NCBI RefSeq assembly: GCF_019683595.1
Contig: NZ_JADGHZ010000009.1
Coordinates: 1-45,519, forward strand
Direction of reading: 5' to 3'
Source: Sphaerobacter sp.
GTDB taxonomy: Bacteria > Chloroflexota > Chloroflexia > Thermomicrobiales > Thermomicrobiaceae
DNA: 45,519 bases
A program made the position numbers and the translations under genes. Positions 1 to 45,519 of this stretch are shown piece by piece. The notes beneath the pieces are model-generated. The model worked only from the letters and a program-made list of their open reading frames with translations. It had not been told where the DNA came from and did not search any database. Numbering within the stretch: position 1 is the stretch's first letter; each line of letters opens with the position of its first letter.

Positions 1-21
1 GGCCGGGGGTGAGGGCCATTG

Positions 22-57
22 CCCCCTCTCCCCTTGTGGGCTCCGTCCGAGAGGGGG
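22..57. repeat. GC-rich hairpin repeat, family B (loop type)
   Basis: Nine-base arms CCCCCTCTC (22-30) and GAGAGGGGG (49-57) close a loop containing GGGCTCCGTCC, and GGGGGTGAGGG stretches lie on both sides. The same loop and arms recur at 14261-14294. It lies just beyond the hydantoinase B stop codon and could act as a transcription terminator, but there is no T-run. Confidence 0.7.
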
Positions 58-87
58 TTGGGGGTGAGGGGTAACCGTAACCCCACC

Positions 88-1809
88 TCACCCCGTCCAC
101 CCATACGCTCGGCGGGCGGTTTCCTCGGTGATGTAGCCGTTCTTGAGGTCCCAGGCAACCTTCTCGCGGGGGCGGCGGCGGGGGTCGCCGTAGCCACCGC
201 CGCCGGGAGTGATGAGGCTGACCGTCTCCCCGGCCTTGACCAGGACGTTGGTCGCCTTGGAGTAGATTTCCCGCTCCCGGCCGTCGGGGCTGATGATGCG
301 GAATAGGCCCTTCCCGCCCGGGCCGCCGCCGAAGAGGCCCCAGGGTGCGTGCTTGTGGCGCTCGTCGAGGAACGACATCACCACGTCGGTGTGCACCGTC
401 ATGTCGCGACGACCCGAACAGCCGCCGCGGAACTCGCCTACCCCGCCGGAGTCAGGGACCAGCTCGTAGCGCTGGATGGTGACTGGTAGCTCCAACTCGA
501 TCATCTCCACCGGGATGTTGAGGAAGTTCGACGTGTTGGCGGCACAGCAGTCCACACCGTCCACGCCGAGGCGACCGCCCATCCCGCCGCCGAGGACCTC
601 ATAGAAGGCGAAGTGGCGCCCGCGCCGTTCACTGTAGCCACCCATGGTGTACGACGGCGTGCAGCCGTAGCAGGCAGCCATCACCTGCTCCGGGCAGAGC
701 TGGCTCAGTGCGCCGAAGAGGACGTCGGTGATCCGGTGACAGATCACGTTGCGCGCCTGGCAGGCCGCGGGCAGCGTGGCGTTGACCAGCGTGCCCTCCG
801 GTGCCACGAGCTCGATCGGCCGGTAACAGCCATCGTTGATGGGGATGTCCGGCCCCGCGATCGCCTTGATCACGTAGTAGACGGCCGAGGTGGTGGGGCC
901 GATCGGGGAGTTGGCCGCGCCCATCTGCTGCGGGTCGGTGCCAGTGAAGTCGACGGTGATCCGGTCGCCCTGCTTGGTGACCTTCACCCGGATGCGGCAC
1001 TCGTGCATCACCACCCCGGTGTCGTCGATCACGTCCTCGAAGGTCGCCTCGCCGTCGGGGATGCGCTCGCGTAGCCCGCGGCGCATGCGCTGCTCCGAGT
1101 AGTCGATCAACCCCTCCATCCCGGCCTCGACGGTCGCCAGGCCGTAGCGGTCGATCAGCTCCAGGATGCGCCGCTCGGCGGTGCGGTTGGCGGCGATCTG
1201 CCCACGCAGGTCGCCGTAGGCCTTCTCCGGCTCGCGGACGTTGCGCAGGATCATCTTGAGGATGTTCTGGTCCAGCTCCCCGCGCCGCATGATCTTGAGC
1301 GGGGGGATGCAGATGCCTTCCTGGTAGTTGTCGGTCACGTCGTTGCCGATGCTGCCGGGCGAGCGGCCGCCAACGTCCACCCAGTGGGCCAGGCTGGCGG
1401 CGAAGGCCACGACGCGGCCCTCGACGAAGATCGGCATGAAGGCGATCACGTCCTGCAGGTGGTTCCCGCCGCGGTACGGGTCGTTGCCGATCAGGAGGTC
1501 GCCCGGCTCCAGCTCCTCAATCGGGTACTCCTGAAGCCAATCGGTCAGGGCCAGCGGCAGTGAGTTCAGGTGCATCGGGATGTTCGCCGCCTGGGCGACC
1601 ATCCGCGCCTGGCCGTCGAACAGGCAGCAGGAGAAGTCCATCGCCTCGCGGACGATCGAGGAGTAGGCCGTGCGGCGGAGCGACACCGCCATCTCTTCGG
1701 CCGCGGCGTGGAGGTTGGACCCCAGGATCTCCAGCGTCACCGGGTCGATCTGCCGCGCGGAAGCCCCTAACCGGGACTTCCCGGGTGCCTTGGACGGATG
1801 TCTCGCCAT
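88..1809 (-). CDS. hyuB: Hydantoinase B / oxoprolinase-family subunit
   Basis: B subunit of the ATP-dependent hydantoinase/5-oxoprolinase/acetone carboxylase superfamily, a cytoplasmic enzyme that with HyuA opens a lactam or hydantoin-like ring or carboxylates a ketone. The 573 residues fit a free-standing B subunit. Visible family features are the N-terminal segment DPVTLEILGSNLHAAAEEM, the central FTGTDPQQMGAANSPIGPT, a glycine-rich GGGMGGRLGVDG and the C-terminal PGGGGYGDP. ATG start with GGGAGG a few bases upstream. The hyuA stop lies only 17 bp upstream, so the two are co-transcribed. Substrate cannot be read from the sequence; formamidase, a kinase and a peptide-type importer upstream on the same strand suggest use of a cyclic amide or similar nitrogen compound (inference). 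Confidence 0.93.
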   Translation of the reverse strand: MARHPSKAPGKSRLGASARQIDPVTLEILGSNLHAAAEEMAVSLRRTAYSSIVREAMDFSCCLFDGQARMVAQAANIPMHLNSLPLALTDWLQEYPIEELEPGDLLIGNDPYRGGNHLQDVIAFMPIFVEGRVVAFAASLAHWVDVGGRSPGSIGNDVTDNYQEGICIPPLKIMRRGELDQNILKMILRNVREPEKAYGDLRGQIAANRTAERRILELIDRYGLATVEAGMEGLIDYSEQRMRRGLRERIPDGEATFEDVIDDTGVVMHECRIRVKVTKQGDRITVDFTGTDPQQMGAANSPIGPTTSAVYYVIKAIAGPDIPINDGCYRPIELVAPEGTLVNATLPAACQARNVICHRITDVLFGALSQLCPEQVMAACYGCTPSYTMGGYSERRGRHFAFYEVLGGGMGGRLGVDGVDCCAANTSNFLNIPVEMIELELPVTIQRYELVPDSGGVGEFRGGCSGRRDMTVHTDVVMSFLDERHKHAPWGLFGGGPGGKGLFRIISPDGREREIYSKATNVLVKAGETVSLITPGGGGYGDPRRRPREKVAWDLKNGYITEETARRAYGWTG

Positions 1810-1826
1810 AGCTGCCTCCCTCGCTG

Positions 1827-3878
1827 CTATGCTCCGACGGCGATGACAATGTTCCCCAGGTCGTCGACCTCGGCCCGCTGGCCGGGCAGGAGCACGGTCG
1901 TGGCACCCGGCTCCTCGATGATGGCCGGGCCGGTCAGGACCACGCCGGCGCCGAGGCGGTCGCGGTCGAGCACCGGCGTCAGGACCGGGTCGCCGCTACC
2001 GTCGAACCAGGCGGGTCGCTCGCCGATCTGCGCCGCGCCGCCGGTCCGCTCCAGCCGGGGGAAGGCCGGCTTCGTGGTCGGCACCGTGGCGATGGCGCGG
2101 AAGTTCACCAGCTCGACCGGCTCCCCCGGCGCACTGTGGCCGTAGCGCTCGGCGTGCGCCGCGTGGAATGCCTCCTCCAGCGCCGCTACGTCGGACAGCT
2201 CGAGCGGGCCGCCCGGCACCGGCACGTTCACCTCGTATGCCTGCCCGATGTAGCGGGCGTCCACCGAACGGCGGAACGTGACCTGGCCGGGATCGAACCC
2301 GTCGGCGGCGAACTGCGCGGTCAACTGCGCCTCCAGGTCGACGTAGACCTGCCGGATGCCGTCGAGCGCCTCTGGCCGCAGCGGGGTGAGTTGGGTCCGC
2401 ACCGCGTCCCGGCTGAGATCGGCCACCAGCAAGCCGAACGCCGAGAAGTTCCCCGGGTTCCGCGGCACGATCACGCGCGGGATGTCCAGCTCCGCGGCCA
2501 GGGCCGCAGCGTGCACCGGCCCGGCGCCGCCGAAGGCCAGCAGGGCGAAGCGGCGGGGATCGAGACCGCGCTCGACCGAGACGAGGCGGATGGCGCGCAG
2601 CATGTTAGCGTTGGCGATCCGGAAGATACCGTGCGCCGTCTCCAGGCGGGAGAGCCCAAGCTCGGCCGCCAGCCGGTCGATGGCCGCCTCAGCGGCACTG
2701 CGGTCGAGCCGCATGCGCCCGCCCAGGAAGGCGTCGGCGCCGAGGTAGCCAAGCACCAGGTTGGCGTCCGTGACCGTCGGCTGCGTGCCGCCGCGGCCGT
2801 AGCAAGCCGGGCCGGGGTCGGCGCCCGCGCTCTGGGGCCCGACTTTGAGCCGGCCGCCCTCGTCGGCCCAGGCGATCGACCCGCCCCCGGCGCCGATGGT
2901 GGTGATGTCCAGCATCGCCGCGCGGATGACCTCCCCGGCCAGCTCGCTCTCGCTCGCCAGCGTCGGCTTGCCATGGCGCAGCAGGGCGACATCGGTGGAG
3001 GTGCCGCCCATGTCGAGCGTGATCAGGTCCGACACCCCGATCTCACGCCCCAGGGCCTCGGCGCCTATCACCCCGGCCGCCGGTCCAGAGAGGATCGTCG
3101 TGATCGGCCGGCTGCGCGCCGCCCGGCCGGTCTGCGCGGCCCCACCGGAGTGCATGACGTGGAGCGCGGCCGAAACGCCCGTCTCCGCCAGCCGGCGCTC
3201 CAGATCGCCCAGGTAGCGCTCGATGATCGGCGCCACAAAGGCGTTGACGACGGTGGTGGAGGTTCGCTCGTACTCCCGGTACTCCGGGTTGACCTCGTGG
3301 GAGAGCGAGATCGACACACCCGGCAGCACCTCGCGGATGATGGCCGCGGCCTGTCGCTCGTGCTCCGGGTTCAGGTAGGAGTGGAGGAAGCAGACGGCGA
3401 CCGACTCCACCCCTTCCTCGCCGAGCGCCGCGGCCGCGTCGCGCACCCCGCCCTCGTCGAGGGGCACGACCGCGACCCCGTCGACGTTGACGCGCTCGCG
3501 CACCTCCTTACGCAGATAGCGCGGCACAAGCGGCGTGGGCTTGGTCCAGAAGATGTTGTAGAGGTCCTCGAAGGAGCGGTTCAGCCGCCGGATCTCGTAG
3601 ACATCACGGAAGCCCTCGGTGGTGATCAAGCCGGTACGGGCACCCTTCCCTTCGAGGAGGGCGTTGGTGGCGACGGTTGTGCCGTGGGCCAGGAACGCGA
3701 CGTCTTCGGGTGCGGCGCCCAGCTCCTCCAGCGCGGCCCGCACCCCGGCGATGAACGCTTCGGCCGGGTTCTGCGGGGTGCTCGGCACCTTGAGCGCGAC
3801 GAGCCGCCCGTCTGCCTCGCGGAACGCGATCACGTCGGTGAATGTGCCGCCCGTGTCGATGCCGATGTGGACCCGCAT
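1827..3878 (-). CDS. hyuA: Hydantoinase A / oxoprolinase-family subunit
   Basis: ATP-binding A subunit partnering HyuB. The N-terminus carries the actin-like ATPase phosphate loop GIDTGGTFTDV (about residues 5-15), followed by AHGTTVATNALLEGKGA, the second phosphate motif LDMGGTSTDVALL, GPACYGRGGTQPTVTDAN and FGGAGPVHA, all in the normal family order. I place the start at the ATG at 3878, giving 683 residues, because GGAGG sits 4-8 bases before it and the protein then begins MRVHIGIDTGG like its relatives; a TTG four codons upstream would overlap that Shine-Dalgarno site. Not fused to HyuB, as it is in eukaryotic 5-oxoprolinase. Approximately 230 bp separate it from the kinase gene upstream, so it may have its own promoter, although I saw no good one. 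Confidence 0.94.
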   Translation of the reverse strand: MRVHIGIDTGGTFTDVIAFREADGRLVALKVPSTPQNPAEAFIAGVRAALEELGAAPEDVAFLAHGTTVATNALLEGKGARTGLITTEGFRDVYEIRRLNRSFEDLYNIFWTKPTPLVPRYLRKEVRERVNVDGVAVVPLDEGGVRDAAAALGEEGVESVAVCFLHSYLNPEHERQAAAIIREVLPGVSISLSHEVNPEYREYERTSTTVVNAFVAPIIERYLGDLERRLAETGVSAALHVMHSGGAAQTGRAARSRPITTILSGPAAGVIGAEALGREIGVSDLITLDMGGTSTDVALLRHGKPTLASESELAGEVIRAAMLDITTIGAGGGSIAWADEGGRLKVGPQSAGADPGPACYGRGGTQPTVTDANLVLGYLGADAFLGGRMRLDRSAAEAAIDRLAAELGLSRLETAHGIFRIANANMLRAIRLVSVERGLDPRRFALLAFGGAGPVHAAALAAELDIPRVIVPRNPGNFSAFGLLVADLSRDAVRTQLTPLRPEALDGIRQVYVDLEAQLTAQFAADGFDPGQVTFRRSVDARYIGQAYEVNVPVPGGPLELSDVAALEEAFHAAHAERYGHSAPGEPVELVNFRAIATVPTTKPAFPRLERTGGAAQIGERPAWFDGSGDPVLTPVLDRDRLGAGVVLTGPAIIEEPGATTVLLPGQRAEVDDLGNIVIAVGA

Positions 3879-4105
3879 CCAGCCCTCCAACCTTCCCCGC
3901 GAGCCGGCACGCGAACCCGACGCGGCACCGGCCGCGTCTCCGAGCCATCCGGGGAGCGTCGCAGAGTAGGTGGGATGGCTGCGCCGCAGATGATGCGACA
4001 GACGGCGCCGCCCCGACCTGGAGGCTCGCCCTACTCACGCACGTCCACGGCGATACTCGACACCCGCATTGTCGCACAGAATCGGGGTTTGGAAAGGGGA
4101 GGTAA

Positions 4106-5038
4106 TCAGCTTCTCTCACGCTCAGCGAGGAAAGCGTCGACAGCGACCGCCGTCGGGAGCGACGGCTGGGCACCAGCGGTGAGCGTCGCCAGCGCCCCCG
4201 CCGCGGCCGCCCGCCGCAAAGCCTCGGGCGCAGCCAGCCCGCCGCCCACGCCGACGGCGAACGTGCCGACGAAGGCATCACCTGCCCCGACGGCATCCCG
4301 CGCGGCGACCGGGAAGCCTGGCTGGCGCACCACACCATTCGCGCCGACCAGCACGGCGCCACGCGCACCCAGCGTGATGATGACCTGCCGCACCCCATGC
4401 TCCCTGAGCCGCGCGGCCGCCGCTTCGGCACTCTCCCAATCGCTCGGCAGCACGCCCGTGAGGATCTCGGCCTCGGTCTCGTTCAATATCAGGCACTCGC
4501 AGCACGCGAGGAGATCGTCTGAGAGCGGTTGTGCTGGCGCCGGGTTGAGCACGACCCGCACCCCGGCCCCGGCCGCCAGCGCCGCCGCGTGGGCCACGAC
4601 CTCCAGCGGCACCTCCAACTGGAGCAGGAGCGCGTCGGCGCGCGCGATCTGGTCGGCCGCGGCATCGACATCGCCGACCGTCACGGCCGCATTCGCCCCC
4701 GGGGCGACGATGATCGTATTCTGCCCGCTCGGATCGACCGCGATCAGCGCGACGCCCGTCGGCTCCTCAGGTGCGACCCGCAGGTGGGTGATGTCGATCC
4801 CCTCCGCCTCCAGCCCCGCGCGGAGGGTATCCCCGAACGCATCCGCCCCGACCCGGCCCACGAAGCTGACCTGCCCGCCGGCGCGCGCGGCGGCCACGGC
4901 CTGGTTCGCCCCCTTGCCACCCGGGTGGGTGGCGAACGGACCGCCGAGCACCGTCTGCCCCGGCACCGGCAGCACCGGCGTCGCCACAACTAGGTCCATA
5001 TTGACACTGCCCACGACGCAGATGCGCGGCCCGGCCAT
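4106..5038 (-). CDS. rbsK: Ribokinase-like PfkB-family sugar kinase
   Basis: Phosphorylates a sugar (ribose in true ribokinases) with ATP in the cytoplasm. The 310 residues show the N-terminal VVGSVNMDLVV strand, the PfkB signature GGKGANQA (residues 40-47), NPAPA (165-169), NETEAEILTG (186-195) and the C-terminal DAVGAGDAF anion hole with the catalytic aspartate at about 254. These are the ribokinase-subgroup versions of the motifs. ATG start with GGGAGG seven bases upstream. No ribose transporter or mutarotase is adjacent; the neighbours are hyuAB downstream and a repeat-filled gap upstream. A nucleoside or other pentose is an alternative substrate. Confidence 0.88.
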   Translation of the reverse strand: MAGPRICVVGSVNMDLVVATPVLPVPGQTVLGGPFATHPGGKGANQAVAAARAGGQVSFVGRVGADAFGDTLRAGLEAEGIDITHLRVAPEEPTGVALIAVDPSGQNTIIVAPGANAAVTVGDVDAAADQIARADALLLQLEVPLEVVAHAAALAAGAGVRVVLNPAPAQPLSDDLLACCECLILNETEAEILTGVLPSDWESAEAAAARLREHGVRQVIITLGARGAVLVGANGVVRQPGFPVAARDAVGAGDAFVGTFAVGVGGGLAAPEALRRAAAAGALATLTAGAQPSLPTAVAVDAFLAERERS

Positions 5039-5117
5039 CCCCGCCTCCCGTCACCTCTCACCTGCTCCCACGGGCAACAGAATAACACGGCTCTAGGAGC
5101 GCGGCCCTCACCCCCGA

Positions 5118-5143
5118 CCCCTCTCCCAACGTTGGGAGAGGGG
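5118..5143. repeat. Perfect 26-bp palindrome, repeat family B
   Basis: CCCCTCTCCCAAC followed directly by its exact complement GTTGGGAGAGGGG. A CCCTCACCCCC tract adjoins it. The identical palindrome occurs at 15481-15506 and an enlarged version at 19506-19533. It may serve as a bidirectional terminator or be a mobile REP-type element. Confidence 0.85.
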
Positions 5144-5191
5144 AGCTACGTGAGCGGCCGTACGAGGACGTCCGCGGAGCTACGGCAGTGG

Positions 5192-5305
5192 CGCGTGCCC
5201 GGGGGTAACCCCCCGGGCTGACAACGAAAGCCGGCCGTCGCCGGATTTGGAGTGCGGCGGCCCGAGCCGCCGCTTTGGTACCGCGCGGCCGCAGCCGCGC
5301 CGCTG
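5192..5305. repeat. Variant single copy of repeat family A
   Basis: Begins like other family A copies (GCGTGCCCGGGG, GGGCTGACAA, GAAAGCCGG), but the first hairpin is changed on both arms: the GGCTAAAGCC core becomes GGGTAACCCC, so pairing is kept. It is followed by two more self-complementary blocks, GCGGCGGCCCGAGCCGCCGC and GCGCGGCCGCAGCCGCGC. Confidence 0.65.
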
Positions 5306-5348
5306 TTGGGACGCGAGGTGGGTGGTGCGAAGGATCCCGCATCCCGGC

Positions 5349-5603
5349 GCGTGCCCGGGGCTAAAGCCGCCGGGCTGACAAGGGAAAGCCGGCTGAAGCC
5401 GGCTGGAACGATGCAAGGCTGGCGCCTCGGCATGATGGACCCCGTCGCCCGGCGCGTATACCCACATACAATTCGTCAAACCCCACTAACGCCGGGCAGG
5501 CGCCGGGTGGTGAACGCCGTATTGCCAGAATCTGAGCCCGATTCCTCCAGCCGGCTTCAGCCGGCTTTCGTTGTGAGCCCGGCGGCTTTAGCCCCGGGCA
5601 CGC
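5349..5603. repeat. Paired interspersed repeat, family A (inverted arms)
   Basis: A left arm of about 57 bp (5349-5405) made of two small hairpins, CCGGGGCTAAAGCCGCCGGG and AGCCGGCTGAAGCCGGCT, is matched by an inverted copy at 5547-5603. The roughly 140 bp interior contains a piece whose reverse strand reads GGGTTTGACGAATT, close to GGAGTTTGACGAATT at 31591-31605, so interiors as well as arms are shared between copies. This suggests a non-autonomous mobile element resembling a REPIN or MITE (inference). Confidence 0.75.
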
Positions 5604-5704
5604 GGCAGGGCGCCTAGACTCTCCCGCCACCCTCCCAGGACGTTCACGACGACAGGCGATCATCTCTCAGAAAGCGGGGGCGTTGCCCCCGCTGGCGGCC
5701 CCCA

Positions 5705-6637
5705 CTACCGAAAGATCGCCTGCGGGAGGAAGGCGGACACCAGCCAGTTGGGAGCGTTCACCACCTCGCTGATGCGGAGGTCGACGGCCACGCTCGCCAG
5801 CATGTAGGCGTCTTCCCGGCTCAGCCCGGCCGTTTGCTGCAAGTGCTCGATCTGGTAGCGGATCGCCTTGCGCGCCGCCTCCCGGAGGTCGGACGCGAAG
5901 CCGGTGGTGACGAAGTAGCCCTTGGCATCGGCTTCCGGCGTCGGCGGCCCGGGCAGGATATAGCGCGGCTCGGCGATGGTCTGGTTGCGGTGGAGCTGGA
6001 AGCGCAGCGTGGCGGTCATTGCCGCCTCGATGGCGGTGCCGCAGACCTCGCCGTCCCCCTGTGCCGCATGGGTGTCGCCGACCGAGAAGAGCGCGCCCTC
6101 GACCCACACCGGGAGGAACAGGCGGGCACCGCGCGTCAGGTGCCGGATATCCATGTTCCCGCCGTTCTGGCGTGGGGGTACGATCGTGTGGAGGCCCGGC
6201 TCGGGCAGGGCCACGCCGATCGTGCCGGGGAACGGCTTGATCGGGATCTCGATCCCGGACGCGAACTCCGCCCTCCCCTCGGAGAGATCCCAGATCTTCA
6301 GGACCGGCGCGGGGAACTCATCGGCCAGGAGCCCGAAACCGGGGATGATCGCGGTCCAGCCCCACTCGGCGCGGCCGAAGTCGAGGATCTCCACCTCGAG
6401 CACGTCGCCGGGTTGCGCCCCCTTGATGAAGATCGGGCCGGTGACGGGGTTGACGCGGGCGAAGTCGATCGCTCCGACGTCAGCGGCGGTGGAGTTGCGG
6501 TTCAGTTGCCCGCCGGAGGCGTCGATGATCTCGAACTCAACCGTGCTGCCCGGCTCGACCTCCATCACCGGCTCGATCGCGTTATCCCAGCCGAAGTGGT
6601 GATGCGCCGCGTGGACCGTGTGGCTCCGTCCTGTCAC
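5705..6637 (-). CDS. fmdA: Acetamidase/formamidase family protein
   Basis: Hydrolyses formamide or short aliphatic amides to the acid and ammonia; cytoplasmic. The 310 residues match the shorter FmdA/AmdA-type family. Recognisable pieces are the histidine-rich start HTVHAAHHHFGWDNAI, the tract VTGPIFIKGAQPGDVLEVEI, PPRQNGGNMDIRHLTRGARL and VGDTHAAQGDGEVCGTAIE near the middle. GTG start at 6637 chosen because GGGAGG lies six bases upstream. It follows the permease gene by 28 bp, so dppA-dppC-dppB-fmdA is probably one transcript, and the importer may bring in the amide or its precursor (inference). Confidence 0.9.
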   Translation of the reverse strand: MTGRSHTVHAAHHHFGWDNAIEPVMEVEPGSTVEFEIIDASGGQLNRNSTAADVGAIDFARVNPVTGPIFIKGAQPGDVLEVEILDFGRAEWGWTAIIPGFGLLADEFPAPVLKIWDLSEGRAEFASGIEIPIKPFPGTIGVALPEPGLHTIVPPRQNGGNMDIRHLTRGARLFLPVWVEGALFSVGDTHAAQGDGEVCGTAIEAAMTATLRFQLHRNQTIAEPRYILPGPPTPEADAKGYFVTTGFASDLREAARKAIRYQIEHLQQTAGLSREDAYMLASVAVDLRISEVVNAPNWLVSAFLPQAIFR

Positions 6638-6665
6638 CGTGTCCTCCCTTCTCCATCGGCCGCCC

Positions 6666-7586
6666 TCACCGCAGCCGAATGCGCGGGTCGAGCATCGCCT
6701 GCACGATATCGATGATGATACTGCTCACGACCACAAGAACAGCGGTGAAGGTCACGGTTCCCAGGATCAGCGGCACGTCGTCGGTCAGGATCGCGTCCAC
6801 CATCATCCGGCCGATGCCCGGCCAGGCGAAGACCGTCTCGATCAGCACCACCCCGCCGATGAACCAGGGGATGTCCATCCCCACCATGGTCACGATCGGG
6901 TTGATGGCATTACGGAGGACGTGGCGGCGGAGGACCTGGCCGCCCGCCAGCCCCTTCGACCGGGCGGTCCGTACGTAGTCGGCGCTCAGCACCTCGAGCG
7001 CGCTGGAGCGGGTCATCCGGGCGTACCAGCCCGCGCCGCCGAGCCCCGCCGTGACCGCGGGGAGAATGAGGTGCTGCCAGGAACCCGCCCCTCCGAGGGG
7101 GAACAGCCCGAGCCGAAAGGCGAAGAAGTAGAGCATCAGCAGGCCGAGCCAGAAGGGGGGCGAGGAGACCCCGATGAGCGACGCCACCATGCTGGTGCCG
7201 TCGAGCCAGGTGCTACGGCGCGACGCGGCGAGGAGACCGGCCGGCACCCCGATCAGAAGCTCGACGAAGATACCGGCGAGCGTCAGTTGCAGGGTGTAGG
7301 GGAAGCGGCTCAGGATCGCCTGCGTGACCGGCATCTGCAACTGGTAGGAGTAGCCCAGGTCGCCCTGGACGGCGCGCTCAAGGTAGCGGCCGTATTGGAC
7401 ATAAAACGGTTGGTCGAGCCCGAGTTGGGTGCGGATGCGGTTGACCGCCTCCACCGAGGCGTTCGGCCCGGCGTACATGCGCGCCGGGTCGGCCGGCAGG
7501 AAGTAGATCAGGACGAAGGTGATGAGCGAGATCCCGATGAGCACGGGCACTGTGAAGAGCAGCCGACGCAGCAGATAGGCAATCAC
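6666..7586 (-). CDS. Peptide/nickel-type ABC transporter permease (DppB-like)
   Basis: Inner-membrane permease of a peptide/opine/nickel-type ABC importer. 306 residues with the typical DppB/OppB start MIAYLLRRLLFTVPVLIGI, the family tract FYVQYGRYLERAVQGDLGYS before the core, about six membrane helices, the ATPase-contacting loop around TARSKGLAGGQVLRRHVLRNA, and the C-terminal signature IETVFAWPGIGRMMVDAI. GTG start: GGAGGTG lies six bases before it and overlaps the stop codon of the upstream permease gene. No ATPase gene is present in this operon, so the complex must borrow ATPases encoded elsewhere. Confidence 0.93.
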   Translation of the reverse strand: MIAYLLRRLLFTVPVLIGISLITFVLIYFLPADPARMYAGPNASVEAVNRIRTQLGLDQPFYVQYGRYLERAVQGDLGYSYQLQMPVTQAILSRFPYTLQLTLAGIFVELLIGVPAGLLAASRRSTWLDGTSMVASLIGVSSPPFWLGLLMLYFFAFRLGLFPLGGAGSWQHLILPAVTAGLGGAGWYARMTRSSALEVLSADYVRTARSKGLAGGQVLRRHVLRNAINPIVTMVGMDIPWFIGGVVLIETVFAWPGIGRMMVDAILTDDVPLILGTVTFTAVLVVVSSIIIDIVQAMLDPRIRLR

Positions 7587-7590
7587 GGGC

Positions 7591-8550
7591 TCACCTCCGC
7601 TGCTGCTGCGGGTCCAGCGCGTCCCGCAGCCCGTCGCCGAGCAGATTGAAGGAGAGGATCGTCAGCATGATCGCCAGCCCGGGGTAGATCACCAGCCAGG
7701 GCGCGGCGCGATAGAAGCTCTGACCCTGCTGGATCATCCCGCCCCAACTCGGCGTCGGCGGCTGGACCCCGATCCCCAGATAGCTCAGGCTGGCCTCGAG
7801 CATGACGTTGGTCGAGATCCCGAGGCTGGCCCAGACGATCACGAGCGGCAAGAGGTGCGGCAGGAGGTGCCGCAGCACGATGCGCCAGGTCGGCGCGCCC
7901 ATGCTCACGGCAGCGGTGACGAACTCGCGCTCGCGGAGCGAGCGGACCGCGCCGTAGACGATGCGGGCGATCCACGTCCAGTAGACGGCGCCGATGACGA
8001 AGATGATGACCCAGATGCTCGGCCGCAGGACGGCGACGAGGGCGATCGCCAGGAGCAGGGTAGGGAAGGCCATCATCATGTCGGTGAAGCGCATGATGGA
8101 ATTGCCCCGCCAGCCGCCGAGGTAGCCGGCCAGCGCGCCCACCAGGACGCCCAGAGTAACGGCGATGACGTTGGCCAGCACGCCGACCGTGAGGGAAACG
8201 CGGGCGCCGTAGATGATGCGGCTCAGCAGGTCGCGCCCGTTCTGGTCGGTACCCAGTGGGAACTGGGCGCTCTCGGGCAGGGTGCTCGACACCGGCAGCC
8301 CATCGAGGGTCAGCCCCTCGGCGAACTGCTCGGCCGGGTCGTGCGGCGCCAGCACCGGTGCCAGCACCGCGACCAGCACCAGCAGGAGGACGAAGATGCC
8401 GCCGGCCAGAGCGAGGCGGTCCCGCTTGAAGTGGCGCCAGGCGAGTGTGAACTGGGTCTCGGGCACCGCCCCCCGAGCCGTCCCCGAACCAGCGTCGGCC
8501 AGCGCACGGGCGTCGGCATCGGGCAGCGGCGCGTCGGTGTGCGATCTCAC
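7591..8550 (-). CDS. Peptide/nickel-type ABC transporter permease (DppC-like)
   Basis: Second permease of the same importer. The start is the GTG at 8550, whose GTGA overlaps the TGA stop of the solute-binding gene by four bases, a translational-coupling arrangement; this gives 319 residues. An open frame running further upstream encodes no recognisable protein and is rejected. After a polar N-terminus of about 35 residues come FKRDRLALAGGIFVLLLV (first helix), PLGTDQNGRDLLSRIIYGAR (family signature), and the C-terminal SYLGIGVQPPTPSWGGM and FNLLGDGLRDALDP, all standard for DppC. Confidence 0.93.
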   Translation of the reverse strand: MRSHTDAPLPDADARALADAGSGTARGAVPETQFTLAWRHFKRDRLALAGGIFVLLLVLVAVLAPVLAPHDPAEQFAEGLTLDGLPVSSTLPESAQFPLGTDQNGRDLLSRIIYGARVSLTVGVLANVIAVTLGVLVGALAGYLGGWRGNSIMRFTDMMMAFPTLLLAIALVAVLRPSIWVIIFVIGAVYWTWIARIVYGAVRSLREREFVTAAVSMGAPTWRIVLRHLLPHLLPLVIVWASLGISTNVMLEASLSYLGIGVQPPTPSWGGMIQQGQSFYRAAPWLVIYPGLAIMLTILSFNLLGDGLRDALDPQQQRR

Positions 8551-10259
8551 GGCTGCTTCGCGAGGCGCTCGTAGCGGATGGTGTGCTCCGGGTGGGCGAA
8601 GTCCGTCTCCTTGCCGACCAGCTTGTCGGAGTGCGCGATGTCGTACTGCCCGTTGTAGACCGGGATCCAGACGGCCTCGTCCATCAGCGTGCGGTAGATC
8701 TCGCGGTAGAGCCCGAGCCGCTGCTCGGTGTCGGTCGTGCCGATAGCCTGCTGCGCCTTCTGCTCCAGATCCTGGTTGCAGTACCACGGCCAGTTCCAGC
8801 CGCCGGGCACCGCCGCGACGCAGGAGAGGATCGGCGTGTAGAAGTCGTCCGGATCGGGGTAGTCCTGGATCCAGCCCAGCCCGCCGGACCAGACCAGCGG
8901 CACCTTACCCTCGGTCCCACCGTCGGCGATCACCGTGCTGGCGGCCAGTGTCTGGACCTGGACCTGAACGCCGATCTTGCTCAGATCCTGCTGGAACGAC
9001 TCACACAGCTTCGGCTGCGGTTCGACCGCGATGCACTCCATGGTGGTGGAAAACCCGTTCGGGTAGCCGGCATCGGCCAGGAGTTGCCGCGCCTGGTCCG
9101 GGTTGTATTCGTATCCCTGGTAGTCCTGATCGTAGCCGGGCATCAGCGGCGGCAGGATCTGGTTGGCCACCGTGCCGCGCCCACCCAGCAGCCGGATGAT
9201 GCGCTCCTTGTCGATGGCCATGTTCATCGCCCGGCGCACCTGGACGTTGTCGAAGGGCTTCATCTGCGTGTTCATGGTGATGTAGATCGTGCTCACCTGC
9301 GGCGCGCTGGTGAGCCGACCTTGCCAGGCATCGTCGTCCTTGATCCGGGCGAACTCGGCCGCCGGAATCGGGTCGCCCATCGAGTCGATCTCGCCCCGCT
9401 CCAGCCGCAGCAGCGCGACCTCGGGCTCGACGCCGACCTGGATGACCACCTGATCGAGGTAGGGCAGGCCCTCAAAGAAGTAGTTCGGATTGCGCTCGAA
9501 GGTCAGTTGCCGGCCGGCGATCCACTCGCGGAAGAGGAAGGGGCCGGTGCCCACCGGGTTGTGGCCGAAGTTCTCGCCCAGCCGCTCGACTTCCTCTTTC
9601 GGCACGATGAAGGCGAAGTTGAGCGCCATCTTGTTGCCGAAGGTGACATCGGGCGATTCCAGAGTGAACTCGATCGTCCGCGGGTCGACCACCCGGATGC
9701 CCGAGACGGAGTCCGCCTTGCCGTCGATGAAGTCCTGAGCACCGGCAATTCCGGTGTAGAAGCCGGAGCCGGGGCTCTTGGTCTGCGGGTCGAGCACACG
9801 GGTGATGGAGTACGCCACGTCGTCGGCCGTCACCTCGCGGCCGTTGTGGAAGGTGACGCCCTGGCGCAGCCGGAAGGTGTAGACCGTCGCGTCGAGGCTC
9901 ACCTCGGGCATCGACTCGGCCAGCCGCGGCTGGAGGTTGGTCGTGTCGTCGTAGTCGAGCAACCCGTCGAAGACCATCTTCTCGGCCGGCCAGTTGGTCC
10001 AGTCGTAGCCCACGGCCGGGTCCAGGGTAGCGAGGTCGTCCTTGTAGGCGATGGTAAGCGTGCCCCCGCGCGGGATGTCGCCGCCGGCGGAGGGCGGGTT
10101 GCCCCCGGGCTCCGGCTGCGTTGCCTGCGGTGGGGACGTTCCCTGATCGGCTGGGCCGAGTTCGGAGGCACCGCCGCCACCGCAGGCAGCCAGCACGACG
10201 GAGACGAGGATCGACAGCACGATCGCGCGGAGCGTGACGGGCCGACGGGATGGGTGCAC
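8547..10259 (-). CDS. Extracellular solute-binding lipoprotein, family 5 (DppA-like)
   Basis: Captures peptides or related solutes outside the cell and feeds the adjacent permeases. 570 residues: a signal peptide with lipobox LAAC (lipidated Cys26), a Gly/Pro/Gln-rich linker to about residue 65, then the family 5 core with LDPAVGYDW, LRQGVTFHNGREVTADDVAYS and VRRAMNMAIDKERI. GTG start at 10259 preceded by GGAGGAGG. First gene of the dppA-dppC-dppB-fmdA operon, with a near-consensus promoter 170 bp upstream and the next gene overlapping its stop. The ligand is unknown; formamidase in the operon suggests an amide-bearing solute (inference). Confidence 0.94.
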   Translation of the reverse strand: MHPSRRPVTLRAIVLSILVSVVLAACGGGGASELGPADQGTSPPQATQPEPGGNPPSAGGDIPRGGTLTIAYKDDLATLDPAVGYDWTNWPAEKMVFDGLLDYDDTTNLQPRLAESMPEVSLDATVYTFRLRQGVTFHNGREVTADDVAYSITRVLDPQTKSPGSGFYTGIAGAQDFIDGKADSVSGIRVVDPRTIEFTLESPDVTFGNKMALNFAFIVPKEEVERLGENFGHNPVGTGPFLFREWIAGRQLTFERNPNYFFEGLPYLDQVVIQVGVEPEVALLRLERGEIDSMGDPIPAAEFARIKDDDAWQGRLTSAPQVSTIYITMNTQMKPFDNVQVRRAMNMAIDKERIIRLLGGRGTVANQILPPLMPGYDQDYQGYEYNPDQARQLLADAGYPNGFSTTMECIAVEPQPKLCESFQQDLSKIGVQVQVQTLAASTVIADGGTEGKVPLVWSGGLGWIQDYPDPDDFYTPILSCVAAVPGGWNWPWYCNQDLEQKAQQAIGTTDTEQRLGLYREIYRTLMDEAVWIPVYNGQYDIAHSDKLVGKETDFAHPEHTIRYERLAKQP

Positions 10260-10427
10260 GGGACCGCTCCTCCTCCAGATTCACCTCGGCACCCAAGGAT
10301 CCCCGCCCGAAAGGCTCGCGCAGCCGGCGCCGCCAGCCGGATCGATCCCTGTGCACCGGGCGACTCCACCTCTGCTCTCTCGCGCCGACGTTCAGTGTCT
10401 CGCTCTGGTCTCCGGATTACGCATGTG

Positions 10428-10456
10428 AGTATAGAAGCGCGCTAAGGTTGTGTCAA
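10428..10456 (-). promoter_or_regulatory. Near-consensus sigma-70 promoter of the dppACB-fmdA operon
   Basis: On the minus strand TTGACA (10451-10456), a 17-base spacer and TATACT (10428-10433). Transcription should begin near 10421, leaving a leader of about 160 nt. A second TTGACG lies immediately upstream, giving TTGACG-CA-TTGACA in tandem. Confidence 0.7.
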
Positions 10457-10481
10457 TGCGTCAATATCAGTCGCTTCCCGC

Positions 10482-10497
10482 CGGAATCGGCATTCCG
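10482..10497. promoter_or_regulatory. Dyad CGGAAT-N4-ATTCCG, possible operator
   Basis: A perfect six-base dyad with a four-base centre located about 26 bp upstream of the -35 box of the dppA promoter, in the gap between two divergent genes. The position suits an activator site. No regulator gene is adjacent. Confidence 0.35.
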
Positions 10498-10666
10498 ATA
10501 GCAATCTCCGCTCCGGCACGGGCCGGACGAGGCTCCCGCGGGCGCCAGTGCTCCTGGCCGTAGCCTCCCGCCGCCACACGGTGACAGGCTTGGGTTCGGG
10601 TGGTACATCGGCGCCGGATGACCGGACCATCACCTGCGTCGCGCGGGCGTGAAGGGAGGGGATGCT

Positions 10667-11449
10667 GTGTCGGAGCAGCCGAGCGGGAGACTCGCGGGCA
10701 AGGTAGCCATCATCACGGGAGCCGGGTCGGGGATTGGGCGCGCCATGGCGCTCCTGTTCGCCCGTGAGGGCGCGACGGTCGTGGCGGCAGGCCGCACCCC
10801 GGCGTCGATCGAGGAGACGGTGGCGATGATCCGGTCCGAGACGGGGCGGGAAGCGCTCGCCGTTGTGGCCGACGTCGCCGTCCCGGCCGACGTTGAGCGC
10901 ATGGTGCGAGAGACGGTGGAGCGCTTCGGGCGCATCGACATCCTGTGCAACAACGCGGGGATCGGCAGCAGCAAGGACGTGGTCGCCGTCGAGCCGGACG
11001 AGTGGGATCAGGTCTTCGCCGTCAACGTGCGCGGGGTCTACCTGGGCTGCAAGTACGCACTGCCGCACATGCTGGCCCAGGGCGGCGGGGCGATCATCAA
11101 CACCGCGTCCGTGCTCGCCCTGGTCGGCGCGCCGGAGCGGGCGGCCTACTGCGCCAGCAAGGGGGCGGTGGTGGCGCTCACCAAGCAGATCGCGGTGGAG
11201 TACGCGGACCGCGGGATCCGCTGCAACTGCCTCTGCCCGACGACCGTCGACACGCCGTGGGTGGACCGGCTGCTGGCCGCAGCACCCGACCCGGCGGCGC
11301 GACGGCGGGCGCTGGAGGAGCGGCAGCCGATGGGCCGGCTCGCCACCGCCGAGGAGGTGGCCGCCGCCGCGCTCTACCTCGCGTCAGACGACGCGGCTTT
11401 TGTCACCGGAACCGCGATGGTCATCGATGGTGGGCTCTCCGCCCGCTAG
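10667..11449 (+). CDS. Short-chain dehydrogenase/reductase (SDR)
   Basis: NAD(P)-dependent oxidoreductase of the classical SDR family, resembling 3-oxoacyl-ACP reductases and sugar or alcohol dehydrogenases. 260 residues from the GTG at 10667, chosen because AAGGGAGGGG lies just upstream; another GTG at 10649 would include that ribosome-binding site in the coding part. Motifs: TGAGSGIG (17-24), NNAG (95-98), catalytic Ser148 and YCASK with Tyr161 and Lys165, and the C-terminal GTAMVIDGG. First of four co-directional genes (SDR, small unknown, VOC protein, ilvD). Substrate not predictable. Confidence 0.93.
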   Translation: MSEQPSGRLAGKVAIITGAGSGIGRAMALLFAREGATVVAAGRTPASIEETVAMIRSETGREALAVVADVAVPADVERMVRETVERFGRIDILCNNAGIGSSKDVVAVEPDEWDQVFAVNVRGVYLGCKYALPHMLAQGGGAIINTASVLALVGAPERAAYCASKGAVVALTKQIAVEYADRGIRCNCLCPTTVDTPWVDRLLAAAPDPAARRRALEERQPMGRLATAEEVAAAALYLASDDAAFVTGTAMVIDGGLSAR

Positions 11450-11563
11450 CGGGGAAAGGCACACGACACGGTGGCAGCGGGTCTGCAGAGCGATCGGCAC
11501 GGAGACGCGACACCGATCGGGCGCCTGCACCGGCCTGCCGGGAGACCCCGGCCACGAACCCGG

Positions 11564-11908
11564 ATGGCGCCGGCAACGGAAGGGATCACCGTGGTCCGCT
11601 GGCTGCACCACCGTGAGCGGACAACCGACGGCGTGGTCGAGTGGTACGAGAACCTGGACTACGGCCGCAGCCGCCGGCCGCGCCCACAGTGGATCGCCCT
11701 CGACGAGGAGTCGGTGACCAACCTGGCGCGCTGCGCACGGCTCGAATTCCGCGGCGACTGGCTGAAGGACGACCCGGCGCGCCCGTTCGCGGTCCGTATC
11801 CACTATGATATGCAGGGCGAGCGAATTCAGACGTTCGACGGACCGAGCGTGCGCCGGCTCTACGGCCGCTTGCGCGAGTGGACCGTACCGGATCGAAAAG
11901 CTCGCTGA
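11564..11908 (+). CDS. Small uncharacterised protein
   Basis: I do not recognise the family. About 114 residues from the ATG at 11564, or 105 from the GTG at 11591, which has GGAAGGG about six bases upstream and may be the true start. It is charged and tryptophan/tyrosine-rich (VRWLHHRERTTDGVVEWYEN, RRPRPQWIALDEES, FAVRIHYDMQGERIQTF), with alternating polar/hydrophobic stretches suggesting a small beta-rich soluble protein, and no signal peptide or membrane segment. It lies 115 bp after the SDR and 81 bp before the VOC gene on the same strand. Codon use looks like that of its neighbours, which supports a real gene. Confidence 0.6.
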   Translation: MAPATEGITVVRWLHHRERTTDGVVEWYENLDYGRSRRPRPQWIALDEESVTNLARCARLEFRGDWLKDDPARPFAVRIHYDMQGERIQTFDGPSVRRLYGRLREWTVPDRKAR

Positions 11909-11989
11909 CCGCACCCGCCCGAGCCCGACTCAGGAGCCGGGCCACGACCGACGCGCCGGTGCACCGGCGAGCACGAAGGGAAATGACTG

Positions 11990-12388
11990 ATGTCCGACAC
12001 CGGATCTGCGCGACTGGATGCGACCGCCAACCACGTCGCCCTGCGCGTGCGCGACCTCGACGCGGCGCTGCGCTTCTACCGGGACCTGATCGGCCTGCCG
12101 GTCACCCGCACGGGGAAGACGCCCGGCAACGAGGACTCGGTCTGGCTCCCAGGCCTCCAGTTGATCCATGACCCGAACCTCACCGCGGAGGCAGGCGGCC
12201 GGCTGGACCACCTGGCGCTGGGCGTCATGAACATCGAGGAGGTCTGCCAGCGGCTCGACGAAGCGGGGTTCGAGGCGGATACCCCCTTGCAGCACCGCAC
12301 GGCTGCGCAGGTCGGCCGCCCGCTCATGATGGCGTTCTACCGCGACCCGGAAGGCAACCGCGTCGAACTGCTGCGCTACGACGACTAG
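11990..12388 (+). CDS. VOC-fold glyoxalase/dioxygenase-like protein
   Basis: 132-residue vicinal-oxygen-chelate fold protein, the size of one glyoxalase I-type chain with two beta-alpha-beta-beta-beta units. The first unit starts TANHVALRVRDLDAALRFY with a probable metal His, the second LDHLALGVMNIEEVCQRL, and the end FYRDPEGNRVELLRY carries the usual C-terminal metal Glu. Members act as lactoylglutathione lyases, dioxygenases, epimerases or resistance proteins; the sequence alone does not decide. ATG with GAAGGG upstream. Co-directional with the SDR and ilvD. Confidence 0.88.
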   Translation: MSDTGSARLDATANHVALRVRDLDAALRFYRDLIGLPVTRTGKTPGNEDSVWLPGLQLIHDPNLTAEAGGRLDHLALGVMNIEEVCQRLDEAGFEADTPLQHRTAAQVGRPLMMAFYRDPEGNRVELLRYDD

Positions 12389-12528
12389 CCCGAGCCGATC
12401 GCGTGCTCGGGGACGGGCGACGGGACGCGCCTTGGCCCGTCGCGACGCCGGCCAGCACACGAGGCGGACCTGTCACGTTCGGCTGAGAGGGATTCATCCC
12501 AGGATTCATCGCAGGGGAGGGACGCAGG

Positions 12529-14226
12529 ATGGTCGAGACGCCGACTACCGTGGACCTGCGGCACAAGAGCCGCACGATTGTTGAGGGGCGCGACCGCGCC
12601 GGGGCGCGTGCCATGCTGCGGGCCACCGGCCTGACCGACGAGGACTTCCGCAAGCCGGTCATCGGCGTGGCGCACTCCTGGATCGAGACGATGCCCTGCA
12701 ACCTCGGGCTGCGGCGCCTGGCACAGCACGTCAAGCGCGGCATCCGCGACGCGGGCGGGGTGCCGATGGAGGTCAACACCGTCGCCATCAGCGACGGCGT
12801 GACGATGGGCACCCAGGGGATGAAGGCCTCCCTGATCAGCCGCGAAGTGATCGCCGACTCGATCGAGCTGGTCGGCCGGGGCCATATGTTCGACGCCATC
12901 GTCATCCTGGCGGCCTGCGACAAGACGCTGCCCGGCTCGGCCATGGCGCTGATCCGACTCGACATCCCGGGCTTCATCCTCTACGGCGGCACCATCGCCC
13001 CCGGTCACTTCCAGGGCCGCGACGTGACGGTCCAGGATGTCTACGAGGCGATCGGCGCCAACGCGGCCGGGAAGATGAGCGACGCCGACCTGCTGGAGCT
13101 GGAGCGCGTCGCCTGCCCCGGAGAGGGCGCCTGCGGCGGGCAGTACACCGCCAACACAATGGCCATGGCGATCGAGGCCCTGGGGCTCTCCCCGGTCGGG
13201 TTCGGCTCCTGGCCGCAGGCCGACCCGGGCAAGAACGAGATCGCCTACCAGGCAGGTCGCCTGGTGGTCGAACAACTCGAGCGCGGCCTGAAGCCGAGCG
13301 ATATCCTGACCCGCGAGGCCTTCCTCAACGGCATCGCCCTGGCGGCCGGCACGGGCGGGTCGACCAACATCGTGCTCCACTTCCTGGCCATGGCGCGCGA
13401 GGCCGGCATCCCCCTCACTATCGACGACTTCAATCCCGTGAGCGAGCGGACGCCGATCATTGCGGACCTCAAGCCGTCCGGCAAGTACACGGCGGTCGAC
13501 GTCCACCGGGCGGGCGGCACGCAGCTCATCATCAAGCGGCTGATCGACGGCGGCTATATGGACGGCAGCCAGCTCACGCCGAGCGGGCGCACGCTGGCCG
13601 AGGAAGTGGCGAACGCGACCGAGACCCCCGGCCAGCAGGTGATCCTGACGCCGGAGACCGCCAAGCAGCCCACCGGCGGGCTGGTGATCCTGAAGGGCAA
13701 CCTGGCGCCCGAGGGCGCGGTGATCAAGGTGGCCGGAACCGGCCGCACCCGGCATGAGGGCCCGGCGCGCGTCTTCGACTGCGAAGAAGACGCGATGGCG
13801 GCCGTCACCAGCCAGCAGATCCGTCCCGGCGACGTGGTAGTCATCCGCTACGAGGGGCCGCGCGGCGGCCCGGGTATGCGCGAGATGCTCGGCGTGACCG
13901 CGGCGCTCGTGGGCGAGGGGCTGGGCGAGTCGGTCGCGCTGCTGACCGACGGCCGCTTCAGCGGCGCCACGCGCGGCTTCATGATCGGGCATGTCGCGCC
14001 GGAGGCGGCGGTCGGTGGCCCCATCGCCGCGCTCCGCGACGGCGACATCATCACCATCGACACCGCGGCGCGCACGCTCGACGTTGCGCTGACCGACGAG
14101 GAGATCGCCGCCCGCATGGCCGAGTGGACGCCACCCCCGCCACCGTCGGGCACTGGCGTCTTCGCCAAGTACGCCGCGCTCGTCTCCTCCGCCTCCGAGG
14201 GCGCGATCATGCAGCCGCGGTGGTGA
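12529..14226 (+). CDS. ilvD: Dihydroxy-acid dehydratase
   Basis: Dehydrates 2,3-dihydroxy-3-methyl-butanoate/pentanoate to the 2-oxo acids in valine and isoleucine synthesis, using an Fe-S cluster and Mg. 565 residues, normal for IlvD. Cluster cysteines are visible in MPCNLG (Cys57), ACDKTLPG (Cys130) and [16 protein letters not shown] (Cys196, Cys202); the C-terminus has [17 protein letters not shown] and [14 protein letters not shown], both typical. The ADS/KDG-dehydratase paralogues of sugar pathways are related, but these motifs fit IlvD best. ATG with GGGGAGGGA upstream. No other branched-chain gene is adjacent, and I see no T-box leader in the 140 bp before it. Confidence 0.95.
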
Positions 14227-14236
14227 GCGACGTCAG

Positions 14237-14327
14237 GCGTCATACGTCATGCGTCCTACTCCCCTCTCCCCTGGTGGGCTCCGTCCGAGAGGGGCCGGGG
14301 GTGAGGGGGACGCATGACGTATGACGC
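14237..14327. repeat. Perfect 20-bp inverted repeat enclosing a family B hairpin
   Basis: Arms at 14237-14256 (GCGTCATACGTCATGCGTCC) and 14308-14327 are exact reverse complements. Between them sits a loop-type family B element (CCCCTCTC at 14261-14268 with GAGAGGGG at 14287-14294). The whole lies in the convergent gap between ilvD and the methyltransferase, beginning 10 bp after one stop codon and ending against the other. It can fold into a very stable cruciform and probably ends transcription from both sides. Confidence 0.8.
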
Positions 14328-14328
14328 A

Positions 14329-15144
14329 TCACTCCCCCGGCTTGCGCAGCACGTACACGGTCGGACACAGCTTGCCGAGCATCTGGTAGATACCCCAGAC
14401 GGCACCGGCTAGTTCCGCCTCGTAGCGCTCACGCCCGAAGCGCTGCACCAGGTCTTCCTCGCGACGGCGCATCCGCGCCACCTGGAGCAGGTCCTCGAGC
14501 ATCTGGTGATCGCCATCCTCGATCCAGCGCTCGCGCCACTCGCTGTCGATGGGATCCCGCTGCTCGATCACGAACCCCACCTGCCGGGCGGTCCCTTCAA
14601 AGGTCGTCGGGGACATGTTCTCGGGCACCATGGCGAGCGCGGTATAGAGGCGCGCCGCCTCCCGCAGCTCCATCTTGTCCGTCGCGAAGGTCTGATAGAC
14701 CAGCATCCGGCCGCCCGGCACGAGGACGCGGTGGCACTCGGCCAGGCTGGCGGGCAGGTTGACGTGGTTGAGCACGTCCCGGCACCAGATGGCCGCGATC
14801 GATCCGCTTTCGATCGGCATGTCCTCCATCCCGGCCTGGTGGACCGTGATCCGGTCGGCCAGCCCGGCCTCGGCGACACGCCGGTGTGCCCGCTCAATGT
14901 GGAGCGGCACCGGGTCGATCGCGACGGCCCGGCAGCCGAAGCGCCGAACGAGTTCGACCGCGTAGATGGCATCCCGGCAACCGGCATCAAGGACCGTGTC
15001 GTCCGTCCCGACACCAAAGCCGGCGAACACGTCGTACAGCATGTCGGCGCCGCGTGGCTTCAGGCTCGTCCCGAACGCTTCCTGGAACTCCGGGTCGACC
15101 CGACCCCAGAAGTCGCCGTAAAGCTCCTCAACGGTGGTGGTCAC
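14329..15144 (-). CDS. Class I SAM-dependent methyltransferase
   Basis: Transfers a methyl group from S-adenosylmethionine to an unidentified small molecule. 271 residues; motif I is VLDAGCRDAIYAVEL (about 50-64), an unusual version in which Arg replaces a glycine of the common GxGxG loop, followed by the acidic AIDPVP, a motif II-like IAAIWCRDVLNHV and the post-motif VLVPGGRMLVY. This order matches UbiE/type 11-like enzymes. ATG start; only a weak ribosome-binding site. It stands alone on the minus strand, with repeats on both sides. Confidence 0.85.
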   Translation of the reverse strand: MTTTVEELYGDFWGRVDPEFQEAFGTSLKPRGADMLYDVFAGFGVGTDDTVLDAGCRDAIYAVELVRRFGCRAVAIDPVPLHIERAHRRVAEAGLADRITVHQAGMEDMPIESGSIAAIWCRDVLNHVNLPASLAECHRVLVPGGRMLVYQTFATDKMELREAARLYTALAMVPENMSPTTFEGTARQVGFVIEQRDPIDSEWRERWIEDGDHQMLEDLLQVARMRRREEDLVQRFGRERYEAELAGAVWGIYQMLGKLCPTVYVLRKPGE

Positions 15145-15250
15145 GGCTGACTCCCGTTCAGTGCCTGTGTCCGGGTGATGAACGTTGAGGGATTAACCTC
15201 GTCTACCCGCCAGCAACCCGCTCCCGCGCGCATGTCATCCTGAGCGCCAT

Positions 15251-15360
15251 GTCATCCTGAGCGCAGCGAAGGATCTCTCCGGTGCGTGGCCGCTCCCGCG
15301 CGAGATCCTTCGCTGCGCCGGGGGCGGCTGGCCGCCGCCCCCGGCTCCGCTCAGGATGAC
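15251..15360. repeat. Compound inverted repeat, family C
   Basis: GTCATCCTGAGCG at 15251-15263 is matched by its complement near 15348-15360; AGCGAAGGATCT pairs with AGATCCTTCGCT (15303-15314); and a third hairpin GGGGGCGGC/GCCGCCCCC lies inside at about 15319-15341. A partial direct copy, CATGTCATCCTGAGCGC, lies just upstream. Similar intergenic elements are common in diverse bacteria; function unknown. Confidence 0.7.
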
Positions 15361-15480
15361 AGCGATCGAGCGAGGGTGTTGGTTCCGATGGAGCACGGTA
15401 TGTCGTCCAACTCCACAACCTATCCGCCCAACCCAAGCCACGGCAGGAGCGCCGGCATCGTCCGTCCCCGGTAAGCCGCT

Positions 15481-15506
15481 CCCCTCTCCCAACGTTGGGA
15501 GAGGGG
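15481..15506. repeat. Perfect 26-bp palindrome, repeat family B
   Basis: Identical to the palindrome at 5118-5143 and followed by CCGGGGGTGAGGGC. It lies 35 bp beyond the carbamoylase stop codon, a suitable place for a terminator. Confidence 0.85.
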
Positions 15507-15540
15507 CCGGGGGTGAGGGCCGTTCTCAGTCGATGCGGTG

Positions 15541-16776
15541 TTAGGCGCCGGCAAGGCGCAGGGTGGCGCCGAGGAGGACATTGACGCCGGCCTCGATGTC
15601 CTCCGGGGTCGAGTACTCCTTCTCGGCGTGGCTCAGCCCGCCCTGGCTGCGCACGAAGATCATCCCCGCCGGGCTCACGTCGGCCACGTACTTGGCGTCG
15701 TGCCCGGCGCCCGACCAGAGCCGCCGGTTCGGCAGCCCGAGCGCGTCGATCGCCTCCTGCACCGCCTGCACCACCTCCGGCGCGAAGGGCGTAGCCTCGC
15801 TGGTCCAGAAGCGGTCGACCGTCGCTTCCACCTTGCCCGCCTCGGCGATCTCGGCCACCTGCTGGCGGAAGCGCTCGACCATCGCCTCCAACGTCGCCGG
15901 GTCCGGATGCCGCAGGTCCACGCTGAAGACCACCCGGCCGGGGATGGTGTTGATGGTGTTCGGTTCGACCCGCATCCGCCCGACGGTGCCGACGGCGACG
16001 TCATCCTGCCCTCGGGCCAGCCGGTCGACGGCGTCGATGATGCGCGCGGCGGCCACCAGCGGATCGCGGCGCAGGCGCATCGGCGACGGCCCGGCATGGT
16101 CCGACTGGCCGATGACCGTCACCTCCATCCAGGTGATGCCGACGATCCCCTCGACCGCACCGACGGGCACCCCGGCGTCCTCCAGCACCGGTCCCTGCTC
16201 GATGTGGAGCTCCAGATAGGCCGCGGCGCGACCGGGGCGGTTGGCCTCCTCGCCCAGGTAGCCGATGCGGCGCAGTTCGTCCTCGAAGCGCAGCCCGTCC
16301 GCGTCCTGGCGATCGTAGGCGTACTCGCGGGTGAAGCGGCCCGTGACCACGCCGGAAGCCAGCATGGCTGGCTCGAAGCGGACGCCTTCCTCGTTGGTCC
16401 AGTTGATGACCTCGATCGGGTGACGGGTGGCGATGCCGTGGTCGTTGAGCGTGCGCACCACCTCGAGGGCACCAAGCACACCCAGCACCCCGTCGAAGCG
16501 GCCGCCCAGGCGCACGCTGTCGCAGTGCGAACCGAGCTGGACGGGTGGGAGATCCTCACGCCCGTCGCGGCGACCGACCATGTTGCCCAAGTCGTCGACG
16601 CGCACGCTTAACCCGGCCTCGGTCATCCACTGCCGGAGCAACTCACGCCCGGCGCGGTCCTCATCGCTCAGCGCCAGCCGGGTCACGCCACCGCCCGGCG
16701 TCGCGCCGATCTCGGCCATGCGCTGCAAGCTCGCGTGCAACCGGTCAGCCTGGATGCGAATCCCACTCCAGTCCAT
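15541..16776 (-). CDS. M20-family N-carbamoyl-L-amino-acid hydrolase / allantoate amidohydrolase
   Basis: Zn/Mn-dependent cytoplasmic amidohydrolase that removes a carbamoyl or ureido group, releasing ammonia and CO2. 411 residues from the ATG at 16776, which has GGGAGGG upstream. Metal-site motifs: GSHCDSV (His84), GGRFDG (Asp95), WTNEEGVRF (Glu129/130), LELHIEQGPVLE and the C-terminal GAGHDAKYVA. These separate the hydantoinase/carbamoylase subgroup from plain M20 peptidases. It starts 28 bp after the Fe-S oxidoreductase stop and is probably transcribed with it. A hydantoinase pair lies 12 kb away, so a role after hydantoin ring opening is possible; allantoate or beta-ureidopropionate are alternatives. 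Confidence 0.9.
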   Translation of the reverse strand: MDWSGIRIQADRLHASLQRMAEIGATPGGGVTRLALSDEDRAGRELLRQWMTEAGLSVRVDDLGNMVGRRDGREDLPPVQLGSHCDSVRLGGRFDGVLGVLGALEVVRTLNDHGIATRHPIEVINWTNEEGVRFEPAMLASGVVTGRFTREYAYDRQDADGLRFEDELRRIGYLGEEANRPGRAAAYLELHIEQGPVLEDAGVPVGAVEGIVGITWMEVTVIGQSDHAGPSPMRLRRDPLVAAARIIDAVDRLARGQDDVAVGTVGRMRVEPNTINTIPGRVVFSVDLRHPDPATLEAMVERFRQQVAEIAEAGKVEATVDRFWTSEATPFAPEVVQAVQEAIDALGLPNRRLWSGAGHDAKYVADVSPAGMIFVRSQGGLSHAEKEYSTPEDIEAGVNVLLGATLRLAGA

Positions 16777-16804
16777 CCGATCCCTCCCGCTTTCAGCGCG
16801 GCCG

Positions 16805-18961
16805 CTATTCCGGCCGCTCCGCCGACTCCGGGGCTGCTCCCTCGGACTCCGCCGCACCATGCTCCTTGGCGCCGTCGGCGCCGTTCGGCGTGATCATCGA
16901 CCCGGCGACGATCTCGGCGATGTCCAGCACCTTGAACGACTCCTCGGCACCGACCCCGTGGATGCCGTCCTCGAACATCGTCATGCAGAAGGGGCAGGCC
17001 GCCGCCAGCAGCTCGGCCCCGGTGTCTATCGCCTCCCGCACGCGCGCCTGGTTGATGCGCGTGCCGCGCGTCTCCTCCATGAAGAGCCGGCCGCCGCCCC
17101 CGCCGCAGCAGAAGGACGTGTTGCGGTTGCGCCGCATCTCGCGCAGCTCCAGCCCGGGCAGCGCAGCCAGGGCCTCGCGCGGGGCGTCGTACTCGCCGTT
17201 GTAGCGGCCCAGGTAGCAGGGGTCGTGGTAGGTGACCGCGCCGCGAGCCAGCGCCGAGTTCGGGTCGAGCGTGATCCGCCCCTCAGCGATGAGCTGGTTG
17301 ATGAGCTGGCTGTGGTGGATCACCTCGTAGTTCCCACCGATCTGCGGGAACTCGTTCTTGATCGCGTTGAAGCAGTGTGGGCAGGCCGTCACCACCTTCT
17401 TGACGTTGTAGGTGTTGAGCGTCTCGACCGCCTGCATCGCCATCATCTGGGCCAGGTACTCGTTGCCGATGCGCCGCGCCGGGTCGCCGGTACAGCTCTC
17501 CTCCTTACCCAGGATCGCGAACTTGATCCCCGCCGCCTGAAGGATGCGCGCCAGGGCGACCGTCGTCCGCTGGTTGCGCGAGTCGAAGGAGCCGAGGCAG
17601 CCGACCCAGAAGAGGATCTCGACCTCCTCGCCGCGCGCGGCCACCTCGGCCATCTCCGGGACCGGCTGGTCGAGCCGCTTGGTCCAGGCGGCGCGCTGGT
17701 TGGGCGGGAACTGGTACGGGCTGCCGAGCCGCTCCAGGTTGGTGAAGACCGAAGTGACCTCTTCCGGGAACTCCCCCTGCTCCAGCACGAGGTGACGGCG
17801 CATGCCGACGATGAGCGGCACGTGCTCGATGTAGACCGGACACTGCGCCATGCAGGCGCCGCAGGTGGTGCAGTCCCACAGCTCCGCCGGCGAGACGACG
17901 TCCGGGATCAGCGCCCGATCCGGCCCCGCGCCCCAGCGGTAGCGCGCGCTGTTCTCCCCCTGGCCCAGCTCGCCGGAGAAGATCCCACCCCGGTCGGCCA
18001 TGTACCCGGCCAGCTCCAGCACGACGTCGCGCGGGCGCAGTGGCTTGCCGGTGCTGAAGGTGGGGCAGTACTCCAGGCAGCGGCCGCAGTGCATGCAGGC
18101 ATCGACATTGAGCAGTTGCGCCCAGGTGAAGTCCTCCAGCTTGCCGGCGCCGAAGACCTCGGCCTCCTCGATGTTCTCAATCGGATCCAGCGCCCCGACC
18201 GGCTTGAGACGGCGGAAGAGGACGTTGGCGAAGCTGGTGAAGGGGTGGATCATCTTGCTGTAGGCGACATACGACAGGAAGACGAAGTTGGTCAGGAAGT
18301 GGATGTACCAGTTCGCCACGTGGATGGCGCGCAGCCAGCTCTCCGGCAGGGCGCTGAGGGTCAGCGCCATCGGGTAGGAGACGAACGACCAGGGGCCCCA
18401 GGGATCGTCGGTGACCGCCATGCGCAGCGCCTGCACGGCGAACCCCTGCACGCCGAGCACGACGAGGAAGGCGAGGATCACCACGTCGTCGCCGGTCGTC
18501 TCCAGCGTCGCCGGTCGCCGCACGTAGCGCCGGTAGAGCGCGGCCAGCGAGCCGCCGATCAGCAGCAGCCCGGCGAGATTCATGACGGCCTTGTAGACGA
18601 GGTAGAAGTCGCCCCGGTAGAAGCTCACCCCGAAGATCGGCACGGTGATGTCGGCCTCGATCATGACGATGACGGTGCCGATGAAGAGGGTGACGAAGCC
18701 GACGAAGATCGCGAGGTGCATCAGCCCGCCGAAGCGGTTACGGCGGCGCACGATCCGGCCGTGGAGGACCGTCATCAGGATCGCGTGCCAGAGGCGGCGG
18801 CCGAGCTGGTCGAAGCGGTTCTCCGGCTGCCCCTGGCGCCACATGCGCACCCGCCGCGCCAGCCCGTACGCCAGGAAGACGAAGGGGATCGCCATCAGCG
18901 TATAGAGGAGGATCGGCCCCAGCGCGGTGATATTCCACAGGATCTCGCGGGTCGGGATCAT
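16805..18961 (-). CDS. Membrane Fe-S oxidoreductase, probable ETF:menaquinone oxidoreductase
   Basis: Probably passes electrons from reduced ETF through Fe-S clusters and haem b to menaquinone. 718 residues: an N-terminal NarI-like cytochrome b domain with about six helices (first near 13-34, last near 214-236, with His82, His214 and His221 as possible haem ligands), two 4Fe-4S motifs (Cys289/292/295/299 and Cys364/367/370/374), then two HdrD-type CCG segments (ACPHC at 526-530, and Cys582 with FCCGGGGGR at 617-625 and CPFC at 656-659). This architecture is that of the DUF224-type ETF-linked enzymes described in syntrophic fatty-acid oxidisers. Its ATG overlaps the stop of the small membrane gene, and etfBA lie upstream, which supports the assignment. 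Confidence 0.88.
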   Translation of the reverse strand: MIPTREILWNITALGPILLYTLMAIPFVFLAYGLARRVRMWRQGQPENRFDQLGRRLWHAILMTVLHGRIVRRRNRFGGLMHLAIFVGFVTLFIGTVIVMIEADITVPIFGVSFYRGDFYLVYKAVMNLAGLLLIGGSLAALYRRYVRRPATLETTGDDVVILAFLVVLGVQGFAVQALRMAVTDDPWGPWSFVSYPMALTLSALPESWLRAIHVANWYIHFLTNFVFLSYVAYSKMIHPFTSFANVLFRRLKPVGALDPIENIEEAEVFGAGKLEDFTWAQLLNVDACMHCGRCLEYCPTFSTGKPLRPRDVVLELAGYMADRGGIFSGELGQGENSARYRWGAGPDRALIPDVVSPAELWDCTTCGACMAQCPVYIEHVPLIVGMRRHLVLEQGEFPEEVTSVFTNLERLGSPYQFPPNQRAAWTKRLDQPVPEMAEVAARGEEVEILFWVGCLGSFDSRNQRTTVALARILQAAGIKFAILGKEESCTGDPARRIGNEYLAQMMAMQAVETLNTYNVKKVVTACPHCFNAIKNEFPQIGGNYEVIHHSQLINQLIAEGRITLDPNSALARGAVTYHDPCYLGRYNGEYDAPREALAALPGLELREMRRNRNTSFCCGGGGGRLFMEETRGTRINQARVREAIDTGAELLAAACPFCMTMFEDGIHGVGAEESFKVLDIAEIVAGSMITPNGADGAKEHGAAESEGAAPESAERPE

Positions 18962-19434
18962 GCGGCCTCCTCTCCCGCCTCAGCGGGGGAGCCCGGCGTG
19001 ACCGGGCGAGCGGCACGCCGGATCGCGCGCACCGCCAGCACGAAGCAGCCGACCGACGCCATGAGCATCAGCAGCGCGATCAGCCCGCCCAGCAGCGCCA
19101 TGCCGGAACGTCCCTCGCCCATCGCCGCCGGGAGCACGACCAGCGCCGCGGCAAACGCCACCACGACTGGCGCCACCGACACCAGCGCGGCGATCATGCC
19201 GAGCGCCACGCGCCGATCCCGCACCCACGCCAGCCATTCAGCGCGCCGCGGCTGATCCAGCCCGGCGAGAACTCCGAGCCCGATCCCGCCCAGGCTGATG
19301 AGCCCGGCACCGAAGACGCGCACCTCATGGACCCCGCCCAGCTCGCTGAGGAGGATCAGCGCGATGCCGAGCACCACCGCGGCAGCCGAGGCGATCCGAT
19401 AGCGTCCTGTCAGCATGGCGTCGTCCTTCGTCAT
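18958..19434 (-). CDS. Small four-helix membrane protein of the ETF locus
   Basis: I do not recognise a named family. 158 residues from the ATG at 19434, or 152 from the ATG at 19416, which has AAGGA seven bases upstream and looks better. Four hydrophobic segments (roughly residues 14-32, 37-57, 77-105 and 112-135) with basic loops (DQPRRAEWLAWVRDRR, RAIRRAARP) and a polar C-terminus rich in Ala and Glu. Its stop overlaps the start of the oxidoreductase (ATGA), so the two are translationally coupled. An accessory or assembly subunit of the quinone reductase is a reasonable guess, but nothing in the sequence proves it; no haem or Fe-S ligands are seen. Confidence 0.75.
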   Translation of the reverse strand: MTKDDAMLTGRYRIASAAAVVLGIALILLSELGGVHEVRVFGAGLISLGGIGLGVLAGLDQPRRAEWLAWVRDRRVALGMIAALVSVAPVVVAFAAALVVLPAAMGEGRSGMALLGGLIALLMLMASVGCFVLAVRAIRRAARPVTPGSPAEAGEEAA

Positions 19435-19505
19435 GCGTGGAGACCGCCCTCACCCCTGGCACCGCTCCCAAACCTTGGGAAGGGGAGTGCCTCGTCGTCT
19501 TGTTT

Positions 19506-19533
19506 CCCCTTCTCCCAACGTTGGGAGAAGGGG
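19506..19533. repeat. 28-bp palindrome, enlarged repeat family B
   Basis: CCCCTTCTCCCAAC followed by its exact complement. Compared with the copies at 5118 and 15481 it has one extra T in the left arm and the matching A in the right arm, so pairing is preserved. A degenerate copy (GCTCCCAAACCTTGGGAAGGGGAG) adjoins at 19464-19487. It lies between etfA and the small membrane gene. Confidence 0.8.
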
Positions 19534-19558
19534 CAGGGGTGAGGGCCGTGGGTCACTT

Positions 19559-20518
19559 CTACCGCCCCGCCAGCCGCTCGGTCAGCTTGGGCACGATGGT
19601 CAGCACGTCGCCCACCACCCCCAGATCGGCAATCTCGAAGATGGCGGCGTCCGGGTCCTGATTGATCGCAATGACGTGCTTGCTCCCCTTCATCCCGGCC
19701 AGGTGCTGGATTGCCCCGGAGATGCCACAGGCGATGTAGAGGTTGGGCTTGACCGTCTTGCCCGTCTGCCCGATCTGATAGCTGTAGGGCACCCAGCCGG
19801 CATCGACCACCGCGCGGCTGGCGCCCACGGCCCCGCCGAGCTGCCGGGCCAGCTCCTCCAGCAGGCGGAAGTTCTCCGCCTTGCCCAGCCCGCGGCCCCC
19901 GGCCACGATCACCTCGGCCTCTTCCAGGTTCGGCCCCTCGGCCACCTGCGGCACCGTCTCGACCACCTGCACCCGGCAGGCCGCCGGGTCCAGCGCCGTC
20001 GCCACCGGCCGCACCTCGGCCTGCCCGCCCACCGGCTCCACCGGGTAGGCCTTCGGCCGCACCTGCACCAGGTACGGCGCCGGCCCCTCCAGCGTCACCG
20101 TCGCTACATACGCCCCCGTGTAGGGCACCGTCGCCAGGAGCCGGTCACCCTCGAAGCGCACGCTGGTCGCGTTGGCGATCACCCCGGCCCCCAGCCGCCC
20201 AGCCAGGCGCGCCAGGACATCGCGCGCTGTGAAGGTGCTGGGGAAGAGGAGCAGGTCGGGCGCCTCGGCTTCGATCAGCGCCGCCAGCGCCGCCACCTGC
20301 GGCTCGACGGCGTACTGCGTGTAGATGGCGTCGTCCCCATGGTAGACCACGGCCGCGCCATGCGCCCCCAGCGCGGCGATGGCCTCGTCCCCGGCCGGCG
20401 CCAGCAGCACCGCGGCGGCCTCCCCCAGCCCGCGCGCCGCGGTCAACAACTCGAGCGCGGGGCGCTGCGGGGCGCCATCCGTCAGTTCGGTCCAGACCCA
20501 GACCCGTCGTGTGGCCAT
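19559..20518 (-). CDS. etfA: Electron transfer flavoprotein alpha subunit
   Basis: FAD-binding subunit of ETF, which collects electrons from acyl-CoA and related dehydrogenases. 319 residues from the ATG at 20518, with TAGGAGGG seven bases upstream overlapping the etfB stop; a GTG one codon earlier is less likely. The C-terminal FAD domain is clear: GGRGLGKAENF, SYQIGQTGKTVKPNLYIACG, GISGAIQHLAGM and INQDPDAAIFEIADLGVVGD. Starts nine bases after etfB. With the downstream quinone oxidoreductase it makes a complete electron route to the membrane. Confidence 0.96.
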   Translation of the reverse strand: MATRRVWVWTELTDGAPQRPALELLTAARGLGEAAAVLLAPAGDEAIAALGAHGAAVVYHGDDAIYTQYAVEPQVAALAALIEAEAPDLLLFPSTFTARDVLARLAGRLGAGVIANATSVRFEGDRLLATVPYTGAYVATVTLEGPAPYLVQVRPKAYPVEPVGGQAEVRPVATALDPAACRVQVVETVPQVAEGPNLEEAEVIVAGGRGLGKAENFRLLEELARQLGGAVGASRAVVDAGWVPYSYQIGQTGKTVKPNLYIACGISGAIQHLAGMKGSKHVIAINQDPDAAIFEIADLGVVGDVLTIVPKLTERLAGR

Positions 20519-20527
20519 CACGCCCTC

Positions 20528-21313
20528 CTACACCACCTGAATGCGCTCGAGGAACGCCACGATCGCCTCCACGCTGCTGCCCGTGCCGTCGTCGGTCACC
20601 ATCTGCCCCTGTTTCTCCTCGCGGACCTCCTCCAGGGCCACCACACGCTCGGCCGCCCCGGCTGCGCCGACTGCCCCGGCCTCCAGCCCCAGGGATGCGA
20701 GATCCCGCTCGTCGATCGGCTTGCGCTTGGCAGCCATCACCCCCTTGAAGGAGGGGTAGCGCGGCTCGGCGATGCTGGCGGTGACGGTCAGCAACGCCGG
20801 GAGCTGCGCCCGGAGCACCTGCGTGGCGCCCTCGATGTCGCGATGCACGGTGACCGTCTGGCCCTCCACCGCCACCTGGCGGGCGAAGGTGAGCTGGGGC
20901 AGATCCAGCAGCTCAGCCAGCATGCCGGGCACCATCCCGGTGTAGGCATCGGTGGCCTCGATGGCGCAGATCACCAGATCAGGCTGCTCGCCCCGGATCA
21001 CGGCGGCCAGGGCGCGGGCCGTGGCCCGGGCATCCGACCCGGCCAGGGCCTCGTCGGTGATGAGGATCGCGCGGTCGGCACCCATCGCCATGGCACGCCG
21101 CAGGGCATCGGCCGCGGACGGCGGGCCCATGCTGACCACCACGACCTCACCGCCGTGCTCCTCCACCAGACGCAGCGCCGTCTCGACGCCGTACTCATCG
21201 GCGGGATCGAGGATCGACTGGTCCGGGTTGCGCACCAGACGGTGGGTGGCCGGATCCACCTGCATCGGCAGGTTGGGGTCCGGCACCTGCTTGACCGTGA
21301 CACAGATCTTCAT
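20528..21313 (-). CDS. etfB: Electron transfer flavoprotein beta subunit
   Basis: Partner of EtfA; binds AMP or a second flavin. 261 residues from the ATG at 21313, giving the standard N-terminus MKICVTVKQVPDP. Family features: NPDQSILDPADEYGVETALRL near residues 28-48, VICAIEATDAYTGMVPGMLA, and ITASIAEPRYPS-like VTASIAEPRYPSFKGVMAAK followed by KRKPI. The tail after residue 220 is variable. No sign of the extended second-FAD loop of bifurcating ETFs is obvious by eye. First gene of the ETF locus; a promoter candidate lies about 90 bp upstream. Confidence 0.95.
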   Translation of the reverse strand: MKICVTVKQVPDPNLPMQVDPATHRLVRNPDQSILDPADEYGVETALRLVEEHGGEVVVVSMGPPSAADALRRAMAMGADRAILITDEALAGSDARATARALAAVIRGEQPDLVICAIEATDAYTGMVPGMLAELLDLPQLTFARQVAVEGQTVTVHRDIEGATQVLRAQLPALLTVTASIAEPRYPSFKGVMAAKRKPIDERDLASLGLEAGAVGAAGAAERVVALEEVREEKQGQMVTDDGTGSSVEAIVAFLERIQVV

Positions 21314-21405
21314 AGCTCTCGGCGGGTCCTTCCATAAACTAGCCGTACCCCCGCACCACGGGCGGTGGCCCAGGAGCTGACCAGCATGCCGCATCCGTGG
21401 GGGCC

Positions 21406-21434
21406 ATAGTATGAAAGTGGACCGCACGTTTCAA
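21406..21434 (-). promoter_or_regulatory. Probable promoter of the etfB-etfA locus
   Basis: Minus strand TTGAAA (21429-21434), 17-base spacer, TACTAT (21406-21411). A leader of about 87 nt would precede etfB. Moderate match to sigma-70 consensus. Confidence 0.45.
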
Positions 21435-21448
21435 CCGGGTCACCCTGA

Positions 21449-22564
<1,116 letters not shown>

Positions 22565-22951
22565 ACCGGAGGGCGGGTGGCGAGAAGACGCGATGAATGC
22601 GGCAAACGCCACGCGCGGGCTGAAGCGCGCCCGGAACCACCGCTCGGTGTTAGGCGTCCACCGTCCAGCCCGTGCCCGGGGCTCAAGCCGCCGGGCTGAA
22701 TAAGGTAAGCCCACTGAAGGGGCTGCGATGGCTACCGACAGGCGGATCCTGTTCGGCACCCCGCAGGGCGCCCAATCCCTAGCCCCTTCAGTGGACTTTG
22801 TCTTGTCAGCCCGGGGCTTGAGCCCCGGGCACGTGCCGACTCCGTTGCGCGGCGGCTCCGATGCGAATCCGATGCGAAATGGTGTGACTCCGCCGGGATT
22901 CCGGCGGAGTCGGAGCGCGACATAAATTTGATCGCTTCGGAGAACGGGCAA
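22565..22951. other. Convergent intergenic region with a paired family A repeat
   Basis: No gene between the gmd and malate synthase stop codons. The main content is the inverted repeat at 22671-22833; near 22883-22912 a GC hairpin CTCCGCCGGGATTCCGGCGGAG follows, which may end transcription from either side. Confidence 0.75.
22671..22833. repeat. Paired interspersed repeat, family A, diverged arms
   Basis: Left arm 22671-22725 and inverted right arm 22781-22833. The first hairpin is CCCGGGGCTCAAGCC, a variant of the CCCGGGGCTAAAGCC in other copies, and the second has become CCACTGAAGGGGCT with its mate AGCCCCTTCAGTGG, so both ends of the element changed together. The interior holds GGCGGATCC, similar to GGATCC flanking other copies. 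Confidence 0.7.
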
Positions 22952-24526
22952 TCACTCCAGCCGCGCGTAGGCTGGGACGGTCAGGAATTCGGTGAACGAC
23001 TCGCTCAGCACCAACGAATCCAGGATCTCCGCCGCGTCCGCATAGCGCTGCGTCTCGCGCCCGCCGAGCTTCGCGAGTTCCTCGTCCCGGATCCGTTCGT
23101 AGCGCTCGGCGGTGAACTGCCCACCTCCAGCGGTGCGGGCACCGTGATGGAGCCACTGCCAGAGCTGCGCCCGCGAGATCTCGGCTGTGGCGGCGTCCTC
23201 CATCAGGTTGAAGATCGCCGCGGCACCGACGCCCTGCAGCCAGGAGTTGATGTACTGCAGCGCCACGCTCACGTTGTTGCGGATGCCCTCCTCGGTGATC
23301 GTGCCGCCCGGCACCTGGAAGGCGAGCAGGTCCGCTGCCGTCACCTGCACGTCCTCCCGCAGCCGATCCTTCTGATTGGGTCGATCGCCGAGGATCCGGT
23401 CGAACTCCGCCTGCGCCACCGGCACCAAGTCCGGGTGGGCCACCCAGGTGCCGTCGAAGCCGTCGCCCGCCTCGCGCTCCTTGTCCTCCCGCACCTTGGC
23501 CAGCGCCACCTCATTCACCTTCGGGTCACGGCGGCTCGGGATGAACGCCGCCATGCCGCCGATCGCGTGGGCGCCGCGCCGGTGGCACGTCCGCACCAGC
23601 AACTCGGTGTAGGCGCGCATGAACGGCACCGTCATGGTCACCTGCGCCCGGTCGGGCAGGATCGCGTCGGGCCGGTCGCGGAACGTCTTGATCACGCTGA
23701 AGATGTAGTCCCACCGCCCCGCGTTCAGCCCGGATGCGTGCTCGCGGAGTTCGTAGAGGATCTCGTCCATCTCGAACGCGGCCCAGATCGTCTCGACCAG
23801 CACCGTCGCCCGGATCGTCCCCTGCGGGATGCCGAGCGCGTCCTGTGCCGAGCGGAAGACGTCGTTCCAGAGGCGCGCTTCGAGATGGCCCTGTAACTTC
23901 GGCAGGTAGAAGTACGGCCCGCTCCCGCGTGCGATCAACTCGGCAGCGTTGTGGAAGAAGTAGAGGCCGAAGTCGAACAGGCTGGCCGAGATCGGCTGCC
24001 CGTCCACCTCGACGTGCCGCTCCACCAGGTGCCAGCCGCGCGGTCGCACCACCAGCGTCGCTATCTCGTCCCGCAGCTCATAGCGCCGCCCGTCGGGGTT
24101 TTCGAACGAGATCGTGCGCCGCACCGCATCCCGCAGGTTGCGCTGCCCCTCCACGACGTTGGCCCACGTCGGCGAGTTGGCGTCCTCGAAGTCGGCCATG
24201 AAGACCTTGGCACCGGAGTTGAGCGCGTTGATGATCATCTTGCGGTCGACCGGCCCGGTGATCTCCACCCGCCGGTCGTTCAAGTCGGCCGGGGCGGGGG
24301 CGACGGACCACTCACCTTCGCGCACATCGCGCGTCTCCGGCAGGAAGTCGAGCGTGCCCCCGGCCAGGATCTTCGCCTGCCGCTCCTGCCGCAGGCGCAG
24401 CAGCTCCTCCCGCCGCGGGTTGAACTCCCGGTGCAGCCGCTCGACAAAGGCCAGTGCCTCCGGCGTGAGGATCTCCGCGTACTCGCTCGTCATCGGCCCC
24501 ACGACACGGATCCCGTTCGCCATCAT
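22952..24526 (-). CDS. aceB: Malate synthase (A type)
   Basis: Condenses glyoxylate with acetyl-CoA to malate in the cytoplasm. 524 residues from the first of two adjacent ATGs at 24526 (GGAGGGAGG upstream). The size and signatures fit the shorter A-type enzyme: [12 protein letters not shown] with the catalytic Arg, [19 protein letters not shown] with the metal Glu, [18 protein letters not shown] (family signature) and [19 protein letters not shown] with the catalytic Asp. Isocitrate lyase is not in the window, so glyoxylate may come from elsewhere, for example from purine or glycolate breakdown (inference). It follows a DUF3830 gene by 71 bp. Confidence 0.95.
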
Positions 24527-24597
24527 GAGCCTCCCTCCGACGACGCTGAAACGACACCTCACGATGAGCCGAACACCGGGGGCGGCCGGGCCCGCGC

Positions 24598-25014
24598 TCA
24601 GTCCAGCGCGGTGAACGTAATGTCCTGGGCGCCCTCCCAGACCACCAGCCGGCCGAGCTCCGGGAGCCGCTCCCGCCCCTCGACGATGGTCAGGAAGTGA
24701 TTTCCCGCCAGTTGCCCCAGCTTACTGGCAAAGCAGGTAGGACCGTAGGGTACCAGAATTTCCGTCTCGCTGTAGCCACCGGGGTAGAAGAGGATCTCGC
24801 CCGGAGCCGGATAGCTCGTCGCGTTCTCGAACCCGACGCCGAGCTGGAAGTCCCCAAGCGGCACCCAGGCCGACTCACCGCTCCACCGTGCCTGGATCAG
24901 CTTGCTCTCGAACGGAAGTATCGCGCGGAACGCCGCGCACGTCTTCGGCGCTGCCGCTTCCTCCCAGCGCGCGACGAACTCCAGCGCACCCACCGTGATC
25001 CGAACCTGGGCCAT
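24598..25014 (-). CDS. DUF3830 cyclophilin-like protein
   Basis: 138 residues with the features I associate with the DUF3830 family, a small cyclophilin-fold group of unknown function: [59 protein letters not shown] and [17 protein letters not shown]. There is no signal peptide or membrane segment. Family members often occur beside amidase, hydantoinase or transporter genes in catabolic loci (general recollection). Here it lies upstream of malate synthase on the same strand and may share its transcript. Peptidyl-prolyl isomerase activity has not been shown as far as I know. Confidence 0.72.
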
Positions 25015-25225
25015 CCCTCATCCTCTCGCCATACCCACACGGCCACCCAACACCGCGCCTCGCACACCGGCTCACCACCCGGCAGCGCGATATTCGCACA
25101 GCGCGGGCTAATCATCCACGTGCCCCGGGCTACAGGTCAGACCCGATTCCGGCAAGCCGCCCTCTCCCCAATCGACATGACTGGGAACAGGGATCGAGCG
25201 GGGAATGGCTGTTGGACGCGACTGG

Positions 25226-27493
25226 TTATCGCACATCCCACGGGTCGCCACCGAGACCATCCAGAAGCGGGGACCTGGCGGTCATCGGTACCACCACCGC
25301 CAGCGCCTCGGTTGCTCGCGTCATCGCGACGTAAGCAGTGCGTCGCCACCGGTCGATGAGTTCCTGCCGCTCCTCAGGAACCTCCACATTCCTAAGCCCT
25401 GGCACGGCCCAGGTCATGCTGGTGACGGCAACGATGGGGAACTCTTGGCCCTTCGCGTTGGACCATGTCATGACTGGTACTTCCGACCGCGCGAAGTTGA
25501 TCGAATCACCGCGCCTGACGAAGCGCGCGTCTAGACCAAGTCGGAGAAGCTCATCAGTAACGATCTCTGCTTCCCGATTGGTCGGAACGAGGACCGCGCA
25601 ATCTTGTCGCTGAGCTCCAATGGTGTCCATCGCTTCTTCCAGCCACTCCACCAGAGCAGGGTATATGAGCTGAGGACTGCGGACTCGCAGTAGGGCCGGG
25701 AGGCGTTCTGTGCGCTGACGCCGGTGGCTCTCGATAAGGGTGCCGTCCGGTACACCGGCGCCACCGTGCTGGAGGTAGGCTGCCGCAGCGCGGTGGATAC
25801 CCGGAGTTCCACGGTGCCCTCGCCGCAGCGTCCAGCCCTTGACCGATGAGGATAAGGTGGAGAGCACTTGTTGCCAGCGCATTCCACCCCAGTAGATCGA
25901 CTGACCGGTATCGCCGACCAGCAGAACCCACTCCGGGGACCGGCACAAACTGAGAACCACCTGGAGACTCAAGGGATTCAGGTCCTGCACCTCGTCCACG
26001 AGCACAGCATCATACGCCTCGGGGGCCAGCCCCTCGCGCGCTGCCTGGAGTGCCTTCCGCCGTGCCAGTGCCCAGGTAGTTCGGCCTTCTTCAGCGAGCA
26101 AGCGATAAAACGTTTCACGGAGGCGCCAAACTGCCGCACGCTGCACCTGGGTCAGCCCGATCCCCCGGCCTTTTCGATCCGCGGTGAGGAACTTCTCCAA
26201 TGACTCGATCCCCTGGTTCTCGATAATCACCTCGATCTCTTGCAAGAGATAGGCATTGCTCAGCTTAGCCAAGGCGCGGGCCTCCCGGCGCAGTTGCGCC
26301 GCCTCGGGCGATAGGAGTTGGGCGAACGCCTCCTGCCGAGCCCGCTCGAACAGCGTGCCCAACCACTCATCATCGGCGATCTGGAGATCGGGCTCTTGAC
26401 AGCGAGCGAGTTTGATGACCAGTGAGTCGACGGTGCTCACTCTGACCCGGCCAGCATCTGGACCAAGCACGATCCGCAACTGATCCTCGGCCACTTTCGC
26501 CAGCGAGCGCGTGTAGGTCACGTAGAGGAGCCTGGGGAAGCGGATGCCACGTGCCCGCGCCGACTCGAGGAATGCCCTCGTCGCATACAGTGCGACCGTC
26601 GTCTTGCCGCTACCCGGACCACCGCGCACCACGAACGGTCCAGGACCGTTAGCGATCGCCTGGACGATCTCCTGCTGCTGCGGGTCCAGCCGCAAGCGCC
26701 ATTGGAGCGGTGCCTGACCACGCTCCCACTCGATGAGGTCAAGTTCGCAGAGATCATCGATGATGTACGCGGGCGCATCGAGCGCAGCGTCCAGGCTCGG
26801 TGCGGAGTCATCGATCTCCTCATCTTCTTCATCTTCCGGCCAGAGTGCATCGATGACTGCTTCGATCACCTCCGGCGGCACCGTTGCGCCCAGCAGTTGT
26901 CCTTCCGTTCGACACTCGAGCAGGATCGCGCGCTGGTTAGGATCAGTGATCCCGATCCGGTCGAGAAGATCCGGTGTGATCGGGGGGGAGAGAAGGTCAT
27001 CCGCATCGTCGGCAAGCGCATCATGGGGGCGTTCCGGCAACGGGGGCATATCGCCGGGATGTTGTTCCGGATGCGAGTCACCAGGCTCGGTACCCGACGT
27101 GACGTCGACGGCGTGGTGGATCGACTCCGCCCACACCGTATCGGAATGCGGCCCGATCACGCTGGCGAGTAGCAACTCCGAGCCATCGATCAGCCGGTAG
27201 GGCGCCTCAGCGTCAACCGGGAGCTCTCCTCGGTACACGTCGCGTCGGTGCCCGACCGTCAGCACCGTGACATCGTACCCTTCCCAGCGGTAGAGAACGC
27301 GATACGGATGCACTTTCAAGCGATACACGTCTTGATAGCCTTGATAACGAACCTTGGCCCTGCCGTCGGGCCGCGGATCAAGGCGTAGCTCTTCTATCCG
27401 TCGCAAGATGCGCTTCTTGTGATCCGGCGGTAGCTCTGCCAACTCGTAGAGAAACTGGGTTGTCAGCGAGAGAGTAGACGCCACACTCGCCAT
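25226..27493 (-). CDS. RelE/ParE-like domain fused to UvrD-type SF1 helicase
   Basis: 755 residues, two functional parts. Residues about 8-92 look like a RelE/ParE toxin fold: ELPPDHKKRILRRIEELRLDP, then VYRLKVHPYRVLYRWE and VLTVGHRRDVYRGE, keeping Arg65, Arg83/84 and Tyr87 at places where RelE enzymes have catalytic residues. A charged linker (139-240) includes the acidic run EDEEDEEIDDS. From 265 a superfamily 1 helicase: RGGPGSGKTT (Walker A, 290-299), VLVDEVQDL (Walker B, 497-505), VGDTGQSIY (526-534), TWSNAKGQEF (676-685) and YVAMTRA (721-727). ATG start with GGGAGGTG. It stands alone, with no antitoxin gene beside it, own promoter, and lower GC than neighbours, which suggests transfer. 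Likely acts on nucleic acid during stress or phage attack (inference). Confidence 0.88.
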   Translation of the reverse strand: MASVASTLSLTTQFLYELAELPPDHKKRILRRIEELRLDPRPDGRAKVRYQGYQDVYRLKVHPYRVLYRWEGYDVTVLTVGHRRDVYRGELPVDAEAPYRLIDGSELLLASVIGPHSDTVWAESIHHAVDVTSGTEPGDSHPEQHPGDMPPLPERPHDALADDADDLLSPPITPDLLDRIGITDPNQRAILLECRTEGQLLGATVPPEVIEAVIDALWPEDEEDEEIDDSAPSLDAALDAPAYIIDDLCELDLIEWERGQAPLQWRLRLDPQQQEIVQAIANGPGPFVVRGGPGSGKTTVALYATRAFLESARARGIRFPRLLYVTYTRSLAKVAEDQLRIVLGPDAGRVRVSTVDSLVIKLARCQEPDLQIADDEWLGTLFERARQEAFAQLLSPEAAQLRREARALAKLSNAYLLQEIEVIIENQGIESLEKFLTADRKGRGIGLTQVQRAAVWRLRETFYRLLAEEGRTTWALARRKALQAAREGLAPEAYDAVLVDEVQDLNPLSLQVVLSLCRSPEWVLLVGDTGQSIYWGGMRWQQVLSTLSSSVKGWTLRRGHRGTPGIHRAAAAYLQHGGAGVPDGTLIESHRRQRTERLPALLRVRSPQLIYPALVEWLEEAMDTIGAQRQDCAVLVPTNREAEIVTDELLRLGLDARFVRRGDSINFARSEVPVMTWSNAKGQEFPIVAVTSMTWAVPGLRNVEVPEERQELIDRWRRTAYVAMTRATEALAVVVPMTARSPLLDGLGGDPWDVR

Positions 27494-27536
27494 CGCCCAC
27501 CTCCCGGGCGATCGGTCCGCGCCGAATTGCGAGCGT

Positions 27537-27553
27537 ATTGCTCACTGCGCAAT
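27537..27553. promoter_or_regulatory. Dyad ATTGC-N7-GCAAT at the helicase transcription start
   Basis: ATTGCTCACTGCGCAAT has five-base inverted arms; another ATTGC lies 11 bp away at 27526-27530. It covers the expected start point of the RelE-helicase promoter and could be an operator for self-repression or another regulator. Confidence 0.3.
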
Positions 27554-27556
27554 CGA

Positions 27557-27586
27557 AGTATCCAATCCCCCTGCGCATGATGTCAA
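27557..27586 (-). promoter_or_regulatory. Promoter of the RelE-helicase gene
   Basis: Minus strand TTGACA (27581-27586), 18-base spacer, GATACT (27557-27562). Leader of about 57 nt to the ATG. The surrounding 150 bp are clearly richer in A+T than the rest of the window. Confidence 0.55.
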
Positions 27587-27671
27587 TGTAGTTGAATGGG
27601 CGTACGTACATGCGTGACAAGATGATAAACTGCGTGGATAAGATACCAATACGTCAGGGTTCCAGTAACGA

Positions 27672-27705
27672 AAGCCGCGCCTGCCAGGGTCGACAGGCGC
27701 GGCTT
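27672..27705 (-). terminator. Hairpin terminator after the aldehyde dehydrogenase
   Basis: Perfect 12-bp stem AAGCCGCGCCTG / CAGGCGCGGCTT with a ten-base loop, 25 bp beyond the stop codon. It is followed on the minus strand by TCGTTACT, a poor T-tract, so the type (intrinsic or hairpin only) is uncertain. Confidence 0.65.
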
Positions 27706-27729
27706 AAGCCGTTCGACGCGTGCTCAGAC

Positions 27730-29205
27730 CTACGCCGGCGGCAGATCCAAATACACCGTCTTCGTCTGGGTGAAGAACTCCATCGCCGCGCGGCCTTGCT
27801 CGCGCGAGTAGGAGCTGGACCCCTTCATGCCGCCGAACGGCACGTGCGGCTCGGCCCCGGCGGTCTCCGAGTTCACGTGCACGATGCCCGCCTCGACCGA
27901 GCGGATGAAGTGGAACGCCTTGCGGATATCGCGCGTGATGATCGAGGCGCTCAGCCCGAAGTCGACGCCGTTGGCGATCTCGATGGCCTCGTCCAGCGAC
28001 CGGGCGCGGATCACGCCGACGACCGGCCCGAAGATCTCCTCCTGGGCGATGCGCATCGTCGGTTCGACGTCGGCAAAGACCGTGGGGGCGACGAAGAAAC
28101 CGTGCTTGTGCTCCGGCCCGGTCAGCGGCTCGCCGCCGGTCAGGAGCTTCGCCCCCTCCTGCTTGCCGATCTCGATGTAGCGCAGCACCGACTCGCGCCG
28201 CTCCTCGGAGACCAGCGGTCCCATGTACGTCGCCGGGTCGATCCCGGGACCGACCGTGATCGACTTGGCACGCTCCACCAGCGCCTCGGTGAACTCCTTC
28301 AGCAGCGGCTCGGCGACGATCACCCGGCTGGTGGCGGTGCACTTTTGCCCGGTCGAGCGCATCGCGCCGGAGGTGACGATCTCGACCGCCTGCGCCAGAT
28401 CGGCGTCCTCGGCGATGACCACCGGGTTCTTCCCGCCCAGTTCGAGCTGCACCTTGGCGCCGCGAGCGGTCGCGATCTGGTACAGGTGCCGGCCGACAGC
28501 GTTGGAGCCGGTGAAGGTGATGGCGTTCACCTTCGGGTGACGGGCGAGCGCCTCACCGACCACCTGGCCGGGGCCATGCACCAGGTTGAGCACGCCGGCT
28601 GGCAGCCCCGCCTCGGCGAACACCTCCGTGATCAGGTGGGCCGTCAGCGGGGTCAACTCGGCCGGCTTGAACACCGCCGTGTTGCCGTAGGCAAGGCAGG
28701 GAGCCAGCTTCCAGATCGGGATCGCGACCGGGAAGTTCCACGGGGTGATGACCCCGACGACCCCCACCGGGACCCGCTCGGTGTAGAGGAAGGTGTCGGG
28801 GTTGGCGCTGGCGTAGTTCTCCCCGATCGGCCGCAGCGGCTCCCCGGCGTAGAAGCGGAGGATCTGCACGCCGCGCAGCACCTCGCCCACGCCCTCGCCG
28901 ATGGTCTTCCCCTCCTCGCGGGTCAAGACCTCGCCGATCTCCTGGGCGCGCCGCTCCAGGATCTCCGCAGCTTTGGTCAGGATGGCGCTGCGCTGGGGAC
29001 CGGAGGTCCGCCGCCAGGCGGGCAGCGCCTCCGCGGCCGCCTCAACGGCCCGCGCGACGTCCTCCTCGCTGGAGCGGGGGAACTCGCCCAGCACCTCGCG
29101 GGTGTCGGCCGGGTTCTGGTTCGGCCGGAGTTCCGCCCCGCTGGGCATCACCCACTCGCCACCGATGTAGTTCCGAAAGCGGGTTTCGGTCGCCTGCGCA
29201 CTCAT
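27730..29205 (-). CDS. NAD(P)-dependent aldehyde dehydrogenase
   Basis: Oxidises an aldehyde to the carboxylic acid. 491 residues with all ALDH marks: ITPWNFPVAIP (Asn157), FTGSNAVGRHL, QLELGGKNPVV (Glu255), GQKCTATSR (catalytic Cys289) and QEEIFGPVV. The sequence style, including LRFYAGEPLRPIGE and GFFVAPTVFADVEP, resembles alpha-ketoglutaric semialdehyde dehydrogenases of sugar-acid pathways, but substrate assignment from motifs alone is weak. ATG start at 29205. Monocistronic: a hairpin terminator follows and a 293 bp gap precedes. Confidence 0.95.
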   Translation of the reverse strand: MSAQATETRFRNYIGGEWVMPSGAELRPNQNPADTREVLGEFPRSSEEDVARAVEAAAEALPAWRRTSGPQRSAILTKAAEILERRAQEIGEVLTREEGKTIGEGVGEVLRGVQILRFYAGEPLRPIGENYASANPDTFLYTERVPVGVVGVITPWNFPVAIPIWKLAPCLAYGNTAVFKPAELTPLTAHLITEVFAEAGLPAGVLNLVHGPGQVVGEALARHPKVNAITFTGSNAVGRHLYQIATARGAKVQLELGGKNPVVIAEDADLAQAVEIVTSGAMRSTGQKCTATSRVIVAEPLLKEFTEALVERAKSITVGPGIDPATYMGPLVSEERRESVLRYIEIGKQEGAKLLTGGEPLTGPEHKHGFFVAPTVFADVEPTMRIAQEEIFGPVVGVIRARSLDEAIEIANGVDFGLSASIITRDIRKAFHFIRSVEAGIVHVNSETAGAEPHVPFGGMKGSSSYSREQGRAAMEFFTQTKTVYLDLPPA

Positions 29206-29498
29206 GCTCGTGACTCCTTCGCTGCACCGGGGAACGCATCCGTGCCGCTACCGGCCGGATATGCCGTGTTTGCCTCCGCGCTACCGATAGCACAGGGCAC
29301 GATGCCGGGCAAGCAGGCTGCCCGGTGCCGTCTCCCGGCCCGCGTGGGTGCAAGCCGCCGGTGACTCTTCCCATCCCCAGCCGGCCCGTTAGGAGAGGGG
29401 TGGGTTAGAGACCCACCCCATGCGAGCGCGGACAACTTGACAGAACATTCGACACGCACACCGGCCAGGCAGGGAAGGGCACAGGCGAGTAGCGGCCC
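29206..29498. other. Intergenic region between dipeptidase and aldehyde dehydrogenase
   Basis: No gene found. A seven-base stem CCGGGCA/TGCCCGG (29305-29311, 29319-29325) may end dipeptidase transcripts. No convincing promoter for the dehydrogenase. Confidence 0.5.
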
Positions 29499-30875
29499 CT
29501 AGGCCCGAAGCTGTGCCGGGTCCAGCTTCGCCACGCGGTCGAAGACCAGGGCGCTGGCGACGATGCCGTTCAGGAAGCACTCGACCGTGATGTTCTCGTT
29601 CGGCGAGTGGTTGTTCTCGTCGTAGTTCGCGTAGGTGGCCCAGATCACCGGCAGCTTCAGCGTCTCGGCGAAGAGATAGCTCGGGGCGGCCGCACCCAGC
29701 ACCGGCTTGACCACCGGCTCGACCCCGTAGGCGTCGGCGAGCGCTGCCACGATCGCCTGCGACACCGGCAATTCCGGCGAGGTCTTCTGTGGTTTGGAGC
29801 GGGAGAGCAGGCGCACCTCGACCTCAGGAGCGTAGCGGCGCACGTGCCGGGCGACCTTGGCGAAGATGTCGTCGGGGTCCTGATCGGCCACCAGCCGCGC
29901 CTCCAGGCGCACCACGGCCTCCGACGGCAGCACGCCCTTCACGCCCGGGCCGGTGTAGCCGCACGCCATGCCGCTGATCGTCAGGGTCGGCTGGAACATC
30001 AACTGCTCGTACCACGACAGGTCGGGCGGACCGGCGAAGGCGCTGATCCCCAGGTCCCGCTTGACTTCCTCAGGGTCGAACGGGATGCGCTCCAGCAGCT
30101 TCCGCTCGTAGGGGGTCGGAGGCACCACGCGGTCGTAGAAGCCCTCGATCGCCACCCGCTCGTCGGGGAGGCGCATCGTGTGCAGCAGCTCGACCAGCGT
30201 CCAGGCCGGGTTGGGCACCGGCCCGCCGAACTCGCCCGAGTGCAGGTCGCGGTTGGCCCCGCGGGCGACGAGTTCGATGCCGACCACGCCCCGCACGCCG
30301 AAGAAGACCACCGGGCGACCCGAGGGGTGCATCGGCCCGTCGGCCGCGTAGAACACGTCCGCCCGGAGCAGGTCGGCGTGCTCCCGCAGGAACGCGGGCA
30401 GGCTCGGGCTGAGGCTCTCTTCCTCGCCCTCGAAGATGAACTTGAGGTTGACCTTCGGCATCAGCCCCAGGTCCGCGAGTAGCTTGACCGCCAGGACGTG
30501 GGTAAGCAGTTGGCCCTTGTTGTCGCCCGTGCCCCGGGCGTAGATCCGGCCGTCGCGGATCGCCGGCTCGAACGGCGGCGAGATCCAGGCCTCGTACGGC
30601 TCCGGCGGCTGCACGTCGTAGTGCCCGTAGACCAGCAGGGTGTTGGTAGCGCCCTCGACCGGATACTCACCGTAGACCACCGGGTGACCGGCGGTCGGGA
30701 TCACCCGCGCCGCGATGCCGTGCTCCTCCATGATGTCGCGCAGCACCTCGGCACACTCGGCCACACCCAGCCCCTGGGCGCTGACCGACGGCTGCCGGAG
30801 CAGCCGGAAGAGCGTCTCGATCAGCGCCGGCTTGTGCGCCTCGATGCTCGCGCGAACCTGCTCGCTAAGTGACAT
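29499..30875 (-). CDS. M20-family dipeptidase/aminoacylase-type metallopeptidase
   Basis: Zn-dependent hydrolase of dipeptides or N-acyl amino acids. 458 residues from the ATG at 30875, with GGAGGGGG upstream. Metal motifs: VYGHYDVQPP (His85, Asp87), GTGDNKGQ (Asp118), FEGEEESLSPSL (Glu151/152), and a C-terminal region VKPVLGAAAPSYLFAE. The YGHYDVQP version and the long inserted dimerisation domain place it with the carnosinase/DapE-like dipeptidase group. No signal peptide, so cytoplasmic. Peptide-type transporters elsewhere in the window may supply substrate. Monocistronic. Confidence 0.93.
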   Translation of the reverse strand: MSLSEQVRASIEAHKPALIETLFRLLRQPSVSAQGLGVAECAEVLRDIMEEHGIAARVIPTAGHPVVYGEYPVEGATNTLLVYGHYDVQPPEPYEAWISPPFEPAIRDGRIYARGTGDNKGQLLTHVLAVKLLADLGLMPKVNLKFIFEGEEESLSPSLPAFLREHADLLRADVFYAADGPMHPSGRPVVFFGVRGVVGIELVARGANRDLHSGEFGGPVPNPAWTLVELLHTMRLPDERVAIEGFYDRVVPPTPYERKLLERIPFDPEEVKRDLGISAFAGPPDLSWYEQLMFQPTLTISGMACGYTGPGVKGVLPSEAVVRLEARLVADQDPDDIFAKVARHVRRYAPEVEVRLLSRSKPQKTSPELPVSQAIVAALADAYGVEPVVKPVLGAAAPSYLFAETLKLPVIWATYANYDENNHSPNENITVECFLNGIVASALVFDRVAKLDPAQLRA

Positions 30876-31279
30876 AATATCCCCCTCCGCCTCACCAGAA
30901 CCGGTGCGCCGCCCGTGCCCGGCGCGCGCCGCCACGGTACCCGGCCATCCCGGCTTCGGCAAGCCGTTACGGGGTGTCACACAGGTGCCATAATTCGTCG
31001 TGGACATGTCTGGAGAGACCTGACGTCAGGAGCGCTTCGTGAGCTGGGCGCCGCACTACAACGTGGGTCGGCCGTACCCCGAAACCATGTACGCAGCACT
31101 GCACGGCGTGCTGCAGCTCCACCCATGGTGGAACCCAGCCACCACAGTCGCCGCTCGACGCCCTCGGCTGGCTGGCCGCCTTCCTGGCCCATACGCCTGT
31201 GTCCACGGCGTTAACAGACCCCTCATGCTCACGGCCGCCCGCGGAGGGGAATCACAGGCCCCAGAGCGGCTCGTGATAC

Positions 31280-31307
31280 ATTGCGGATAAGGGAGGTTAT
31301 CCGCAAT
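31280..31307. repeat. Perfect 11-bp inverted repeat with six-base loop
   Basis: ATTGCGGATAA, loop GGGAGG, then the exact complement TTATCCGCAAT. It is not near any gene end and is not related to the GC-rich repeat families around it. Could be a remnant terminator or a protein or integration site. Confidence 0.55.
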
Positions 31308-31388
31308 AATGCCCTTCCCCTTCGGCCCGGAAGGACCAGGGCGATGTCTGGTGACTGTCTGGTGAAAGGATCCCAGTCCTGCGTCAGG

Positions 31389-31443
31389 CGCCCGGGGCTA
31401 AAGCCGCCGGGCTCACAAGAAAAGCCGGCTAAAGCCGGCTGGG
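31389..31443. repeat. Interspersed repeat family A, single arm
   Basis: CGCCCGGGGCTAAAGCC, CCGGGCTCACAAGA and AAAGCCGGCTAAAGCCGGCTGGG, preceded by TGGTGAAAGGATCCCAG, which matches the sequence before the copy at 5349 (GGTGCGAAGGATCCCGC). The shared flank shows that the element is longer than its hairpins. Confidence 0.7.
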
Positions 31444-31705
31444 AAACGATCTGACGTGCGGCCACCGGAGCCGCCAACTGGGACGGCGCAGAACTGGGAA
31501 ACGAACCATGGCCCACCTATGACACCGGTGATGGTAAGTGGATCCCCGCACACCACCCGGTCGGCTCCCAGTCCTCAGCCGGCTTATGGAGTTTGACGAA
31601 TTAATCCTGCATACCAGCCCGCGCCGTCTCCCGCCCGCCTCAACCGGCGCGTGCGGCTGCCGAACGGATCCGAGATGGGTGGTGGAAAGAGCCCGTGCCG
31701 TGGTC

Positions 31706-31833
31706 GGTGCCCGGGGCTAAAGCCGCCGGGCCCGGGCCGAGCGGCGCGCGGTTAACCCCAAGGTGTGGGCCCGGTCCCCCCGCCCGCTTCAGCCGGCTTT
31801 GCTGGTCAGCCCGGCGGCTTTAGCCCCGGGCAC
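31706..31833. repeat. Paired interspersed repeat family A, short interior
   Basis: Left arm GGTGCCCGGGGCTAAAGCC and GCCGGGC from 31706; right arm from 31790 with CAGCCGGCTTTGCTGGTCAG and GGCGGCTTTAGCCCCGGGCA. The interior is reduced to about 60 bp. GGTGGTGGAAAG before the left arm again matches the flanks of other copies. Confidence 0.7.
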
Positions 31834-32044
31834 ACGCCACGCCGCTGGAGCCGTCACACCACCCGCCGTGGACACCGACGGCAACATGCGACCATCCGAA
31901 CCCGGCCCGTCACTACCACATCCCACCTCAGTTCCCGGCTCCTGCCCGCTCCACAGGTCCAGCCACGCCGCCCACGCACTCCAGCCCGGTCCTGCCCTGC
32001 CCTCTTCATTCGATCCAGGCGTTATGTCTACTCTCGCGCGGAGA

Positions 32045-32185
32045 TCATCCCAAGTACCCGTGCTCCCGCAGCCGCTCCTCACACAGCAGCAACGCCGGCG
32101 CGCTCTGGCCGCCGGCGATGCGGCCGGTGCGGGCCAGGCGCAGGGTCTCCCCTACCGACACGGGCACGGTCTCGATCCGCTCCGT
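32045..32185 (-). pseudogene. Displaced C-terminal fragment of a NUDIX hydrolase gene
   Basis: The last 46 codons and stop of a NUDIX gene, ending LALLLCEERLRQRGYLD in the intact gene and PALLLCEERLREHGYLG here. By eye about 123 of 141 bases match the 3' end of the intact gene at 44090-44677, in the same orientation. Homology stops abruptly upstream of the TERIE codons, and the NUDIX box and N-terminal part are missing, so it cannot make an active enzyme. Together with the intact gene it brackets the 32-44 kb catabolic island. Confidence 0.85.
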
Positions 32186-32342
32186 TTGCGGAGCTCCGTC
32201 GGATCGACGCTCCGGTGCTGCGCAGCCGGTCATGAACGCGGCGCTCGCTGCGGATCGAAGTCCCGCGATCGTCTGTTAGAATGAAACCTATCCACACACC
32301 GTACCCTTAGCGTCGCTGTAGCTATCGTGCTAGGAGGACGAC

Positions 32343-33194
32343 ATGGCATCCAGCGCGCATAGTACGCCCAGCGTTAAGTATCGCTATGGCGAAATGACCT
32401 GGCCCGAAATCCGCGAGGCTGCTGCGGCGGGAAGGGTTGCGATCCTCCCGGTAGCAACCATCGAGGACCACGGGTATCACCTTCCCGTTGATACCGATGT
32501 GCTCCTCTGTACGACCGTCTGCGAGCGCGGGGCGGCGCTCATCCCCGACGAGTGCGTTCTGGTGCCGCCGGTGATCCACGGCTACAGCCCACACCACATG
32601 GACTTCCCAGGCACCTTGAGTATTGATGGGCACACGTTTATCAAGTACGTCCTCGACATCACCAAGAGCCTTGCCCACCATGGCTTCACCCGGATTCTGA
32701 TCGTCAACGGACATGGCAGTAACACGCCTTTCTGCGAGATCATCGCGCGGCTGACGGTGATCGAGACCGCCGGGAACGCGATCGCCATGGCGGTCAATCA
32801 CTGGGGCCTGAACACGGTTCGCGAGGTGGTCGAACAGATCCGAGAATCGGCCCCCGGCGGGATGTCCCACGCCTGTGAGCTGGAGACCTCGATGTATCTG
32901 GCAATCAAGCCGGAGCTCGTGGACATGAGCAAGGCCGTGGCCGAGGTGAACCCCTACCCGACGACCTCGATCCCGGCATGGACCGACCTCGTCGCGGGGC
33001 GGCCACCCACCTCGTCAGCCGTGGCCTGGATGCCCTATTGGAGTACCTTCAGCCAGAGCGGCGTGCGTGGGGACGCGACACTCGCAACGCGGGAGAAGGG
33101 GGAGCAGATCCTCGCTGCTGCTGCGGAGGGATTGGCTGCCCTGGTGCGGGAGCTGCGGCAGCTCGAGGTCGGCCCCCGCGTGGATCACCACTGA
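32343..33194 (+). CDS. Creatininase-family amidohydrolase 1
   Basis: Metal-dependent hydrolase of cyclic or linear amides; members include creatininase, mycofactocin peptidase MftE and an inosose-pathway hydrolase, so substrate is open. 283 residues with ATIEDHGYHLPVDTD (metal Glu41, His43, Asp52), HHMDFPGTLS, LIVNGHGSNTPF (His124) and HACELETSMYL. The Glu two residues after the NGH histidine in true creatininase is Ser here, as in many relatives. ATG with AGGAGG eight bases upstream. First gene inside the island, convergent with the enolase-family gene; a paralogue lies 1.3 kb away. Confidence 0.92.
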   Translation: MASSAHSTPSVKYRYGEMTWPEIREAAAAGRVAILPVATIEDHGYHLPVDTDVLLCTTVCERGAALIPDECVLVPPVIHGYSPHHMDFPGTLSIDGHTFIKYVLDITKSLAHHGFTRILIVNGHGSNTPFCEIIARLTVIETAGNAIAMAVNHWGLNTVREVVEQIRESAPGGMSHACELETSMYLAIKPELVDMSKAVAEVNPYPTTSIPAWTDLVAGRPPTSSAVAWMPYWSTFSQSGVRGDATLATREKGEQILAAAAEGLAALVRELRQLEVGPRVDHH

Positions 33195-33223
33195 TCGCAG
33201 CGCTTCACCGATCCATATGAGCA

Positions 33224-33258
33224 CTGGGCGGGGATGGGGCAACCGCACCCCCGCCCAG
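33224..33258. terminator. Bidirectional hairpin terminator
   Basis: Ten-base stem CTGGGCGGGG/CCCCGCCCAG in the 87 bp gap between two convergent genes. The lack of T-runs leaves the mechanism uncertain, but the position suits both genes. Confidence 0.6.
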
Positions 33259-33281
33259 TTAGTGTCATGCTGGTTGCGACC

Positions 33282-34418
33282 TTATCCGTCGAGAAGGCGC
33301 CGACCGCCGGTGTACCGTGCGACGGCGTCCCAATCCAGCTCGATGCCGAGGCCCGGCGTGTCGGGAATCGGGAGCATGCCGTCCGCGTCGAGCTGCCAGC
33401 GATCGGCGACGATCTCATCGATATAGGCTGAGCCAGTCTTGTATTCGACGAGAGTGGTGTCCGCGAGGGCGCTCGCCAACTGCAAGTCGGCCGCGAGGCC
33501 GATCGCCGTGTTCCAGCCGTGTGGGATCAGCCGGACGCCAAGCTCTTGGGCGAAGAGCCCAATCCGCCGGGACTCGCTCAGCCCGCCCACCTTCGTGGCG
33601 TCTGGCTGGACCACATCGAGCGCGCCGGCCGTCAGCCAGGGGACGAAGCTTTGTCGCCGGGTGAGCACCTCCCCTGCTGCGATGGGAACCGTTGTTGCCT
33701 GGCGCAGGGCAACGTAGCTATCAGGGTCATCGGGGCCGAGCGGTTCTTCAAACCAGGCGACGTCGTAGCTCTCTAGCATCTCGGCCGTTCGGATCGCCCA
33801 TTTCAAGCCCGGTTTCCAGAAGGCATCGCTCCCACCGGCGTCGACCATCAAGAGGGCATCGGGGCCGACGGCGGTGCGGGCCGCCCGGACGATCGCCTCG
33901 TCGAGCTTGCTATCACGGCGACCGAATGGTCCCCAGCCGATCTTGAACGCACGAAACCCCTGCTCTTTGAGTTGCCCCAGATGTTCGGCGAGGCGCTCGG
34001 GTTCCTCCATCAACACCGAGGCGTAGGGTTGCACACGCGTCCGGTAGCGGCCGCCGAGCAGGCGACCCACCGGTTGCCCGGTGACTTTCCCCAGGATGTC
34101 CCACAGGGCGATGTCGATGCCGCTGATCGTATGGGTGATCGAACCGCCCCGACCGAGCCAGAACGTCGTCTGGTGCAGCTTTTCGGTAACGCGCTCCGGC
34201 TCCAAGGCGGATTCCCCCAGGCAGAGGGGGCGGAGTTCCGCCAAGGCGGCCTCGACGAGGGTATCGCTGGAGAACACGCTGCCCAGTCCGGTGACCCCCT
34301 CATCGGTCGTGACCGCGATGAGCGTGTGGAGGCAATCGTCGGGGCCAACCTCGTAGGTCCAACCACTCTCTGGGGTGGCACCTCGGAGCCCGACCGCACG
34401 AATGTCCCGAATCTTCAT
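33282..34418 (-). CDS. Enolase-superfamily (mandelate racemase-like) enzyme
   Basis: Abstracts a proton alpha to a carboxylate, typically a sugar-acid dehydratase or racemase. 378 residues from the ATG at 34418 (GAGGGGG upstream). Metal ligands Asp193 (MVDAGG), Glu224 (WFEEPL) and Glu250 (AAGE); Asp273 and His300 (QPDATKVGG, IPHGWNTAIG) form the usual Asp-His pair. On the other side the KxK motif reads FKIGWGPFG, so only Lys159 of the two lysines is present. N-terminal capping domain complete. It follows creatininase 2 by 52 bp and is probably transcribed with it. Dehydration of a 2-hydroxy acid to a 2-oxo acid would fit the dehydrogenases in the island (inference). Confidence 0.92.
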   Translation of the reverse strand: MKIRDIRAVGLRGATPESGWTYEVGPDDCLHTLIAVTTDEGVTGLGSVFSSDTLVEAALAELRPLCLGESALEPERVTEKLHQTTFWLGRGGSITHTISGIDIALWDILGKVTGQPVGRLLGGRYRTRVQPYASVLMEEPERLAEHLGQLKEQGFRAFKIGWGPFGRRDSKLDEAIVRAARTAVGPDALLMVDAGGSDAFWKPGLKWAIRTAEMLESYDVAWFEEPLGPDDPDSYVALRQATTVPIAAGEVLTRRQSFVPWLTAGALDVVQPDATKVGGLSESRRIGLFAQELGVRLIPHGWNTAIGLAADLQLASALADTTLVEYKTGSAYIDEIVADRWQLDADGMLPIPDTPGLGIELDWDAVARYTGGRRLLDG

Positions 34419-34470
34419 GTGGCCCCCTCTCACACCGTGCACGGCGTCGGCGGTGTGCACCCCGCGTTGA

Positions 34471-35292
34471 CTACCATCGAATGTGTCCTTGTACCTCGCC
34501 GAGGTGCTGGTCGCGCCGCTCATTGATCGGCCACTGCCGCAACTCGTCGACGATGCCGATGAGCTTCGTGACCGCTGCCTCGAAGATGACCTGTCCCTTC
34601 TCCGCCGTCGCCGCCGTGGCATCGCCATGGACCCCGAGGGTCGTCCACCGGCTCCAATAGTCGTTGAAGCGCACAGGGTAGTTCGCGGTGCTGTCCGAAC
34701 TCATATAGGTGCCCATGACGTCGTTGTCGGCGCCAGCCAGCTCCATCCGCACCCGTTCGGGCGCGAGATGAAGGTAGAGGGACGTTTCGAACTCGTCGGC
34801 GTGGGCGACGACCGGCGTCTCCTGTACTTCGGCGAAGGCGTCGAGGGCGAGCGTGATGTAGTGGACCGCCGCGCAGAGCGAGCGCGTCTCCAGGGTAATC
34901 TTCCGCGCCACGATGTCGATCAAGGGCACATTCGACCCGTGCCCATTGACGATCAGCATCTTCTCGAAGCCGTGGTAGGCCACGCTCTTCAGAACGTTGA
35001 CGCAGAACGCGATGAAGGTTTCGGGTTCGATGTGGATCGTCCCGGGGAAATCGATGTGGTGGAGGTTCAGGCCGTAGGGGATGGGTGGCAGGACGAGCAC
35101 GCGATCGGCAGCGCGGCGACCGACCTCAAGGCAGATGGATTCGGCCAGGAAGAGATCGACGTCGAGGGGGAGGTGCCGCCCATGCTGTTCCGTCGACCCG
35201 GTCGGCAGGATGACCACTTTCTTCATTGCGATCGCGTCGTTCATCTCGGGCCAGGTGAGCCGGTTGTACCGGTATTCGGTCGTTGCGGACAT
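34471..35292 (-). CDS. Creatininase-family amidohydrolase 2
   Basis: 273 residues from the ATG at 35292, with GGGAGGAGG upstream. Metal motif GSTEQHGRHLPLDVD (Glu35, His37, Asp46), HHIDFPGTIHI, LIVNGHGSNVPLID and HADEFETSLYL. It keeps the classic TEQHG, where the paralogue at 32343 has IEDHG, so the two copies probably differ in substrate or form a mixed oligomer. First gene of a minus-strand pair with the enolase-family gene, driven by a promoter whose -35 overlaps that of the divergent transporter operon. Confidence 0.92.
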   Translation of the reverse strand: MSATTEYRYNRLTWPEMNDAIAMKKVVILPTGSTEQHGRHLPLDVDLFLAESICLEVGRRAADRVLVLPPIPYGLNLHHIDFPGTIHIEPETFIAFCVNVLKSVAYHGFEKMLIVNGHGSNVPLIDIVARKITLETRSLCAAVHYITLALDAFAEVQETPVVAHADEFETSLYLHLAPERVRMELAGADNDVMGTYMSSDSTANYPVRFNDYWSRWTTLGVHGDATAATAEKGQVIFEAAVTKLIGIVDELRQWPINERRDQHLGEVQGHIRW

Positions 35293-35439
35293 CGCGTCGA
35301 TCCTCCTCCCGCCGCTCGGGTCCGCCACCAGGGCAGATTCGACCGGCCGAAAAGACGACGGTCGTCACCGGAACGGTGTGTCACCGCCGCTTGTGCGATT
35401 CCGCCGATTGCGGAGCCTCAGGGGTTCATGAATGGTTGA

Positions 35440-35468
35440 ATGATACCGAAGATTTGGGTTATTGACAA
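35440..35468 (-). promoter_or_regulatory. Promoter of the creatininase 2 / enolase-family pair
   Basis: Minus strand TTGTCA (35463-35468), 17-base spacer, TATCAT (35440-35445), five of six matches in each hexamer. Its -35 shares five bases with the -35 of the opposite promoter. A TTCATGAA palindrome lies next to the -10 at 35425-35432. Confidence 0.6.
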
Positions 35469-35490
35469 CGAATTGGCCGGACCTTATACT
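35462..35490 (+). promoter_or_regulatory. Near-consensus promoter of the island transporter operon
   Basis: TTGACA (35462-35467), 17-base spacer, TATACT (35485-35490). The hexamers and spacing are identical to those of the other solute-binding gene's promoter at 10428-10456. Leader of about 78 nt to the ATG at 35575. Confidence 0.72.
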
Positions 35491-35574
35491 GGATCCTAAC
35501 GTCTCACAAACCAATACGTACCGTCCGTTCGGCTCATCCGGACGATAGGGTGATGAGTTCGCGGAGGAGGAGTC

Positions 35575-37281
35575 ATGGCTGGGGTGCCTGACCGCAGACT
35601 GGACGACCGGCGTTTTCCGCGACGGACGATGCTCAAGGGCGGACTCCTGGTGCTCAGTGGCGGGATCACAGGCGGCCTCCTGGCTGCCTGTGGGCAAAGT
35701 CCGAGCCAGGCCCAGCCGACCGCGACCACCGCTGACTCAACCTCCTCCGGCACGACACCTGCCGCCGCCACCCAACCCGCAAGTGGCTCATCATCCGCGT
35801 CGCCGACGGCGAGCGGGTCCGCGACGGGAGCCGGGGAGCCGAAACCGGGCGGGATCCTGCAGGGGGCGTTTGAGCTCGATCCTCTGAGCCTCGACCCCCA
35901 CACGAACTCGAATTTCTCGTCCCTCCAGGGCTTCGAACATTGCTATGAGAGCCTGACGACGTACGACGAGGAGATGAACGTCATCCCTGCGCTTGCCGAG
36001 CAATGGGAGATCGCGGAGGACGGCCTGACCTACACGTTCACCTTGCGCCCCGACGTGAAGTTCCATAACGGGAAGACGATGACCGGGGATGACGTCAAGT
36101 ACAGCATTGAGCGTGTCCTCAACCCAGAAACGGCCTCGCCCTGGCGGAGCTGGCTCTCCGCGATCAACGAGATCACCGTCGTGGAGCCGCTGCTGGTTGA
36201 GATGAAGCTCAGCGAACCATACCCGGATCTTCTCAGTTCGTTCGCCGCGATGCGGGCGTCCGCGATCATTCCCGAGGGCCTGGCGGAGGAAGTCAACCTG
36301 CAGACCACGGCAGTGGGGACCGGGCCGTTCAAGCTCGTCGAGTATGTGCCGCAGGATCACATCACCTATGAACGCTTCGACGAGTATTGGGGCCAGCCCC
36401 TCCCCTACCTGGACGGGATGGTCTTCAAGATCTTGAGCGAAGAGAACGTGCGGCTGGCCGCGCTGCAGGCGGGGCAGATCAAGTATGCGGCGATCAGTGC
36501 CCAGGGCGCGGAACAGCTCAAGAACGCGAGCAACATTCAGGTGCTGCAGAGTCCGTATGCCTGGGTGGATCTAACCTATGTCAATGTTTCCCGCCCGCCA
36601 CTGAATGATGCGCGTGTTCGCCGCGCGATGCGCATGGCGGTCAATACGAACGAGATGATCCAGAAGGGCGTCTTCGGCGCCGGTGTCCCCTCCGGCCCCG
36701 TGCCCACCGGCTACGGTGACTGGTACCTGGATCCTGAGTCGCTTCCCTACCTCGAACCAGACATCGAAGGCGCGAAGGCGCTGCTCGCCGAGGCCGGCTA
36801 TGCCGGCGAACGGCTGGTGATCAACTGTTCCCCGCAGTATCCCGATTTCGTCGCCAACGCGGTGGTGATGCAACAGGCCTTCCAGGCCATTGGGATGAAC
36901 GTCGAGATCAACCAGATGGAGTGGGGCGCGCAGAACGCGGCCTATAACGCCAAGGATTATGACCTCAGCAACTCGGCGAACACCTTCCGCCCCGGCCCCG
37001 ATGGTTACATCTACGCCTACTTCCACACCGACGGGAACCTCAACTCGGGCTATTCCAATCCCGAGCTGGACACCCTCATCGAACAGGCTCGGTCGACCAG
37101 CGACCACGACGAGCGCGTGAGACTCTACACCCAGATTCAGCAAATGCTGCTCGAGGAAAGCCCCGACTTCTGGTGGTATGTCAAGTACAACATCGAGGCG
37201 GTGGCGAACGACCTCCAAGGGTACGTGCAGTCGTTCACGGGGCGCCGGATGTTCCTCAAACAAGCCTGGCTCAACGAGTAG
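35575..37281 (+). CDS. Solute-binding lipoprotein, family 5 (DppA-like), Tat-type signal
   Basis: Binds the substrate of the second peptide-type importer. 568 residues: twin-arginine motif RRTMLK (16-21), hydrophobic stretch, lipobox LAAC with Cys39, a Ser/Thr/Ala-rich linker to about 88, then the family 5 fold with LDPHTNSNFSS, LRPDVKFHNGKTMTGDDVKYS, and VRRAMRMAVNTNEMI. ATG with GGAGGAGG upstream. The Tat-type signal differs from the Sec-like signal of the other copy at 8547. First gene of a plus-strand operon (binding protein, two permeases, hydroxyacid dehydrogenase, ThDP enzyme, Ldh2 dehydrogenase). Confidence 0.94.
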   Translation: MAGVPDRRLDDRRFPRRTMLKGGLLVLSGGITGGLLAACGQSPSQAQPTATTADSTSSGTTPAAATQPASGSSSASPTASGSATGAGEPKPGGILQGAFELDPLSLDPHTNSNFSSLQGFEHCYESLTTYDEEMNVIPALAEQWEIAEDGLTYTFTLRPDVKFHNGKTMTGDDVKYSIERVLNPETASPWRSWLSAINEITVVEPLLVEMKLSEPYPDLLSSFAAMRASAIIPEGLAEEVNLQTTAVGTGPFKLVEYVPQDHITYERFDEYWGQPLPYLDGMVFKILSEENVRLAALQAGQIKYAAISAQGAEQLKNASNIQVLQSPYAWVDLTYVNVSRPPLNDARVRRAMRMAVNTNEMIQKGVFGAGVPSGPVPTGYGDWYLDPESLPYLEPDIEGAKALLAEAGYAGERLVINCSPQYPDFVANAVVMQQAFQAIGMNVEINQMEWGAQNAAYNAKDYDLSNSANTFRPGPDGYIYAYFHTDGNLNSGYSNPELDTLIEQARSTSDHDERVRLYTQIQQMLLEESPDFWWYVKYNIEAVANDLQGYVQSFTGRRMFLKQAWLNE

Positions 37282-37322
37282 GCGAAGACGATCCCTTCAG
37301 AGTGAGGGGAGACGAAGCGCGA

Positions 37323-38270
37323 ATGCATCACGTGATCCGGCGCCTGGTCGCGACGATCGTGACGTTGTTCGGTGTCTCCATCTTGATCTTCGGCCTGGTG
37401 CGCCTGCTCCCGGGGGACATCGCCACCATCATCGCGGGTTCGGAAGGGCAACTCTCTGCCGAGCAGCGGGAAGCCGTCCTGCGAGAATTCGGACTGGATC
37501 GGTCCCTGCCGGTTCAGTACGGCCTGTGGATCTGGAATATGGTGCAGGGGAACTTTGGCTGGTCCTTCCGGAACGGCGAGCCGGTGGCCACGTTGCTCTT
37601 CTCGCGCCTGCCCCTGACCATTGAGCTGGCCGTCCTCTCGGTGGCGCTTTCCTCGGTGTTCGGCCTGATCTTCGGAGTCATCGCGAGCATCAGCCAGCGG
37701 AAAGGCGTAAAGCTCGGCACGCAAGTGTTCGGATTGCTCGGGCTCTCCGTGCCCGACTTCTGGATCGGGGTGCTGTTGATCATTGCGGCCTCGCAGATCT
37801 TCCACTGGCTGCCGCCACTCACCTACGCCACGCTCTGGAAGCAACCCTTGGCGAATCTGCAGCAGATGGTCTTGCCCGTGCTCGCCCTCTCGTTCGGGCT
37901 GGGGGCGGTGACCATGCGCATGACGCGTTCGTCCATGCTCGAGGTTCTGGGTGAGGAGTTCGTCAAGGTGGGGCGGGCCAAAGGGCTTTCCGAATCGGCC
38001 ATTCTCCTCCGCTATGCCCTTCGCAACGCCTTCATCCCGATCGTGACCATCCTCGGGTTGCAGATGGGGGTGCTCTTGGGGGGCGTGGTGATTATCGAGC
38101 AAGTCTTCGGTCTGCCGGGACTCGGTTGGACGCTGCTCAACGGGGTCTATCAGCGCGACTATCCGGTGGTGCAAGGGGCGGTGATGTTGTTCGCCGTCGG
38201 CTTCGCGTTGGTCAACCTGCTCGTCGATATCGTCTACACCTACCTCGATCCGAGGATCCGACATGTTTGA
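37323..38270 (+). CDS. ABC transporter permease (DppB-like)
   Basis: 315 residues from the ATG at 37323; an open frame continues upstream but only overlaps the binding-protein gene. Starts MHHVIRRLVATIVTLFGVSI, then PVQYGLWIWNMVQGNFGWS, about six helices, the coupling loop KVGRAKGLSESAILLRYALR and IIEQVFGLPGLGWTLLNGV. GGGGAG lies about 11 bases before the start. It follows the binding protein by 41 bp and overlaps the next permease gene by 8 bp. Confidence 0.93.
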   Translation: MHHVIRRLVATIVTLFGVSILIFGLVRLLPGDIATIIAGSEGQLSAEQREAVLREFGLDRSLPVQYGLWIWNMVQGNFGWSFRNGEPVATLLFSRLPLTIELAVLSVALSSVFGLIFGVIASISQRKGVKLGTQVFGLLGLSVPDFWIGVLLIIAASQIFHWLPPLTYATLWKQPLANLQQMVLPVLALSFGLGAVTMRMTRSSMLEVLGEEFVKVGRAKGLSESAILLRYALRNAFIPIVTILGLQMGVLLGGVVIIEQVFGLPGLGWTLLNGVYQRDYPVVQGAVMLFAVGFALVNLLVDIVYTYLDPRIRHV

Positions 38271-39159
38271 TGGAGTGGCCCAGAGCAAGCCCATCGTCAT
38301 TCATGAGCCAACGGCCCGCCGGCGGACGCTGGCCCAGTGGGGCCGGGCCGTCCGGCAGAGTCCGGCAACGATGATCGGGGCGGTGCTGGTGATCGGCCTG
38401 GTGCTGGTGGCGCTCGCCGCGCCGTTGATCGCGCCGTACCCACCGGCTGCACAGATCGACCTGCCCCTGCTCCGTCCGGGCCAGGGCTACTGGCTGGGGA
38501 CCGACGAGTTCGGGCGCGATGAGCTGAGCCGCCTGGTGTATGGCGCCCGCGTCTCGCTCTACGTCGGCTTCCTCTCGGTCACGATCGCGTTGGCGCTGGG
38601 CGCGACCTCCGGCATCGTCGCCGGCTACTACGGCGGGCACATCGACAATGTGATCATGCGCCTGATGGATGTCCTCTTTTCGCTCCCGGCGATCGTCCTC
38701 GCGATCGCCATCACCGCGATCCTGGGGCCCAGCCTGACGAACGCGCTCATCGCGATTGGGCTCGTGTATGCGCCGCGGTTCGCCCGCGTCACCCGCGGTC
38801 CGACGTTGACCGTGGCACAGTTGCCCTACATCGAAGCCGCTCGCACGATCGGGGTATCGAACCGCACGATCATGCTGCGCCACGTGCTGCCGAACATCTC
38901 AGCCCCGCTCATCGTGCAAATCACGATCTCGCTCTCGACGGCGATCCTGACCGAGGCCGCATTGAGTTTTCTCGGTCTCGGAACCCAGCCGCCGACTCCC
39001 TCGTGGGGACTAATGCTGAGCACCGCTCGCCAATACATGCTGCTTGACGCCTGGATTGCAGTGCTGCCGGGCGCGGCGATCGCACTCGCTGTGCTCGGAT
39101 TCAATCTACTCGGTGACGGTCTGCGCGACATCCTCGACCCGCGCATCCGGACACTCTGA
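38263..39159 (+). CDS. ABC transporter permease (DppC-like)
   Basis: 298 residues, second permease of the island importer. After a polar N-terminus: SPATMIGAVLVIGLVLVAL, WLGTDEFGRDELSRLVYGAR, coupling loop YIEAARTIGVSNRTIMLRHV and the closing SFLGLGTQPPTPSWGLML and LLGDGLRDILDPR. Start ATG inside the end of the preceding gene (8 bp overlap) with AGGA just upstream, so translation is coupled. No ATPase gene follows; the next genes are metabolic enzymes. Confidence 0.93.
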   Translation: MFDGVAQSKPIVIHEPTARRRTLAQWGRAVRQSPATMIGAVLVIGLVLVALAAPLIAPYPPAAQIDLPLLRPGQGYWLGTDEFGRDELSRLVYGARVSLYVGFLSVTIALALGATSGIVAGYYGGHIDNVIMRLMDVLFSLPAIVLAIAITAILGPSLTNALIAIGLVYAPRFARVTRGPTLTVAQLPYIEAARTIGVSNRTIMLRHVLPNISAPLIVQITISLSTAILTEAALSFLGLGTQPPTPSWGLMLSTARQYMLLDAWIAVLPGAAIALAVLGFNLLGDGLRDILDPRIRTL

Positions 39160-39234
39160 CGCCAACAGTCGCAGCCGGATGCGCGCATCGATTGGCAGCG
39201 GCCGGACACGGGCCGCCGAGAGGAGCATCAGGTT

Positions 39235-40233
39235 ATGTCGTTCCGCATCATCCGCACGACCGTGTTCCCCCACGCGCCCGAATCGACCCTGCCTGAGGAG
39301 CGCCATATTCTGGGGGATGTCGATGCCGAGGTCGTGCCCGTGACGGTGCAGAGCCCGGACGAGCTCGCCGAGGCGGCACGGGGCGCCGATGGAGTCATCA
39401 CCAGCAACGTTCCCGTGACCGAAGCGGTGATCAACGCGATGAACCCGTGCCGCGGCATCGTCACGGCCAGCGTGGGCTTCGACCACATTGATCTCGAGAC
39501 GGCCACCGCGCGTGGCATTCCGGTCGCCCATGTCCCCGACTTTTGCTCTCGTGAGGTCGCCGATCACACAATCGGGCTATTGCTCGCCTGTGTGCGCAAG
39601 ATCACCGAGCTCAACAATGCCCTGCACGCTGGTATCTGGGATCGAACCGCCCTCTCGCCGATGATGCCGATCTATGGAAAAACGCTGGGGCTGATCGGTC
39701 TGGGACGCATCGGCCGAGAGGTAGCCCGCCGCGCAGCCGCGTTCGACCTCCGCCTCATCGCACATGACCCGTATGTCTCGCAAGAGGTAGCGGACCGATA
39801 CGGGGTCGAACTCGTGTCGTTGGAGCAGCTCCTTCGCGAGAGTCACTTCGTCTCGATCCATACCCCGCTCACCCCTGAGACACGTCATCTCCTGAGTGAC
39901 CCACAGTTCGCGCTGATGAAGGAGAGTGCGCTGGTCTTCAACACCGCCCGTGGGCCGGTGATTGATGAAGCTGCCTTGATTCGTGCCCTGGAATCGGGCC
40001 GGATCGCCGGTGCGGGCCTGGACGTCTTCGAGCAGGAGCCGGTCGCGCCCGATAACCCGCTCTTGGGTATGGCGAATGTGGTGGTGACGCCCCATGCGGG
40101 TGGGTATTCCGAGGAGTCGATCCGGACGGTCCGGCGCCTGGCCGCGGAGGAAATGGCCCGCATGCTCCGTGGCCAGCAGCCACGCAATTTGGTCAATCGG
40201 GAGCTCATTGCGCGCTGGCAGACCGCTGGGTAG
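39235..40233 (+). CDS. D-2-hydroxyacid dehydrogenase, NAD-dependent
   Basis: Interconverts a D-2-hydroxy acid and a 2-oxo acid; family of phosphoglycerate and C-terminal-binding-protein-like dehydrogenases. 332 residues, with no ACT domain, so not a regulated SerA. GLGRIG at 155-160 and Asp178 (HDPY) indicate NAD preference; the catalytic triad is Arg239 (NTARGPVID), Glu268 (FEQEP) and His287 (TPHAGG). ATG with AGGAG upstream. The leader GAGAGGAGCATCAG is almost the same as that before the ThDP gene (GAGAGGAGCACCAG). It may act on the same 2-oxo acid as the Ldh2 enzyme downstream but with opposite stereochemistry (inference). Confidence 0.92.
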   Translation: MSFRIIRTTVFPHAPESTLPEERHILGDVDAEVVPVTVQSPDELAEAARGADGVITSNVPVTEAVINAMNPCRGIVTASVGFDHIDLETATARGIPVAHVPDFCSREVADHTIGLLLACVRKITELNNALHAGIWDRTALSPMMPIYGKTLGLIGLGRIGREVARRAAAFDLRLIAHDPYVSQEVADRYGVELVSLEQLLRESHFVSIHTPLTPETRHLLSDPQFALMKESALVFNTARGPVIDEAALIRALESGRIAGAGLDVFEQEPVAPDNPLLGMANVVVTPHAGGYSEESIRTVRRLAAEEMARMLRGQQPRNLVNRELIARWQTAG

Positions 40234-40380
40234 CCGCCGCACGTGAACGAGCTGCGGAGGATCACGCATCTCTGCATCGCCGTTCACGGATTGCCGGCCG
40301 GGATGGCGCAGGATCCGGCCGGTGACCGGCTTCTCCGTCGTCCGTGATCTGTGCCACTGGCATCCTGAGAGGAGCACCAG

Positions 40381-41991
40381 ATGCAAATGTCCGGTGGGCA
40401 AGCGATTGTCGAGACCTTACGCGCGGGCGGCGTCGATACGGTCTTCGGCATCCCCGGTGTGCACAACCTGGCGATCTACGACGCCCTCTCCCGAACACCG
40501 GAGATAACCCACATCGTGTGTCGCCATGAACAGGGGGCTGGGTTTGCGGCCGATGGCTATGCCCGGACGTCGGGGAAGCCTGGCGTGTTCATTACCACCA
40601 CGGGGCCGGGTGCCACCAATGCGTTCACGGCGCTTGGCGAGGCCTGGAGTGAGTCATCCCCGGTCTTGCATCTCGCCTCTCAGTTGGCGACCAACCTCAT
40701 TGACGCCGAACGCGGGGTCGTCCATGAACTGGTCGATCAGACGGGAACCTTCCGCAACGTGACGCGGATCAATAAGAGCGTGCGCGAACTGGCGCGCGTG
40801 TCGCCCGCCGTCGCGGAAGCGCTGACGGCGATTCAAAGTGGTCGGCCGCGTCCCGCCTACCTCGACTTCCCAGAAGACATCTTGAATGCCGTCGATGACG
40901 TGACCGTGTGCTCACCCGCGGCCCCGGAGATCCCCGAACCGGATCCCGCACTCGTACGACGGGCCGCCGAGCGGCTCGGGCGGGCGCGTCGGCCGGTCAT
41001 TCTCGCGGGTGCGGGCGTCCATCGGTCCGGAGCGTGGGTAGAGCTCCTGCGGGTGGCGGAGGCGCTGCAGGCGCCGGTGTTCGAGACGGCGCCGGGACGC
41101 GGGGCGATTCCGAATGACCACCCCCTGTCGGTCGGCGGCCGTTGGACCGGTGATCCGCGGCTGAGCCGCTTCTTGAGCGATTCCGACGTGCTCCTGGCCG
41201 TTGGCACGCGGCTCGGTGGTGGTTCGACCGCCAACTGGACGCTGGAGCTCCCGCCGCTGATTCATCTCGACGTGGATCCGGACGTCATCAACCTGAACTA
41301 CCCGGCTGATGTGGCGATCGTCGGTGATGCGCGGGTGTCGCTCGGGCAGCTCTATGAGTCCCTCATGGATGGGGGCGCACGCTCCGATGGTCAGTGGGCG
41401 GCTACGGCCCGTGGGCTGGCTGAGCAGGTCGACGCCGAGATGCGCGCGGCGCATCCGATCGCGATGGGTGTGATTGATAGCCTGCGGGCAGCGTTGGATC
41501 GTGATGCCATCGTCACCAACGACAGCCTGATCCAGTACTGGACGGCCCGGCACTTCCCGGTTTACACGCCGCGCTCCTATCACATCCCGTGGATCTACGG
41601 CACGCTGGGAACCGCACTCCCCTTCGCGATCGGTGCCGCCGTCGCCGCGCCCGATCGGCAGGTCGTGGCCATCGGCGGTGACGGCGCGTTCATGTTCACC
41701 TGTGGTGAGCTGGCGACCGCCATCCAAGCCGGGGCGAACGTTGTCTGCGTCGTCTGCAACGACCAGGGCTACAACGCCATGCGTCGCTATCAACGGCTGC
41801 GCTACGGCGATCGAATCTTCGCCAGTGATCTGGTGACCCCCGATTTCGCGGCGCTCGCCGAGAGTTTCGGTGCGCTCGGCATCCGGCTGCAAGCACCCGA
41901 CGAGCTTGAGGCGGCGCTCCGCACCGCGCTCGCCGCCAAGCGGGTTGCGGTCATCGACCTCCCGCTCTCGCTCGACCTGCCCTGGCGTTAG
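40381..41991 (+). CDS. ThDP-dependent decarboxylase/ligase (acetolactate synthase-like)
   Basis: Thiamin-diphosphate enzyme acting on a 2-oxo acid, either decarboxylating it or joining it to an acceptor. 536 residues: catalytic Glu50 in CRHEQGAGFAADGYAR, the FITTTGPGATN segment, a central domain, and the ThDP site GDGAFMF (433-439) to Asn460 in VVCNDQGYN. Close to acetolactate synthase large subunit and benzoylformate decarboxylase-type proteins; there is no adjacent small subunit, so valine synthesis is unlikely. ATG with AGGAG six bases upstream. The 147 bp gap before it contains a CCGGCCGG repeat pair (40294-40301, 40315-40322) that could form a hairpin. Substrate not determinable. Confidence 0.9.
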   Translation: MQMSGGQAIVETLRAGGVDTVFGIPGVHNLAIYDALSRTPEITHIVCRHEQGAGFAADGYARTSGKPGVFITTTGPGATNAFTALGEAWSESSPVLHLASQLATNLIDAERGVVHELVDQTGTFRNVTRINKSVRELARVSPAVAEALTAIQSGRPRPAYLDFPEDILNAVDDVTVCSPAAPEIPEPDPALVRRAAERLGRARRPVILAGAGVHRSGAWVELLRVAEALQAPVFETAPGRGAIPNDHPLSVGGRWTGDPRLSRFLSDSDVLLAVGTRLGGGSTANWTLELPPLIHLDVDPDVINLNYPADVAIVGDARVSLGQLYESLMDGGARSDGQWAATARGLAEQVDAEMRAAHPIAMGVIDSLRAALDRDAIVTNDSLIQYWTARHFPVYTPRSYHIPWIYGTLGTALPFAIGAAVAAPDRQVVAIGGDGAFMFTCGELATAIQAGANVVCVVCNDQGYNAMRRYQRLRYGDRIFASDLVTPDFAALAESFGALGIRLQAPDELEAALRTALAAKRVAVIDLPLSLDLPWR

Positions 41992-42015
41992 ATAGGGGTC
42001 AGAACGGAGAGACGC

Positions 42016-43092
42016 ATGACCACCGTCTGGTGCGCGGCTGAGCCGCTTGAGACGTTCGTCCGCGAAACCTGTTGTGCCCTCGGTACCCCGGAGGACATCG
42101 CGGCCGAGGTTGCCCATCATCTCGTACGCGCCAACCTGTCCGGTCACGATTCGCACGGCGTCCTTCGCCTGCCGTGGTATGCGAGCCAGATCAAGAACGG
42201 TGAGCTCATCCCGCAGGCTCGCCCAACCATCGTCCGGGAAACGGCGGGGACCGCCCTGTTCGATTCTGGGTTCGGGTTCGGGCATTACGCCACCCGGGTG
42301 GTGCTCGACTGGACGCTTGCGCGCGCCAAGCAACAGGGCGTGGCCAGCGCCGCGATCCGCAATTTCACGCATATCGGTCGTTTGGGGGAGTATGCCGAGC
42401 ATGGAGCAGAGCAAGGCCTGGTCACGCTGGTCACCATCGGGACGGCGGGCCCCGACAATGGTTGGGTTGCGCCCTTCGGTGGCCGTGGCCGCTTCTTGGG
42501 GACCAACCCCTGGGCGATCGGCGTCCCCGCTGCTGGTCGACTTCCTATGGTCTACGACGCCGCCACCTCGACGATCGCCGAGGGCAAGGTGCGCCAGGCC
42601 CAGGCGAAGGGATTGCCCCTGCCGCCTGGGAGTATCCTCGATCAGCACGGCGCGCCAAGCGATGTACCCGGTGATCTGTACGACGGTGGAATGCTCCTGC
42701 CCCTGGGTGGATCCGTCGCGGGGCACAAGGGATATGGATTTGCGCTCGCGGCGGCGCTCCTCGGCGGTTTGGCCATGAGCGCGGACGGTGCGCGAGATCC
42801 CGATGACCCCGCCATGCAGAACATCAGTGGTGTGTTGGTGCTTGTGCTTGATCCCGCGGCCTTTGGCAGCGCTGCACACTTCGCGGAACGGGCGGGGGCG
42901 GTCCTCGATGCCGCCACGCGGGTGGAACCGGTCCCGGGCGTCGAACGCGTCCTCGTCCCGGGTGAGCCGGAGGCGCAGGCCCGCAGCGAGCGTCACCGGT
43001 CCGGGATCCCAATCCCGGAGCCCGTCTGGCGGGAACTCGAGCAACTGGCAGCTCAGTTCGCGGTGGAGCTGCCGGAACACCGCGTGGAGTGA
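42016..43092 (+). CDS. Ldh2-family malate/lactate/sulfolactate-type dehydrogenase
   Basis: NAD(P)-dependent 2-hydroxyacid dehydrogenase of the non-Rossmann Ldh2/MDG family, which includes malate, ureidoglycolate, (R)-sulfolactate and 2,3-diketogulonate enzymes. 358 residues: GHDSHGVLRLP (His44, Asp45, His47), NFTHIGRLGEYAE with active-site His119, GTNPWAIGVPA and GHKGYGFALA. ATG with GGAGAG upstream, 24 bp after the ThDP gene, last clear member of the operon. The pairing with a D-hydroxyacid dehydrogenase in one operon is notable. Confidence 0.93.
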   Translation: MTTVWCAAEPLETFVRETCCALGTPEDIAAEVAHHLVRANLSGHDSHGVLRLPWYASQIKNGELIPQARPTIVRETAGTALFDSGFGFGHYATRVVLDWTLARAKQQGVASAAIRNFTHIGRLGEYAEHGAEQGLVTLVTIGTAGPDNGWVAPFGGRGRFLGTNPWAIGVPAAGRLPMVYDAATSTIAEGKVRQAQAKGLPLPPGSILDQHGAPSDVPGDLYDGGMLLPLGGSVAGHKGYGFALAAALLGGLAMSADGARDPDDPAMQNISGVLVLVLDPAAFGSAAHFAERAGAVLDAATRVEPVPGVERVLVPGEPEAQARSERHRSGIPIPEPVWRELEQLAAQFAVELPEHRVE

Positions 43093-43208
43093 CGTCGGGC
43101 GCCCTGGCACTCCCGCCGTATCGGCCTTCCGCTCCTCAGGCTCCGTCGGCTACGATGCGGGTGGCTACGGTGGGGGCCATCATGTGCATCGTATCGGAAA
43201 GGACGATT

Positions 43209-43946
43209 GTGAGCGAGACACTCGGAGAGCGCCAGCTATCGGGCGACGTGGTCGACCCACTTCCACCAGGGCTCTACCCGGCGCGGGTTCCGCTTGACGG
43301 GCGCTACGCACGGGTGGAGCCGTTGCATCCGATCGACCACGCACAGGAGTTGTGGGACGCGTCGCACGACGCGCCAACGGACGTGACCGATCGGATCTGG
43401 GACTACCTGCCGTACGGCCCATTCCCCAGCTTCGACGCGTTTCGGGCCTGGCTACGAACCTGCTCGGCATCGGCCGATCCGACCTTCTTCGCGATTCGCG
43501 ACGGGCGGACCGGCAAAGCCGCGGGGATGGCGAGCTATTTGAACATCCGCCCCAGCGACGGCGTCATCGAGATCGGCCACATCTGGCTGGCACCCTCGCT
43601 ACAGCGGAGCCGGGAGGCGACCGAGGCCCTCTACCTCATGATCCGACATGCGATCGACGATCTCGGCTATCGCCGGGTGGAGTGGAAATGTAACGCGCTC
43701 AATGAGCCTTCACGCCGGGCAGCCGCCCGACTCGGCTTCGCCTACGAAGGGACCTTCTATCGGCACGTGATCGTGAAGGGGCGGAACCGCGACACCGCGT
43801 GGTTCTCGATCCTCGCCGAGGAGTGGCCGCCCATCCGGGCGAACTTCGAGGCCTGGCTGGCACCGGAGAACTTTGATGCGGACGGCCGGCAGATCCAGTC
43901 GCTCGGGGAGATGAACCGGGCACTACGCGAGGGCCACCCCCGCTGA
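43209..43946 (+). CDS. GNAT-family N-acetyltransferase
   Basis: Acetylates an amine using acetyl-CoA. About 245 residues from the GTG at 43209, chosen for AAAGGA upstream; ATGs at 43155 and 43182 in frame are alternatives. Resembles the RimJ/RimL-type GNAT group: a start with LDGRYARVEPLHPIDHAQELW, LPYGPFPSFDAFRAWL, then the acetyl-CoA region VIEIGHIWLAPSLQRSREATEAL and the closing RVEWKCNALNEPSRRAAARLGF and YEGTFYRHVIVKGRNRD. It lies 117 bp after the Ldh2 gene and may be on the same transcript. Protein or small-molecule target unknown. Confidence 0.9.
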   Translation: MSETLGERQLSGDVVDPLPPGLYPARVPLDGRYARVEPLHPIDHAQELWDASHDAPTDVTDRIWDYLPYGPFPSFDAFRAWLRTCSASADPTFFAIRDGRTGKAAGMASYLNIRPSDGVIEIGHIWLAPSLQRSREATEALYLMIRHAIDDLGYRRVEWKCNALNEPSRRAAARLGFAYEGTFYRHVIVKGRNRDTAWFSILAEEWPPIRANFEAWLAPENFDADGRQIQSLGEMNRALREGHPR

Positions 43947-44089
43947 GGGCCGCCGAGCCCCTTCGATTGCGTTATGTCCGCCACGGTCAGGCGGGAGAGC
44001 CCTGCCGTCCCGGATGAGCTGCTACACCGTCACACCGGAGCGGTCGCTGCAACGCCGACGGCATGCTTCGCGGACCGGTGGTGCCGGCG

Positions 44090-44677
44090 TCAGTCGAGGT
44101 AGCCGCGCTGCCGCAGCCGCTCCTCGCACAGCAGCAGCGCCAGCGCGCTCTGCCCGTCGGCGATGCGGCCGGTGCGGGCCAGGTGCAGGGCCTCCCCCAC
44201 CGGCACGGGCAGGATCTCGATCCGCTCCGTCGCCTCGTGCCGCGGCGTCTGACCCAACTCCACCCCGAGTGCCAGGAACACGTGGCACTCCTGGGCGCTG
44301 TGCGTCACGCTCGGGTGGAACGAGCCGATCCGCTCAATCGTGGCGCAGGTGCCGCCGACCTCCTCCAGCAGTTCCTCCCGCGCCAGGTCCGCCAGCGGCA
44401 CCCCCGGCCGGTCGTGCGTCCCCCCAGCCGGAACCTCCAGACACCAGGCATCCACCGGGTAGCGGTACTGGCGGATCAGCACCACCCGCCCGTCATCGGT
44501 CACCGGCACCACGAACACACCGGGCGGCTGGTCGAGATACGTGTAGGTGATCCGCTCATCGCCGATGGCGATATCGTCCTGCCGCAGGCGGAGCCAGGGC
44601 GTCGTAAAGGGCCGGCGCGTCGCCACCGTCCGCCAGCCCAGCCCCCGCGCCACCGGCTTGTCGGTCGTCTCAGTCAT
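44090..44677 (-). CDS. NUDIX hydrolase, ADP-ribose pyrophosphatase-like
   Basis: Cleaves a nucleoside diphosphate linked to another group, most likely ADP-ribose or ADP-sugar. 195 residues with the ADPRase layout: N-terminal strand region, VVLIRQYRYPVDAWCLEVPAGG, the Nudix helix LADLAREELLEEVGG (95-109) and the late LPVPVGEALHLARTGRIADG. The Nudix box is loose: one residue longer than GX5E, with Val at the first conserved Glu and Glu at the conserved Arg, though the central EExxEE-like metal cluster ELLEE is kept. ATG start. Its 3' end is repeated at 32045-32185. Confidence 0.88.
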   Translation of the reverse strand: MTETTDKPVARGLGWRTVATRRPFTTPWLRLRQDDIAIGDERITYTYLDQPPGVFVVPVTDDGRVVLIRQYRYPVDAWCLEVPAGGTHDRPGVPLADLAREELLEEVGGTCATIERIGSFHPSVTHSAQECHVFLALGVELGQTPRHEATERIEILPVPVGEALHLARTGRIADGQSALALLLCEERLRQRGYLD

Positions 44678-44746
44678 ACGTCAGTCACGCGTCATGCGTC
44701 ACGCGATAGGGAGCACGCATCACGCGGGCAGCATGACACAAGCCCT

Positions 44747-45519
44747 TCACACCTCCCACACCCGCAACTCCGCGAATCCCGACGGTCGCAGCCGCTCAAA
44801 CTCCTCCTGCCGCACCTTCATGTACCGCCATCGCGTGCCCGTCAATGCCGTCGCGTTCTCGCACCACAGCCGCGCCGCTTGGTCTTTGAACGTCACCTCG
44901 GGCGTCTCCACACCCTTCGTCTCGATCAGCCAGTGCTCCCCGTCCGTCAGTCTGGCCACGAAATCCGGATAGTAGTACCGCAGGTTCGCCGACCCGTCCG
45001 TATACTCGATACTGAACCCGAATTGCTCGGGTAGCTTCGCGAAGGCCGCCACATCCTCCGTCTCGTCCAACCACCGCGCGAACGCCTGCTCGAAGCGGTT
45101 TTCACACGGCACCAGGTTGAACACGCACTTCTTCGCCGCATACGTCGCTCGCGAGTACGGAAACGGATCGGAATCAGAAAGCGCCCGCGCCGGAGCCAGC
45201 AACTCCGGCTCGACCGTCTCGATCAGAACATCCTTGAGTGCCGTGCGGAACGCCCGGCGCACTGCCTCTGCCGCCATGTTTCGGCTCATCGCACGCAGCA
45301 CAGCCGGCTGCTCAAGATCCACTCGCCGCCCGAACGCCTTCTCTTCAAAGAATGCACGCACCTTCGGCACCAGATGCGCGAACTGTGACGGCAGCTTTAA
45401 GTCGTTCGCGATCAACTGCGCGTAGTACCCGATCACCTCCTGCGGCGTCTGGGGATCGGGAACGCTGTACTCTGCATCGACCACCTTCTCATCAGTCAGG
45501 ATGTCGTAGCCCTCATACC
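44747..45519 (-). CDS. Type III restriction enzyme subunit R, C-terminal part (runs off the window)
   Basis: Only the 3' end lies inside the window; the frame is open without a stop to base 45519, reading YEGYDILTDEKVVDAEY at the edge. The segment matches the end of type III restriction (Res) helicase-nuclease subunits: KKCVFNLVPCENRFEQAFARW, then the nuclease core YYYPDFVARLTDG and WLIETKG, a PD-(D/E)xK site, and QAARLWCENATAL. Res works with a Mod methyltransferase, cutting unmethylated foreign DNA at a distance from its site. The helicase part and any mod gene would lie to the right. A 69 bp gap with CGTCATGCGTCA-like repeats separates it from the NUDIX gene. Confidence 0.88.
   Translation of the reverse strand, partial: YEGYDILTDEKVVDAEYSVPDPQTPQEVIGYYAQLIANDLKLPSQFAHLVPKVRAFFEEKAFGRRVDLEQPAVLRAMSRNMAAEAVRRAFRTALKDVLIETVEPELLAPARALSDSDPFPYSRATYAAKKCVFNLVPCENRFEQAFARWLDETEDVAAFAKLPEQFGFSIEYTDGSANLRYYYPDFVARLTDGEHWLIETKGVETPEVTFKDQAARLWCENATALTGTRWRYMKVRQEEFERLRPSGFAELRVWEV

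Follow-up and report, generated by a model that had tools for sequence, protein, structure and literature searches.

The window analysed here is a stretch of 45,519 nt from Sphaerobacter sp. (NZ_JADGHZ010000009.1, GCF_019683595.1), whose 3.89-Mb genome we call G000. It was compared with a second Sphaerobacter (G001, two contigs) and a third one, the MAG Sphaerobacter sp. Bu17 (G002). Towards the right end of the window lies an intact NUDIX hydrolase gene of housekeeping type, and on the far side of a block of catabolic and transport genes the 3' end of this gene occurs a second time, as an orphan fragment in the same orientation (Table 1). The two copies form a direct repeat with 123 of 141 positions identical, while the runner-up ungapped placement of the 141-mer reaches 68/141 in the window and 69/141 in 20 shuffled windows; a whole-genome search found these two copies only. 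On the gene side the edge of the repeat is sharp, with homology ending at 44230/32185. Past the stop codon, local alignment of the two NUDIX ends in G000 gave no statistically detectable homology. The orphan is an in-frame C-terminal piece in G000 and carries an internal TAG in G001.

Table 1. Features of the NUDIX locus in window coordinates.
Feature	Position	Strand	Remarks
Orphan (displaced) NUDIX 3' end	32045..32185	-	46 codons and stop, pseudogene-like; 87% to 44090-44230
Island left end: creatininase 1 upstream/promoter region	32186..32342		hairpin at repeat edge; no NUDIX similarity; alignable full length in G001
Creatininase-family amidohydrolase 1	32343..33194	+	PF02633, E 5e-69
Enolase-superfamily (MR/MLE) sugar-acid dehydratase-like	33282..34418	-	PF13378/PF02746; start codon assumed, within longer ORF 33282-34628
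Creatininase-family amidohydrolase 2	34471..35328	-	PF02633, E 2e-69
ABC solute-binding protein, family 5 (SBP_bac_5)	35575..37281	+	PF00496
ABC permease, OppB/DppB type	37323..38270	+	PF00528; start codon assumed, within longer ORF 37173-38270
ABC permease, OppC/DppC type	38263..39159	+	PF00528, PF12911
D-2-hydroxyacid dehydrogenase	39235..40233	+	PF02826, PF00389
TPP-dependent enzyme (acetolactate synthase/2-oxoacid decarboxylase superfamily)	40381..41991	+	PF02775/02776/00205
Ldh_2 (malate/L-lactate dehydrogenase family)	42016..43092	+	PF02615; 3' part survives in G001, aligned from window 42506
GNAT acetyltransferase, right-most island gene	43089..43946	+	PF13302; intact in G001 (L024:486-1223)
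Intact NUDIX hydrolase gene, insertion target	44090..44677	-	PF00293; G002 ortholog 69% aa, same locus
Segment missing from G001	32385..42505		10.1 kb; breakpoints inside creatininase 1 and Ldh_2

Some smaller features accompany the repeat. An imperfect inverted repeat (CGATCCGCTCCG / CGGAG..CGGATCG, 32174-32207) lies right on the inner boundary of the orphan, in G001 as well, and may mark the breakpoint. The 10-mer GCGTTATGTC is shared at 32019-32028 and 43969-43978, downstream of both NUDIX ends, and is suggestive at most. As a continuation of the repeat beyond the stop it was rejected: shuffles rival the local alignments (40/400), and the motif has six further occurrences, of which at least three seem to fall within genes. 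GTTATGTC is also present about 80 nt beyond the NUDIX stop of G002 and is not significant by alignment. Palindromic REP-like repeat families (e.g. GCCCGGGGCTAAAGCCGCCGGGC) occupy intergenic positions at 5100-5610, 15478-15523, 22662-22855 and 31390-31850, and each of the three Sphaerobacter genomes contains many related intergenic repeats. Directly upstream of the NUDIX gene, at 44747-45484, G000 alone has a type III restriction endonuclease-like gene; the M29 peptidase gene stands there in G001.

The block between the two NUDIX ends, referred to as the island, encodes enzymes and transporters by its Pfam assignments. A plausible reading of these families is that an amide or conjugate is taken up, from which the creatininase-type hydrolases would free sugar or hydroxy acids; the dehydratase and the L- and D-specific dehydrogenases may then dehydrate or oxidise these acids, and the TPP enzyme may cleave the resulting 2-oxo acid. 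The island encodes no ABC ATPase. Among its annotated genes there is neither a tyrosine nor a serine integrase or recombinase, and the intergenic gaps, at most about 250 bp, leave no room for one or for a remnant. Excisionase and transfer genes are likewise missing from the island, as are relaxase, coupling and type IV secretion genes. Phage structural, replication or regulatory genes were not found either: a PHROGs scan of five island proteins matched generic enzymes only, and Pfam returned enzymes and transporters for the remaining ones. The first-pass annotation, made from the sequence of the window, had described the same-orientation repeat of about 87% identity with sharp ends, the catabolic and transport genes between its copies, and an insert without visible integrase; each of these observations was borne out.

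Composition and distribution set the island apart from its surroundings. Its GC content is 0.647, against 0.688 in the window to its left, and the GC3 of its genes ranges from 0.76 to 0.86, against 0.92-0.94 in M20, ALDH, malate synthase and NUDIX. Low GC3 is not unique to the island, as a UvrD-like ORF (0.70) and other ORFs of the window are low too. For the dehydratase, strong matches (E<=1e-120) were sought in 21 genomes of its own family and 40 from the other families of the order; they occur in 1/21 and 16/40, respectively. Its identity to the matches in the other families is 64-73% at the amino acid level, that of creatininase 2 is 71-79%, and the two genes adjoin each other in G036, G023 and G029. 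Since malate synthase likewise shows 67-75% in the same inter-family comparison, identity alone is no proof of transfer, and it is mostly distribution and composition that point to a foreign origin. The UvrD-like helicase with its N-terminal ParE-type domain (25226-27493) is a separate case: its four-fold divergence to G001 is 0.020, compared with 0.15-0.17 in its neighbours, which looks like a recent exchange between species or a separate acquisition.

A comparison of G000 with its sister species G001 seems at first to offer the empty site. In G001 the orphan (C2:544442-544582) and the NUDIX gene (546356-546940) are separated by 1.8 kb, with flanks as in G000. At the junction, the first ~14 codons of creatininase 1 are joined out of frame to Ldh_2 from about codon 164, with microhomology of at most a base or so. 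Such an out-of-frame fusion inside two genes marks a later deletion in the G001 lineage, and we therefore rejected the 10.1-kb difference as the original insertion. Both species share the orphan with its left flank (82% identity), the upstream region of creatininase 1, and the GNAT and NUDIX genes; moreover, the orphan is cut at the same base in both, and the non-NUDIX sequence upstream of it can be aligned between them. The whole arrangement is thus older than their split. Four-fold divergence between the two is 0.198 for the Ldh_2 remnant, 0.138 for GNAT, 0.167 for NUDIX and 0.145-0.172 for M20, ALDH and malate synthase; as the island remnants diverge like NUDIX and the flanks, they appear to have been inherited vertically ever since.

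Within G001 the repeat has a history of its own. Its orphan differs from the intact copy at 0/85 positions in the first 85 nt and at 13/47 in the rest (Fisher p 4e-7), a partial homogenisation for which gene conversion is the simplest explanation. Beyond the NUDIX gene, on the side away from the island, G001 continues with the M29 peptidase, a TipAS-type regulator and an rRNA operon, while the M29 homolog of G000 sits at the end of another contig. About 576 bp next to M20 in G001, which also align to G002, are absent from G000 at 31142-31146.

The state without an island becomes visible in the third genome. In G002, contig C21 carries ALDH and M20 and is colinear with G001 to about position 3868. 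The 19-bp CCTTGCGGATAACTGTCCT follows at C21:3919-3937 and recurs on the NUDIX contig C71 (JASBVL010000043.1) at C71:9700-9718; its 16-bp centre has these two sites only in G002 and was not found in G000 or G001 with one mismatch allowed. Beyond it, C21 encodes phage proteins with a primase zinc ribbon, DUF3987 and a tape measure assignment. On C71, 12 bp separate it from the 3' end of a tyrosine integrase gene on its prophage side, and the NUDIX stop is ~560 bp away. Because the centre occurs at just two sites, we interpret the contig ends as the opposite ends of a single prophage between M20 and NUDIX (L048:3919-15690 plus L025:9700-10770, att core CCTTGCGGATAACTGTCCT). Apart from this prophage, M20 and NUDIX would be neighbours, a join that we infer across two MAG contigs. 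The joined flanks comprise M20, ~1.5 kb and NUDIX, with neither island nor orphan and with a single NUDIX gene at the locus. From M20 start to NUDIX stop the distance in G002 is ~1.52 kb across the core, and M20 and orphan lie 1.47 kb apart in G001; these matching distances place the orphan at the original site of the NUDIX end. On the opposite flank of NUDIX, G002 has DNA homologous to that of G001 after an extra ~4.2 kb. The prophage itself was rejected as the carrier of the island, because ~560 bp separate its att core from the NUDIX stop and because it carries unrelated genes. The first-pass annotation had named an ancestral, vertically inherited island with both NUDIX sequences as a reading that would overturn its own; this description fits the G000/G001 pair, whose arrangement predates their split, and not the genus.

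How old is the duplication of the NUDIX end? Over the better 132 nt of the repeat (89.4% identity), orphan and intact end of G000 differ at 14/132 positions (10.6%). As a yardstick, the ~16% four-fold divergence between the species corresponds to about 8% per lineage, to which ~2-4% are added on the constrained copy. The observed value is close to this expectation, which places the duplication shortly before the split of G000 and G001, and owing to the gene conversion in G001 the estimate is a minimum. Which of the two copies continues the original end is a matter of conflicting sites: at about four positions of its extreme 3' end the NUDIX gene of G002 has the bases of the orphans, and at two positions slightly further upstream those of the intact copies, while that of the more distant G024 ends like the intact copy.

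The island-free arrangement of G002, the position of the orphan, the composition and the phyletic pattern support an acquired island at the NUDIX 3' end, and we regard insertion there in the ancestor of G000 and G001 as very probable. On this reading, a catabolic island of ~11.9 kb, obtained by horizontal transfer, would have entered the chromosome at this 3' end once the ancestral lineage had separated from that of G002, so that one flank has the complete NUDIX gene and the opposite one the 141-bp displaced 3' end. The route would most likely be a circular element whose attachment site held a copy of the NUDIX 3' end, similar to e14 at icd, so that we infer a circular intermediate and site-specific recombination; the recombinase would have acted in trans or been lost before the species split. 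Thereafter the island was passed on vertically; G001 lost 10.1 kb of it internally, and part of the repeat there was probably converted.

Overall we lean towards this site-specific route, with less assurance than towards the insertion itself. Against it stands that the 141-bp homology delimits no attachment core. A search of viral contigs for an attP carrying the NUDIX 3' end returned none, and the small stretches read beside the NUDIX relatives in G024 and G025 contain no integrase. The first-pass annotation had proposed that an element integrated at the gene's 3' end and supplied a replacement end. Its acquired island and displaced end hold up, whereas a recombinase finds no counterpart in an insert lacking both integrase and remnant, and the supply of the intact end by the element is not upheld by the conflicting sites of G002 and G024. 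A broader generalisation, in which the surroundings of NUDIX are a recurrent landing site in Sphaerobacter, where catabolic blocks without integrase use a recombinase in trans and the tail of a protein gene as attachment site, seems improbable to us.

The main rival to the site-specific route is the same insertion without a dedicated integrase, and we consider it a possible though clearly less favoured account. Here, DNA carrying the catabolic genes and the NUDIX 3' end of a close relative would have entered by homologous or illegitimate recombination, either as circular or linear DNA through a single Campbell-type crossover in the captured NUDIX end or by an end-joining that duplicated the target. 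An island free of integrase genes fits this account well, and so do copies that were nearly identical at the species split, which makes the donor of the 3' end a member of the same lineage. In addition, the copies evidently recombine, as the uneven differences in G001 illustrate, and these genomes show rearrangements on either side of NUDIX. What the account explains less readily is a repeat placed exactly at the 3' end of a gene that stays whole, an outcome favoured by integrase-type elements and not by random capture.

An old tandem duplication with deletion had been considered the main alternative in the first-pass annotation; we now hold it to be quite unlikely. In this account the segment spanning the NUDIX 3' end and the island would have been duplicated, and the second copy of the island would then have been lost. 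It would account for direct repeats in the same orientation, and the REP-like repeats beside the orphan could promote rearrangement. However, the island would already have to adjoin NUDIX, and thus to predate the genus and to have been lost in G002, while G002 and 18 other genomes of the family have no strong dehydratase match (G001, which lost the gene, is set apart). A second deletion ending at the stop codon is required as well, and the foreign composition of the island speaks against the duplication too. A derivation of the orphan from a complete second NUDIX gene, the other refuting possibility named at first, can practically be dismissed: that the orphan is an in-frame C-terminal piece in G000 is countered by the truncation at the same base in both species next to alignable non-NUDIX sequence, and by the one NUDIX gene at the locus in G002.

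With an acquired island at the NUDIX 3' end as the preferred reading, the three congeneric genomes represent the states before (G002), after (G000) and during decay (G001). Together they let a catabolic island of Thermomicrobia be followed from its gain at the tail of a protein gene to its partial loss. They are also a caution against relying on two genomes: the large gap between G000 and G001 arose by secondary deletion, and the original insertion is visible only via the third genome.

Among known systems, a whole target gene, a displaced 3' fragment, a foreign insert and an uninterrupted relative form the signature by which integrative islands are mapped (PMC4383910). In the window, the complete NUDIX gene and its displaced 3' fragment flank the insert in the same orientation, the insert combines foreign composition with a patchy distribution, and G002, as joined across its two MAG contigs, would provide the uninterrupted relative. 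As in Islander-type tDNA islands, the regenerated target lies on one side, the displaced same-orientation fragment on the other and the island between them; in contrast to these, the target is a protein gene, and the Islander integrase filter would reject the island (PMC4383910). The integrase being a defining feature that the insert lacks, we do not file the island in the integrase-bearing family. The mutT ICEs of Streptococcus also use a Nudix hydrolase gene as insertion target, but with serine integrase triplets that disrupt the gene and leave 2-8 bp repeats (PMC4701971), whereas NUDIX is kept whole here and the repeat measures 141 bp. The arrangement is also that of prophage e14 of E. coli, which, as summarised in PMC6379469 (citing Hill et al. 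1989), displaces 163 bp of the icd 3' end and supplies the replacement. Both elements are inserted at the tail of a protein gene and leave homologous direct repeats as well as a pseudo-3' end; e14 differs as a prophage with its own integrase from an island of catabolic genes only, with its 141-bp repeat and no integrase (PMC6379469). We thus see in the island a familiar kind of genomic island, here without integrase and mostly lost again in the sister species G001.
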